NCBI RefSeq assembly: GCF_040954835.1
Contig: NC_090714.1
Coordinates: forward strand, 1,600,501 to 1,664,500
Length of the DNA stretch: 64,000 nt
Direction of reading: 5' to 3'
DNA from: Lepisosteus oculatus
Taxonomy: Eukaryota > Chordata > Actinopteri > Semionotiformes > Lepisosteidae
In this document: one piece after another, positions 1 to 64,000 of the stretch
Position numbering within the stretch: the stretch's first letter is position 1
Layout: each line of letters starts with the position of its first letter
The notes under the pieces: generated by a model
What the model was told of the DNA's origin: nothing
Seen by the model: the letters and a program-made list of their open reading frames with translations, nothing else
Databases searched by the model: none
Made by a program: the position numbers and the translations under genes

Positions 1-164
1 GTTGAATCGACTTCTGAATATCGCTTTTTAAATACAATCTGTCTCAAGAACATGGTGCCAGATATGGTCAGCAATTTTCAGCATTTAATTTAGTCAATTT
101 GGCAAGTTTTTGCTGCAAGTTTGTTAAATCAAATCATTTAAAAAAAAATTGGATGCCAGACCAT

Positions 165-400
165 TGTAGGACACACAGAATCCCACACAAGTGCACAAGG
201 ACAATTAAGAGACACTAATTAACCTAACTCAGCATGCCTGTGGAATGGGGGTACATACAGTACTGTAGCATGTGGAGAAAACATATGGGAACATGAGGGG
301 AATTTGACAACTCCACACAGAAGTCACCCCAGTCCAGAGAAAAACCAGAACACAAGATCTGTGAGATGATCTTTCACAAGGTCTGACTAATCTCAATTGG
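165..400 (-). repeat. V-SINE fragment, reverse orientation
   Basis: Read on the minus strand, this stretch follows the V-SINE order: a decayed tRNA-like head near 350-400, then the central conserved domain. On the plus strand the domain appears as ACTCCACACAGAAG (310-323) and GTGGAGAAAACATATGGGAA near 272-291. A tail containing ATTAACCTAAC follows near 218-228. It is clearly diverged from the forward copies elsewhere in this window. The boundaries are approximate and no target-site duplication was found. Confidence 0.7.
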
Positions 401-582
401 CATGTGCTACACTAAAAAATGAATGGTTATTTGATGAATAAAAAAGACATTTCCATTAAAGCACATCCAAATAAATATGGGCAGTTTCATAGAGTGGAAA
501 CCTGAACAACTTATCAGTAACACATAAAGTTTTGGTACTTTCTGTTGTACAAAAGTAACAAAATTACAAGTAACATAGTAGT

Positions 583-822
583 TCAGTTGGGTAGCTGCGT
601 CGGCATGCGTAGGCTGCAAAGGAACAAGTAATAGGTTTATTCCACGCTGAAAAAAGAAGAAAGAAAACACAACGTTTCGGCCGTGGAGCCTTCTTCAGGT
701 GTCAAAGTACATACCTGTAGTTCAACAAGTTAAAAAGTAACATAGTTCAAGTAGGGAGCTGCATCTCCATGTGTAGGCTGCAAAGGAACAGGTAAAATTT
801 AATTCCAGGCTGAAAGGAAAAT
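583..822 (-). repeat. Penelope-like element tail, two minus-strand copies
   Basis: Two head-to-tail copies of one unit lie on the minus strand, at about 583-715 and 743-822. Both contain the plus-strand words GTAGGCTGCAAAGGAACA and TTCCA-GCTGAAA in the same order. The first copy also holds the hammerhead-like core described separately. Tandem partial copies with a CTGANGA...GAAAC core are typical of Penelope-like retroelement terminal repeats. The family assignment rests on that core and layout, since no reverse transcriptase is present here. It could instead be a non-autonomous relative. Confidence 0.55.
666..703 (-). ncRNA. Hammerhead-ribozyme-like motif in Penelope-like tail
   Basis: On the minus strand the order is GACAC, CTGAAGA, a short hairpin (AGGCTCCACGGCC, where GGC pairs with GCC), GAAAC, GTT, GTGTT. 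CTGANGA and GAAA are the two invariant hammerhead boxes. The flanking GACAC and GTGTT pair over five bases with one G-U pair, forming stem I. Stem III is reduced to the palindrome ACGT, which is the minimal form known for Penelope-like elements and thought to work as a dimer. The predicted cleavage would follow GTT. Activity is inferred from the motif only. Confidence 0.55.
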
Positions 823-915
823 AAAAGTGTCATACCTGAAGATGGCTCCATTGCCGAACTTTTGTGTCTCTTAATCTTTATACAATAAACTTTTACCTGA
901 TCCTTAACAAGTAAC
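823..915 (+). repeat. Penelope-like tail, inverted plus-strand copy
   Basis: A third copy of the same unit runs on the plus strand and abuts the minus-strand copies, so the array is inverted here. CTGAAGA lies at 836-842 and a hairpin segment at 843-855, followed by a decayed GAAA box. It ends with AATAAACTTTTACCTGATCC, which corresponds to the reverse of the first copy's tail. Inverted tail units are a known result of Penelope-type integration. Confidence 0.5.
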
Positions 916-3900
916 ATATCTTTTTATTTACATGAGAAATGGGTATAGTATACAGTATTTAAAAAGAGTTTTATTAAGTACAAAGAAAAGGCTTTGTTAA
1001 TTACGATACCATTAATCAAAAATTTAGTCTTGGATGTGTGGGCAGCTCCACTGATCTTTTCACAGTTTCTAAACAGACGCAGCCACATATCTTGTCTCGG
1101 ATAAAGCTAAGTAAGGATTTTTTTAATCGTGTATTATTTTCTGTTTCTGAATTTCACTCGATGATATGCAAGAAGTGAGACAAAGGTAGGAGTGGAGCTT
1201 CCGATCTGCAGATCAGCTTGGCTGTACCGTGAGTTAGGTACTTCTATGTGTCACGGGTTAAGGGCTACCCAGTTTATTTTGCCCACCAGTGTCCATGTAA
1301 TAATTGAAGTATGAAAACAAATCTAATTCCATTAAGAAGAAATAAGGGTCGTACATCACAGCTCCCACCTACTCAACCAGCATCACTGACAAGGAAAGCT
1401 CTGCAAGTTTGCCAGGGAATTGATGCCAGAGCCCTGTCCACTGCAACACCCTGCTGCTCACACAGCCAAGTGTGAGAGCGAGAGGCTGTAATTGTATGTT
1501 TTTAATAGCACACTATACTTTCAGGTATATTACATGGCTGGATGAGACATTACCCCCGTCTCTTAAGAAAAGGTGGAACAAGAAGGGGAACAGGAGTTAT
1601 TGCTCTCTGTTTTCGAGGGGACCAGCTTCAATAGCCATTAAATGGGTCATTGCACAATAGGAGAGTTTCGCATGGCTCATATCACCAGCATCAATATTCT
1701 TCCCCCCCAGTACCGCTTCTGTGTGATTACCGTGTGCCATGTTGGATCATTACATGCATTTCTGGGAAATTACAGTAATTTAACCTTTGCGGCTTATGAG
1801 CTGCTGATACGGATGTAGTCAGCTGCAATGGAGCTGTCAAAAATTAATGCGAAAAACAACAAAAGCAAGGCACACATGCCATACTGTACATACTGTACAG
1901 TATATGCATCCTCCACAGTTTTTAGAGGCTGGACTCCAATGTGTAAAGAACAGAGCATTGCAGTCTTAATGTCCAATTTTTAAGTTCCTCGTCTTCTTTT
2001 TTGGTAGGGCTAGTAATTGAGGACAACGGAAAAATTGCTGGTTCGAAGGTGGTTCAAAGCAATCTTTCTAAGACTGATACTTTGGATGTACAGGTAGCTG
2101 TAAAATAATTTCCATTGGAAAACCACACCTTTCAAAAATAGCAAGTCATTCCTTGTTTTTCCTTAGAATATCTTGATCATCACAGCTGATTATCAGCTGA
2201 TTATCACTATACTACATTTTTCATAAAGCAGAGCAGATGAAATAATAAAAGCCAGCAGACATGCCCGTTGTTTGGAGAACGATGTTTTGGTGCAGAGGTG
2301 ATATTAAATCAAAATGTGTTTCCAAATGCTAATAAAACAGGGCCATGTGTTCATAATGAAAACCTAAACAATGAAAATATGCAAATAGGTAGAAATGACA
2401 AGAAATGTAGGTAAAAAATACCCAAGAAATCTGTGAGTAAGGTATTATCCAAATCCATCATTTTAAATCTGGATGGATTCTGAGATATCACTTCTTCAGG
2501 ATGTTAGTCTGAATAAAATTATAACAAGTACAGTAGGGCTCTGCCTGGGGAATTTAATTTTCTTTCAATACAGAGCTCATTACTTGCTTGTCACTGCTAG
2601 TGACATCATCCATAAAGACTTTCATAATAAACTCCACAGGAGTTTCACAGCATTGAATAACTTACAACAACTCACCACAAACACTAATCAGCACACTCCT
2701 TTTAAAACATCAGTCAGACTCAAGAGTCAAGTTCTCTGTCTCATTTCTTACCCTGATCACAGAGTAAAAGAGAGCTTTGTGATGTCATCTGACTGGGGCA
2801 GAAAAAGAGTTCAATCCATTTACACTGAGTTGCTGTACTTAACTCAGATCATTACCCCTCTACGAACATTATTGCAATTAAAAACTGTTTTTAATTATTT
2901 GAGAATAGCCTCAACTATATCCGAGTAAAAATTAAATATTGTTAACATTCACCAAACATGTGCAAACGTTTTTGTTGTCAGCATCACCGACACACGCCAT
3001 GGTCATAGTCATCCTTCTTTGGTCAAAAATCCTCTTTTGGGGATTCCATAATTAAAACAGATTTTTACTATTTGGCATTTCATTTAGGTTTTTTTCACTG
3101 TGTATAGGATGAGCTGCATTCAATTGGATTTTTTTTAATTAAATATAAAATGTTCAAGTTTGAAAACATATTTTCACAGTCAGAAACAAAGCAGGTGGGG
3201 GTAGGGAGATGGACAATGTATTACACTCACAAAGAATGTTTTCTTATTAATCTATTCTTTATTAACATTAACTTATTGTGGTTCAAAGCACTATGTTTAA
3301 GCTTTAAATGCAATTAAATAAAACTTAAATCTAATGTTTTCTCTAGAGCTCTTAACCTGAAATAATCATATGCAGCACTTAAGATGCATTGGTAATGAAA
3401 ATGAGAGAACAGACTAAAACAATACTGTTTTTTACCCTGAAGTCAGGTTTGTGTCAAAGGTGTTTACAACAAAGTGCCTTTCTTTTCAGTTACTTTTTTA
3501 ATAGACTCTTCTGTTCTGCTGTATTTAAAAGCAGGAGTTGAGGCAAAATATCAAAAGCGATATTTGCTAGCAGCTGCATTTTGCTTAGCTAAGTGCTAGG
3601 GCTATTCTGTTAATTTGTCTTTTGCTTACATTCTCATTATGAGGCGGCTGACAAAATTGCCGTCTCTTTTAATTGTTGCTCCAAGCTACCTACTTATAAT
3701 GAGGGAAACTTCGCTTCTGTTTCTCAGAAAACTTTCAAAGAATAACACAGACTTCATGAATAATTTATATCTTTTATTCATGCAGTAGGTTTCAGACGTG
3801 AAACAATGTCTTCATAGCCTGCCAGTGAAGATTACCACAAGTCATGTGGGTCTCTGTGTGTTTGGCAACAAAACGCATCCACTTTTCCCAGAAAGTCACC

Positions 3901-4558
3901 TGGTTGTTATTAATTTGCACCACACTGTGTAACAGACTTCCAGCATCAATTATTGAGCGCACTGACTGGGTTACAGGGCAAAAGCAGAGGCCAGATGGTA
4001 AGAGACATGAGTGCAGTTTACCAGTTGTGTTGTCAGACTGAGTTCCTTTGCCAGAGTCTAACAAACGACATTATACCAAGTCTTTTTCTTAACACTGTGT
4101 TGGGAAACCAAGAGTTTTGAGTTGTACCAGTGAATTCACCTTGTACAGTAACTCCATGGTGCACTGCACAGATATAAAAAATAGACGTCAGCTGAGTTAG
4201 TCATTGCTAACAAATGCTGTGATACAAATGTGCTTTAAGTGGATGGAGTGTATATGGATCCCACTTTCTCCTGACTATGAATCTAACTGTGAAGCTGAAA
4301 TTGCCTCTCATATGGTGATGGTGTCTGCTATGGCATAGAGAATTGGTACAATTTATGTGTCTCTGACAGTCTCAGACTACTTACTATATTAATACAGTCT
4401 GTAAGTTTGCTAAAGTGGATTTTAAAAAAGAGTCTTAATCCTTGTAGGTCTTTTCTTGTTCAGAAAACATCTGTTTGCCTTAAAATTGTAATTAAACAAT
4501 CACCAACAAAGAGACGTATCTTCTGTACTGCACATAAAGATCAAGTTATACATATTGC
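916..4558. other. Intergenic, no gene recognised
   Basis: This is AT-rich upstream flank. The longest open frame is 2473-2928 (+, ATG start, 151 codons). It resembles no family I know and has no Kozak or repeat context, so chance is a fair explanation. Palindromic TACTGTACAGTA-type words cluster near 1880-1905. No RNA gene or mobile element was identified. Confidence 0.5.
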
Positions 4559-4892
4559 ATGCAGGGTGGTGTGACGGCAAACTGGCTAGCACTACTGTCT
4601 GGCAGTGCTGGGGCCCTGGGTTCAATTCCTGGGGTGTGTAGAGAAAGCACCTGTATCTTCTCCCTGTGTTCACATGGGTTTCCTCTGGGTGCTTCAGTTC
4701 CCTCCCACAGTCCAAAGACATACTGGGAGGTTAATTGGCTTCTGGGAAAACTGGCCCTAGTGCGTGTGCACAGCACTGAACTGGCGTCCTGTCCAGAGGG
4801 TATCCTGCCTTGCGCCCATTGCTTGCTGGGATAGACTCTGGCTCCTCTGTGGCCCTGTATTGGATAAAGGGGTTAGAAACCGGATAGAAGGA
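4559..4892 (+). repeat. V-SINE, near full length
   Basis: The copy has a tRNA-derived head with a B-box-like GGGTTCAATTCC (4618-4629) and the V-SINE central domain (CACATGGGTTTCCTCTGGGT; CTCCCACAGTCCAAAGACAT). Its LINE-related tail reads GAACTGGCGTCCTGTCCAGA, then TATCCTGCCTTGCGCCC, and it ends in TTGGATAAAGGGGTTAGAAA. This is the best preserved V-SINE in the window. Open frames across it on either strand are by-products of the repeat. Confidence 0.9.
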
Positions 4893-5395
4893 TATTGTAC
4901 TCACTTGTGTACACAGACATTTCCAGTGACACACTTCTGTATATTTCAGATAATGTCGATTTTGTCGGATGTTTTTTTTTTCTCCCATCTAATTGAATTA
5001 GTATGGGATACAAAAGTCTGTGTTAATCAATTCAGTTTGATAGTCTCCAGGCTAATGGTGTGAAAACAAGGCCATTCTGCGTTCTCTAACCTGTCAGGTG
5101 CTAATTGACCAATGAAATCTTTTAATAGGAGTAGGCCACAGGGAGTTTTCTGATGGGTTATGAGATTAAATGATATAAGAACTTACTGTATAACCATGTT
5201 ACATTGAAGTAGATCCTTATACGTACCGTAAAAAACTAGCCAGACTTAGCTGCTGACTTGCTGTTTGTGTGTTTTTCCAGTCTTTTAATTGCTTATTAGG
5301 GTTCTTAAATTGAATTATATTTCTGCTCAACTATACCATTTAAGTTGATAATATTATTAATGAATAAGGCTTATTGTATTATTCAAAGAAAGTCA

Positions 5396-5502
5396 TAGAG
5401 CTGGGTATTGGAACAATCTGCGATGCTGGAAGTTTTAAACCCTCAACCTCCCAGTTCAGAGACCTATCCAGTTACCACTGGTGCACTATGGAGTACAGAG
5501 TA
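5396..5502 (-). repeat. tRNA-derived SINE head or tRNA relic
   Basis: On the minus strand an A-box-like TGCACCAGTGGTAACTGG starts at 5485. A B-box-like GGGTTTAAAAC lies at 5431-5441, 44 bases downstream, which is the normal tRNA spacing. The anticodon arm and acceptor stem are poor, so this is not a working tRNA. It is most likely the head of an unnamed SINE; the downstream body was not recognised. Confidence 0.4.
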
Positions 5503-6390
5503 CAGTGTCCAATACAGTACATACAATTCCATTAGCAGAGAATATATTCCTGTAAATTAAAACTTCAAGGTAGATTTTTAATATATACAGTATACAGTAT
5601 AATGTATTAACGACCTAGAATGTTAAAAACTGTAAATTACAAAATACAAAAGTGAGAAATAGTCAAAATATTCAAGACATAAAATGATGGACAGAGTATG
5701 TTTGTTCTGAATGTAATTAAACTGATTATCATACTAATCCTCAACAGGTTGTTTCCATTTCAAATGTTATTTTAAACTGAGAGTAACAGACGACATTATA
5801 CCAAGATATCCTATCTAATAATATTATATCCTAATATCCTAAAACTACAATGCTATTAATAAATGTTTGATTGCTATTAATGTTTGTGTTGTATGGTGTA
5901 CGTTTCATCTTTCCCCGGATGAGGAAAGTAATTCTCTGTCTTTTCCTGTTTTGCAGGATCGCATTTGAAGCCCATAAATGAATGTGGGGCAGAGGGAAAA
6001 AGAAAGAGACAGAAATACAGGGCTGATCAGAAATGTTGACCACAAGGGAAATAAGCACAAACCAGACTAAAGCAGTGATATATTGAAACTCAGACATCGC
6101 TTTCCAATACAGCCGCCCGGCCCAGCAAAGCTTGCTCCGCAGGCTGGATGCAGCCGCCTTCTTTAATACAGCTGGGGTACGTCTTAACAAGATCTTCCCG
6201 CTGCTGCCATTTCCATTTTACCGGCTGACTTGTCAGTACGTTTATTAATCTTTGCCTACATTGAACCGAGCGAGGTTGTCTTTGCTCAGTCAGAGACTTC
6301 AGATCATTTATCTTGCCTTTTTGAGTCTCAAGAAAAATAACACTGACCAGATAGCTGTCTGCAGTTGTCGTGGCTGCTGGAGCAGGACAA
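5503..6390 (+). other. elfn1 upstream region and probable 5' leader
   Basis: The stretch lies directly before the elfn1 start. In mammals the ELFN1 coding sequence sits in one exon preceded by distant 5' UTR exons, so a 3' splice site is expected here. Candidates are GTTGTCTTTGCTCAG ending at 6290 and AGCTGTCTGCAG ending at 6363; neither has a very strong pyrimidine tract. An in-frame stop at 6352-6354 shows that the reading frame cannot extend upstream of it. No core promoter was identified. Confidence 0.4.
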
Positions 6391-8769
6391 ATGGCTTGCT
6401 ATGGAGGCATAGTGATGACTACTTTATACTGGTGGGCGGCACTGTTCTCTTTCACGCAGATAGCCGGGGTCAGGGGAGACTGCTGGCTTATTGAGGGAGA
6501 AAAGGGCTTTGTATGGCTGGCGATCTGCAGCCAAAACCAGCCACCTTATGAGGCCATCCCACAGCACATCAACAGCACCATCGTGGACCTCCGTCTGAAT
6601 GAGAACAAGATCAAGAGCATCCACTACTCCTCCCTCAGTCGCTTTGGCAACCTGACCTACCTAAACCTGACTAAGAATGAGATTACTTATATAGAAGATG
6701 GGGCCTTCTCTGCCCAGTTTAACCTCCAAGTCCTGCAATTGGGATTCAACAGGCTGAGGAACTTGACAGAGGGAATCCTCAGGGGTTTGGGCAAACTGCA
6801 GTACCTCTACCTCCAAGCCAACCTGATTGAGACGGTGACCTCCAATGCCTTCTGGGAGTGTCCCAATATTGAGAACATCGATCTGTCCATGAACCGTATT
6901 CAGCTGCTTGATGGCGGGACGTTCGCAAGCCTGGGCAAGCTGACTACGTGTGAGTTGTACACCAACCCCTTTCGCTGCTCCTGTGACCTACTGGGCTTCC
7001 TCAAGTGGCTTGCCAACTTCCCCAACAGGACCAGCGAGCGCATGCTGTGTGATTCCCCGCCGGACTACTCCGGCTACAGCCTTCTCAGCCAGAATCCCAA
7101 TCAGCCCAGTTATCGCAACGCTCTGCAGAAACTTACCACCTTGTGCTCCGAGGACTATGAGCAATCCAACTACAACCCACCCCCTTACATTGTCACCTCC
7201 ATTCCTCCTTCCCCGACCCCTTGCGAGGTTGAGGACTGCGGTTCTGGAGCTGAAACCATGGCAATAATTACAGTTACCCCAACTCACAGTGACCCCAGTA
7301 TGAAACCCCATATAGAACTTAAGCATGTAACCCACACCAGCGCTAGCCTTACGGTCCGGATCCCGCACCCCTTCAAGAAGATGTACATCCTTGTGCTCTA
7401 CAACAACAGCTTCTTCACCGATATTCAGAATCTCCGAAACCAGAAGGAAGATATCGAGCTGACGGGGCTAAAAGCCCACACCAGCTATACGTACTGCGTG
7501 GCTTCCATACGCTATTCCTTGCGCTTCAACCACACCTGTCTGACGATCAACACAGGCCCCAAGAACGGGAAGGACCACGTGCCCAACTCTTCCACTGCCA
7601 CCCATTACATCATGACCATCTTAGGCTGCCTCTTTGGCATGGTCATTGTCCTGGGGTTCGTGTATTACTGCCTGCGGAAGAAACGGCAGCAAGATGAGAA
7701 GCACAAGAAATCCGGCAGCATCAAGAAAAACATAATCGAACTGAAATACGGAGCTGAACTCGAGAGCGGGACGATCTCCCAGCTCACCCAGAAGCAGATG
7801 ATGGCTGGAGAGAACATAGCCCGCATGCCGTACCTGCCTTCCACAGGTGAAATGGAGCAGTACAAGCTTCAGGATATTATTGAAACCCCCAAAACAGCGA
7901 AAGGGAATTATATTGAGGTGCGGACTGGGGAGCAGCCCGATCGCCGGGAGTGTGATATATCTATCTCCGGGAACAACCAAGGCTCGGTGGCAGAAATCTC
8001 CACCATAGCTAAAGAAGTGGACAAAGTCAATCAGATCATCAACAACTGCATCGACGCTCTCAAATCCGATTCGACCTCCTTCCAGGGTGTCAAATCCGGA
8101 GCTGTGTCCACTGCAGAGCCCCAGCTCGTGCTCATTTCGGAGCAGCCTCAGAGCAAGTCTGGCTTTCTGTCCCCCGTGTACAAAGACAGCTACCACCACC
8201 CTCTGCAGAGGCATCACAGCATGGAGGCGGCTCCGAAGCGCTCCAGCACGTCCTCCAGTGGCTCCATCCGAAGCCCGAGGTCCTTCCGCTCGGAGGGAGC
8301 CTACAAGTCGGAAGCCAAGTACATCGAGAAGACGTCGCCCACGGCCGACAGCATCCTGACAGTCACACCGGCAGCAGCCATCCTTAGAGCGGAGGCAGAG
8401 AAAATCAGGCAGTACAGCGAGCATCGGCACTCGTACCCCGGCTCCCACCAGGGCGAGCAGATCGAGGGGCACGGGAGCCGCAAACCGTCCATCCTGGAGC
8501 CGCTGACTCGCCCCCGGCCCAGAGACGTGACCTATTCCCAGCTGTCGCCCCAGTACCACAACCTCAGCTACTCCTCAAGTCCCGAGTACACCTGCAAACC
8601 AGCACACAGCATATGGGAGAGGTTTAAACTCCACCGCAAGCGCCACAAAGAGGAAGAGTACATGGCAGCTGGGCACGCGCTGCGGAAGAAAGTCCAGTTT
8701 GCCAAGGACGAGGACTTGCATGACATTTTAGACTACTGGAAAGGCGTGTCGGCCCAGCACAAATCCTGA
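6391..8769 (+). CDS. elfn1: ELFN1, extracellular leucine-rich repeat and fibronectin type III protein
   Basis: A single-exon gene for a 792-residue type I membrane protein; human ELFN1 is of similar length. Residues 1-29 form a signal peptide ending before DCWLIEGEKGFVW. About six leucine-rich repeats span 61-195, followed by a cysteine-capped LRRCT (N192-C252). A fibronectin III domain lies at about 304-389 and a transmembrane helix at about 407-428, before an RKKR stop-transfer run. The long cytoplasmic tail holds KKVQF (K767-F770), the RVxF-type docking site for protein phosphatase 1, and ends DYWKGVSAQHKS, which favours ELFN1 over ELFN2. In mammals ELFN1 sits at synapses, binds group III metabotropic glutamate receptors across the cleft, and is listed as a PP1 regulatory subunit. 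ATG 6391 has G at +4 but C at -3; ATG 6415 (M9) has G at -3 and also leaves a good signal peptide. A GTG at 6370 is unlikely as a eukaryotic start. The sequence cannot tell whether this is a 1a or 1b copy. Confidence 0.95.
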   Translation: MACYGGIVMTTLYWWAALFSFTQIAGVRGDCWLIEGEKGFVWLAICSQNQPPYEAIPQHINSTIVDLRLNENKIKSIHYSSLSRFGNLTYLNLTKNEITYIEDGAFSAQFNLQVLQLGFNRLRNLTEGILRGLGKLQYLYLQANLIETVTSNAFWECPNIENIDLSMNRIQLLDGGTFASLGKLTTCELYTNPFRCSCDLLGFLKWLANFPNRTSERMLCDSPPDYSGYSLLSQNPNQPSYRNALQKLTTLCSEDYEQSNYNPPPYIVTSIPPSPTPCEVEDCGSGAETMAIITVTPTHSDPSMKPHIELKHVTHTSASLTVRIPHPFKKMYILVLYNNSFFTDIQNLRNQKEDIELTGLKAHTSYTYCVASIRYSLRFNHTCLTINTGPKNGKDHVPNSSTATHYIMTILGCLFGMVIVLGFVYYCLRKKRQQDEKHKKSGSIKKNIIELKYGAELESGTISQLTQKQMMAGENIARMPYLPSTGEMEQYKLQDIIETPKTAKGNYIEVRTGEQPDRRECDISISGNNQGSVAEISTIAKEVDKVNQIINNCIDALKSDSTSFQGVKSGAVSTAEPQLVLISEQPQSKSGFLSPVYKDSYHHPLQRHHSMEAAPKRSSTSSSGSIRSPRSFRSEGAYKSEAKYIEKTSPTADSILTVTPAAAILRAEAEKIRQYSEHRHSYPGSHQGEQIEGHGSRKPSILEPLTRPRPRDVTYSQLSPQYHNLSYSSSPEYTCKPAHSIWERFKLHRKRHKEEEYMAAGHALRKKVQFAKDEDLHDILDYWKGVSAQHKS

Positions 8770-9720
8770 CTCCACTCAGACTTTTCTTTTCAGATCTGGA
8801 CCAAAATGAAACAGAACAAGCTAGGAAAAAAACAAACAAACCTTAAAGAGGTTTAAAAAGAGAAAATAAAATAGAGAAAAAATACTTCCGCAGCTATTTT
8901 TATTCGAAATGCGTTTCTGGACATGAAAAAGAAAGTCTCACGCTAGTGAGTATCTATGTACCAAAATAATGGGAAGGAAATAGAAAGAATAAACTGTACA
9001 ACTTGACTTCACCATCATTTTTTTAAAGAAAAGACTTTTTCAAATAATAGCATTGGAATATTATCCTTTGGGTATCGCATGGCTGTGTCCCGTGACTGTG
9101 GATTAACTGTTGTGTACTTTGAGAGAAAAACAAACTAAAACGTCCGCTGAACACTGTATGCAAGACTCTGTGTATTTGTTTTTTTGTCAGAGAGCTACAT
9201 CCACATGCACACATTTTTTTTCACTCCGTAGCGTAAAGTAATATCAGTGAGTCCTACATTCAAAATAACTATGTACAGATAAATTTCTATATTTGCAACG
9301 TTTGCTGTAAGAAAAGAAAATGAGAAAAGAGAAAAACTACCTGTTTGTATCAGGTTTTAACCATGGATTTCAGAGACAATTTCTTCATTATTATTTTGTG
9401 TCTCAAATGAATGTCTCCTGTCCTGATGGATAACAATTGCACTGTTCAATGAAATGGTACATCCATTTAGAAATCACCCTGACTGTTGTTTTTCTCCTGT
9501 GTTGCATATCTTTTGCAGACGTCACGAGTCAAACTGCACAATACTAACAGTTGAGATTCATCGTTTCTGATTTAATTTTCCTACCAAAGTGCTGTGGTAG
9601 CAAGTCATTACATGCTCTGCTGATATCTGGGCCCCGAAATTAATCCTACAGACCTGAGGATGAATGTATTCTTTACATAATAAAAGTGTCTGGCAGCTTT
9701 TACTGTAAGCTGCAGTCTTG
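8770..9720 (+). other. elfn1: elfn1 3' untranslated region
   Basis: The AT-rich sequence after the stop carries poly(A) signals AATAAA at 8865-8870, 8988-8993 and 9679-9684. The last is followed by a GT-rich stretch (GTGTCTGGCAGCTTTTACTG), so the longest UTR probably ends near 9700-9720. Which site is used cannot be seen from sequence. Confidence 0.6.
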
Positions 9721-12700
9721 TTATTCACAAGCTTTTTCTTCGGGTTGTGTCAAACCACATGAAAAATGAACATATTACTAGTTTTTATTATTTTTTGTTT
9801 TACCTGGCAGGTTGCACAAGAATTTCCAGAAAAATAGAACATGTATATCTGCTATTTACAGAACTGAAGGACATGGTTACTAATGTACCTGAATTCCAGT
9901 ACTAAAATATGTTAAACACTGATCCATGCAGCTGTGTCATAATTACTCCCCTGTGGGAGACTTGTTAATGAACCCGCCACAAACGTGTAATGACCTCTCA
10001 ACATTGAACACGCTACGGAAGCAGACAAGTAAAGCTGTTGGGTAAAAATGTGTTCAGAGTGCATAGGTATGAGAACATTGAATGTAAAATGGGATTTTAT
10101 CATTTCTATACATCACCAATATATGTATATGTGTATATATAGAGTATTATATAAAACTGGTAACATTAACAGGCCTTGTAGCTGGTAAACTATGAGTGTT
10201 TTATATTGTTTTAATGAAGAATTATTCTGCACCAACACTTTTAATCTCCACTGTGACAACAAAGCATGACTAAGCAGTCCAGTTGGAAGAACCCATTAAG
10301 GCACTATTAACATATTCAGCATTATTACCACTTATAAACATTACCCCTGAATTGAACTGTTATGAGAAATTCATGCATCATCCAATTATGTCTTCGAGGG
10401 GATTCTAGAAATAATTGAGTAGTCCAATTACACATTTAAAAAGCCTTAAAAATCTGGGAGGAAGCTTTTGAATTTTTTAACCATATTAGGATGTTTTGAC
10501 ATGTCTTCATCTGTTGTATTTTTTTAAGTTATTCTATAGATGTTACCTGTGTACTTTATTATGGATATGTTTCAGAATGGCTTACATGTGTTTTTGTACT
10601 GCGGTACACATTGTAGCACTCCTGAGTCTCAGTGCAGTCATGTGGAAAACCACAGCAGGGAAGGAACACAGAGAGAAAAGAACAATGGGTTTAACCTGTA
10701 ACACGGTGAGGCCATGCATACAAAAGAAGCATTTTGATGGATTTCAAGGGCTATATGATCCATCAAAAATGAATAAGAGCACAATAATTTTTCAATTCTT
10801 TTTTTATTGTATTAAAAAGTTATCTTGTTCCAGAAAGTACAAAATTAAAGACAAGACATAAGCAATTAGCAACACCTTTCACTTATCTCATTGATTGTTT
10901 TGGATAAAATCTCTGATCTCCCAGATTACTCAAACAATCATTTTTATGAACCAGTCTGTAAAACACTAATAAACAATAGGGTTTGATCAGAATTCTTTTT
11001 GATCTTGACTGTTTATTTAATTGAAAGTGAAAGGATTTACCTAAATGCAAGAGTTTTGCAATGAGACAAGATATTTATTTTGCAACCCAATCAGACAAAA
11101 TCATTAAGAGCATATCGAACCAAATATGGAAATGCTTTCCAAACCAATCCAACCAAAATGAAGAAGATCAACTATCGAAGTAAATTTTCCAAGAATTAAT
11201 TTGTCTCTCAGTAGTCTTTAACACAAAGGTCAGAGAATACTTTTCAACTGCTTGCAAGACTGCCATATCATTGTAGATTAAATTGAAGATGGTTTTCATG
11301 AAGTGATCAAGAACATGCACTGGAAACAGGATCCTTAGTTTGCTGAATGGTTTTGAAACTGGTTACAGTAAATACTCAGTGCTTTCAGAATCTCACATTT
11401 TATAAGATGTACTTGGTTCAAATATTATTTTCCTTTTTCACACTTAAAAAAAACTCTTTTCATTTACTCAAGCTAAGTGCTATAATTTTCTAGTTGTGTA
11501 GGAGTTTTTTAACACTATTAAAAAGTGATACTTGGCAAAAAAAAACATTTGAAATTATACCCTTGAATGTCTCAGAAGATACTGGGTTGAGTCTTACAGG
11601 AAAAATATTTTCCGTAGTCTTACTAAATTGTGTAATCGACAAGCTGTGAAAATAATCCTGATGTTACTTCACTTGAAATAAAAAAATGAGGTAATTTGAT
11701 TTTATGATGTTTTAATATGGCATTAGACTTAGCTAGTCTGCAGAGAAAAGATTCTTAACTTATTAATATGTATTTTAACTGTTTTGTCCGTATTCTATTT
11801 TCATCATATCTACAAGCTACAGACTGACGGTACTAAAAATATTTGTGAAGATGGGTGTGATTACTAGCGATCTAATGCAATGATCTTTCTTTTCTAGAAA
11901 TTGTATTGCACACTGCAGCTCCATGGTATTTGCTTAATATTACATACATAGCACATTCTAAAAAAAGCAGACAAGTTGGCAGCGTAAGCATCGATGGAGA
12001 ATTCTGTTTCATCTTGAATCAATCCCGAATTTAGTGATGTTTTAGAATACCAGAATTTTCTAAGGGCTCAGAATGTTTGCCTAAACAGTATTAGGACACC
12101 TTACCTGCATACAAAGTTGCTCTTGAATGAAATACGTAGGAGTGGACAGTTCTAGGCCACTATTGTTGAGGGTTGTTGAGGGTCACCCTGTCTTCCATGG
12201 TGTTAAATGGATGAGAGAGAACGAAACTCTGAACCCCTGAACAAGATGCCAGTATATTGCTGGATCTCATTTGTACAAGCAAGTTGCTTCAGGTACCAAA
12301 GCCAGCTCACATCAGAGACCGTAACCCACAATCCGTCAGCTATGAGACCAGCTTTCGCACGGGTTAACTTGACCAGTAAGACATGCAAAATACTCCGGAA
12401 CATGCTAGTGAAGAAAACTATAAGAAAATCATATACATCTAATATACCTTTTAGAGGTGTTTCATTGTCACAGTTAGATAACCCGTGTTAGGTTGGAGCA
12501 TTTTAGCACTGTATGTGAGATTAGATCAGTCTGGATATCTGTTATCACTAATAAGATGAAGAAGGTAAAGAAGAAAACTTTATTTTAGACACCAACTATA
12601 ACAACAGCTATCATCAAATGGGGCTTAGAGGAAACAGTAATGGAGTTGCTTCTTTACAGCAGATGACCACTCAAGTTTTCTATATGTTACACTGGCAGGG

Positions 12701-13030
12701 GCGATTTTAACATCTAACACCACTTGCTCATAAGTGTAAAAAGTGCTTAACAGCGGAAAAGAGCAGATGTTAAGCAAGAATAGGTTATCAAAAGGGAATG
12801 TCCCAAAAGTGTCACTGCTAATCGACTTATTGTAAGTCTGGAGACATTATAAGGGACCTTAACTTAGTTAGGCTAACCTCTACATAATAAAATGAATTAT
12901 TTTTTAAGTATATTTTTATAAGATGCAATAATAAGTTTACTTTGACAGTAGAGTTGCCCCATATAATATTCTGTTTTTTTTTCTTTAACTGAAAAAGAAA
13001 GCTAAACGAATAATAAACATTTGAAACATA
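9721..13030. other. Intergenic, nothing recognised
   Basis: AT-rich sequence with a short TA/TG microsatellite near 10120-10150. No gene, RNA or mobile element was identified. Open frames here are short and do not resemble known proteins. Confidence 0.5.
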
Positions 13031-13332
13031 GTTGGAGAGGTATGGTGGCACTGATGTCTCTTAACACTGGGTCCTGGGTTCAGTTCCAGGCTTGGGATGC
13101 TACATGTTCTTCCCAGAATCACATGGGTTTTTCACTGGGTGCTCCAGTTTCCTCCCACAGTGATGAACCTACACTGACAGGTTAAATAACCCGGTGTAAG
13201 TGTAGGCTTATCTGTGTATGTGTGTCCTGGGATAGAAACGCTTTCCATCCAAGCTATCTCCTGCTGGGACAGATTCTGGCTTCCCCGCAATGCTGAACTG
13301 GATGAAATGGTTGGAAAATGGATGGACGGAAC
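13031..13332 (+). repeat. V-SINE, diverged copy
   Basis: The head carries GGTCCTGGGTTCAGTTCCAG. The central domain carries CACATGGGTTTTTCACTGGG and CCAGTTTCCTCCCACAGT. The tail carries CTGCTGGGACAGATTCTGGC and ends in GAACTGGATGAAATGG followed by GGATGGAC. It is older than the copy at 4.56 kb, judged by more mismatches and a shortened tail. Confidence 0.85.
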
Positions 13333-13467
13333 ATAGTTAAGGAAAAATCCAGATAGTTTGAAATGACAGCAAAGATAAGGGAGTGGATTGGTAGTTAATG
13401 TGACTGTATGAATTCAGATCACTTAACATCAGAACATGTACTACTCGATATGTATGCATTCGTTTGC

Positions 13468-14270
13468 CCTGCAAATGTATTCACCTCCTTCCAATTATGT
13501 CCCCCTTAACTAAATTATAAATAATGTACGTATAGTATAGACATCAAGTGAATAGGTTAATAAAAACATGAATACTTATACTGAACCCCTTTATGGGTGG
13601 AAGAAGTTAAATGTCAGCAAAAACTATGAAGAAAAATCAAAAACTAAAATATGCTGATTGCATTAGCATTCACACCCTTGCTTTGAAAAACCTTAATTAG
13701 GTCAGGTGCTTTGACAAGTCATACACTTATTTCAATGGCCAATGGTGTGTGTGTGTGAAATAATACTGGCACCCGTCATTTCAGAATAAAGACACCTGTC
13801 TCAGGTTTTTATTCTGCTTCAAGTAAGAATAGCAGCGACTCAACCATGAAGACCAGTGTGCTTTCAAATCAACTCGGGGATAAAGTTGTCACACAGATCA
13901 GGAGGCGGCTAGAACTGTTCCTAGGATCATTAAAAAGTTGGAAAACACAATATCTCTTCGAGAATAGTGATGATTATCATTAAAATAGCTATTACACCAC
14001 CCAGACACTACCCAGGGACTGAGAAGCAGGGCAAGGTGGAAGCTGGCTAGGAATGCCCCAGTCAGGCCTGGTGACTTGGAAAGAGCTACAGAAGTCAATG
14101 ACTAAGAAGGAAGAACATGTCCATGGGTCAAAACTGGCCTATACAGGAAAGTAGCCAGAAGAAAATCCTGATTAAATAGTCTTGTGGTCTACAGCATGGT
14201 TCAAAACTGTGTATCAACCAGAGCAAACAAAAACAGGAGTGTGAAGGAAAACGGCACATTTTTTGTGCAC
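13468..14270 (+). mobile_element. Tc1-like DNA transposon remnant
   Basis: The 5' end carries a decayed terminal repeat, GCAAATGTATTCACCTCCTT (13471-13490). A Tc1-type leader follows, with GATTGCATTAGCATTCACAC. The transposase start is recognisable at ATGAAGACC (13845), followed by GGGATAAAGTTGT. Later blocks such as AAAGAGCTACAGAAGTCAAT, GTCCATGGGTCAA and AGTAGCCAGAAGAAAATCC match the fish Tc1 transposase order (paired-type DNA-binding half). Many frameshifts and stops are present, and the catalytic half and 3' terminal repeat were not found. It is an old, dead, 3'-truncated copy. Confidence 0.75.
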
Positions 14271-16374
14271 AGTTCTGGAAACCTTAATCAGGAAGCGCTT
14301 ATTAGAATTCCAGATGATCATAGCTGAACAAGGGAGTCGTGTAGTTCGTAAGAAAAAGAAGTTGTCTCTTTCGGCCAGGTCCTGCTTATGGTAATATTGG
14401 TTTGGAACTGCGTGACTGAGAAATCAGGTAGATAATATAACTGAAAATCCCAAATATTCCCATTGCACAGCTCTTGTCAATGTATTTGTTGCCAGATATA
14501 TCTGCACAGAGAGCAGTGACTGAACAACCTATTACTTAAGCTTGCATTACCAAACTGCAACTGGAAAGTTAGTGGAAAGCTAGGAGTTATTGAGATGGTT
14601 CATGCAGACCACTGTAATTCAGCAAGATTAAAGCTAAACACACCATACCAACCCATAAATTGGAAAGACTGAAATCTTTATTTGATTAAAACACCACATA
14701 AGAGATTTATGAGGTTTTGGTGTGAGCCTCATGCTTCCTGATATTAAACATTCCCCTACAACTGAAGGAAAAGGGTTTCTTATGTTAAAATACGCTCCTA
14801 CAACATATAGCATGTGCACATGAAATATTAAGCTTCTGTTTCCAGAGATCATAAAGATAAAAGAATTATTCCTTCTATGTATCTATAAGGAGACCAAACT
14901 TAGCTTCTCACAAAAGTTATTCAAGAGAAAATTATTTTATCTTTTAACAAAGTTTTTTTCATGCGAGGCATTTACATACAGTAGAGACCCAGGGGCCAAG
15001 AGCAAGCAAGAGTTTTCCCTCTGTAAATGCGCCACATTTTGTGACTCAATCATATCCTTATGTTTTAAATATCACAAAAACTTTGTGATTAGTGTGTCCT
15101 AAGAAGTGAAAAACATGCCATTTAGTATTATGCATATAATAATATTCTCTCAAGTCTTGTTTACAAGCCCTAGAATTTTTATTAAGTCAGTTATGAGCAA
15201 TAATGACATTATGTGCCAATGCTCTCCTTTCTGGGCTCTTGTTCCCTTGAGTTGTTTTTATTAAATGTCTAATTTTGCCTTTTCCAATTTGAACAATCTT
15301 TTAAAAGAAGAAAAGGCCTTCCAATGTATGCCTGAAAGGCTGGCCCTAAACCATAGAAAACACACATTTTAGTACTTGCATTTTTCATATTCTTATCCTG
15401 ACCAATTCCTATGCCACGTTTACATACAGTACTACTCCTCGAAGTACCAAATAATTGTGTTATCTTTTCAGACCTTTACGTATAACCCTCCAAGGCCTGA
15501 TCTGCAGTTTTTGGCTGTACTCCATCATTTCTTAGTACACTAAACATTCAAGTAAAGGCAGCTGGTATTTTATTTTGTGTTTTGTCGCAAAATACACAAA
15601 TGCCAATTACTGCAATATTCAATGCCCCTTCTCCGTTTCCACGCACAATCATGTTTGTGTCGCTACCGAACCAGCAGGATAAAAAAAGAACACGCTGGAA
15701 AGAAAACCAGCCCAGCCCCAACCCTCACTGAAAAAAAACAAACTTACACCAGTCTCTTTGAAATCAATCTCAAGGACATCTTTGAGAAAACTCCAATGTA
15801 TTGTTACCTTGTTCAAGGTTTCAGAGATGACAATTGGAAAGGCTTGAAAGAAGCACATAAAGAATTTTGAAATACACTGCTAGACAAGACAGCTCAGGAA
15901 GACAGTTTCTTCAGCATTGCTGACAGCAGCTCTTTATGAAATGTGCCACATACATTTAAACAAGTCAATATGAACTTTATCAAAAACAAACTCTAATTGT
16001 CTCTTTAACTACTTTATCAAATCCAGAGAGCCTAGCAAGTACAAACTGAAATTCCTTATACAGCCCCTTGTAATGTGACAGCTGGGACATTTCTGTGTCT
16101 TCTTTTGTTTTTTGTTTTGTTTGTGCTTCACACACTCGGTAAGAATAACAATCTTCAGTGACTCCTAAGAGTTTGTTAAAACAAAGGGGCTGAAAAACAC
16201 TGACAGTGTATATGAGTTCAGTTTCCTTCAAAATTTGTTTTAACTACTTCTTTACCCATTTTTTGATTCATTCAACAAGTGAATGAAGAACAATACAAGG
16301 AAAGAACATTTCTGATATTCAATAACAACAGTAACTACAGTCTTATTAATCAACAATCATACACAAACATAAAT
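14271..16374. other. Intergenic, nothing recognised
   Basis: AT-rich sequence without a recognisable gene. Part of 14271-14650 may be degraded Tc1 sequence continuing from the left, but no block there was convincing. Confidence 0.45.
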
Positions 16375-16525
16375 CTAGTTACAGCTCTGTTCAAGATTAA
16401 GAAGTTTCAAATCCTTTAGCTTGTCAGTGCAGGACATTGCCTTAAGTCCCAAAATGCATCTGGTTGCATTTCTCTGTATTCATTCCAGAACAGCAACATC
16501 TTTCATAACATTGTAATAAACTAGT
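16375..16525 (-). mobile_element. CR1/L2-type LINE fragment, ORF2 C-terminal region
   Basis: Minus-strand translation gives IQRNATRCILGLKAMSCTDK followed by LKDLKLLNLEQ. This matches the block after the reverse transcriptase in CR1/L2 LINEs (consensus form ERVQRRATKMI...RLKELGLFSLEKRRLRGD). The copy is short and truncated at both ends. Confidence 0.7.
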
Positions 16526-17043
16526 ACTCAGGGGGAGTGCTGATGATTTCCAGGCAGACTTTTGAATTCAGGTGCAGGCTGGTGCCCGGCGAGCTTCAGA
16601 GTCCAGGGGGTGTCCAAACAACATGGGTTCAGACAGCCAGGGTTTGTTGCTCGGGGAATCTGAGAGGAGACATAGCCAGGGAGGATCTAGGATCGAGGTC
16701 GGGAGACAAGCAGGAGGTTGGTACACAGCAAAGCAGGCAAAGCAAGCAAAGCAAGCAAAGCTGTCAGGATTCTTCAGGGAGAAAACCCACAACGAGAGAA
16801 CACTAGAGCAGGAGTAGTCAGGACAACAGATATTAATAATGTAATGGCCCTTTAATTAGAGGCAGGGGGCACTGACAACTGCCCATGCCATGTGTGCACA
16901 GCTCCATTGGCTGTATCAGGCCGCATGAAGACACAGGGTGAGAGCTGCCATTTGCACATACTGTATATTACGAACATCCTTTGACTTAAAGTATGTTTTT
17001 AAATATTTCACAATATTTTGTCTTCTAATTGTTTCCTCACAGT
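16526..17043. other. Intergenic with a short tandem repeat
   Basis: The stretch at 16560-16800 is richer in GC than its surroundings and contains an imperfect tandem run of AAGCAAGC-type units at about 16728-16765. Open frames across it are open only because of the repeat. I do not recognise the source; it may be part of an unnamed repeat. Confidence 0.4.
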
Positions 17044-17051
17044 GGCTAGAG
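17044..17051. repeat. Target-site duplication, left copy
   Basis: GGCTAGAG directly precedes the hAT terminal repeat and recurs perfectly at 18441-18448 directly after it. An 8-bp duplication is the hallmark of hAT insertion. Confidence 0.95.
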
Positions 17052-17577
17052 CAGTGGTTCTCAAACTGTGGTACGCGTACCGGCAGTGGTACGTGAGGTG
17101 CCGCCCGGTGGTACGCCAAATGACCCTGGAATTGTGTCGTGTGCGCTGAAAAACTGTGACAGTTTTTTTTATTTTGTATTTTAATACGTGTCGAATACGC
17201 AGCCTACGTACTACGAGACAGTGCGCGCTAATACTTCAGTGGACACAAGAGATACTCTGTAATTCTATATCACTTTATAGGAATGCGTGCTACGGACACA
17301 AGTGGCCAATTGTATTTAAAAAAAGCTACTGTAGGGAGGAAGGAGAATGTGCGTGATTTTGGACCAATGCCAACGTTGTAAACACAGGAATGCATAGAAA
17401 TACGTGCTACGAACGCAGGTAATCTTGTGAGCACAGGAAAGCGTGATAGATAACAGAAAAAATATTTAAGAACTGTTCTAAGTTAATTTGAGAAAAATAC
17501 ACCGAGCGTCTCTGTGTTGCGCATGAAATATAAACGGAAACGCGGAAAAATGCAAGCTTGCAAGCGGATTGCTAACA

Positions 17578-17971
17578 GGTAAGCCACACTGTTTTTGAAG
17601 AACCTTATTTACCGTTGGCAAAAGAGCTGACACGTATTATGTGTGGAGAAAAAGCTGCTAAACAGCTCGACCTGCTGCCCCCCGCCCTGAAAGACACAGT
17701 TACTCATAGAATTATTGAAATGAAAATTTATATCAAAAGTACACTGATAGAGCGCGTTAAGATGAGCAGATGTTTTTCACTGCAATTGGAAGAGTCTGTA
17801 GTCGATTTGGCCAATTTGCTCGTTTACGTTAGGTACGAGTTTGAGGGTACGTCCCGTGAGGACTTTCTGTTCTGTAAACCGCTACCAACAGGAACTACAG
17901 GAGAGCACGTATTTCAGCTTCTGAATGAATTTATCGAAGAGAATGGCATCGACTGGATAAAATGTGTCTGA
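17578..17971 (+). pseudogene. hAT transposase fragment (ZBED5-like)
   Basis: An open frame of about 130 codons without a proper ATG. It reads EEPYLPLAKELTRIMCGEKA early and VDLANLLVYVRYEFEG then EDFLFCKPLPT later. This is the middle of the RNase H-like transposase of ZBED5-like hAT elements. The frame ends at TGA 17969-17971, where the family has glycine. Past it the conserved CTDGARAMT block is still readable (17975-18001) before the next stop. The frame then decays into the deleted region. Confidence 0.88.
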
Positions 17972-18244
17972 GTTTGTACAGACGGTGCTAGAGCAATGAC
18001 GAGCTGACATAACCGTGTAGTTGCACGAATTAGATAGGTTGCTCCAGAAATTAATGTACGCATTACAACATCCACCGCGAGACCTTTGCCGTCAAGAAAA
18101 TGCCTGACGATTTAAAATCTGTTAGACTGTCGTGAATTGTATCAAGGCTCGAAAAATGAATTCACATCTGCTTTGCTCGACTAAACAGGCTCACCCCTCT
18201 CACTGAAATGGTGCTTTTTTATTAATTGTTGTTACCGTTTTTTT

Positions 18245-18325
18245 CTGTAAAACACTTTGAGAAGCCACCTTTAAAGGCGCTATATGAAATAAAGTGTGTG
18301 TGTGAGTGTGTGTGCACGCGCGCTC
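18245..18325 (+). repeat. LINE/SINE-type 3' tail plus TG microsatellite, nested in hAT
   Basis: GTAAAACACTTTGAGAAGCC followed by TTTAAAGGCGCTATATGAAA matches the 3' tail shared by fish L2-like LINEs and SINE3 elements (GTAAAGCGCTTTGAG...GCGCTATATAAA). A TG-rich microsatellite follows at about 18294-18316. The tail lies inside the hAT, so it was either carried by the hAT or inserted later. The element's 5' part was not recognised. Confidence 0.65.
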
Positions 18326-18440
18326 ATGTTGGTCATTGAGAATTTCTGGGGTTCCTATGAGATGATGACTTGTAGGTGGTTCTTGGATGCTTTGGTTGGA
18401 TTAAGGGTGGTACTTGGTCCAAAAAGTTTGAGAACCACTG

Positions 18441-18448
18441 GGCTAGAG
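18441..18448. repeat. Target-site duplication, right copy
   Basis: GGCTAGAG, identical to 17044-17051, directly follows the right terminal repeat of the hAT element. Confidence 0.95.
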
Positions 18449-18451
18449 GTT

Positions 18452-18543
18452 ATAGATAGATACTTTATTGGACCCGTGAGGGAATTTGCAGAAAAACATA
18501 ACTTCTTGAGTCTGGTGCCTTAGACCACTCAGCCACCCTGATG
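18452..18543 (-). repeat. Chimeric retroelement: tRNA-Leu 5' half joined to a LINE tail
   Basis: On the minus strand 18543-18506 reads ATCAGGGTGGCTGAGTGGTC then TAAGGCACCAGACTCAAG. This is nearly the first 38 bases of a tRNA-Leu(CAA), running into the anticodon loop. The sequence then switches through about 16 bases to AAATTCCCTCACGGGTCCAA and TAAAGTATCTATCTATA, the 3' tail of a fish LINE. The second half of the tRNA, with the B box, is absent. The simplest source is template switching by a LINE reverse transcriptase. Confidence 0.75.
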
Positions 18544-18574
18544 AACTACGTAGGTTGGTAAATGCTGAATCAAC

Positions 18575-18900
18575 ATGAACATTTAAGTCTTTTTCATAAG
18601 TAGCTTATTCTAGCTCAGTGTAGTTTTTAACACCTGCAAAACCCTGCACTTGGAAACATCAAACACTATTAGCCAAGTGTTCATCCAATCTTGATTTTGA
18701 TCTTTTTTATTTCATTTGCTGCTTCTATAGTGTGTGCTAAGCCTCCTAATTTGGTATCATCTAAAACAGTGGCAAGTTTACCAGCTATATCAGATTCTAG
18801 ATCATTTATATAACGTTTGAAGAGCAGTGTTGCTACTACAGACCCCTGTGGTACTCCACTAATTTTCTCACCCCATTATGCCATGACTTTGAAAAGCTGT
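18575..18900 (-). mobile_element. CR1/L2-type LINE fragment, reverse transcriptase palm
   Basis: Minus-strand translation gives SGVPQGSV (18840-18860 encodes SGVPQGS) and then YINDLESDIAGKLATV. A degraded active-site box follows as LDDTKLGG (18753-18767 covers VLDDT; consensus FADDTKLGG), then FDVSKCRVLQV, matching the conserved FNVDKCKVMHVG. These are consecutive reverse transcriptase motifs of a CR1/L2 LINE. The first aspartate region is altered and stops occur, so the copy is dead. It is possibly the same family as the minus-strand pieces at 16.4 and 29.6 kb. Confidence 0.82.
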
Positions 18901-18949
18901 TTCCATGAGGCTGGAATCCATGGAAAGCTTCCCACAATACAGTATGTGA

Positions 18950-19140
18950 CAGCCACCCTGACGTTTTGTAACATGATCTTTATCAGAGGGCTCCAGGACA
19001 ACACGCGCACGTGTACACAGCTGTAAGGATCAAAACAGCAGTGCAATTTTATTTACACTAGTGGGGGGGGGAAGACAGCCTGAACCAAAATAAAAGCTTT
19101 GAGATCCTGGCTGATCTTCTTCACAAGGTCTGTAACTATC
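18950..19140 (-). repeat. Penelope-like tails, tandem minus-strand units
   Basis: Two units follow each other on the minus strand. The first (about 19070-19140) contains GTGAAGAAGATCAGCCAGGA, then TCTCAAAGC, a decayed hammerhead-like core with an AGATC/GATCT stem. The second (18956-18990) is better preserved. Between them is AATAAAATTGCACTGCTG, similar in place and wording to the tail of the 0.6-0.9 kb copies. Tandem units about 130 bases apart fit Penelope-like terminal repeats. Confidence 0.5.
18956..18990 (-). ncRNA. Hammerhead-ribozyme-like motif, second locus
   Basis: The minus-strand order is CCCT, CTGATAA, AGATCATGTTAC, AAAACGTC, AGGG. CCCT and AGGG pair perfectly as stem I around the core. 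The boxes are close to CTGANGA and GAAA but each has one substitution, and the stem II hairpin is weakened, so activity is doubtful. The ACGT stem III and the GTC cleavage triplet are kept. Confidence 0.45.
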
Positions 19141-20034
19141 ATAGCCAGGCAGTTAAGCTACTTACCGGTTTCAAAACGACTCCTAATACTCAGTCTTCCC
19201 CGAAAGTCTTTGAAACTTCCAAACTTTCTCAACTAACAGAATTAGCTTCACAAAACTTATAGATCTCTCGAATCCATGGTCACCCCTTCTTTGGGGAAAG
19301 GAGCACACAGGGGTCCTGCTTTCTGAAAGCAGCAGCTCATTCCCCCAAAGCTTTCTAAAGAATGTAGTTCAGAAAAGGCTGACATCTTGTCGGCTGTGCT
19401 GCTACACACACTTGATCACACCTCAAAGCAATTACGCATTTTTAACCAGTCAACAATTTGAATTGTTTTTCTCTACACGCAGTACAAAAAGATCAATGTT
19501 TTCTGATGCGATTCAAATGGAGTCAATAGAAATACTGAATATTACATTATTTCCAGACTACAGATGTTCTCACCTTTATAACATTTTAGTTAAAAAAGCA
19601 GGGTCTATTACAGTGACATATAGCAACTTGGATTCTACGATATGACACACCATTTCAAAATATTGCGTGACCTTTAAAATGGGACCTATCAAATAGAAAA
19701 ATACATAAATGGCTTTAGAAGTAGAAGCATCTCATCTCACGTTCAACTACAGAGAGAAGCTACCGGGGCAAAGTGGGTGGAATTGAAAGCATTCAAGGCA
19801 TTTATTTTCCATCTTAAAACAAGGCGCGATATCGTAAAATAGGAGAAATACTGCAGCATCGCTGACAGGATTCCAGGAGTGAAAATGATTTGGAAACAGA
19901 AGGCCTTGGTCATGGTCACTGAAACTTTAAAATGTGGTTACGGACATTGTGAAGATGAACAAGTGAAGATATGCACTTCTCCTCCGCTGTGCGTCATCAC
20001 TATTGCTTTGTTTCTGGATTATTTCTTCAGTCAT
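19141..20034. other. Intergenic, nothing recognised
   Basis: AT-rich sequence with no gene or mobile element I can name. Open frames are short. Confidence 0.45.
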
Positions 20035-20270
20035 AAGCAGCCCGGTCTCAACCCTGAGACCGCGAAGTCATTTGCATTCTGAGATGTGCACGTGCTGCAG
20101 CTCCAGCCACCAGCCCTGCCTGCAGCTCTGCAGAGAGCGAGGCTGGAGGGGTGAGTCACTGCGGAGGCTCCAGCCGAGCTGACAGAGATTGATAGCGCGG
20201 CCTGCGATAGTTCATTTCGCAATGACTTCTTCACGCCTAGATTACAGCAGGAAGGCGGGGGGCCACATTT
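20035..20270. promoter_or_regulatory. Isolated GC-rich island with transcription-factor-like sites
   Basis: This short block stands out from AT-rich flanks on both sides. It contains an octamer ATTTGCAT (20070-20077), an E-box CACGTG (20089-20094) and an AP-1/NF-E2-like TGAGTCA (20152-20158), the last within GGGTGAGTCAC, which could also be a splice donor. No protein reading frame is convincing. It may be an enhancer or an alternative promoter or exon for a nearby gene such as elfn1; that is inference from composition and motifs. Confidence 0.35.
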
Positions 20271-23200
20271 AAACATTCTCAGGGTTTAAAAACAAACCCT
20301 GCTGTCCTCATAACATTACAAGCTGTCGGGCACAGCATTCAGCATGTTATGAAGGACAGCTCTGTTCTGCTCCTCTCTGGACTCTGAACTTCTCGGGTGC
20401 ACAGTGTCTATATTTTGACATTCACCCACTTTTCCCCAAAACCCCTATATGATCCCCCTTCTCTAAATTACAACCCTTCCTCTTCCAGAAGACAAACACA
20501 CCACAAGTCCCTGTGACTTAGAATCACATTGTTGATTTTTGGTTGTAAAGACAGTTCAACTTGTATCCAGTGACAATGTAGAACAGGGGGAGACTTTTGC
20601 AATTGCACAATTTCCTCAGCAGCAGATGTAGCAGCCAGAAATCAATAATGTTATTCAAACTGACCAGGGTTTAGAGAAGGAAGAGGGAGTTTTGCAGGAT
20701 GGGGAAGCAGGCAACATGAAGTCTTAGAAATGTAAGAAAGATGTCCTATATAGACACCATACTGGCGAAACGTCTCTCTCACACCAGCAAACATCTCCAG
20801 TAGTGGCACTGGAACCAAACAGAAAATGACACCTGCCTAACATGGGTATATGATTATTTGTCCAAATAATTTAGTTATAATGCACCATGTTAAGTTGCGA
20901 TGAGATCAAAAACAGGATAACATGCTATAAACTTTGAATCCTAACTGTACAAATTTAGAAAGTCGACTTGACATGCCTCCCATAACCTGCTTAAACGTGC
21001 TCCCAATAAAATGATTAATTAAATGAAAAATAAATAAAACCAATTGTGTTGACTTTTGTTTGGTTCTAAGCATCCTGAGAATGGTATTTGACTAAAATGT
21101 CCCCACCGGGAGTGTATTACAGAACAGATGAGTCTTGAATGAGGCTTGTGATAAAGAAAATGACTCCTCAAAGTTTTTGTATTGCAAAGATGTCACAAGA
21201 ACCCTTTGGCAAAGGGGGAAATGGATTGTTCAGTTTGATTCATATATGGAAGGTCAAACAGCCTGACCCTTACACCATTTTTATGCAGCTCAGAGTTTTA
21301 TTCCTAGGGACCATGTCTCCTGACAACTTCTGTATACCGTATGGTTTTTATACCAAGAACTCCCTCAATTTATTTCTCAGGCAGATATTCTGCTAAGATC
21401 AATACAGAAAACCTTTAGTGTTCATTGAAGTCATGCACTTCATGAAATGCACTTGTAAATGAATTTTATAATAGTAAATTTGACATGAACATAATTCAAT
21501 TTATCGTGAACAATTCCCTGTAGAAAGTTAAGAATGATTAAATGTGTTGTAGAGAAAACATATTTCTTATTAACAAGAAAATAATGTAGGAAAAATATTC
21601 ATTCTTATCTTAGACTAGGTTCTAAGGATAGTAGAAATGTTGTACATAAAGTATAGCTGTTCTTTCTCTAAGCAACACAACTCCACAATTAAACTGACAT
21701 AAATGTTGACAGGGATGTGTTTTTCTGTCACATCAGACAGTTAACCATCAGGGCTAATTATATAGCTTTGCAAATTTATTTAAATAAGTTTAGAAGGCCA
21801 TGGTGAAGCTTGAGTTACCCTAATTCAAAAAACAGTTTTAATTAGCTCTTTTTTCTCTGCTTTGTTAATGGACAGACAATATTCATTTTCAAGGCAGTGA
21901 CAAAACCTTGTATTTACCAGAGACAAAATAAAATCTGTTTCCTGGGAAAACAGAAAAGAGTGACTGAACTTGCCATGGGCTATTTAAAGTCGTTTGCCAA
22001 GGACAAAGACATTGAAGCACTTTTAAAATGATTTCCTCTTAAAATCCGTCACTGCCCGTATTTTTATTTGCTGCGCACTTGTGGTTGAGATATAAGTAAA
22101 CAATTTGAATAACAATAATTCAAACAGTGCTTATGTTTAAATACTTATGAAAATGGTTCTATACTCAGAATTAGAATAATTACAACTGTGGCAGATTGAT
22201 TTTTAGGGGATGGATGAAGTGAAAAAGTATAGGGAAAAGGTAGTATGAAATTCGACTTTTATGAATAAGGTCGTGTTTAAAGTATAAATTGGAACTTCAG
22301 AATCTTTCTTCTATACACATGTTACTCATATAATATTGTTTACTCATTTATTTTTTCCCTACAATTTGAACAAAGGAAACCAGTAAAATAGAACCATTGG
22401 AATTATCTCTTGAGTTTATATGGATGGCTGGATGATTATGTTATGAGCAACATGGACCATGATGCATTATAAACCAGACCGTCCTAGAACAACCAACCAA
22501 CTCCCAGACTATATTATCACTTTACCCCATATCACACCGCACATAATGCTGGTACATTTTACAGAACTCTGTGTTTGCCAGATGCCTCTGAAAGAGACTT
22601 AACTGTAAATCCAGACAATAATAATTGCAGATGCTCCAGGATCACTTTGTGTAAGCTAAACCCATTTCCTCTTAAAGCACCATGCAATACATATTTAGGC
22701 AAATGCACAGCGAAAATCCTTATCTCCTGAAATACGTTAGAGCGAGCTGTGTATCATCTAGCTGATGCAACAGTCAGTTGGAGTTTTGTTTGGACTGCAG
22801 AGTTGATTTTTTTCTTTACAAGGACTTTGAGTAGAAACCAGACATTGTCTACATGATGCCAGAGCTGTCATATGAAAAAAAAAAACAATAAGAACAACAC
22901 ACAAAGTAAATTTGGCTATGCGCTACATGAATTGTCAGATTATTTTTCATGCACAAAGTATGATGGTCCCACTGTACTGGGCAAGTAAGTAAAAGTTAAT
23001 GAGTTTCATGCTAATGAGAACATCCTATAGTAAGGTTATCAGAAGTCACAATTAATCTTTCGGCTTTGTTGCAGTCGATGGGAAGTGTTGTTTACAAAGT
23101 ATTTTGTATTCAATATCTTACACAAGCATGGGCATCTGCTCCCAATTCTATTTGCATTTTTGTGTTGATGTATTTGCACAAAATAATGTTCTTACATACT

Positions 23201-24845
23201 GTACTTACCTACTGTATCATGACATAAAAAATAGAAAATATTAAGGCCAAACATATCTTTTTTATGAACACCATTCATTCTTCGGAGCAAATCATAATAG
23301 TGTACAATATACAGTATGTCATCATCTTACATTTCACCTTTCATTATCTATTTTTTCAGTGCTTTTATTTAATACACACAAAACATATGAATCTGGTCTT
23401 TTATTATCCTAAATAAATATATTTTAAACAAAGATATGAATGCATATGAATATGAATACATTAATTGCACATTTTAAAACTGAGGGAGTACTGAAAGAAA
23501 AAAAAGTATTTTTAATGGTTTTAATGGTTATCAGTTTAATGGCAATTTTACTTCAGAAAAGCATTAGTCTGCTTTTGTCTTACTCTATCTGGATTAGTCT
23601 GTTGCAAAACACATTTTTTAGCAAATAAGTTTGTTCTAAAATGGCCTTAATTAATGTTAATGAGGATTTCACCTTTGCAGTACCACTGAAAACTGGTACA
23701 ACAGTAACAATGAATACAGGAGCAACTATTTCAGACCACAATAGGATGCAAATTAAAACATCCCAAAACAATTAAGAGCCAACTGGTCTTTGTTTCATTG
23801 ATATAACCTAAAATTCTCTCGAAAACCTGGTCAAGTTTGGGCTTTATTATTCACGACCTTTACAGAATTTTCCAGATGTCACGAAAGGTGCAACACGGCA
23901 TATGATCAAATAAGAAACACAGTAGGAGAACAACATAAAAGGTCTTTGAGAGTTCAATATCCTACACGTGGCACAAAATATTCATTTTCTGAATGTAACA
24001 GCCGGAGGAGTTCTTTGAGAGCAATGCCAACTTGCGAGCACCTTTAAAGCCAAACGTTTGATTTTGAGGAAATATCTGCTGGCCTGTGCAGCAGTAGAAA
24101 TTTAAAAAGAATAGATATTAAGTTAATCAGTCCTTTTAAGGAAGTGGTGCTCATGTCAAGAGCAGAGGGAGGCTCCTGTGTTCCTGCAGCTAGTAACTGT
24201 AAGAGAGAGCGCTCATACACAATCACTCCTCAAACCACGGGCATGTCCAGTTGATACCAGTACCTGATGGATTCTGGTATCAACTGGATACCATAATTTA
24301 TTCTGACGGATTGCAGAAAAAAAACAATCACATCGTACAACTTTCATGGCATTTTCTGACGCGTATGCATGTGTGTTTTGTACAGGACAATAACTACAGA
24401 AGATGTACTTAGAAAAAAAAAACAGTATTGCTGAAGCAGAAAAAGCTTGGCGAAATTAAAGGTGTCCAGAAAGAGACATAGCCTGAAAACATCTTTGATT
24501 ATTTATAACATCACAATGAACTGGTGGCAGAGGGACAGAAATGCATTACAAAAAGGAAATACATTTTTAAGCCCATTTCAGATAAGACTGCTGAAGCAGT
24601 GAATGCCAGGGGCACTTTTTACACAGCAGTAGATAAAGAAGTAAAGCATATTAACTAAAGAATTAAATACAATACTGTACATATTATTTATACCTGCAGT
24701 ACTCATACACTACTAAAACTGTTTAGTATTATCCATTAATTAAGCTTGGCATTTTAGCCTGCACTGTTGCTGTGCTGCTGTGTTGGGGAACAGTGAAAGT
24801 AAAATGTATTGAACTGCACATAATAAAATGACTATTGCATTTCCA
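20271..24845. other. Intergenic, nothing recognised
   Basis: AT-rich desert. A GCGAAACGTC word at 20765-20774 recalls Penelope-like tails, but no hammerhead partner box is in place. No genes or named repeats were identified. Confidence 0.45.
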
Positions 24846-25198
24846 GCACATGTACCTCCACTTTGAGATTTGATCTCGTCTGATCTCAGAAGCTGATGTG
24901 AAACTGATGTGAATCTTTGATTGAGCCTAGACAGTTCCAGATGGAAGATCGCTAAGGGAAACCAGCTTGGTGGACCAGTTGGTGGTAGTCTTCCCTCTTG
25001 ACCAGAATTTCCACAGCAACACACCAGAATAGGGAACACACCGTTGTCCTGGCTAAATTCAACCTTGGACTTATTCAATGTGGTGTGCCTTAATTGTTCC
25101 CTTAATTCAAATGGTGAATCGATTTCTCACTTTTCCACCTGCTATGCTGTGTTCCAGGGCTTCAGACAGGTGGGAGACTTCCTATAGTTTTGAACAAA
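24846..25198 (+). repeat. SINE3-type element derived from 5S rRNA
   Basis: The head keeps the 5S rRNA internal promoter region, GATCTCGTCTGATCTCAGAA followed by GCT, near 24872-24894. GATGGAAGATCGC, a 5S-like GGATGGGAGACCGC, lies downstream near 24941. The body contains GTTGTCCTGGCTAAATTCAA, which matches the SINE3 body found in fish. It is diverged and lacks the usual GTAAAGCGCTTTGAG tail, being cut off where the next SINE begins. Confidence 0.85.
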
Positions 25199-25200
25199 GT

Positions 25201-25534
25201 GCAGCATGGTGGTGTAGAGGTTAGCTTTGCTGCCTAGAGGCACTGGTTGCCAAGGTTTGATTCCTGGAGTTTGTATGTTGCCCTTGCGTTCACATGGGCT
25301 TTCTCTGGTTTCTCCAGTTATCTCCCACAGTCCAAAAACATACTCGTATTGTATGGGAAAACTGACCCTGGTGTGAGTGTGTGCCTGTCTGTGTCTGTGC
25401 CTGTGTGTGCCCTACGATGGACTGGCGTCCCATCCAGGGTGTATCCTGCCTTGCACACATTGTTTGCTGGGGGAGAATCCAGCTCCCCCCTGCGACACTA
25501 TATTGGATCAAGGGGATAGAAATCGAATGGGTGG
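25201..25534 (+). repeat. V-SINE abutting the SINE3
   Basis: The head includes GTGTAGAGGTTAGCTTTGCT and GGTTTGATTCCTGG. The central domain includes CACATGGGCTTTCTCTGGTT and CTCCCACAGTCCAAAAACAT. The tail has ATGGACTGGCGTCCCATCCA, GGGTGTATCCTGCCTTGC and a closing TATTGGATCAAGGGGATAGA. It starts within a few bases of the SINE3 end, so it either inserted into that element or the two form a compound unit. Confidence 0.9.
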
Positions 25535-28500
25535 TTAATGTGGGTACCCTCCTCCATGTCAAGCTTTTTGTAATCCTTTTAGGCTGAGCAGCAGTGTAGA
25601 AATTGTGATATTATGAACAGTAGAGAACAGTAGAAAAGTACAACTCCCACAACTGTTTTCTTCCATGAGGGGCAAAGTTAGTCAGGCATTATGGAAGAGC
25701 TATAACCCCTGTCTGAACCTTTGCCACTTTGTCATTAGGTTTGATGACATATCTGCCAAGTGTCAAAGTGACAAGAGACCAATAACTTCACCGCTACAGC
25801 TTCTTAGAACAAACTTCTGTGGCTAAAATTCCTAATAATAAAATGAGTACATTTGTTAAGCTTCCTTTTGAAAATAAAAACAGTACACTGCACTTTCCTT
25901 TCCAGCACCATCAAGCATTCTTAGGTAATCAAATCTTAATTGGCTCTTATGTGTAATATGGACAAACAACCTTTGAAAAGCATGAAGAGTTAATTGAATG
26001 TATTCATGTTTTGCACTGCGCAAGGACAGACAGAGCTATGCATGATGCAGTGTCCTGTTAAGGTTTTTTTTTTAAACTTCTTTACCTAATTATTTCGGTC
26101 TGACAAAACGTCTAAAGATAAAGTATACATACAACATTTACAAGGGTGGTATTCACCAGAGCAATTCCAGTGCCATCTCAAATCTTCCGAAGGCCTACTG
26201 CAAAACTGAACTCACAGCTAAGGCCAGTGAAGTTAAAAGGCAAAAAATGTACAGTATAAAACCCCAATCTTTTATCAAACCCAAGCAGACATTCATTGAT
26301 TTCAAGTCTATCAACAATGAAACTGCAGATTCAGCACAGAAAGCAAAGGGCAGACTTTCACTGTTGACTGCAGAACATTGTTCTGTTCTGATGTGGTTAT
26401 CTGATGGATGTGTGAAAAAAGCATTCGTAGACTCTTCCGTCAATATGCAAAATACACATACTGTAGATCATAGGAAATAATGGCTGCTCTCATCCTTACA
26501 CCTTTATCTGAGGTGAATCAACCAATATGAAAGCATATAAATAATTTTACAATACCTCCATGAGAAAACACGTAGTGTTGCTAGAATAAGCCCCAGCTGA
26601 ATTTGGTGATGCTAGAGCAATCGGACTCGGTGAAGTACATGATAAATCAAGACCGTATAAAAAACTTTGTGGGAACTGGGACAGCTCATCTGTATTGACG
26701 AGCAAAAGCGGGTGTTCTGAATCTACTTCTGATCTTTTCTTACTGAGGTGAAACACACAGTAAAGAAATTTGATGGAGAGAATATAGGCCACATAAAGCT
26801 CCTCAACATATTGACAGCCCTGCCAAAGTCTGCATGCAGGGGAGTTGTGATCCCAACGGTGATGATCGACATCCTTACCATCTCGTGATCGGAAATCACA
26901 TGGATCTCTGTCCTTGGTTGGGTTTACATTTTAATTCTGTGTCAGGTAGTTGAAGCTGTCGCTGGAGAGCATGAGTGTGCTGAAGGAGAGAAGCACTGAC
27001 TTTATGGTACAACAAAGAGCTCCAGCTGTGCCTGTCAGTGCATGTCAAAACTTTGCAAATGATGGCAGCACTGTGTGCCGAAAAAGTGCTGAAAGCAAAC
27101 AAAGGCATGCAGGAAATAATGGAATTAGCCCAACTGTTTGGATTTATCTCTTACATTACAGACAGAACTGTAAAGAGCACACTTAACTAAATGGGGTGAA
27201 ACCTCTTAAACTACTGCTTTCTGGGCTGCCGTCAGTGCATCCTACGATGCAGGAAACACAAATCTATTTGCAGAACTTTGCTCCCTAGAAATAATAATGC
27301 CTTCACTTATAGCCTGACTCTGTAGCAAAACACATTAGGAAAAATGCGCCGCTTTTTCAGGGAGAAGAAACATTTCAGAGCAAAGAACAAAAGGAGCCCT
27401 GCAGCAGCAACCAAGGGCCAGGCAGAGAGTGTGAAGAGCATGAGTGGCAGATAGACATGATGGGGACAGAGTTGTGTCAACATTGACGTGTTAACTCACT
27501 CACAGTGAGTTACTCTGAGTTGTTTTGTAAAGCCGTGTGTTACGATATGTACTGTGCCTCTTAGTCAAATTATAAATGGGTTGTATTTGGTCTATCGTTA
27601 GGGATCATTTTTAAATACTTTGACCATTGTCAAAACCTTGATGCATCACTCAAAAGAAGACTTAAATGCTGGCCAGTCCACCTGAGGTGTTGCTCCAGCG
27701 TACAGTACCAGTGGCATGAAGGCTTTGCTTCTTTGACAAGCCATTTTACCATTGACTGTTCCTTTCTGCGTTTTTATCAAGTTTAACATTCAACAGGTAA
27801 AATCACCTCATCACCAGTGCGGATTAAGTTCTTATTAATTGAACGATTATGCAGCATTCAGAGTTACTTGAGTGTATCATACCCAGTCATGTGCCTTCCA
27901 AATTCCATTACAAATATCCAGAATCCATCCCCACAAAAGCCAGAAATGTACATTGAGTGCTTTCATTTGATGATCAGTATATACAGTACATTATAGATAG
28001 ACTGCATATACTGTATTCATATTAATACTCTATATTAAATAGAAATTGTATAGATATTACATATTTTTTCTTATAAAGTACATGGATAGTAAGGACATTT
28101 TAGAGGAATTTAGTTGACACAAATTTAGTAAAGGAATTGAGATGGAAACAAAACAAAATGGTGTTTGGCTTTAGGTTTTGTGGCACTTAAGTTTGGTTTG
28201 CATGCATTGGAATTTAAATGAACCCCTGCATTTTAAAGGCTTGTGTTTCTAAGTACCAGAATATGAAGGGGCAAGGGTCCGTGTTATGTTATGATAGCCT
28301 GACTCTCACCAGCACACCAAGGTGCCGCAAAATCTAAGAAATGATCATTAGTTTTATCACTACAAAATATTTCACCTCTACCCTCCAACATGTTAAGATT
28401 GTGTGCGGCCAATACTACTCAGGGTACTGTAGTTACTTTTCACCGAAGGCCCTCAGCCACTTCTGCCAGGACACGTTTGAATCAAGCTGATCTATATAAT

Positions 28501-29599
28501 AATCCCTTTCCTAAACAGTAACAAAATTAAATTCATGAATTATTGGAAGGGTCCATAGGCTTTGAGTTTACCAGAAAGTAATTTTGCCAACCTTATGGGT
28601 ATTCTGTTTAGTTTCTAGCACACACATTTTATTTTATTATTGCCATAGGCTTTTTTTCCGTGAGCTGAGAGCTCTTGGTTTGGGATGTTTTTGTTTAAAA
28701 GAGAAACACTGGCTGGAAATGTGCTTTATAATTACAATGGAAGCCAGAGAGAAATCAACAAGTAAGCCTGGTAATTTAGCTTGTGGGATTATGTTTTCCT
28801 GTTGAGGAGCTGTACATTTTTGAACAACTTTTCAAGAGTGTTTTCTTATTCTTTGTAAGCAAAGAACATTATTCAAAGGGTGAAAGTCAGTGAATTAAAT
28901 TGACTGTCTGGAGAATATATTGGGGAAAAGCCTGTCGGCAATAATATACGCTGGAAGTAATAGCATAAACACAAGAGAATGATTCTATTATATAATGAAG
29001 AAAGCATCCTATCCAATATTCTATTATTGACTGTTGAATCTGTGACAATGTACTTTTATAAGAAACCTGTGGGAGAGTTTCCTCAAATGGTTATAAATAA
29101 CTGTTTAGACTGTTGCCGCCAATGTGACTGTCTGGGGATCAGTTCTGCTCTACGGGAGAAATTTAAGGTGGTAAGTAGGAAATGCACCTTGTTGCTTCTA
29201 TTAATACTGTATGAGCTTCCCCTGAGGCTTGGATCTTCCCTTGTATCCTGTGCAACATGTGAGGCGTCCTGTAACAGCCAAACTTTACCAGAAAAAGTGA
29301 ACAGAGATCAAATCGCAGGAACTGATGAGGTATCATGAAATCGAGGAATGGGCAGATCGCAAGTCTGCAGAGGTGTGCACTCCAAATGGTCAGAGCCACA
29401 CCATGGAGAGGCGACAGTGTGTTGGAGTGGAGATGGTCTCATGCTGTCATCCTTTTCCAAAACCTTGTATGTAATAAAAGTAGGACTTGCATAAAGGCAA
29501 AGTCTATGCCAGATGCACACTAGCTCATCTTATCTAGGTTTCTTTAGCAATGAGTGGACATGAGAGTAAATGACTCCCAGATCTCTGAATGGAATACCA
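25535..29599. other. Intergenic, nothing recognised
   Basis: AT-rich sequence. The frames at 26.2-27.2 kb and 28.6-29.3 kb are short and resemble nothing I know. A cluster of TACAGTA/ATACTGTA words lies at 27975-28030. Confidence 0.45.
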
Positions 29600-29860
29600 G
29601 AAGTAGTACTTACTGCTTTATAATTACTTGGTTCAGTCTCACCGTCTTAATGGCTGGACACTACTATAGTAATTTACAATCAATGGGTATTACCGCTGAG
29701 AGACTGCTGGAAGAGTTTTGTTAATGCCTTATTAATATAATCTCTTTTTCCTTTAACTATTAGTTTAATCCCATCAGGCCTAGGAGAATTGTTTATCTGT
29801 GGTCTCCAGTACTTGTAACACATCTGCCTCTTCTGTGTTGACATAATCTAATACAGAAGT
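29600..29860 (-). mobile_element. CR1/L2-type LINE fragment, start of reverse transcriptase
   Basis: Minus-strand frames give VLQVLETTDKQ, then RPDGIKLIV, INKALTKLFQQSLSG and DGETEPSNYKAVSTTS. These match the CR1 blocks SPGPDGIPPRLLKE, LFNxSLxxG and KGDRTDPxNYRPVSLTS, in order. The pieces fall in different frames, so the copy is decayed. Confidence 0.7.
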
Positions 29861-32800
29861 TTATCTTTCCCCAGCCTGAAGCATGTTTATTCTTTCAAAA
29901 AAACAGACTACGGAGCAATGAGACATGGTTTAAGAAAAGTAGAATGGGATCAGATAGATATGGAATCTGTAGAAAATGAATGGCAACAGTTTAAATACAT
30001 TCTGCTTGCAGCATAGAACAGATTTATTCCAAACGTAAGCAAATCAGATCCAAGCTGCAGGTCTTCTTTAATCCTTGTCTGTTCTAGCGATATCTGCAGC
30101 CAATATCTATACCATTTCTGAGGTTGCCAAGCAGCAACTTCACTGGTTCTACTGTGCAAAGCTCATCCCCACTTTGTTTGCTACTGCCACTCTTTCCCAG
30201 TCCAGTCTGGCCCACATGCTCCTAAATCACGACTGGTTTATCTCTCCACCCCAACTGGTTTTCCTGAACTTGTTTCCGAATTACTCTGCCGCACTGATCC
30301 TTTCTGCTGTCGCTTTCGACTGGATGGACCTTGGTTTGTTTTTCCAGCTGCTTTACTCACTCCTTCTTCAGATATTTAACCTGCCCCTTCCGACTTTGAT
30401 GTCATAACAATGGCATCATAATTGGCCATTCTTCTCTTTTCTCTGCAGATCACATTAGCCCTGTTAGGATCGCATCTTCCAAATATTCTTTAAAGAAGAA
30501 TTAATCTTCTGCTCTGAATATTAATGACCTGATTTCGTTTTGCCCTACCTCCATGACCACCACCAGGGAATGTATCTTTTTTTTTCCCTGTAAACAGCTT
30601 TTTATCTTTTTAATTATAAAATGAGTACATAATGAGTGAATCCACTCTTATTTTTGGAAATCACAACAGTTGATCTCAGCAGACCAGAGCACATCTCCAC
30701 TCCCTCTTGGATGCCAAAGGACTATATCTGAAAAGTTTATACAGTAGCTAATAGTGGAAGCGACTTTCCACAGGAGATACTTGCTTACTTGCCAACTTCA
30801 TCCTTGAGACCTTCTTTAAATCCCACCACCTGTTTTAACCATTTTCTCAACAGGCAGAATTGCCTGTCAATGAGCAATAGGAGCAAAATCTCAGTCACTT
30901 TCCTTCCTGCTTGTCTGCAAGTATGTTTTTGACCAAAGCAGGATTGAATCTGACAGGATTTCTCTTATACATGAAAGTCCTAATGGCTTGCGTTCAAGTA
31001 CTGTGGGTTGGACGCTCAACCAGAAGTGGACTGAAAAGGGGGAAACGGAGGGAGAGGGTCGAGTGGGAATAGGAAAAGAGAGACCAGATTGCCGCAGATG
31101 GTTCCTGTAGGATTGATGACATCAGGGGAACTGAAAGAGAAGCACAGGCAGTAGGGCAGAGCCCCTTGTTTTCGGCTGAGCATGGAGGTGGAAGAGGCAG
31201 GAAAGAGATTCTGGCTTGTGACAAACACTTGACAAACATGACAAGGCTAAGTTCTCTGTAATGCTGAATGCGACATGTCTGCCTCCAGTGAAACCGAAAC
31301 GCTGAGTGCTAGAAAAAATGCATGCAGCGCTGTGTGGACCTAGAGAAGACTTCTACACTAGGAGTGTGACATTCGAATGTGAGCTCCTCCAGAACGTTTG
31401 TTAAATAAACACCATCAGCGTAAGAAATAATCCCTATGAGCCTGGATTTTCTGGGACCAGGACCCCCCACATACTTCTAGGCGCCACCAGGGGAGTGTGG
31501 AAGGTCACTTGGCCAGAGATCCCTGTGACTTCTCAGGCCCCTCAGGCTTAAAGTAATTCCAACTGGGAGATGCAGCAACTCATCTGGTCAGCACGACTTC
31601 TCCCAAATGCTCTGTAGCCTCTATGTTTTCTGTTCATGTTACAACGTTTCAATGTGGAACCGACTTCTATTTGTTGGCAGCTCACACAATGAAGCAGCTC
31701 CCTACATTAACAACTTTACACAGGCCACACCTGTACGTGAATCAAGAAAGTAAAAAAACACCAACAGCTTATTTTTGTTTATCTTGTTCATATTCTATTA
31801 TTATTCAGAGATGTTGGCCCCTTATGCTCCATCTTATCCTCTCAGATCCTCTGGGCAGTGTTTACCTGTACCATAAACTAAAGAAATTGTTCAAATAGTG
31901 TCTGGAATCTCAGGAAGTCACTGTCTTTTGACATCAGATGTGCTGTTTCCCTCTTTAGATTGCCTTACACTTCAAACACAAATACGTCCTATTGTATTTT
32001 ACATTTTTTATTTTGTTACTGTGATGAAATATCTGAAAATGTTTAAATGTATTTTCTGACTGCATTGTATGCTTCATTTTTAATGTGTTTCCCTTCTCAC
32101 TTAAATGTTTAAGAATGTTAATGAACTTAACGTAATGAAATGTTTAATCTTGTATTTTGATAGAAATTGCTCCCTAATATATAAAAAGATATTGGTGACA
32201 CTAACAGACAATGAGTGAAAGTAAAAGAAGAAAATGAGTGAAAGGAAATATTTCATGTGAAATATGACTTCAAACCTTAAAATGTTAAAATGAAAATATT
32301 AAATACTTTCATTAAAATAGTATTGTATGATACAGTATTTGGAGTACCTTATATGTAAAAGAACAGATGCTCTATTAAAGTAAGGCGTTTTTTTTCTTGT
32401 TTTCACATTTTCTAACAAAGCAAGCAAATAAGCAAACAAACAATTAAAAATGAAATAAAAAAATAAAAAAATCAATGTCTCCCTAATTAAGACAGTGCTT
32501 CTAGCAATCAAGGCTAGGTAACAGATGGAGCACGTTGAAGCTATGCCAGGTTGGACTTTAAAAAGCTGACATTCAACATCTTCCAGGATCCCAAACCAGC
32601 GCAGCATCAATCCTACAACTGAAATAAACCTTGAGGGACAAAATGCTTGAGGGAAACATTTCAATCCATCCTTCCATCTGAACATTAGTTCCATTAAAAA
32701 TACCAGAAGCCCTAACCTACATAATATATCTTTCTTTTGTGCATTGCATATTACAAACAAATCAAATACCTGACTAGTTAGGAAGGATATGTTTGAACTG

Positions 32801-33830
32801 AGTTCCAAAGTCTTATAGTTAGCAAAATTCACTTTGAGTGTAAATCTTAACTCTAAACCTAGTGATGACTGCAGCCAGCAGGCAGACTAATGTTGGCTAT
32901 TTTTAGAACATGTCCAGAGAAGAAATTCTTTCACTTCTTAGACTCAAAACCCTTATTTGAAGTGAACAAAGCTTTAGTATCTTTTTTAAAATAATGGAAC
33001 TGAATGATGGAGCGGAATACAGATTTGAAATGTGTAAGGACATTCCTTCATCTCCTTAGAACAGAATAGATAAGAAAGTTAGAATATCCAACTTCTGCTA
33101 ATCTTTTCCAAACAAAAAATGGCAACCCTGTAAGTATTTCTTGCATTAAATGTAAGGCATCGCTAAGCCATGGAGGGTTTAACATGATTATTCTGCTAAC
33201 ACTGTGCTTTAAAAACATTTCTATAGCTTTTGCCTGCATGATACAAAATTGAAAACATACAAAGTGCAAGTATCCTTAATCCATCCTACTGGTGTGTAGA
33301 ATGGACACTATAAGATTATGACCCAGGGTTGATGAAATGTGAACTCAGTTAAAGTACAATTTCGTTTTTTTTTTTGCTTTTTGGTTTGAGTGTTTTTTCT
33401 GGGTTGCATTATGGACTATTTATCTGATGAATTGGAGACTGAGGTCCACTCAGCACAGAAAACAGCAATAACATTTTAAGAGTTGTTCTATATTAACCCA
33501 CAGACAACACTGCTATTGTCCTGACAAGTATTACTGTATCTACGAAGGCCAAGTTACTTTTCTATTGTCTGGTTCTCAATAGGAGCAAGTTTCACTGGAG
33601 AAATCTACAGGCTACCCTGCTCTACAGGATGCTCTAGTGAGAGCAGTAGTTCCTAAGGCAGCTGACGAAGCAGTCTCACAGAGTCTCCTCAAAGCTTGCC
33701 TCTCTCTGCTGCTGATGATATACCATAAAAGGCAACTAATTTCAAAGCCACAGATAAAAGAGCCACTCTAGACAATGTGAACCTCTGCCACCGCAGAAAA
33801 CCTGATTTGACTATGTCTTTAGGATGAAAA
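29861..33830. other. Intergenic, nothing recognised
   Basis: AT-rich sequence. The longest open frame is 32299-32832 on the minus strand (177 codons). It resembles no known family and its C-terminal half is driven by A/T-rich low-complexity sequence near 32380-32480. A plus-strand frame at 30075-30407 lacks an ATG start. Confidence 0.45.
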
Positions 33831-34101
33831 GCGAAAGATGAACCAGGGGACACGACTGGAAACCTCTTGGAAGGGCCTTTAAAACTGAGAACAGGAGGAA
33901 CATTGTCCCATTGCATTTATGGGAGTATGGAGCAAGCTACCCTGGCATGGTGTTAAAGGTGATACCCTGACTTCTTCCAAAAAAGCTCTGAATGAGAACC
34001 TTGGAGCATTTACAGCATCTACTAACTACCTAACAGGCTAGAGGAGCCCAACGGCCTCATCTCAAATCTAGCTTTTTTTTATATTTTTTGATATTCTTAT
34101 G
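33831..34101 (+). mobile_element. LINE 3' end (CR1/L2-type)
   Basis: GAACCAGGGGACACGACTGG, AAACTGAGAACAGGAGGAAC and GGGAGTATGGAGCAAGCTAC are followed by GAGCCCAACGGCCTCATCTC and a closing TTGATATTCTTATG. This series matches the common fish LINE 3' end (NQGTRLE...ORF end, then GGCCGAATGGCCTCCTCTCG...TTCTTATG). It is a 5'-truncated copy, as usual for LINEs. Confidence 0.8.
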
Positions 34102-37100
34102 TAAATCAATGTTGGAAGCCACTTCTTCCTGGCTTTTAAATGCCACCCAACCAATTGTAGCAGGTCATTCCACATTGTTCTGTGGGAAATTGTTACCGAC
34201 AAGAAACTACTTCTTGATTACACCCACCTCCCTCTTACATCTTGCATCTATAAAGCAATCACAGAGCCTAAATATTCCATCTTAAGTGGTTTATAAATGG
34301 CAGTGCCTTTCAAAAAAGAAAGTCTTCTATTAGCGTGTTTTCCCAACTACACAGAATGTAGGGCCAATGCCTGGGCTGCCCCTGCACTGAAACACCAGTG
34401 TATCGTCAATCCATAAGGAGGGGAACTATTATCTTTAATGAGGTGGTAGGCAGGGTTAGTCTCTTGCAGAACAGAGCTCAACTTTGCCAATAGAAATGCT
34501 GCTTATTTGTTTACCCGCAGGAAGAATAAGGTACTTGGTGATGCTGTAAGGTTTCTCAATCCTGGTGATTAAAAGTGAAACGGCATAAGATGGCCCTAGA
34601 GTTTTTGTTGCCACAGGTACTGGTTTACACATATATTCAGGTAAATTTTCATTCATAAAATGCCACGCACGTGGCTAACATGTTTTGTTGTAAAATTACA
34701 GGGGGCCTTTGTGTTTAAAGCTGTGATTGTCTCGTCCTTAAGCACTGTTTGCTTCTGAGCTAGTGTAAGGAAAACCAAATGCTCAATTAGAACTGCAAAA
34801 ATTTAGTTTTTTTACTGTACTAACGGCTCCCAATTCTTGTTCTTCACCATCTGTGTCAGTTTCAGCTCTTCCTCCTCTTGCCACAGCCACCTAGAACAAA
34901 ATTATCAGAAAATAAATTGCTGTATTTATTTTTGTATTTTAGTAGCCAATAAAACACTGCAGGAGAACGCAGGTCTTGAATGGGAGTGAATCAATGAAGT
35001 GTAGCAGGCATCATTTACTAACTGTAAAGCGCTGTAATGAAATGCAAATTATTTAAATAATGTTTTTGTTATGATTTATGGCCTTATTTAAGACCTTATA
35101 CTACATCCTTGCAAACAAAGTGTGGGTATGGAGTCCCGATTTTGGAAAAAGCACCCTATCTGACCAGTAGGTATAAAAGAAAAATAAGTGAATGTTCTGA
35201 ATTTACCAAGGTTTGCCATGACATACAGTGACCAGTAGCAATTCACTGGGCCAAAATGTAATTTGCACTGTGTAAAGGAAATATCAGAGTAAATTAGGCC
35301 TTGTAGTCTATAAAGGGAAATCATGCCATAAATCAGAACAATCAGAATCAAACCAAATCATCAAACAAAACTAGGGGCAACACAAATGACCAAAAATAAA
35401 ATGTGAAGCCAAGACTTCCCATGATGAAAAATGTGGGACTTGATAAGGCCCGTTTCCAAAGAAACATGTTGATAACAGAGTGCAATTTAAAACAGCACAA
35501 AGATGAAGGAAGGAGTGGAAGTAGGAAACTAAGAAATTTGAAATGAAGGAGCAGATTCATCCAAATGCCTGCAGGGAAGCAGGAAACTGCATCCATATAT
35601 TTGGATCGGTCTCAAGATGTCTAAATATTGTGTTAGAATTGGTTGACACCATCTTGTGTAGAATGACAAAATTTCAACACCAGGATATTTAAAATCATTG
35701 ATTTAACCCAGAAAAGACTGCTAAAACTATTGAAAACTATTGAAAACATGAATAAGGAAAGTGACTGTAGTGTTATCTTAAAAAAATAGGTACTGTATCT
35801 TCTGCATACAGTGAGATGCAGTTCACTTTGTTCATGGTAATGGGAACAAAGGTGCTGACTGTTGTTTGTCTGTGGGGCTCGAACTATATAGCAAATAGTA
35901 TCAGGATAAGAAGGCAGCCATGATGTGTACACCTAGGCACAGAAAGCCTTGGCTCAACAACATGAATTATGGGTTTCATCGTCTTGGTCACTTCTGCCCC
36001 TAGACCCATAATGTCTAACACCCTTTTTGGAATCCAGAGAAATGATTGCAGATAAAGATTTGGTATCAGAAGCACCATGAAGGGTATGAAGAGATGGAAA
36101 TCATTATCTGTAGCCAGCTGGGTCTATCAAACCTCTTTTAATCAGAATGGATTAATGTCTGAGTTTATCAGGGACAGGGGGCAATAGCTGGCACATTGAG
36201 AAATGCCCTTTTCTATTTATCAGTAATAACAAAATAATAACTGCAATACGCTCACCAATAGAAGATCCTAACTGACCCCAAAGTCCAATATTGTATCTAT
36301 CAAAGCCCAGAAAACTTGTCTTTATACTACAACACATCTCTTCAGATCAGGGCAACCAGAACAGTTGATTCGCATCCAGAAAGGCATGGCAGCTGAAGGC
36401 TTTTGAGGAAATATCTCCAGTTTCCAATATCATGTGAAATGTCAAAAAATAATAAATAAAGTATCACAATTCAGCACATATTAAAGTTGTGTTACAGACT
36501 ATATAACCTATCGAAGGCATGATAAATGGGATTCTAGCAAAACCATAATTGTTGCAGAGCCACAGATCTAGAAACTTGGTTACTGCAGTGATAATAGTAA
36601 TTCTGTGTATAAGGTTGTCTGAGCAAAAGATTAAGTTCTTTCCTTGCGATATCCAGTTCAAGATCAATTGTTTTGAAGAAAGAACTTCTCAACATATGCA
36701 TGACGATAGCTAATCTATCTTCCAATTCTTTGCCTTAGTACAAACAGGATTTACAGAGATTAGAGGAAAATAATGTGGCGGAGCTCCTAATGAAGCTCTT
36801 AATAGTATCCCAAAGGATCTGAGATCACTGAGCTGCAGTTGAAAAAAAGAAATTTCTAAAGTATGGATTGAAAACTTAATCGGAATGACTCATTCTGCAG
36901 CGATGTTGAAATGCCTGTTTAGTGGCTTTATTACAAATGCAGTTCTGAGTTCATTGCTTTATGATTTGAAATCTGAGATAGATAAATTAGATAAATTGAG
37001 AAAAAAATGGATTTCAATGTGAAAATGAAATTGGTCTTAAAGTATAGTTTGTGTTTGGTTGATGAAAACAGAATATCTTCATTGGATTGTTTACAAAATT

Positions 37101-40100
37101 AGTTTGACATCAAAACGGCCAAAGTTTGAGCACAGAGCAGCAAGTGAAGCATTTTGTAAGAGGTGTGCTTTCCGCACAACTTAAAGTTCAAGTTAACTGT
37201 CATTATACTCATACATGGGTATATTGTATAGTGAAATGCTATTTATGGATGGAATATTGCATGCATGTCTGCAGCAATATTGGTAATGGTGAGGTGGAGC
37301 AGGAGCTAGGGTCATAAGAGGGTAACATTGAAGTTATGACTTACTACAAAAAGATTAAAGGGGTACTGGGAGACGAAAAGCAGGACTATGCCTGTGAGGT
37401 CATCTAAACACTGGCTTGAGAATGTCAGCAGTCAGGTCAAAGCAGCTACAAGACTACCAGATATAAACCCTTTCTCCACCTTAAGGAATATAGATTTAAC
37501 ACACATTTGAGTTAAACAAGCACCGAATATAAGTCACAGAAGGCTTGTATTCTGTAGTAATTGCGCTGCTGAAGCTCCAATGTTTTATAAAACTGTCATG
37601 TTCAGAGGCAGTTTCTTGTGCTGTAATCTCATCAAGTAAATCCAGCTGAAAACCAAGCTGCAGTAAAAAAAAAAGTCTCCCACATTTTTGAGCCCTGATA
37701 CTCATTTTCACCAATACACCAATTTTTGCTTCCGACGTTTTTCTGGAATAAGAATCCCGAAACCCATGTCAAAGGATGCAGACAGAAAGGTCAGTACAAT
37801 CCTGACCAGAAGAAGTGAAATGAGAAACTATTGGCTTAGAGAGATCTATAATCTTCAATGCTCTGATGTGTTCAGTCAGCAGGTTTTTTTCCTATTATAC
37901 CAGAGTAACGGCTGAGCATTTCCTTTATGAATTCAAGCACAGGATAAATCTTTTGTTTTGGGCTTGGATTATTGGAGGAACTGCAGATCACAACTACACT
38001 GTTCCCAAAAATGCTGGAAAAATGTGTTTTCATACAATACATCATTAGAACATTGACATCTGCACCTCAGGCTCAGGCTGAGCTAGGGCATTTTCACAAG
38101 TTTGTTATAGCAGATTCAGTAGAATTGTACTTGGGAGCCTTCAGTGATTGGTAGTTTGCTGTAACTGTACTACTTCAACTGAGTTTTCATTTTAGTAAGG
38201 TTAGGGCCTCCACATACGGTATGTATGCTGTATCTTAGTAACTGAGTACGTGGTTTAAGTATTTTTTTTAAAGTCAATGTGAAAGCTGTAGAGAAGACAT
38301 GGTACTTTCAGGAATTTCACAACTAACAACAATATTAAAGGTTTTCGTTGAGAGATCCTAACTGTTGGTCCATATATCTTATTGTGCGTGGGGAAAAAGT
38401 AGTCAGATTTCAAATAGGTTCTGAATAGCATAATTTAATGTCAAAACATCTCCTTCGTGTTCTTCATGGTCTCTGCAAATCTATCTGGAACTTCCTTTAA
38501 GGAATAGCTAGTTACTGATTTATCATGACGACTTCTGTAGGCTATCAGGGAGTCATTTTGATCAATTTTAGGAAATATTCAGAGGATCTTCAATTGTTTT
38601 TGAAAAGGCATAATAAAAGCAAATTGGTTCAATGTTTATATGTTGGAGTAGCTTCCTTGAACAAAATATTGCCCAAGTATTTGCTGTTTGCCTGTGAGGA
38701 TACTGGATTCAGGGTTGATTTAGTGAGACCACAGCTTTCCACTCTCTTTTCCTGTGATGGTTGCTTTAAAAAAAAACTAGACTAATTTAACTAAGCTGTT
38801 ACTTAGGTTCCAATAACAGCTAATGCAAACTTCACTTTTTTTAGTTAATAAGTCAACATAGTGAACCTCTTCTTTAAAAATAATTTGCATGTATTATATG
38901 CTCAAGCATGTCAACCGTTTAATAAACCTGTAATGTACTATGACATTGTTTTCCAATGCATATCCATTTATGTGAAGCCTGCTTTCTGTTTTGAATGAAC
39001 AAAAACAGATAAAAAAGGGGAATGTTTCCCATATAGACAGGGATTGAAAAATAAGTGATAGGATATTATTCACATCTGTTGTGCCCAGACAGGTTATTTC
39101 TTAGCGTGATCGTCTGCTCTGACTTTTCAAAGTAATCATTTCCTCCCTGAGGCTGAAATATCTAAGACGAAATGAAAGCTAACTTGTGTTTTTTTTTGTT
39201 TTCTAAATATGAATTCACTTTTTATTCACTGTAGGCAAAAGCAAAGATATTAAAACAACAATCTAAGTAAAAAAGAAGGCTTTTCTGTCAAATGGCATGA
39301 ATACTGTAATTTATTTTACTTACGGTCGAGGAAGGGTCGTGTTTATCAGGCTCAATAGTAAGCTTGCATGCCACTGAAATGAAGCTGCTTTTAGTTTGAT
39401 AAACGTGAAGCTCATCTCATTTTACCTTTGTCTTACTTAATGTTTACTCCACAGAAGGCAGACAAGTTGACAAATGGTCTGTCGGTTTGGTAAATCACCG
39501 CCAGTGGAATGGAGAACTAATATCTTATCTAAGCATTAATATCTAAAAATCTTGCATCTAAACTCTGGAATCAACAGCCTTATCATTTTCTTTTTTATTC
39601 CAGGACACAGGGAGCATGTTGACAGAAACAAGGTGAGCCCCTTTACAGAAACACATGAATTAAATTAAATATTTTTGTTCTGTCTTGAATTAATTGTTCA
39701 GCTATTAGAATACTGTATATACAGTACAGTACTATCCTATACTGCATTTAAATATCATGGACCAACCAATCACCAGCTACAGTATGAAGTAATCCCAGAA
39801 AGAACTGTACAAGTGGTTATATAATCTATATTTTTGTCAAGAGATACAGGATGCAAACGGTCGACTCGCCCATCTAGACACTTATTTGAAAATTCACAGG
39901 CAGAAATAAGAGGACATTCGTTCAGAAGTCCACATCAGTTTGGTCACATGTATATATGTCTGAAGTGTAAGGAGTGTCAATGTGGATGCCATTCAAAGGG
40001 AAATAAAGAGAAATAAAATCATTGATCACTATTGTGCAAATAGCTGGAGACTGCAGTGGTGTCGAGTATTCAGATATAGTAACTATCTCTAGCTGAGCTG

Positions 40101-41439
40101 CCCTTGCATTTTTTAACAAGTTGTGTTAATGCAAAAAAAAAACAGAAATAAAAAGAAACAACCGGATTGGTCAATAACGCTATAGACAGATTGCACTACA
40201 GGTTCCATATCTTTCATCAAAATCAGCCCCTTGGCTGGTTAAACTGACAGACAAAAGGGGACCATAAAAAGGATTAATGATTCTTTTTGTAATGCTCTCT
40301 TTGTACAATTTTAATATTAATAACTTAAAGAAATTATGCCACTGAAACCATGTTCTAGCTGTAGGCGTAGTTGATGAAGAGATTTTTTTAGTTGTTCATT
40401 ACCAGTACTGTTGCCTAGATGTCAGATGGAATACTGACACAGTCTGAATTGCCTCGCTTTTGCCTCTAAAGAACAAATACATTGCAAAACAAAAGGCATT
40501 GAAAACAGAAATTTAGATGATCAATGTTATAATGGGTTCAGTTGCACGCCGAGGGCTGTAACTTTGCTTAAATGGCAAATAATGTATAAATGCTGAGCGA
40601 AATACAGGACGTTAGAATTTGTGGGATGAAAAGGCCTAGAAAATACTGTGATAAATATCCTGCTGCTTCATAGTAATAAAATGGACTGTGATGTCCAACA
40701 GGTGCTGTCAATTCTAAAATTGCACTTAATGATATTAGTATGTCAAGAGACACAAATGAAACAGTATGTTCAGGTATAGTAATTGAGAGGAAGATTTATT
40801 ATAGAGTAAGCTATCTGTTTCTCCCACTGTATATTGAAAATATGATTTGTGGGACATTATCTGGTCAAGAGGGATTTAGGGAACAACAAGTTATCTTGAA
40901 GAAATTCATGGAAAAATCGAAGAAGCCTGAAGTAGAACCCCTTGTTTGAAAAGCATTTTGCCGTTTGTTACAAGTTTATCCACACAATCATCTGTACCAA
41001 AAGTGACGTGGCAAAGACAACCATGTTCACTATGAATACATCACAACCACTGTATATACTGTATGTTTTGCCTTTGATTAAAATGAGTGGTGGATCAGGA
41101 TATTATCCGTACTCCAAAGCTAGTTTGAAGAGAATGTTTGGTATCTGAGATCATTGGTTGAGATCTATCATTTCTTGCCAGTCCAGTAATGTTAAATCAG
41201 GCTATGTCAGGTGATTGTTGTGGGTTAGTAATCCCTCATACTAGAGCTGTGAACATCCTACTGTATAAACTTTGACTTCCACAGCGTTTGGCGTCCACAG
41301 TTCAGATATGAAAGTCAAAATGAAACCCTGAAAAAGAAGCTGGCAATATGAAGAGCATGAAATTATGTATTTCAGATAATGTGGTACATAATGCAGGTGT
41401 CTTCGATATTCTTTGATCTTTCGGATATAACCAAGTCTG
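34102..41439. other. Intergenic, nothing recognised
   Basis: A long AT-rich interval. No gene, RNA or named repeat was identified on either strand. Open frames are mostly under 90 codons and do not resemble known domains. TACAGTA-type palindromic words recur, for instance near 39710-39730. Confidence 0.4.
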
Positions 41440-41945
41440 GGTTAGCCAAAGCATCTGCAGGCTGATGACAGAAAAAGTATCAGAGCTGTCCAGGAAACCT
41501 TTAAACAATTGTCAGTGAAATAATCTTCAACCTCCAGAGTGCAAGGGTGAAGTTTTCAAACTGTACAGTCCCCAGAAAACTCTGCCAGTGGAATTACAAC
41601 GCTTGTACTGCAGATTGTAAACCTTGAATCAGAACGTTTTATGGATAACTGAGACTAAGATACACCTTAACCTTTCCTTCCCTTTGGTGAAAGTGTGAAC
41701 AAGGAAAGGATCTGTGGAGGCTCCATAGAACATCACCTCATCTATGGAGCATTGTGCAAGTACTGCCATGGCCTGCAAGGCCACCTCCAGAACTGGCTCT
41801 TTCATCTTTACTGATGATTTAACTCTTGATGACATCCACATAACAATTTCTGATGCTCACAGATTCATTCTGGCTGCTCTTGTAGAGGGAAATGCTCCTC
41901 CACTTTTTGCAACACTAGGTACTTGGTCCTCCTCTCTTTAAAGGC
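41440..41945 (+). mobile_element. Tc1-like transposase remnant, catalytic region
   Basis: A second, separate Tc1 relic. CAGGCTGATGACAGAAAAAG (41459-41478) and CTCCAGAGTGCAAG match the linker region. AAAGGATCTGTGGAGGCTCC, AGAACATCACCTCATCTATG and GCCATGGCCTGCAAGGCCAC match the catalytic region. The frame gives AMACKATSRTGSFIFTDDLT, corresponding to family MAASGTGSLIFIDDVT, in which the second aspartate is catalytic. Stops and indels interrupt it; no terminal repeats were found. Confidence 0.75.
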
Positions 41946-42614
41946 TTTGTAAAGAACAATTTCTTAGCATGATGCAATCAGTGCAAATAAGGCTGGCGTC
42001 TGACATTTCTAGGGCAATGGTGTAAGCCATTTTATCTGAATTGGCAGAGACCACCAAGGCGCCATGGCTCTTTGAGTCAGGATCAGCCTATATATGAGTA
42101 AAATGCAGTCTGTTAAGCTAAGAATTAGGACAGTGAAGCATTATGCACCTTTGTTACAGGGTATACTGCTTATACCAATATGGATTATGTCATACTGTAC
42201 CCATTTTAATGTTCTTTATGATTTAGCGAATACAGGGCAGTAAACAATAAAGACACACTGATAATTTGCTCAGACCATCTACTTAGTGGCTCCATTTTGT
42301 CTGGAAGGATGGTGGGGCAGTTTGCAGACCCTAAAGCTGGAAGAGATCAGAAGCAAATTTAGAGGGATAGTGGCTGTTTTTTTTATACTTGAGGGAAGAT
42401 TTACATTAAGTAAAGCTCATGCAAGCAAATATCACATGTAGCATATATGGAATGCACATATACTTTTTTATTTACAAAAAACGATTCTGGCTGGGCCAGA
42501 ATAAAACCTAGTGAATCAAATTTTACCTTCTGTATGAAGAGGTGAAATGTTTTTGAAGTGCTTGTGGTTTGTTGAGTTCTGCTCTTTTGGTATGAAGCAC
42601 ATGTGTTGTCATAT
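41946..42614. other. Intergenic, nothing recognised
   Basis: Sequence between the Tc1 relic and the purine-rich block. No features were identified. Confidence 0.45.
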
Positions 42615-43340
42615 GGGGTGTGTTTGGCAGGGAGGCGGAGCTCTCAACAGAGAACTGCAGAGCTGACCACAGCTGAAGAGCATCTGGAAGCTCAGGAGAT
42701 TCAGCTGGAGGCGTGATTATAAGATCAGGCTGAAAACGTCCCTGGGAGAGTTGAAGCAGGATGTCAGTCCTGAGTTAGTGGCAGTCCAGAGGAGAACAGG
42801 TCTCCTGTTAACATGCAGGCTGAGGCACAGCAGTGAGAGTCACCAGGTCGGAGCTGTGTCTAATAATAAGAGCTGGAAAGAACAGGTCTGCCGGATGTGA
42901 GAACAGAGTAGTGGCTGCAGTTGAAGAGGGGAGAGACATGAGAGCAACAGTGTCAGAGGAGACTGTGGAGAAGAACATCGAAGGGATGGAGTGAGAGCAG
43001 CTATCCTGGAGGGAATTGTCTGGTGTGAAAGATGAGATTATTTAAAGACAGAGCAGCCTGTTGAGTGTGAGAACAGGGCTGTGCAGTAAGTCCATGGTGA
43101 GTAAGAGTGAGAGTAAAACCACAAGTGAAGGGCTTGGCGACACAAGGAACTGAAGGCATGATCTCAGAGGAGATCAGAGAGCCCAGGAGCTGGGGGTCCA
43201 GACAGCCTGGCACAGCCGTGTGTGCTCCCCGTGTCCTGGTGATCGGGGGATCAGAGGAGAGTGCGTGGAAAGAATGAAAAAGAGGAAGAAAAGTTCCCCA
43301 GCAGGCTGTGAGGGGTGTCTGGAGAGTCAGTTCTGCCTGT
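42615..43340 (+). other. Purine-rich, GC-elevated block of unknown origin
   Basis: About 700 bases dominated by GAG/CAG/GGAG words (for example AGAACTGCAGAGCTGACCAC and GAACAGGTCTCCTGTTAACA) with a clear A+G bias on the plus strand. The flanks are AT-rich. No open frame longer than about 70 codons follows the bias. It may be the untranslated part of an unnamed retroelement or a nuclear RNA; I cannot name it. Confidence 0.35.
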
Positions 43341-43734
43341 TGGTGTCCATAGTGGCAGCCACTACCCCCATGGCCTCATACACCTTTTTGCAATCAGCCA
43401 GCTTTCCTTGACTGAGTTCTTCCTCCCTGCTGCTTTCACCAGCTCCCAGAGTCTATGCCTGAGCTCTCACAGTACTTGGGAGTTTTCTACTGGACACCAT
43501 TTGGCTCTGGTGCTGATCCTGCTCTAGACCTCCTTAAGAAATGGTTCATCTCCCGCCAGGTAGGTTCTGACTCTTCAAAAGCACTGGTGGGGTTACTCTG
43601 AGGCTGAGAATTTTGAGTTTATTGGAATATAACATGTACCTTGGTACAGTATACTAGTGATATGCTAATGAGTTAAATAGTTGCTGCAGTTAACCAGTTA
43701 AAAAAAGTGCAAGTAAAGCAGTATTTATAACTTT

Positions 43735-43942
43735 GACATGACCCAAGGGAAATGTGAAAGAACTTTACACAAAGAGTTGTAGGAGAATGGCACAGGCGAT
43801 CCAACCATTTTTCTAAATCAACAGCCTGTTTTCTTTCGAGCAACGGCTCCATGAGGTTATCCAATCAAACTGATATCAGTAACTGAAAGGGCTACATGGA
43901 TCAAATACTGTCCTCTCTTTTGACCTTTCTCATGTTCTTGTA
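43735..43942 (+). mobile_element. LINE 3' end (CR1/L2-type), diverged
   Basis: CTTTACACAAAGAGTTGTAG then GAGAATGGCACAGGCGATCC, a block for the ORF end, and the closing series GGGCTACATGGATCAAATAC, TGTCCTCTCTTTTGACCTTT, CTCATGTTCTTGTAA. The order is the same as in the 33.8 kb copy but the copy is more decayed. Confidence 0.65.
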
Positions 43943-44299
43943 ACTTATTACATGAACACATCAGCTGCATGACTAGAAGTAGAAAGGTGGTAAATTGAGT
44001 GCATGATAAACGTTCACACATGAAAAATCTGACTTCTTGGTGCAGAGTTAAGATGGATAAGGTTATAGAACAGTAAGTGTCCTGCAGAGAACTTTAGAGC
44101 CCACAGCTCGCCTGCATGTTTCTAAATCCTTTCATTCACATTCCTGTGGCTCTCAAACACTCATAAGGATTAAATGCACTAACTGTGATTACTCAGATGG
44201 CCATGGGAAAGGGGATTTTGAAACTTGTAACTCATGGGGGCTTCTGTAAACATGCTCGATATCTTTAACACGTTTTCACGTGGAGCCAAGAAAAAAAGC

Positions 44300-44430
44300 T
44301 GCCTGCGCCGTCAGACTGTGGCCACGCCCACTCGAATGACATCTCTCGCAGGCCACGCCCCGCGCACCTGTGCGCCAGGTTCTGCTGGAGAGAGCGGAGC
44401 TGAGTGCGTTTGTTCCGCGTCTTTTCTGAT
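44300..44430 (+). promoter_or_regulatory. CpG-rich promoter-like block
   Basis: The first CpG-dense stretch after a long AT-rich interval. It carries two CCACGCCC boxes (GGCCACGCCC twice, Sp/KLF-like) and GCGCACCTGTGCGCCAGG (CACCTG E-box). No TATA box is obvious. A strong splice donor lies 300 bases downstream, so this is the likely promoter of the plus-strand transcript at 44.4-45.74 kb. Its word order resembles the minus-strand promoter at 47.55-47.69 kb. Confidence 0.5.
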
Positions 44431-45740
44431 TCTTTTCTATTTTTCCTTTATTTGAATATAGATAAAATTTAACTCAAGTAATTATGTAGTCTAAACTTTA
44501 TATGACAAAAGGGTTAAACACGTAATTTTGTTGGGAGCTAAGTAGCACTTTTAATGTGTCTTTGTTCACAAAACTAAGCGTGTGCATTCATCCAAACCTA
44601 CGTTTGGAAAGTACTTTGTCAAGTTTTTCGTTATTTTCCAGAGTTTGTTGTGTGATAATGCTCTTCTATTCGCTTGCCACTAATACATTTTAATGGGCTT
44701 TCAAAGGACAAGATTCGTACTAAATAATGGGAGTTTAAAAGTAAGTACAAACATTTTTTTCATGTCTTTGCAAGTATCTCATTAAGAGATATTTTGCGCC
44801 ATCTGCCCTGGTGAAAACGCCGTTTGCTACTAAGAAACCTTCTTATCTTTAAATACTCGTCTAAAAACTTGTGTTCTTGTGTTTCCAGTTTGGTGTCTTC
44901 GGGCAGGACGGGCTTGGCTCAGCTGCTGAAATTATCTATGTAAGTATAAACCTTTTTGTTCGTTGACACGTATCGTATTGAAGTACACTACAGTTTTTGG
45001 AAGAAGACTCAAACTAGGCGATACTAGATTTCTCCAGGGCACAAATGGTTTTGACCCGACAACGTTGTTATGTATAGCAATCATTTTCTACTAAAACTGC
45101 GATCCAATGTCGCTTTTTTAATGCGCATAATACGGATTCATTAGAAGCCGTTTTAGCTTCCAAATTGCATCACAACAATTAAGACAACGGAACCTATAAA
45201 ACTATGGATTGATTATTTGTGTGTTAAATAAGTTTGTGCTGGTCTCTAATCGATACACTAGATGTATTGTGTCTTCGGTATTCACACTTGTAACCGCTTC
45301 AATACCCTGTAAAGCAGGAACGTTTTCCGTTACACCAGGCTGAGCGCTTTGTTCCAACTGGAAATCTTTTTCAACTGTATCAGTCGATACAGAAGCTCGA
45401 TCTAACTGGGATCATTTCGAGATCCTGTTTGTAACCGAAAGTTAATACTGATTTCTGTTGTTTTACAGGAATTGCAACAAAGTTCCAGTCTTCATTCCGG
45501 TCGCTGCCTCGGAGAAACAGTAACGTGCTGTGTGTTTCTGTTTTGACATGTAGTTGCTTGCAAATGTTTTCTTACTCTGTTGACTTGTAACACTATTTAG
45601 CGTTAATGTTGCCGTGCTTTGACACTTTGTAATTGAAATGCATGTTCATTTTCACTTTGAAGCTTGTGCATCCGACGTATTGTAATGCTTTGTTTTGTAT
45701 GCCATTTTCGCTCAATAAATTGTTGATTGAACCTTGATTT
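44400..45740 (+). ncRNA. Predicted three-exon transcript, probably non-coding
   Basis: Exon 1 ends at 44740 before the donor AAAAGTAAGTAC. Exon 2 is 44889-44939 (51 nt), between acceptor TTGTGTTTCCAG and donor TATGTAAGTA. Exon 3 starts at 45469 after TTCTGTTGTTTTACAG. AATAAA at 45714-45719 is followed by a T/G-rich stretch, so the transcript should end near 45740. All four splice sites are close to consensus, and a CpG-rich promoter precedes them. No known gene was recognised. The start site is inferred. A short reading frame crosses all three exons and is listed separately. Confidence 0.45.
44693..45546 (+). CDS. Possible 58-residue micro-ORF spanning three exons
   Basis: If exons 44693-44740, 44889-44939 and 45469-45546 are joined, an ATG at 44693 opens a frame of 58 codons to TGA 45544-45546. 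Exon 2 (17 codons, FGVFGQDGLGSAAEIIY) is of phase 0 and open. The start context is weak (T at -3, G at +4) and an in-frame stop lies just upstream. A frame of this length can occur by chance, and no homologue is known to me. There is no signal peptide or membrane segment. Confidence 0.2.
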
Positions 45741-45789
45741 TGTTCTTTGGTTTCTTGTGCAGAGTTTTGTACCCCCTTGGCCCTGAAAA

Positions 45790-46370
45790 CCCCCGGTGTT
45801 GGTGAGTTTTTTGGCGGAGAGATTTTGCTTACAGTTTGTGGCCGCAAGGGGACCCCCTATCGCTTTTTGACTTAAAAAGGTCAAAGGCTACCCCCTTTTC
45901 AAGCGTGTCCAGATTTTCCCGCCAAAAAACTTAGTATCTGGGGTTTCTCTCGGGGTCTGGTAGCAATCAAGCCGAGCCTCGCCCACCCCCCCTCATTGGA
46001 GAGGGGTAGGCGGGGGCTGGCTGATTGACCGCAGCTCTAGCCAGGCCCACTCGCTCCCGGCAGGAGAGGATGGCAGGTTGGTGGTGGCTTTGGTCCCTGC
46101 AGAGAGGCAGGTCTCCTGGGGTTGTGGACTTAGAAAGCTGTCAGTTGCAAGCTGTGACTGATGGGCTGAGTCCGCCCTGGGTGCCTCCTCTCTCTCGGGC
46201 CGAGGCCATCTCCAGCCTGCCTTCTCCTCCCCCCAGGGCTAGACCCACGCTCCCTCCTAGGGACCCTATTCCCCCCCAGACTATCTAAAAAGGCGGGCGT
46301 CCTCGCACTTTTCCAGGTCAGTGCGATGGGTTGTCGCCTTGCGGTGCGTGGCGCACGCGCAAGACAACAC
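45790..46370. promoter_or_regulatory. CpG-rich block with E2F-like sites between converging transcripts
   Basis: The stretch is rich in C and G and contains TTTTCCCGCCAAAA (45914-45927), a near-perfect two-sided E2F site, and TTTTTTGGCGGAG (45807-45819), a second E2F-like site. An AGGTCAAAGG nuclear-receptor-like half site lies near 45879. The block sits just past the predicted 3' ends of the two converging loci. It may be an independent promoter. No convincing protein frame starts here; a TTG-started frame at 46025-46288 is not supported. Confidence 0.4.
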
Positions 46371-46399
46371 TTCACACCTTCGAAAATACAGGACAATGC

Positions 46400-47690
46400 A
46401 GACAATGAAACGAGGGTTTTTATTGCAGAATTCAAAGCACATACAATAGCAGTAGTCAACAGAAAACATGCAGGTCAAGAATAAAATACAGTACTGAATC
46501 GGGACATTGCAGATCAAGCCACTGGTAACAAAAATCAAATGCAAGAAAAAGCACACATTGTCGAGAAGAACTTGGCCAACGCTCGTCGAGTTGCTGGAGT
46601 GGAGCTGGAAAGCAGATCGTCGGAGTGCAGAGAACCAGGAGCCGCAGAACTGAAGGCAAAAGAAAAAGGAGCAAGTTAACGGGATATCGGACTTGTAGAA
46701 TCGATTCACTTGAAGTTCTGAAGTCTTTTAACTTTAATAAACTGCCCCAATAAAGAAACATACAAACACGCTCAAATTCAACAAGCAAACAATAGGTAAC
46801 ATAATGAGAAACCCCAGATACACCCCGGTCCCAGTACTCCAATATTTAGAAAATAGGTTCAGCCTATTATGAATAAAAGAATCCATAAAAAAACAACCAC
46901 CGCTTTTGTGTTTCCTATTTGTATTCAGCAAAAGCACAACTAAACGAAAAGAAGTGATAACGTTTGTAGAAAAATGTTCTGGTGTTCAAATGCTGTGAAA
47001 TACGAGTCGTCTTTAATACAGGAATAAAACTTACCGCGGAAAAAAACACTTTCATAACTGGAGGCCCGTTTTTGAAATCCCTTTGTCACCTGGAGAAACA
47101 AGAAAACATACGAATTAGTACATTTAATCTTTGCTAAAGTGTATCATTCGGGAACAGAAAGCGATATTATAGCCCGATTCCGGAAGGCGGAGATACTAAC
47201 AATTAGATACACAGTTATTCATTTTATACAGCAAATTATTTAAGATAAATTACAGCTTTTTTCGTTAGAGCAAACAGAGCTAGAGATGCCATATCTGAAA
47301 TAAAACATATTTACATGAAAGGTAGTATAAGAACGCTGAAGGCAGACTTTTGAAACTTCGAGAGCACGCTCAAACAGACAGGACACTCATTTCGGCGTCC
47401 TAAAACACAAATTCAACAGAAACAAATGCAATTAACAAAAGTTGCAACAACAATACATTTTTGTCTAACTTTCCTCAAAGTCAAATTTGAGTTTTTGCAT
47501 TTAAAAGAAGAAAAATAGAAATAAAACGCAAACGCACCTCACGCCGCAGAAACTCTCCCCGCTGCCATCTTGCCGGGCGCACCTGTGGAACAGGTGGACG
47601 GGGCGTGTCCGCTGAGGAAGGTCACTCTGGGGGCGGGCTCGGCTCATGAACAACAGCTGTGCGCTCGGTTACATGGGCTCAGCACTGACG
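46400..47690 (-). ncRNA. Predicted three-exon transcript, convergent, probably non-coding
   Basis: On the minus strand exon 1 ends at 47538 (GCGTGAG before GTGCGT). Exon 2 is 47088-47035 (54 nt), between acceptor TTGTTTCTCCAG and donor GCGGTAAGTT. Exon 3 starts at 46649 after TTTTCTTTTGCCTTCAG. AATAAA lies at 46424-46419 and the end is expected near 46400. An ATG in CAAGATGGC of exon 1 opens only nine codons. The long minus-strand frame in exon 3 has no start tied to the splice sites and runs past the poly(A) signal, so coding is doubtful. It mirrors the plus-strand locus in exon number and short middle exon. Confidence 0.42.
47545..47690 (-). promoter_or_regulatory. CpG-rich promoter-like block with YY1 site and E-box palindrome
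   Basis: On the minus strand the block reads GGACACGCCCCGTCCACCTG, then a palindrome CACCTGTtccACAGGTG (47580-47596 on the plus strand), then GCAAGATGGC, a YY1-type initiator element (47565-47572 as CCATCTTG). The CpG density is high. It suits the minus-strand transcript and might also fire toward the plus side, where a third locus lies. Confidence 0.5.
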
Positions 47691-48144
47691 GTACTGAAGA
47701 TAAATAAGTCAATTTTAACAAAGCATTTAACGGCTAAGCTTTTTCCGACAACTTAATAGAACAAAATTCCCCTACGGGTCTCTTTCCTGGACTCGTTTAG
47801 CTTGCGGCCAGCTGGTCGAATCAAGAGAAATGTGCTGGAGAGAGACCCCTGTCGCTCCTAGTTAGGACTGCACCTCTCTTTCACTGCCAGTGCCACACCC
47901 ATCCTGCAGGTGTCTCAGTGGTAAAAGGGGCTGCTTTTTAGAATTGAATTCCGAACTACGCATTTATAAAGGACTTAAACCCCCCATTTGCCCTGTTTTG
48001 GAGGGCCCCGAAAATGGAGCCCCCCAAAACGGCCGGCGTGGTAGAGAACAGCCCCTTCTACAAACTCACCCCGACAGCATGAGAGCTATACCCGGGGTTT
48101 AGATCTCAAACTGACGGGAAGGCTCGGGGCTCGACTTCAACTCA
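47691..48144. other. GC-elevated flank, possibly SINE body
   Basis: The sequence up to about 48140 is richer in GC than normal for the window (CCCCCCAAAACGGCCGGC, CCCGGGGTTTAGATC). It may be the body of the tRNA-headed element that starts at 48224 on the minus strand. The link is inference. Confidence 0.3.
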
Positions 48145-48224
48145 CACGGCTCTCCGGGAGTCGATCTGCTCTCTAAACTTTAGAAGTGTCCGATGGTTTA
48201 GCCCGCGGAGCCACCAGGCCGGCC
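48145..48224 (-). repeat. tRNA-derived SINE head
   Basis: On the minus strand the A-box-like TGGCTCCGCGGGCTAAACC starts at 48213, seven bases after a possible 5' end GGCCTGG. A B-box-like AGATCGACTCC lies at 48157-48167, 46 bases downstream, which is normal tRNA spacing. The acceptor stem does not close well. It is probably the head of a SINE family not otherwise seen here, with a GC-rich body running toward 47.9 kb. Confidence 0.45.
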
Positions 48225-49638
48225 ATGCAGAATATTGGTCATGTACATCTCTTATTCAGACTTTATGTCATGTCACTTTTAGACAAAATGTCTGAGATGA
48301 TTCTAAAGACAACTTAAAAAATACACGAACGATTAAAATTACTCTAAATGTTTTATACCCCAGCTGGTGTCTGGGCAGAGTATCCCTTTAGTTCCTTTAT
48401 ACTAGCAGGTGTCACGACATGATATGTTTCCAAGTTCCAGATATAAACATAATCCTTCTAATTAAATATGTAAAAATTAAAAGCACTGCCCGTAAATATA
48501 ATATGAATTGTTTATGCATAGAAAACAGAACAGTGATAAGGATGTTAACTACAAGTTTCTCAATCAATGGGGCATCACATCGCTCCTAATTATATTAGAG
48601 ATGCTACTATTTAATATGCTATAAAATGTGAAAGTTACTGTAGTCCATACTAGTCAACTTACTAGTGGAAGCAGTGTGCCACAGGTATTCAGGAGTTTTG
48701 TATTACCTCATGTCATCTCTACGAGAGAGGTGCAAATTCATTTTGATTACTTTAAAAAGTTATCAAAATTCAATACGGTTTTATAGACTGCACACATAGG
48801 TAATACAGTGAAACGTCTTGGGGTCCACTGTTCGTGAGTGATGTACAGTACAGTAATCACAGGTGAGATTGCCCATCAAACACTAACAGTATAATTCTTA
48901 TTACTTGATCCAAACTTAAAATATAGGAATTCTGAAACACTTTCTGGGGCAAGATTGACGCTAATATCTAATATTTTACAACTGATGTTCTGTACCCCTA
49001 GGGATGAATATAGTACGTTGAATTGAACTGAAGCAAATCGTAAATATTAAATTAAAGGTTCAATAAGGATATTTAATCAGAGGCTCGGTTAGAAGTATGA
49101 AGTGGAATTGTCCTCCAAATTACTTGTGCCTGACCGACTGTTTTCAAAGCGGAGCCGGCCAACTCCAGGATCCAGTCCATGTTTTACACATTTCTAAGTA
49201 ATTAAAAGTCCGAAGCCAGGTGTGATTAATCTTGTATCAGTTGGTCTCCTTGAAAAATCGTTCTGGCAGACTTATTGCATCTTTGCCTTTAAATAGCGGC
49301 TTTGCACCTACAGGAAACGAATACGCAACGTTTCGTTTAAGTTGGGTAGGAGAATGTTGAATAAAGTTCTTCTTATTTGGATGGGAACAGTTTAAAACGA
49401 AGGCATTAGAGCTTAAGAGTGATAAAGAAAGCGGTCACTAACTGGATCTTAGAAGAGACTTTAACTTCATCAGAAGGCTTGAATCGAAACTAAACCACAA
49501 CTTTCATACTTTTAAAAGGGGTTGAAATGGAACGTTTCGTTTTAGTTGCTATTTGATGTTGCTACCTCTGTTAATGCTTGCTCAGGTCTGTTAGTGGTGT
49601 CTCAGCAGGTGTCTTATTCCCTTGTTTCTCCTCTACAG
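48225..49638. other. Intergenic, nothing recognised
   Basis: AT-rich sequence. A short direct repeat, AACGTTTCGTTT(A/T)AGTTG, occurs near 49328 and 49532, about 200 bases apart. No gene or named element was identified. Confidence 0.4.
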
Positions 49639-50240
49639 CTCCCCGGCCTTCCTGTCCTCTACAACAGCCTGGACGCCGAAGCGCAGAGCTCCCGTGTGCC
49701 GTGAAACTGGACAGATGAGCGGTCAGTTCGAAGGTGAGAATCCAACCGGTCTGCACTCTGCTTGTAGAGCCTCTTGCTTTCGGGTTTAATTAACTCTGTG
49801 CTTTTGTTTGTAAAGCAAAATTATATTAAGAGCGCGTTCGCAGCTGCGTTCACTTAATCTGAGTTCGTGGAAACATTCCCACGGGGAAACTGAGCAAAGC
49901 CGTGTTTTACCCACTGCTGACCGCTTAACACATCTTTGCGAATAAACTCCTGTTTGCCTTCCAAAAGTGGTGCTACTTTTGTAGAGGCTAAGGCGAGAGG
50001 CCAGAACATGCGACTAGATGTATTGGAAACGCTTTTTCTCCCCTGCTCAAGCAGCAGCCGGACTCACCTCGCGGTCCCAGGTGCCCACCGTCTCTCCGGC
50101 CGGCTTTCCCGACTGAAGCGTTTCCTCTCCCGGGGCTCCAGACGGCGAGCCGCCGGAGCTTTTGGATAGTGACGGCCGGCGAGTTTACGCCTGAACCTTT
50201 TCTTGTTAAATTGTTTGCAATAAACTAGTTTCCTCGGATT
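49639..50240 (+). ncRNA. Two 3' exons of a third predicted transcript
   Basis: Exon 49639-49733 lies between acceptor GTTTCTCCTCTACAG and donor GAAGGTGAGAA. The likely next acceptor is CTTTTTCTCCCCTGCTCAAG followed by CAG, ending at 50054. The last exon then runs to a poly(A) signal AATAAA at 50219-50224. Both exons are CpG-rich. An ATG in the first exon (MSGQFE) stays open across the junction for 26 codons. The first exon was not found; a start near the 47.6 kb CpG block is possible. Confidence 0.35.
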
Positions 50241-51394
50241 GTTTCTTACCCCAATTTGTTGGGGATGTTGGCGGGGTCACTTCATGCAGTAAGAGCAAGC
50301 CTCCATATACCTGTAAGATCATCCTCATGTTTCTTTAATAAGCCTTCATGTACTCCTGTAGGCTACTCAGAGTGTCGGTCTTGAATTTAGGGTGCTTCAT
50401 CTTCATCCACAATAGTTGCTGCATGAGCTTCTTTCCTGGACTATAAAACTCCAGCTGTTGCTTTTATGGACACAAAGACATGCACGCAGTGGATAAGTAA
50501 CTGCTAACTAACCCAATAAACTTACACAATTACCATGGGTAAAAGCACCCCTTTATGCATGCTTGCATTTACTTAATATCACAGCCCCCTCTAAGTGAAT
50601 ATTGCTCTTGTCCAGACTAGGTCTGGCACTAATAAGGATCTGGATGAGCAGCTCCAGTCCTGGCAGGCTCAGCTCAGGGTCTAGTCCTGCTTGCAGCTTG
50701 GCTCCTGAGTCAATCAGAGAAAAAAGATGTCACTATTTTATATTTGTTATATAGCTCTATGTAAATTCTCATATAACTGCTAAAACAAATTGCTAAACAA
50801 ACCTAACCCAATTAAAGCTATCTAAAATAACAGTACAAGTGTCAGTGATGGGTTCCTGCTAGGACAAAGTGGCCCTAAAATCATATTGTTTTTATCTCAT
50901 CTATAGCTACATCAGGCCAGGCTGGACTTGACATGCTTAGTATAATAGTAAGTCCAGGAGCATGTACAATTACCTGTTAGCAATACTGAGTCCCAGATAA
51001 AACTCTTTAGTTGAAAACACCTTGCTCTTAGGTAATCGGTATTCCATGTAAACTAAATGAAAGTGTGATGCCGCGGGGGTCACAGTCATCTGTCGGGTCG
51101 ATCAGTAGATGGAACCCCAGACCAGAACACACCTTAGGCAAATAACAGTTAAAAACACAGGTCTACCCTGATAAAATAAAACAAAAAGAGAAACTGCTCT
51201 TGAAAACAAATGTACTTGTATGAAAAAAAATATTTCTTCTCAAAGTAAGATAAATCTTCCCATTTTCTCCCTCAATAAACTAGATCCAATCAGCTATCAA
51301 ATAAAAAAAAACTTCCTTGAATTGAAAAGTTAATGTGTGCTTCTTAAGTCCATTTTAACTTGAATACTTTTTTTTCACATTCATTTCAGATTTG
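50241..51394. other. Intergenic, nothing recognised
   Basis: AT-rich sequence between the CpG zone and the LINE at 51.4 kb. No features were identified. Confidence 0.45.
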
Positions 51395-52670
51395 AATGAA
51401 TGAATTAAGCTTTATTGCCTGTAAGGGAATATGTCTTGCACAGCAAGAGCTCATAAACATAAAATATATGACAATAATACAACACAGTAATAAAAGTTCA
51501 ATACCATGACACAAAACAACATTTAACAACATTGCTCTGTCAAAACTCAATCCAGTACTGTGAGACTAAAAACAGACAATTAGTTAGTAAAGTCTAAAAC
51601 AACAATAACAGTAATAAGATCCCTACCACCAAAAAATCTTTTTGTTGTTCAACAACTGAATGCCTCTAGGCGTAAATGCTCTCTTAGGCTTTATTCAGAG
51701 GATCTGGTACCTCTCCCCAGAGTGGATGAGGAGGGTCATTGAAGATTTAATAATATGTTGTTCTATCAGACATGTTATTGAGTCCAAGGATGTCTTGGTA
51801 ATCTTGCCATCAGTCCTGATCACTTTATTCAACTTGTTTTTGTTCTGCAAGGACAAGACACCTCCCCACCTCTGAATACAAAAGGGTAGCATGCTCTGAA
51901 CAAAACTAATAAAAAAAAGTGTCAACATTGTGTTTTTGACATTAAAACTCAACATTAACTTCCTTAAAAAACACAACCTTTGGTGTACCTTCAAATACCT
52001 TGCGTCTGTATCGATGGTCCAAGTGAATTTACACTCAATATTAGTGCCAAGGCACTTATATTCGTTTACTCTTTCACCGTTAAAAAGTTTAAAAGAATAG
52101 AACATTTCTTTCTGAAATCAATCATCATTTCCTTTGTTTATAGTTTTAAAAACACTGAATTATCCGACACCAATTATACCAAGGATTTATCTCTTGTCTG
52201 TTATTCTATTCATCATCATTCAAATGTCCAATCATCCACAAAGTTGATAATCGAACAGTTGGAATAGTGGCCTCCTGTACATTTCTATTCATTAGTTTCT
52301 CCACCTTGGATTTATCATCTCTTTCAGCCTGTTTCAATTCTTCCTATATCTTCCTCTGAATCACTTTCCCCTCTCAATCTGTCACAGCTTTGAATTCCTG
52401 CTCTTTCTTTTTGGATTAGATCAGATGTTGGTGGTTCGATATGAACTTTACAGGCATTCTTAATGTTACCATAACAGGGATCTAACGTTCTAGAACCTCT
52501 TGTGTAGCCTTTTACAGACTGATCATCATTAGAGAGAACTGACTTAAGCAAACAGCCATTGAAATCTCCCTAAATTAAATTCTAAGGCAGTTTTGTAATC
52601 GGCATCAGCAGAAATATACAGAAGAGTTGCAAACGCCTGCCCAAACTCCCATGGCAGGTAGCGAGGTCAT
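51395..52670 (-). mobile_element. L2/Rex1-like LINE, 5'-truncated and internally deleted
   Basis: On the minus strand the order is: endonuclease pieces YLPWEFGQAFATLLYI (near 52655), GDFNG (near 52555) and TLDPCYGNIKNACK (near 52480); reverse transcriptase box IINFVDDW (near 52240; consensus FADDT); MMIDFRKK (near 52125); then an open C-terminal stretch (52105-51695) with EYKCLGTNIECKFTW, RLCFLRKL and RWGGVLSLQNKNKLNKVIRT. The tail ends GGCAATAAAGCTTAATTCAT then ATTC repeats at 51395. The segment between the endonuclease end and the FADD box is missing, and the active-site box is altered. Apurinic-type endonuclease plus this C terminus fits L2/Rex1-type LINEs. Confidence 0.88.
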
Positions 52671-53754
52671 AAAGAAACAGACAGGAGTCCTCGATCTGGT
52701 GAGTTAAAGGATTGTAGATCTGTCTGTTTTTTACTTCTTTTATCTTATACTATCTGTTCTTGACTATTTCTTTACCCTTTTCTTTTTTCTACTTCTCTCT
52801 TTCCCCCCTGCCCTTCCATTGTTTTGCTATGGTTTAGTTTAATACAAAGTCTTTGTTTTCCTGTTGTCTTCCAACACGTTCCCTATGTCCTTTTCCAAAT
52901 GGGAAATCATGTACTCACCATATCCAGTCAGCTGTCATCTCTGGGTTTGATTTATATGGCCTGTGGGTACAAGTGCTCCTCTGTTTTGTTCCACTTCTAT
53001 CATCATTGCAGTACTTCAGTTCCACCATCTTAACGAGATTAAAAGTCTCAGTGAAGTCTTCTTAAAGTACCTCCCATTCAGTGCAGTGCAGTGCAGTGCC
53101 CTTGGTGGCATCACAAAAGTTATACAAACAGAAATTCATAGTTCAGAACAAAGTGATGTGAAATCAAACACCAAAAGTTTACTTTCCAAAAAAACATTTT
53201 ACAAAACCTGTTTTACAAGCTGGATTACATAAAGTGCTTTACATTTGACAGGGTAATTTGTGCAAAAGAACCAGGACAGTAAAACACAGGCTGTGTGCCA
53301 GCAGAGCAGAGATACTCCTACCTGCATCCTGGCAACTGTGTCCTCCAACGAACTCAGTGTGCAGGATCTCTTCTTTCCAGAAGAAGACGCCTTCAGGTCT
53401 GAAATAAACCACAATGCACACACTCTCGATTAAAATTGGAGAGAGTCCTCTCATTAGCAAGTGAACACTAATGAGTTTCAGTTTCTCTCATTAGAAAGTG
53501 AACACACTCACAGAGATAGCTCATCTCATATGCACGCTCTTGGTGCAAATCGTGGCATTCTGCATGTATGTCCAGGTCAAGCTATGCTCAGACTTTCTGA
53601 TATGGGGGAGTCTGGGTTTTCTTCATTTTGTGTCTTGTGTTTGAATGGTGCCTGTATCATCTGTACAGGACGTCTACTGGACTGTTCCAATTGTAACAAT
53701 TCTGCATGAATGTCAAGGCCTCCTTCAAGTGTAGGTGGAATAGCTGACATTTAT
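52671..53754. other. Intergenic with a small GCAGT tandem repeat
   Basis: The repeat CAGTGCAGTGCAGTGCAGTG lies near 53079-53098. A pair of related words (CTCATTAGCAAGTGAACACT and CTCATTAGAAAGTGAACACA) lies near 53451 and 53489. No gene was recognised. Confidence 0.4.
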
Positions 53755-54573
53755 TTTTGTTGTAAATGAATAAGGGCACCAGGGTAAAATGCAATAAAAT
53801 TAAAATCCTTTTAAACATTTCATAGCTTTTTAATGTACTTTTTACTTTGTTTTCACTGCATTTACTTCATGTATAATTATTAAAATCATCTCCTGCTTCA
53901 GTGACAGTAACAGACTAATTTGTACACTGTTAAAATGATACACTATGGTAGCTGCATCTCTGGGTCAACATATCACACTGCTTAACGAGCTCATGGCTCT
54001 TTTAGCAGTTAAACTGAAATCAATGAGTTGCACTAAAACCAACGTCCACAGCGGTCAGAATAAACATTATACAAGATACATACAAGAAACATATAAACAT
54101 CTACATGCCTACACACAATATTTGTTAAAAATAGATTCTGCTGTCAAACATGATAATTATAAGAACTCTGTTCCAACTCATTTGTGGTCATTATAATGCT
54201 AAGAGTATAAAGATGTAAAACTTATTCAGAAGTCAGAAGGTTGTCTTCTATTTAATTGAAACAAAATGCGTCTTTCTATATTCCTACCAGTTCTGTTCTT
54301 TTAGGAAATTCATACATATCCTCTTTCATAGAGTGTATGAAGATTGTCATCTAGCATTTTCACGGGCTACATAGAAAATATGATTGGCTGCTCAGCTCCT
54401 TACATCTGGCCAATAGGAATTAAAAAATTGAAAAGACACCTGTTATTCACCACTATGAACAGCTCCTCAGTTTATGAACAACTGATCAATAGAAAATACA
54501 GGTACTCCAGCTCCCCAGCTGAGAATAGCACTTGTCTCTGGTTTCTGAGCTTGGTCCAATAAAAACACCTTAC

Positions 54574-54594
54574 CTATTCAGTCAGGAAGCAAAT
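54574..54594 (-). other. 21-nt micro-exon candidate, left arm
   Basis: On the minus strand a pyrimidine-rich acceptor, CTTGTTTTTTTCCAG, precedes 21 bases (ATTTGCTTCCTGACTGAATA, then G), and the donor GTAAGG follows. The right arm keeps the same arrangement at 63545-63565. Retention of acceptor, length and donor in both diverged arms suggests use as an exon, but the sequence alone cannot prove it. Confidence 0.4.
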
Positions 54595-56108
54595 CTGGAA
54601 AAAAACAAGCAACAGTATTACTACCTTGTAGCATGATCTCATATTATGCACATTTGAGCCTACTCAGAACTGGTACTGAACCTGGATATCCAGACTGTTA
54701 TGGTAAGTAGTTGGGTGGGAGAGAGCTGTAGGTGCTCTTCTACCTTGCCTCTCGCTGTAAGAGGTTCAGTCATTTGGATATGTATAAGCAAGGTCTAAAA
54801 AGATTAAAGTAGAGGGGTGCCAAACCTGGAGTCCCAGCTGAATTCCAGTCTAAACTAACAACCTGGACTTCTTTACGTTTCCCATTAATTTGTTTAATTT
54901 CTCTGTTGGTGCTTCTCACTATGTTTTGTTGCATTTCCATGAGAAACTGAATCCCTGCCAATACATCAAGCATTATGTACAGGAAAGGACAGCCTTGTTT
55001 TCATTTTGTGCAGTAATTAAATGCCTACAGTGGGATACAAGCCTCCTGCCATAAATATATTAGGTCCTGTAATGTTAAGGTACAGCTCAGGTGTCACAGT
55101 CCAAGTATTTCCAAGAAAGGCCTGCAGATATGACAATAATGCAAGCTGTGTGAGATACGCTGTATTCATGTTAAATCACATGCCTGCCCCCAGCTTCCCA
55201 CCACAATCCCGGATGTGTAGTTATACTAAATAACTAAAGGAAGACCAGCAACTGTGCCATGTCCCACACAGCAATTAAATATGAATAACTAAAATGTACT
55301 CCATCCCTGCCCTTTAGCAAAACGGTATGTGCTCTAGACTTATTAGATGACCATTAAGGACCTGGATTAACTACCCAGGTGACATTTTGAAGGAATTGCA
55401 ACAAAACCCAGGAGACCCTGCAACAATCTCCCCATCAGGAGATGATTCCTCCAGTGCTCCTAGTTAGTGGAGGATTTGTATAACTGAGCTCTATTAGCAG
55501 TTCTCCAGATGAGGTCTGGAGATCCTGCTCTAGTACAGCCTGTTACAGAAAAGGCATCTTCAAGGGGTTGGAGGTTCTTGGGCAGGCTTATAGCAGGGCA
55601 CTTCCTGTATTCATGCCAGTTAAGTGACTCTGCCCCTTTGAAGGAAGCTAGCCTGCAGCAGCTGCCACACCTGAGGTGGAACAGGCCCATTCCAGCCAGG
55701 AGACCCTGTCATCTCCCAGCTCGGCACCTTGGTTGCTGTGCTGTAGTAGTACTGACAAGCCTGTGCTCCCTTAGTCCTGTCAATACTAGTGTTCTTCTCC
55801 AGCTGCACCTCTCAAGCTATTCAATCTGTGCACTACAGGTGTGACAATCACAGAACTGAAGCTCCTTCATTAGTGCAAAGTGTGGTTTGTCTCAGAACAG
55901 TGCATCCCAACATTTGACATGTTAAGATCTAGCATTTGTTCTCCAGGTAATGCTGTTGGCCAAGGGAGAACTACCCCTGAAGGTACCATTACCAATTACT
56001 GCCCTCCCACTGATCTTCAGATCAATAAATCGATAGAGATTATCAAGTAACAGCAGCAAACTGTTCAGTTAATAGCTGTACACAAGAGACTTCCAGCAAC
56101 ACCTTCAC

Positions 56109-56114
56109 TTTATT
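56109..56114 (-). terminator. Poly(A) signal, left arm
   Basis: AATAAA on the minus strand within GTGTGCAATAAAGTGAAGGT. The matching signal in the right arm is at 62058-62063. It is the probable 3' end of the transcript-like unit in this arm. Confidence 0.5.
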
Positions 56115-56521
56115 GCACACACAGGATAGAGATGTTACAAGAGCAGGCTCAAGGACATGACAGAAGATTAGAGGAGCCCCATACACACCACATCACAGGT
56201 GCGGTGCTGAGAATCTTCCCTTCCTGTTGGAGAGCTTCAGCTGCCAATCTCCATTCCTCCCATGTGATCAAGAGGGCTCCAGACGTCACAGCACACCCCT
56301 CCTTTGTCTTTAGAAAGGGAAAGTTACACATCCTGCCTCTACACAAAAAAACTCCCCCCCCGCCCCCCCCCATCATCAGACTTCCACACCACCCCCAGAC
56401 TTGACCAGGTAAGGTACTGCTGTGAAGAAGCTCCCTTTAGCACAGAAGGACTGGGGTGTTGAACTGATGCTTTTATCCACAGTACCTTTAATCTCCACCC
56501 ATTTCAACAGCCGAGTCCTAC

Positions 56522-56775
56522 CTGTTATCTCAGTGTAGGGATGTCTCCCCACTGGCTGTGCAGCAGGGTCAAGCTGGATTTCTGTATCCCACAGACAGGA
56601 ACACACTGGGCTCCTTCTGGTATACAGCTTTCTTCAGGAGCCTCCAAACCTAGAGCCACAGAGGTGCCAAGACATACTGGAGGCGTCGATGCAAAAGTAT
56701 TGTAGATCCCCATGAAGCCTCTCATTTGCCGACTGTATTGTAGTCCTGTGCTTAAGGACAAACGGCCTCCAGAGG
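56522..56775 (-). other. Exon-like block with open frame, left arm
   Basis: On the minus strand the block lies between an AG acceptor (56777-56776) and the donor GTAGGAC (GT at 56521-56520). It holds an open frame of about 80 codons with a cysteine-rich end (CIPEGAQCVPVCGIQ). The frame closes at TAA only a few bases before the donor, so either this is a terminal coding exon with a 3' UTR intron or the frame is accidental. In the right arm the same block (61302-61570) is interrupted by stops. No homologue was recognised. Confidence 0.3.
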
Positions 56776-57187
56776 CTCTACACAAGAGTCTTTAAAAAAA
56801 TAGAAAGATTAAGCAATGTAGAGGTTTATGGAGTCGCAAAACACATTCACCATCACCAATTAGATGTGCAATGCCAACTTACTTCACAGCTTCAGCTCCT
56901 CGGCATGACTTACCAATGACCTAGCACACACACATCTCCCCCTGCTGGACAGCATCACTTACTGCAGCCCCAAGTCATAGCACAGCTTGTGAAGTCCCAC
57001 AGACGATCAACCCACTTCAGTAATACTGTCCTGGTCGCATTTTCTAAACTACTGCCATCTTGCTCTTCTCACCAAACAAATCCCAGTACTCTAGAAGCAC
57101 AGGAACATTAGAAAACCCACACTGAATAATTATCCTGTTCCTCTCCAATACAAAGCACAATATAAATACTTTCCTCCCAAACTTCAC

Positions 57188-57194
57188 TTTTATA
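57188..57194 (-). promoter_or_regulatory. TATA-like box, left arm
   Basis: On the minus strand TATAAAA in GAGGCTTATAAAAGTGAAGT. The right arm keeps the same box at 61027-61033. It could position transcription starting about 30 bases downstream, directed away from the centre of the duplication. Confidence 0.4.
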
Positions 57195-57385
57195 AGCCTC
57201 TTCATTAATTACAGGGGCTGGGCTAATTCCATGGGAACCTATCCCAAAGCTCTAAAATCCTCATGTGGAATGCCCAGGTGTGTCCACTCGGTAGTGCACA
57301 CCTGTTTCCAGATCCCTGCCTGCTCAGAAGCCATCTTGGCTCAGAGAAACACCACAGCCTGGGCTTGAGCCAAAATGGAAGGATC

Positions 57386-60300
57386 CTACAGAAGCCTTCT
57401 AGGGACACCATGACTTTGCTTTAATACATTTTCCTTCAACATTATTAGAAGTGTGTTCTTTCTAAACATATTCAGCATACCATACCTCAATCTATTTCAG
57501 AAATAGATTAAGAGAGAAAGATAATTATTTGATTATGGTTTATATTTATTCCTTATACAGATTTGTGACTTTAACTCTTTAATCACTTCTGCATCCAGAA
57601 TTAATTTTCTTCATATATCAGAACACTTGACAATGTCTGCTATGATTGGAATGGTGTTCTCAACTGATGTATCGCAAAGGAGAAACTCAGTGCTGCAGAC
57701 TCATTATAAAAACATGCTTTGCTATTAGAGTCCTCTGTATTTAAAAAAATAATAGTGATTGATGAGAGTGTTGTCATTTTACTTAACTAAGGAGTTTGAG
57801 ACAATACTTTGAGACGGAGAATTTGCTTTCCAATATTTTTGATGCCCTATATTGGGTGATGATGTTTTTAACCTATTGAACAGCTTCCTTCCATTTTCAC
57901 TGAGAATTGGTCTAATGGTTTGATTCGTTTAAACTAGTAGGGTGACTTTTCTAAATAATCAGTAGAGTCTGAAATAATTCTTTATTTGTTTCTCTGTGTG
58001 GTTTTAGTTTTTCCTCATGTACTCAAACAACCCCGTCACCTCTGAGCTTTCATTTTCATCCTTTGATTTCTGTAAATCCTTTCTCTCCTAAAAAACTGGC
58101 ATCATCGTTTCCTCCTGGTCTCCCCTTCGTAGACACAACCCATTATTAATGAATTGGTGTTACTACTTTTACCATTTTGAAAAATCCAGGGATGTGAAGG
58201 ACCATGAACATCTTCCTCCACAGTGGTCACCTATCCCCTCTCAGAAAGACCAGAAACTTGCATGAAATGTATTGTTAATCTAATCCCTGCCAGAGGAGCA
58301 TTTACAATAAACTAACACAGGGGTGTGAAGACATATAGCCCTCTTTTTCTCTGAGATTCACTGGATTGTTTCTGGCATACAAGTTGTAACTCAGATCTGC
58401 TCACATCAGTTCAGGTCCATCTCCCAGCAGGTTGCTTTAGTTTGCCAAAGCACATTCCTTGTGATCCAGATCCATTGGATCCTGCATTTACTTTCTTACT
58501 GAGCTTGACCACTAACCTCTTTGATGCTTGTTTGACAACAAGCAGCCCCAGGCCTCTCCAAAGTTACTCTCCCACAAAAGCTCTACAGCCAGCCTCAGCC
58601 AGGAGACTCTATATTCTCCATTTCTCTGAAACTCAGGGATGAGAGACTGGCATTTCCTGAGCTTTCGATCATGTGCCTCTGTTCTCTTCCCCAGGGCACT
58701 GTCAATTCAATGAGGTCTCCCAAAAGTCAATGTCAAGCTGACTATTGACTACTGACTATTGACTATTGATGATGGTTAGACTTTGGTGTGTCCTGAGATG
58801 TTGCATTAAAAAAAGCAGTTTAAAAATAGATGTCTGGCTGTCAATCATTGTCATATAAATGTAATTGTGAGTTTATTTTTATAGTTTTAACCACAGCCAT
58901 GACCATTTCTTCTGGTTTTTGGATATGGATGTATTAAAGGTCACATTTTGGGTTCTGAAATTCAAAATTATTGATGCTACCGGGCTGTGGATTTCTCAGG
59001 GAGATCACCTCCATAACCATAGCCATATCTAACAGTGTTTCAGTCTTCATACCCATGACCCACAAATGATGTGAAAACATTACTGAAGTGTCTCAAGGAA
59101 AACAATGCCCGTGTTATTTTTCCAATTCTGTTTGAGTAACTCAAGATCTATGCATCTCAGCCAGTGACAACTGCCACTGTGGGAAGGTCCTTTTCCAAAC
59201 TGATGTGTGTGAAGTCCGAGCAAAGACAGGCTGTCTGACCTCTTGCTGCTAGCCACAGAGAAAGATATCAGGACAGACAGTAATGAGGCCATTAATATAT
59301 TTAAGAACATGGCTCACAGAAGGGTACTCTTTAAAAAATAAAAGTAGTTATGTGGTACAGTATGTACAGAATGTGTAAACACTATACAAATAATGAAATA
59401 CAGGAAAACTTTATTTTATACTGCTAAATTGCTTTTCGTTGTGCTTATTGTTTATGTCTAGGTTTTTAATTGCATGTGTCCTTTTAAAATTGTGTGCTCA
59501 TTTTCCATTTTTCCCTGGTAGAGGGTTCTGTGCATGACACTGAAGGCTGTTTCTGAGTTCTCTCTGGTACTGTGTATCTAGCAAGCAGGTTACATATTTG
59601 TCTGTTCTTATTTGGAATGACTGTAACCTACACAAAATGTGTGATTGTGCTTTTTGCATTTTCAGCTCCATGAATTATTTGTACTGGCTCCATGCATTTC
59701 TAAAAGCTAAGTTAGGCACAGTTGAATTTGTGTGCTTTCAGATGAATGCCTTTAAACCAGGTTTCATGAACTAGCAACCCAGAAGTGGTAACTGAAATGA
59801 GCACTGGTCCTAACTACGTATTTAAAATATACTCTCAAATTTCTTACTGATAAGGACAAGGGTCGGTGGAAAGAAAACTTGGTACTTGACATACTTCATT
59901 TTTACATTAGTCATTTCTGTTATCTGTATTTAGTAAAGCTGAGGGCAAATGTTATTCTTTTTCTGAATTATTTTACCATGTTCTTCTGTTTTTGCACTCG
60001 TGACTTTGTTCATAAGTCATGGAAAATAATTTGTAATGCTTTTTTTTTTACTTTGTGACATGTTTATGGTACGTCATATTTACGTTATTTCTACACTTGC
60101 TATTTCGTTCAGGTGTTGTTCAAAATGCCCTGCACTGAAACATGCCTAGGTGTTGGCCCTTTCATCATCGAAGAGCTCCAAACAAGCTTACCTCTTAAAG
60201 TAAAGGAACCTCAATCTCCAAGAATGACTGTCACCTGAGTCTTTGCAAATTGGTTCTGTATATCTAACAGAAATCCTTGCACAGCCTTCTAACATCTCAA

Positions 60301-60842
60301 AGATTGAAATATGCTTTTACCCCATCCTCTCTGGCATGTGCAATAAGTTTTATACAGACATCCCAGAGAGACAAGATGAAATAACATGACCCCGTGCAGC
60401 TCACATCACATCAACTACAGAGAGTCCACATGCGCCAGAGACTCCACTTGTTTCCGCCCGTCTCTTTTTAATCTTTTTCTTCTTTTATCAGATACAATGA
60501 AATCATTCACGGATATTTCTCTTTGTTTGCAATTCATCTATTATGAATAAGATTGGACTAAGGGAGATAGGAGAATAGCTCTGTTCTTACAATAAAAATG
60601 CTCATGGTCATGAAAAGGTTCTAGGTTCAGGGTCATGTATTCAAAAAAGGTTTTCAAAATGAGCTTGACAATGCAGTAGTATGTCTTTCTAACATACAGT
60701 AAGACACTAGGTGACTATGACATTATGCTTAAAGTAACAGAGGGGTTTGACATTTTAATTTTTGGTGGGACTTTCTACCAAAATCGAGGAGACCTTGCAG
60801 TCCTATGGTTAGATCTAGATAATTCCAAAATGTAATCCTTAC
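57386..60842. other. Spacer of the inverted duplication
   Basis: About 3.45 kb without counterpart in either arm. It contains the hAT relic at 59.06-59.34 kb and a short direct repeat of GACTATTGACTA-type units at 58739-58770. The rest is AT-rich and unrecognised. Confidence 0.5.
59060..59345 (+). pseudogene. hAT transposase C-terminal domain remnant
   Basis: Plus-strand translation gives LLKCLKENNARVIFPILFE, then a stop, then LKIYASQPVTTATVGRSFSK and VKSEQRQAV. After another frame change it ends AINIFKNMAHRRVLFKK and a stop at about 59335. The block TTATVERSFSKLK is the signature of the hAT dimerisation region. Only the C terminus survives; neither terminal repeat was found. It belongs to a different, older element from the hAT at 17-18.4 kb. 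Confidence 0.75.
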
Positions 60843-61026
60843 ATTTTGGCTCAAGCCCAGGCTGTGGTGTTTCTCTGAGCCAAGATGGCTTCTGAGCAGG
60901 CAGGGATCTGGAAGCAGGTGTGCGTTATTGAGCTGGACACACCTGGCCGTTCAACATGAGGATTGTCGGGCTTTTGGGATAGGTTCCCATGGAATTAGCC
61001 AAGCCCCTGTAATTAACGAAGAGGCA

Positions 61027-61033
61027 TATAAAA
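61027..61033 (+). promoter_or_regulatory. TATA-like box, right arm
   Basis: TATAAAA within GAGGCATATAAAAGTGAAGT, the counterpart of 57188-57194. Transcription from here would run away from the centre, opposite to the left arm. Confidence 0.4.
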
Positions 61034-61301
61034 GTGAAGTTTGAGTGGAAAGCATTCATATTGTGCTTTGAATTGGAGAGGAACATGAGAAGTATTCAGT
61101 GTGGGTTTTCTAATGTTCCTGTGGCCCTGGAATAGTGGGATCTATTTGGTGAGAAGAGCAAGATGTCAATAGCTTTGAAAATTCAACCAGAACACTATTA
61201 CTGAAGCCAGCTGATCTGTGGAATTTGACAAGCTGAGCTGTGGCTGGGAGATGCAATAGGCGATGCTGCCAGTAGGGGGAGCTGGCTGTTCTTCTGTACA
61301 G

Positions 61302-61570
61302 CCTCTGGAGGTACTATGTCCCCTCTGCATAAAGGGGGCTTCATGGGCATGTATAATACCTTGCATTTATCCACAGTGTATGTCTTATCATGATGTTGTG
61401 GAATCTAATCTTTGTCACAAGAACCTCATTTCAAGGGACTAGGTTTGGAGGCTCTTGAGTGAAGCTGTATACCAGGAAGAGCCCAGTGTGTTCCTGTCTG
61501 TGGGATACAGAAACCCAGCTTGACCCTGCTGCACAGCCAGTGAGGAGAGATCCCTACACTGAAATCCCAG
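61302..61570 (+). other. Exon-like block, right arm
   Basis: It lies between acceptor CTGTTCTTCTGTACAG and donor CCCAGGTAGGAC and is the counterpart of 56522-56775. The frame open on the left is broken here by stops, for example TGA within CTCTTGAGTGAAG. If the unit codes for a protein, this copy is a pseudogene; if it is an RNA gene, that does not matter. Confidence 0.35.
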
Positions 61571-62057
61571 GTAGGACACTGCTGTACTCGGCTCAGCTGT
61601 TGAAAGGGTTAGCAGTTTAACGTACTCTGGATAAAAGCAACAGTCCAACACCCCAGTCCTTTTGTGCTAAAGGGAGCTTCCTCACAGCATCTCCACTGAA
61701 GAGGGTGTGGTGTGGAGATCCTTCAATTATGTGGGTAAGGTTGAGGAGCTCTCTATGCCTGAGAGTCCAGAGTGTGACTGGCCTAGGTAGGAATGTTGCT
61801 GGTATTGAACTGTGTTTCTGAGACCATGTTACAAAGTCAGAACTTGGTCATGTAACCTCTTTCCTTGCCCCCTGCAAGAAAGTGCCCGGTAGATCACGTT
61901 GGAAGAATGGAGGCTGGCAACTGAAACTCCCCAACAGGAATGGGACATCCTCCACACTGCATCTGTAATGTGGAACCAAGATGTGGTTTGTATGCTGATC
62001 CTCTGACCTTCTGTCAGAACCTTGACCCAGATCTTGTAGCAACTGTATTGTCTGTGC

Positions 62058-62063
62058 AATAAA
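62058..62063 (+). terminator. Poly(A) signal, right arm
   Basis: AATAAA within CTGTGCAATAAAGTGAAGGT, the counterpart of the left-arm signal at 56109-56114. Confidence 0.5.
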
Positions 62064-63544
62064 GTGAAGGTGTCACTGGAAGTCTGTTGTGTACAGCCAT
62101 TAACTTCTATGAACTGTCCTCTGGTGTTGTGGTAGCACTGTATATTCTCCAGTGCTTTATTGATCTGAAGATCAGTGGAAGGATAGTAGATAATAGTACC
62201 TTCAAGGGTAGCTTTTCTTAGGCAACAGCGTTACCTGGAGGAGAATGGCTATATCTTAATCTGTATATGGAGAAAGTTGGAGAGGTCTCCTGTTTGGTCT
62301 TGGAGATAAATCTTGTACTAACACTTGAGCTTCAGTTATGCAGATATCACACCTGTAATGCACAAATTTAACTAGCCTGAGCCCTGCAACTGCAGACGTC
62401 TACTAGTGTGGACAGGACATATTGAATAGCTTGAGAGGTGCAACTACAGAAGAACCCTGGTATGGACAGGACCAAGGGAGCACAGGCTTGTCAGTGCTGC
62501 TACAGCACAGCAACCAAGGTGCCAAGCTGGGAGATGACGGGGTCTCCTGGCTGGAGTGGGCCTGTTCCACCTCAGGTGTGGCAGCTTCTGCAGGCTGGTT
62601 TCCTTCTTCAAAGGTGCGGAGTAGCTTAACTGGCATGAATCCTGAAAATGCCCTGCAATCCTACCTGCCTGCCCAGGCACCTCCAACCCCTTGGAGATGC
62701 CTTTTCTGTAACCGGCTGTACTAGAGCAGGGATCTCCAGTCCTCATCCTGAAAACTGCGAATGGAGCTCAGTTATACAAAGCAACCACTATCTAACTATG
62801 AGCACTGGAGGAAGATCTTATGCTGCTTTGTAAGTGCATCACTCACTGATGGGAGATCCTTGTAGGGTCTTCTGGGTTTTGTTGCAACTCTTTCAAATTT
62901 TTACACCACCTGGGTGGTTAGTCCAGGTCCTTAATGGTCATTTAATAAGTGTAGAACCTGCTGAGCTCGGACTCCCCAAAAGCAGGGGTGAGAGCGTTTC
63001 AGCTTCATCTAGAGCACATACAGTTTTGCTAAAGTGCAGGGATGGAGTACATTTATTTTAGTAATTTAGATTTAATTGGAAATACTTAGACTGTGAGACG
63101 AGAGCTATACCCTAACATTTCAGGATCTAACTTATCTTCATGCTCAGAAGGGTTTTGACATATTGACATTTATCCTACTGCAGTCATTTCGCTACTGCAC
63201 AAATCTGAAGTAGGCTGTGCTTTGCATATTCCAGCAGTATCTGGGGATATGAGAAATGAATTGAATGGGTTCCAGTTAGTCTAGACTGGAATTTAAAAGT
63301 AACAAGGTTAACATCCCTACACTTTAGGCTTCATGGACATCCCTTAAACATATCATCCAAATGACTGAACCTCTTACAGAGAGAGGTAAGATAGAAGAGC
63401 ACCTACAGCTCTCTCCCACCCCACTCACTACTTACCATAACAGTCTTGTTTTTCAGGATCTGTACCAGTCCTGAGTAGACTCAAATGTGCATAATATGAG
63501 ATCAAGCTACAAGGTTTTAATACTGTTGCTTGTTTTTTTCCCAG

Positions 63545-63565
63545 ATATGATTCCTGGCTGAAGAG
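63545..63565 (+). other. 21-nt micro-exon candidate, right arm
   Basis: Acceptor TTGTTTTTTTCCCAG, then 21 bases (ATATGATTCCTGGCTGAAGA, then G), then donor GTGAGG. The left arm keeps the same length and both splice signals at 54574-54594, with differences only inside the block. Confidence 0.4.
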
Positions 63566-63578
63566 GTGAGGAGGTTTT

Positions 63579-63735
63579 ATTGGAGAAAGCTCCAGAGACA
63601 AGCTCTGTCAGCTGGGGAGGCTGGAGTATTCCTATTGGTCAGTTGCTCATATGCCGAGGAGCTGTTTGCATTGGTTAATAAGAGGCATATATTCAATTTC
63701 TATTGACCAGACGTAAAGATCTGAGCAGCCAATCA
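63579..63735 (+). promoter_or_regulatory. CCAAT-box cluster
   Basis: Three ATTGG (63579, 63634, 63670) and one CCAAT (63729-63733) within about 155 bases, a spacing pattern typical of NF-Y-bound promoters. Several are kept in the left arm (ATTGG 54383-54387, CCAAT 54420-54424 and 54556-54560). It could drive a second transcript outward of the micro-exon, or be read from the other strand. Confidence 0.35.
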
Positions 63736-64000
63736 GATTGTTTTCTAGGTAGCCAGTGACTAGATGCTAGATGACAATCTTCATACACTCCAGGCAGGTG
63801 TGGCCGCCATAGTGTGTTCGTATAGTAGAGAGTTTTAAAAGTGTGGGACTCACAAGTCAGTGTTCTTGTGGTCAGTGAAGCAGAAGATTTTAATGACTAA
63901 CTATAAATCAAGTAAATGCAGTAAAAACCAAGTTAAAAGTACATCATTGTCTAAAAGGAATTAAATTGCATGTTATCCTAGTGCCCTTACTAAATTACAA

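Follow-up and report, generated by a model that had tools for sequence, protein, structure and literature searches.

In the 64,000-nt stretch of the Lepisosteus oculatus genome analysed here (the window; contig NC_090714.1, C19 below), the inverted repeat is a slice of a larger unit, each arm reaching outward, and this unit belongs to a multi-copy family on few contigs in which two promoter cores, P1 and P2, are near-invariant against diverged flanks. Retention extends to several splice sites and to a poly(A) signal, but to no reading frame in P2. Judging from the sequence, we consider it probable that the family is a duplicon, copied for the most part inside a single chromosome-sized contig and to a few others, and that each full copy contains a pair of short noncoding transcription units whose promoters are under constraint.

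The inverted arms and the unit they belong to

The inverted duplication of the original prediction was recovered by an inverted-pair scan (19 pairs) and by blastn, with arms at 53760-57384 and 60835-64000 and an inner gap of 3450 nt. In a gapped alignment (left 53760-57400 against right 64000-60827), the arms are 84.2% identical over 2788 columns, near the 85-90% estimated by eye, and score 1454.5, compared with 2.0-6.7 for five letter-shuffled versions of the right arm. Identity is uneven along the arms (variance 18.2 in 60-column blocks versus 8.0 binomial) and mosaic between the arms, ranging from 66 to 96% by segment. All of the proposed TATA boxes (left 57194, right 61027), AATAAA signals (56114 and 62058) and GTAGGA donors (56521 and 61571) were located in both arms. 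The CCAAT boxes held up in part: three positions are common to both arms, but CCAATCAG at 63729 is retained in 0 of 9 aligned units, so that the CCAAT cluster is no family feature as aligned. When only the two arms were scanned for splice sites, shared sites exceeded column shuffles; shared donors on the minus strand showed no excess over the reversed sequence (6 versus 9 and 5 versus 4), leaving the two arms alone undecisive on splice sites.

Arms of at least 3.2 kb had been claimed, which stands, but the apparent ends were those of the window: homology runs from 42505 on the left to ext 76464 on the right (ext, window numbering continued past its end), 12.5 kb beyond the window. The full unit measures ~15-17 kb. 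Copies differ by 15-35% over much of it, and 5.86 kb of the homology between the left and right units is 96% identical. A CpG-rich domain surrounds P2, with a right-unit counterpart at ext 68335-74835; elsewhere in 40001-64000 the CpG observed/expected ratio is mostly below 0.4. A fossil reverse-transcriptase-like piece also lies within the unit.

42505-58725, minus strand: left unit, with P1 at 57384 and P2 at ~47.6 kb; upstream flank common to other units until 58725
44001-50500, no strand: the left unit's CpG-rich domain, with a CpG observed/expected ratio of 0.4-1.1 per 500 nt
58726-60834, no strand: practically unique part of the spacer, outside the unit; its right edge is the right unit's breakpoint
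60835-64000, plus strand: 5' part of the right unit, which extends past the window to about C19:1676964 (ext 76464)

Conservation of the promoter cores and predicted RNAs

The P1 promoter block and the predicted parts of its RNA unit are as follows.

57180-57384, minus strand: left-unit P1 promoter block, with a TATA box at 57187-57194, CAAGATGG at 57331-57338, conservation assessed in 40 copies
60842-61040, plus strand: right-unit P1 promoter block, with TATAAAA at 61027, close to the block end
56522-56653, minus strand: exon-like block of the left P1 unit, donor at 56521
61443-61570, plus strand: exon-like block of the right P1 unit, GTAGGA donor at 61571, 5' edge uncertain
61938-62082, plus strand: predicted terminal P1 exon, acceptor AG 61936-61937, AATAAA 62058-62063, 3' end assumed
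56102-56116, minus strand: P1 poly(A) signal GCAATAAAGTGAAGG of the left unit

Among 40 copies, drawn like every aligned set from the best matches and hence biased toward conserved ones, mean pairwise identity in P1 is 0.874, as against 0.664 downstream and 0.728 in the upstream flank. Compared pair by pair, P1 is more conserved than the downstream flank in 771 of 777 cases (on average in 40 of 40 copies) and than the upstream flank in 721 of 741, and TATAAAA is present in 36 of the 40. The AATAAA at 62058-62063 and the acceptor AG at 61936 are retained in 10/10 units each, the GT of donor 61571 in 8/8 and donor 61149 in 5/6. Hexamers near P1 are kept at a mean of 0.253, with 1.3% of 1174 fully kept, and full retention near P1 is 10% for GT and 18% for AG; donor 61571 and acceptor 61936 were picked by sequence context from seven fully kept GTs and 13 AGs, respectively, and are therefore singly weak. 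The excess of P1 over its downstream flank, with the retention of the AATAAA and of donor 61571, supports the proposal that the arms are transcription-unit-like and not a neutral repeat.

The P2 elements were predicted in the left unit.

47564-47596, minus strand: exact copy of the 33-nt P2 core (C19:1648064-1648096), CpG-rich, ending in CAAGATGGC (YY1/TISU-like)
47315-47399, minus strand: predicted P2 exon 2, 85 nt
47035-47089, minus strand: predicted P2 exon 3, 55 nt
46419-46649, minus strand: predicted P2 exon 4 as far as its AATAAA (46419-46424)

Patterns of the 33-nt cores were scanned across the 1.2-Gb genome with up to three mismatches; these scans are free of the best-match bias and, since they stop at three mismatches, leave decayed cores uncounted. 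The P2 core was found in 68 places with 0/1/2/3 mismatches in 50/17/1/0 of them, whereas a control 33-mer taken from predicted intron 1, ~95 nt downstream of it, was found in 30 places, all on C19, distributed 6/8/8/8; the core had been picked for the scan after already looking most conserved, and a single control 33-mer was used. Of the 1244 33-nt windows in an alignment of 30 copies, the 15 with the least variation all start at 71304-71319, with a mean of 0.43-0.67 mismatches versus 4.19 overall. CAAGATGGC[G/A]GC occurs in all 30 covering copies (22 with G and 8 with A), and at their first ATG these copies match the TISU-type motif SAASATGGCGGC as given in PMC5577775; the TISU element itself is defined in PMC2518114. 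Most predicted P2 splice sites are kept above the background of 0.727 for GT and 0.741 for AG, namely the exon-1 donor (30/30), exon-2 acceptor (30/30), exon-3 acceptor (29/29) and exon-3 donor (16/17). The exon-2 donor GT is found in only 23/30 copies, with 55 of 91 GT sites better kept, and the exon-4 acceptor AG is found in 6 of the 8 other units covering the site and in 5 of 8 alignment rows.

Two further candidates were rejected. The 21-nt micro-exon of the original prediction does have AG and GT in both arms, but relative to the right unit the acceptor is present in 7, the donor in 9 and both in only 5 of 11 other units. The unit's 226-nt hairpin was discarded as a selected RNA structure for want of compensatory changes: in 22 rows, 15 of 17 variable pairs include pair-breaking cells, with zero both-side changes.

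63545-63565, plus strand: 21-nt micro-exon, rejected
46033-46219, minus strand: hairpin element of the unit; this left copy lacks the first ~41 of 226 nt

Copies in the genome and competing explanations

Genome-wide, the 68 P2 cores are distributed over C19 (37), C26 (18), C27 (8), C20 (3), C2 (1) and C21 (1), and the 35 P1 cores over C19 (26), C20 (3), C26 (2), C27 (2), C16 (1) and C22 (1), with no matches to the reversed-pattern controls of either core. Together the cores lie on eight contigs, most of them on C19, which makes up 1.5% of the genome. Homologous blocks of more than 1 kb occur at several non-allelic sites and are mostly intrachromosomal, interspersed and mosaic, as in segmental duplications; some blocks on C19 are near-identical, recent duplicates. 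The original prediction of a single head-to-head pair of copies does not survive these several dozen copies. Of 10 close pairs of P1 neighbours (<25 kb, among 40 places), eight are same-strand tandems spaced 15-21 kb apart, one is convergent and one, the window pair, is head-to-head. In a quick tree of 36 of the 40 P1 copies, the left and right copies are not sisters, although the group containing the left without the right copy has an SH-aLRT of 91, under the 95 mark. The head-to-head arrangement in the window looks incidental, a matter of chance.

An ordinary repeat had been expected to show hundreds of uniformly diverged copies without spliced reads; on the first two points we found tens, with strongly non-uniform divergence. 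It is improbable that we are looking at a transposable element family, for instance a long non-autonomous element with the master's promoter preserved in its copies. The copies are interspersed, the 5' block is promoter-like, the unit includes the reverse-transcriptase-like fossil, and a selected master element does predict a conserved promoter among copies, but dispersal across the genome was not seen. As a comparison, a dispersed ~300-bp repeat from the window has 6102 candidates genome-wide, the best 40 of which lie on 22 contigs with itself as the only C19 copy, versus eight contigs, mostly C19, for the cores. Tandem spacing in 8/10 close pairs, sequence shared by several units upstream beyond P1 and the lack of a convincing protein domain of its own also count against an element, and the contrast of 50/17/1/0 with 6/8/8/8 inside the same units is unlike neutral decay after insertion.

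We regard as very doubtful that the copies are relics of an amplified protein-coding gene family, that is, pseudogenes still bearing the promoter of their parent. For this reading, the ATG of P2 lies in a context well suited to initiation, the singletons on C2 (48.2 Mb) and C21 (12.16 Mb) have, by eye, a slightly longer frame without the codon-10 stop of most C19 copies, and descent from coding genes is reported for other lncRNAs in the account of PMC5577775. However, the P2 ATG frame ends after 4 or 9 codons in 26/30 copies, exon 2 varies from 53 to 195 nt (85 nt in 15/30 copies) and not in steps of three, and substitutions between the arms are near flat over codon positions (123/137/142), with no bias. 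Pfam scans covered 99 stop-to-stop ORFs of at least 38 codons in the arms, 39 in the spacer and 7 in the rest of the window, together with the 150 longest of 339 ORFs (at least 30 codons) in the right-unit continuation and 90 of 318 ORFs (at least 80 codons) in other regions. The only convincing matches in these ORFs were ELFN1, a reverse transcriptase and a SMAP-domain exon; none is a domain of the unit's own. Other Pfam hits (E 0.0007-0.33) were taken as chance, as were five sub-threshold Rfam hits, no Rfam family reaching gathering level. Promoters of pseudogenes would also be expected to decay, and the cores are undecayed.

One could also suppose a family of neutrally evolving segmental duplications that gene conversion has homogenised, the conserved blocks being its hot spots. 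This would fit the mosaic arm identity and the recent block duplicates on C19 but is hardly likely, as the tracts would need confinement to a core of some tens of nucleotides that occurs on six contigs, exact at nine C26 and eight C27 places, while the control 33-mer ~95 nt away has no place off C19. Given the near-identical block duplicates and the 96% arm identity over one 5.9-kb stretch, conversion or repeated amplification from few sources could nevertheless contribute to the uniformity of the constrained duplicon that we favour.

Known systems and a possible role

Copies of LCR16a lie largely on one chromosome. LCR16a (NPIP) is described in PMC7419210 as a core duplicon of interspersed segmental duplications in primates. 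As far as that description goes, the present family is similar in being serially copied to interspersed blocks that form mosaics with the duplications beside them and centre on a transcription unit. It differs in that LCR16a holds a protein-coding gene with a maintained ORF, whereas no such frame was found in the core gene here, P2 keeping none, and the constraint falls on the promoters together with some of the signals for RNA processing.

A resemblance also exists between P2 and the first exon of JPX, an lncRNA. In the account of PMC5577775, that exon contains a TISU-type AAGATGGCGGC and a short ORF with an unconserved peptide, and JPX derives from the coding gene USPL. P2 shares the AAGATGGCGGC in its predicted first exon, the short ORF and the unconserved peptide, and in both, conservation within the spliced noncoding RNA, a predicted one for P2, is highest around the ORF start. 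JPX differs in its descent from USPL, and the present family in its tens of copies.

DXZ4 and Firre are X-linked, chromosome-restricted noncoding repeats rich in YY1/CTCF, with CpG-rich YY1-type promoters, and DXZ4 is one compact tandem macrosatellite. The present family would be alike in its chromosome restriction and its predicted CpG-rich YY1-type promoters, but its units are 15-17 kb long and interspersed over megabases, and nothing ties C19 to a sex chromosome. Our literature search found no description of such a family, which does not prove that none exists.

On sequence grounds, we infer that the promoters are active and yield RNAs, and that the copies persist because either these products or transcription itself is of importance. 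The full unit would hold a pair of short, same-strand RNA genes: a TATA-driven P1 gene of about 1 kb terminating at its AATAAA, and a spliced P2 gene of about 1.2 kb with a CpG-rich promoter containing the YY1/TISU-like CAAGATGGCGGC. RNA polymerase II would be started by YY1 at P2 and by a TATA-type factor set at P1, giving short capped, spliced and polyadenylated noncoding RNAs whose dose would be set by copy number. Constraint on the promoter cores could also reflect a role at the DNA level, as a boundary or YY1 platform, without a functional RNA. Rather unlikely, though worth stating, is that nearly 70 noncoding RNA loci on few chromosomes, with purifying selection at the promoter and first exon of nearly all recognisable copies, collectively regulate those chromosomes; they might then act on their own chromosomes by dose or as repeated YY1-bound stations, and would form a system of regulatory elements at chromosome scale in a vertebrate.

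Decay is the expectation for duplicated noncoding loci; here much of the unit has drifted, yet 50 of the 68 P2 cores carry no mismatch. If the RNAs are made, the family would offer a natural series of tens of copies in which to ask what keeps a lncRNA gene alive and whether the copy number of noncoding genes is selected. Primate core duplicons, which code for protein, would then also have a noncoding equivalent.

Extent and genomic distribution of the repeated unit

The inverted arms in the window are part of a larger feature. As originally predicted, the two arms flank a spacer of about 3.45 kb (a gap of 3450 nt), and their end-to-end alignment over 2788 columns gives 84.2% identity, which is uneven along their length. 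The TATA box, GTAGGA donor, AATAAA and 21-nt block with AG and GT at its borders noted before are indeed common to both, and the statement that no known protein is recognisable in the arms agrees with our search, in which Pfam matches to the 99 stop-to-stop ORFs were all weak (best E 0.012); substitutions between the arms have next to no codon periodicity. The spacer at 58750-60830 is practically single-copy, its eight candidates comprising itself, a 312-nt fragment and six short fragments of 38-48 nt. A short palindrome, CCAAAATGTAATCCTTACATTTTGG, was read from the sequence at 60825-60849, at the right unit's breakpoint.

The right arm extends 12.5 kb past the window edge, and its counterpart is the window's left flank, down to 42505, with 5.86 kb of this match at 96% identity. 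Another unit in this orientation begins 17.7 kb downstream, with P1, the promoter-like block ending in the TATA box, again at 78541 (window coordinates continued past the right edge). Fourteen other units, complete or partial, from six regions (one of them the window's) align co-linearly with the right unit, the longest of these alignments taking in about 15 of its 17.7 kb. Two units on another contig (C26:2250001-2290000, stretches L022-L025) lie tail to tail with outer ends about 30 kb apart and match the window's units with very similar identities, forming a second, wider inverted pair.

Two further elements lie within the unit. A fragment at 51695-52117 (minus strand) is presumably a fossilised reverse-transcriptase-like piece, its type judged by eye; a second unit has an ORF that resembles it (L014:109-375, plus strand). 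A 226-nt near-palindrome (L009:8705-8930, plus strand), folded as RNA with its flanks, gives -151.5 kcal/mol (z -7.6); most of its columns are conserved at 90% or more and none of its changes are compensatory (22 rows), and the window's left unit is without its first ~41 nt.

The genome searched comprises 1.2 Gb in 813 contigs, with the window at C19:1600501-1664500. Pattern scans allowing up to three mismatches found 35 P1 cores (26 on C19, three on C20, two each on C26 and C27, one each on C16 and C22) and 68 cores of P2, a second promoter-like region (37 on C19, 18 on C26, eight on C27, three on C20, one each on C2 and C21), together on eight contigs, so that the arms are not the single pair whose possibility had been raised. 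In a first look with the P1 region (461 nt) as query, 40 of 44 candidates were scored (26 on C19, six on C26, four on C27, three on C20, one on C16); with P2, 40 of 95 (35 on C19, three on C26, two on C27). By comparison, a control dispersed repeat of ~300 bp from the window, with copies at 4589-4898, 13048-13330 and 25272-25541, had 6102 candidates genome-wide on a first look; the 40 copies scored were spread over 22 contigs, the query being the only one on C19.

The window's ordinary gene is ELFN1, a single-exon coding sequence at 6355-8769 (plus strand; Pfam Fn3_ELFN 8.8e-41, PDB ELFN1 chains). C19:3055315-3055671 (L013:315-671, plus strand), some 4 kb away from the closest match to a unit, is an exon of an ordinary gene that we presume to be KNOP1; it is taken to be the probable ORF behind a SMAP match (5.2e-18) because a SMAP-type motif lies within it.

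Conservation of P1, P2 and RNA-processing signals

In alignments resting on 30-40 copies, mostly the best-matching ones, P1 (60842-61040) is conserved in 40 copies, and conservation falls right after the TATA box, with TATAAAA in 36 of 40. Mean pairwise identity is 0.874 for P1 versus 0.664 at 61045-61280, P1 being higher in 771 of 777 pairs and the difference positive on average for all 40 copies. Versus ~230 nt upstream (0.728), P1 is higher in 721 of 741 pairs, which omit the right-arm copy because its upstream flank is unrelated. About 1 kb downstream, all 10 aligned units keep AATAAA at 62058, against a hexamer background near P1 kept in 25% on average and fully kept for 1.3% of 1174. The P1-unit donor at 61571 (8/8 units) and acceptor at 61936 (10/10), chosen from among the seven GTs and 13 AGs that are fully kept there, bound an interval with identity mostly 0.57-0.71 (one 50-nt window at 0.83), lower than the 0.77-0.87 of the flanking blocks.

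P2 lies about 10 kb beyond P1, with CpG observed/expected of 0.5-1.1, the remainder of the unit being CpG-poor. In the left unit this CpG-rich stretch corresponds to:

44001-50500, minus-strand unit: CpG-rich region, by CpG observed/expected

Its 33-nt core, picked for scanning after already looking most conserved, ends in CAAGATGGC. Across the genome it occurs with 0/1/2/3 mismatches at 50/17/1/0 sites, versus 6/8/8/8, on C19 only, for a single control 33-mer situated in the predicted first intron, ~95 nt downstream. When the 1244 windows of the 30-copy alignment are ranked by variability, the 15 lowest all start within 71304-71319, and all 30 copies that cover the motif carry CAAGATGGC[G/A]GC. 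Predicted splice dinucleotides are kept at the exon-1 donor (30/30), exon-2 acceptor (30/30), exon-2 donor (23/30), exon-3 acceptor (29/29) and exon-3 donor (16/17), against backgrounds of 0.727 for GT and 0.741 for AG, where 9% and 12% of sites, respectively, are fully kept. The predicted exon-4 acceptor is AG in six of eight other units, and AATAAA at 72496 is kept in 7/8. Of 30 copies, 15 have a predicted exon 2 of 85 nt, the others ranging from 53 to 195 nt, and in 26 of 30 the ATG frame ends after four or nine codons. The C2 and C21 singletons each have the core with one mismatch and keep the exon-1 donor and exon-2 acceptor.

Relationships among copies and candidate noncoding transcription units

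In a quick tree built from 36 of the 40 P1 copies (four short ones omitted), copies cluster by contig, with six changes versus a shuffled-label mean of 10.7 and none of 200 shuffles as low. Within C19, near-identical P1 pairs (2417/2432 and 3159/3144 kb; 5464/5484 and 6238/6218 kb) suggest that multi-unit blocks were duplicated there recently. The original prediction had read the arms as a head-to-head pair of copies, but eight of 10 close P1 pairs are same-strand, one is convergent and only the window's own is head-to-head. Since the two arms are also not sisters in the tree (the group parting them has SH-aLRT 91), their pairing looks like an incidental neighbourhood. The claim of an undescribed transcription unit fared better, given the promoter and RNA-signal constraint in tens of copies.

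Judging from its sequence, the first exon of P2 belongs to the TISU/YY1 type described in PMC2518114. For the lncRNA JPX, PMC5577775 reports that similarity between human and other mammals is confined to the region around the TISU-bearing ORF, the peptide not being conserved; the P2 first exon is a close parallel to this. Primate core duplicons, as outlined in PMC7419210, have a similar spread but keep a coding frame, unlike the unit family. Because constraint falls on the promoters and several RNA-processing signals rather than a frame, in tens of copies, the pattern points to a duplicon that has spread mainly within one contig and carries putative noncoding transcription units of short length. 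We infer that RNAs would be made from these units and may be the reason the copies are kept.
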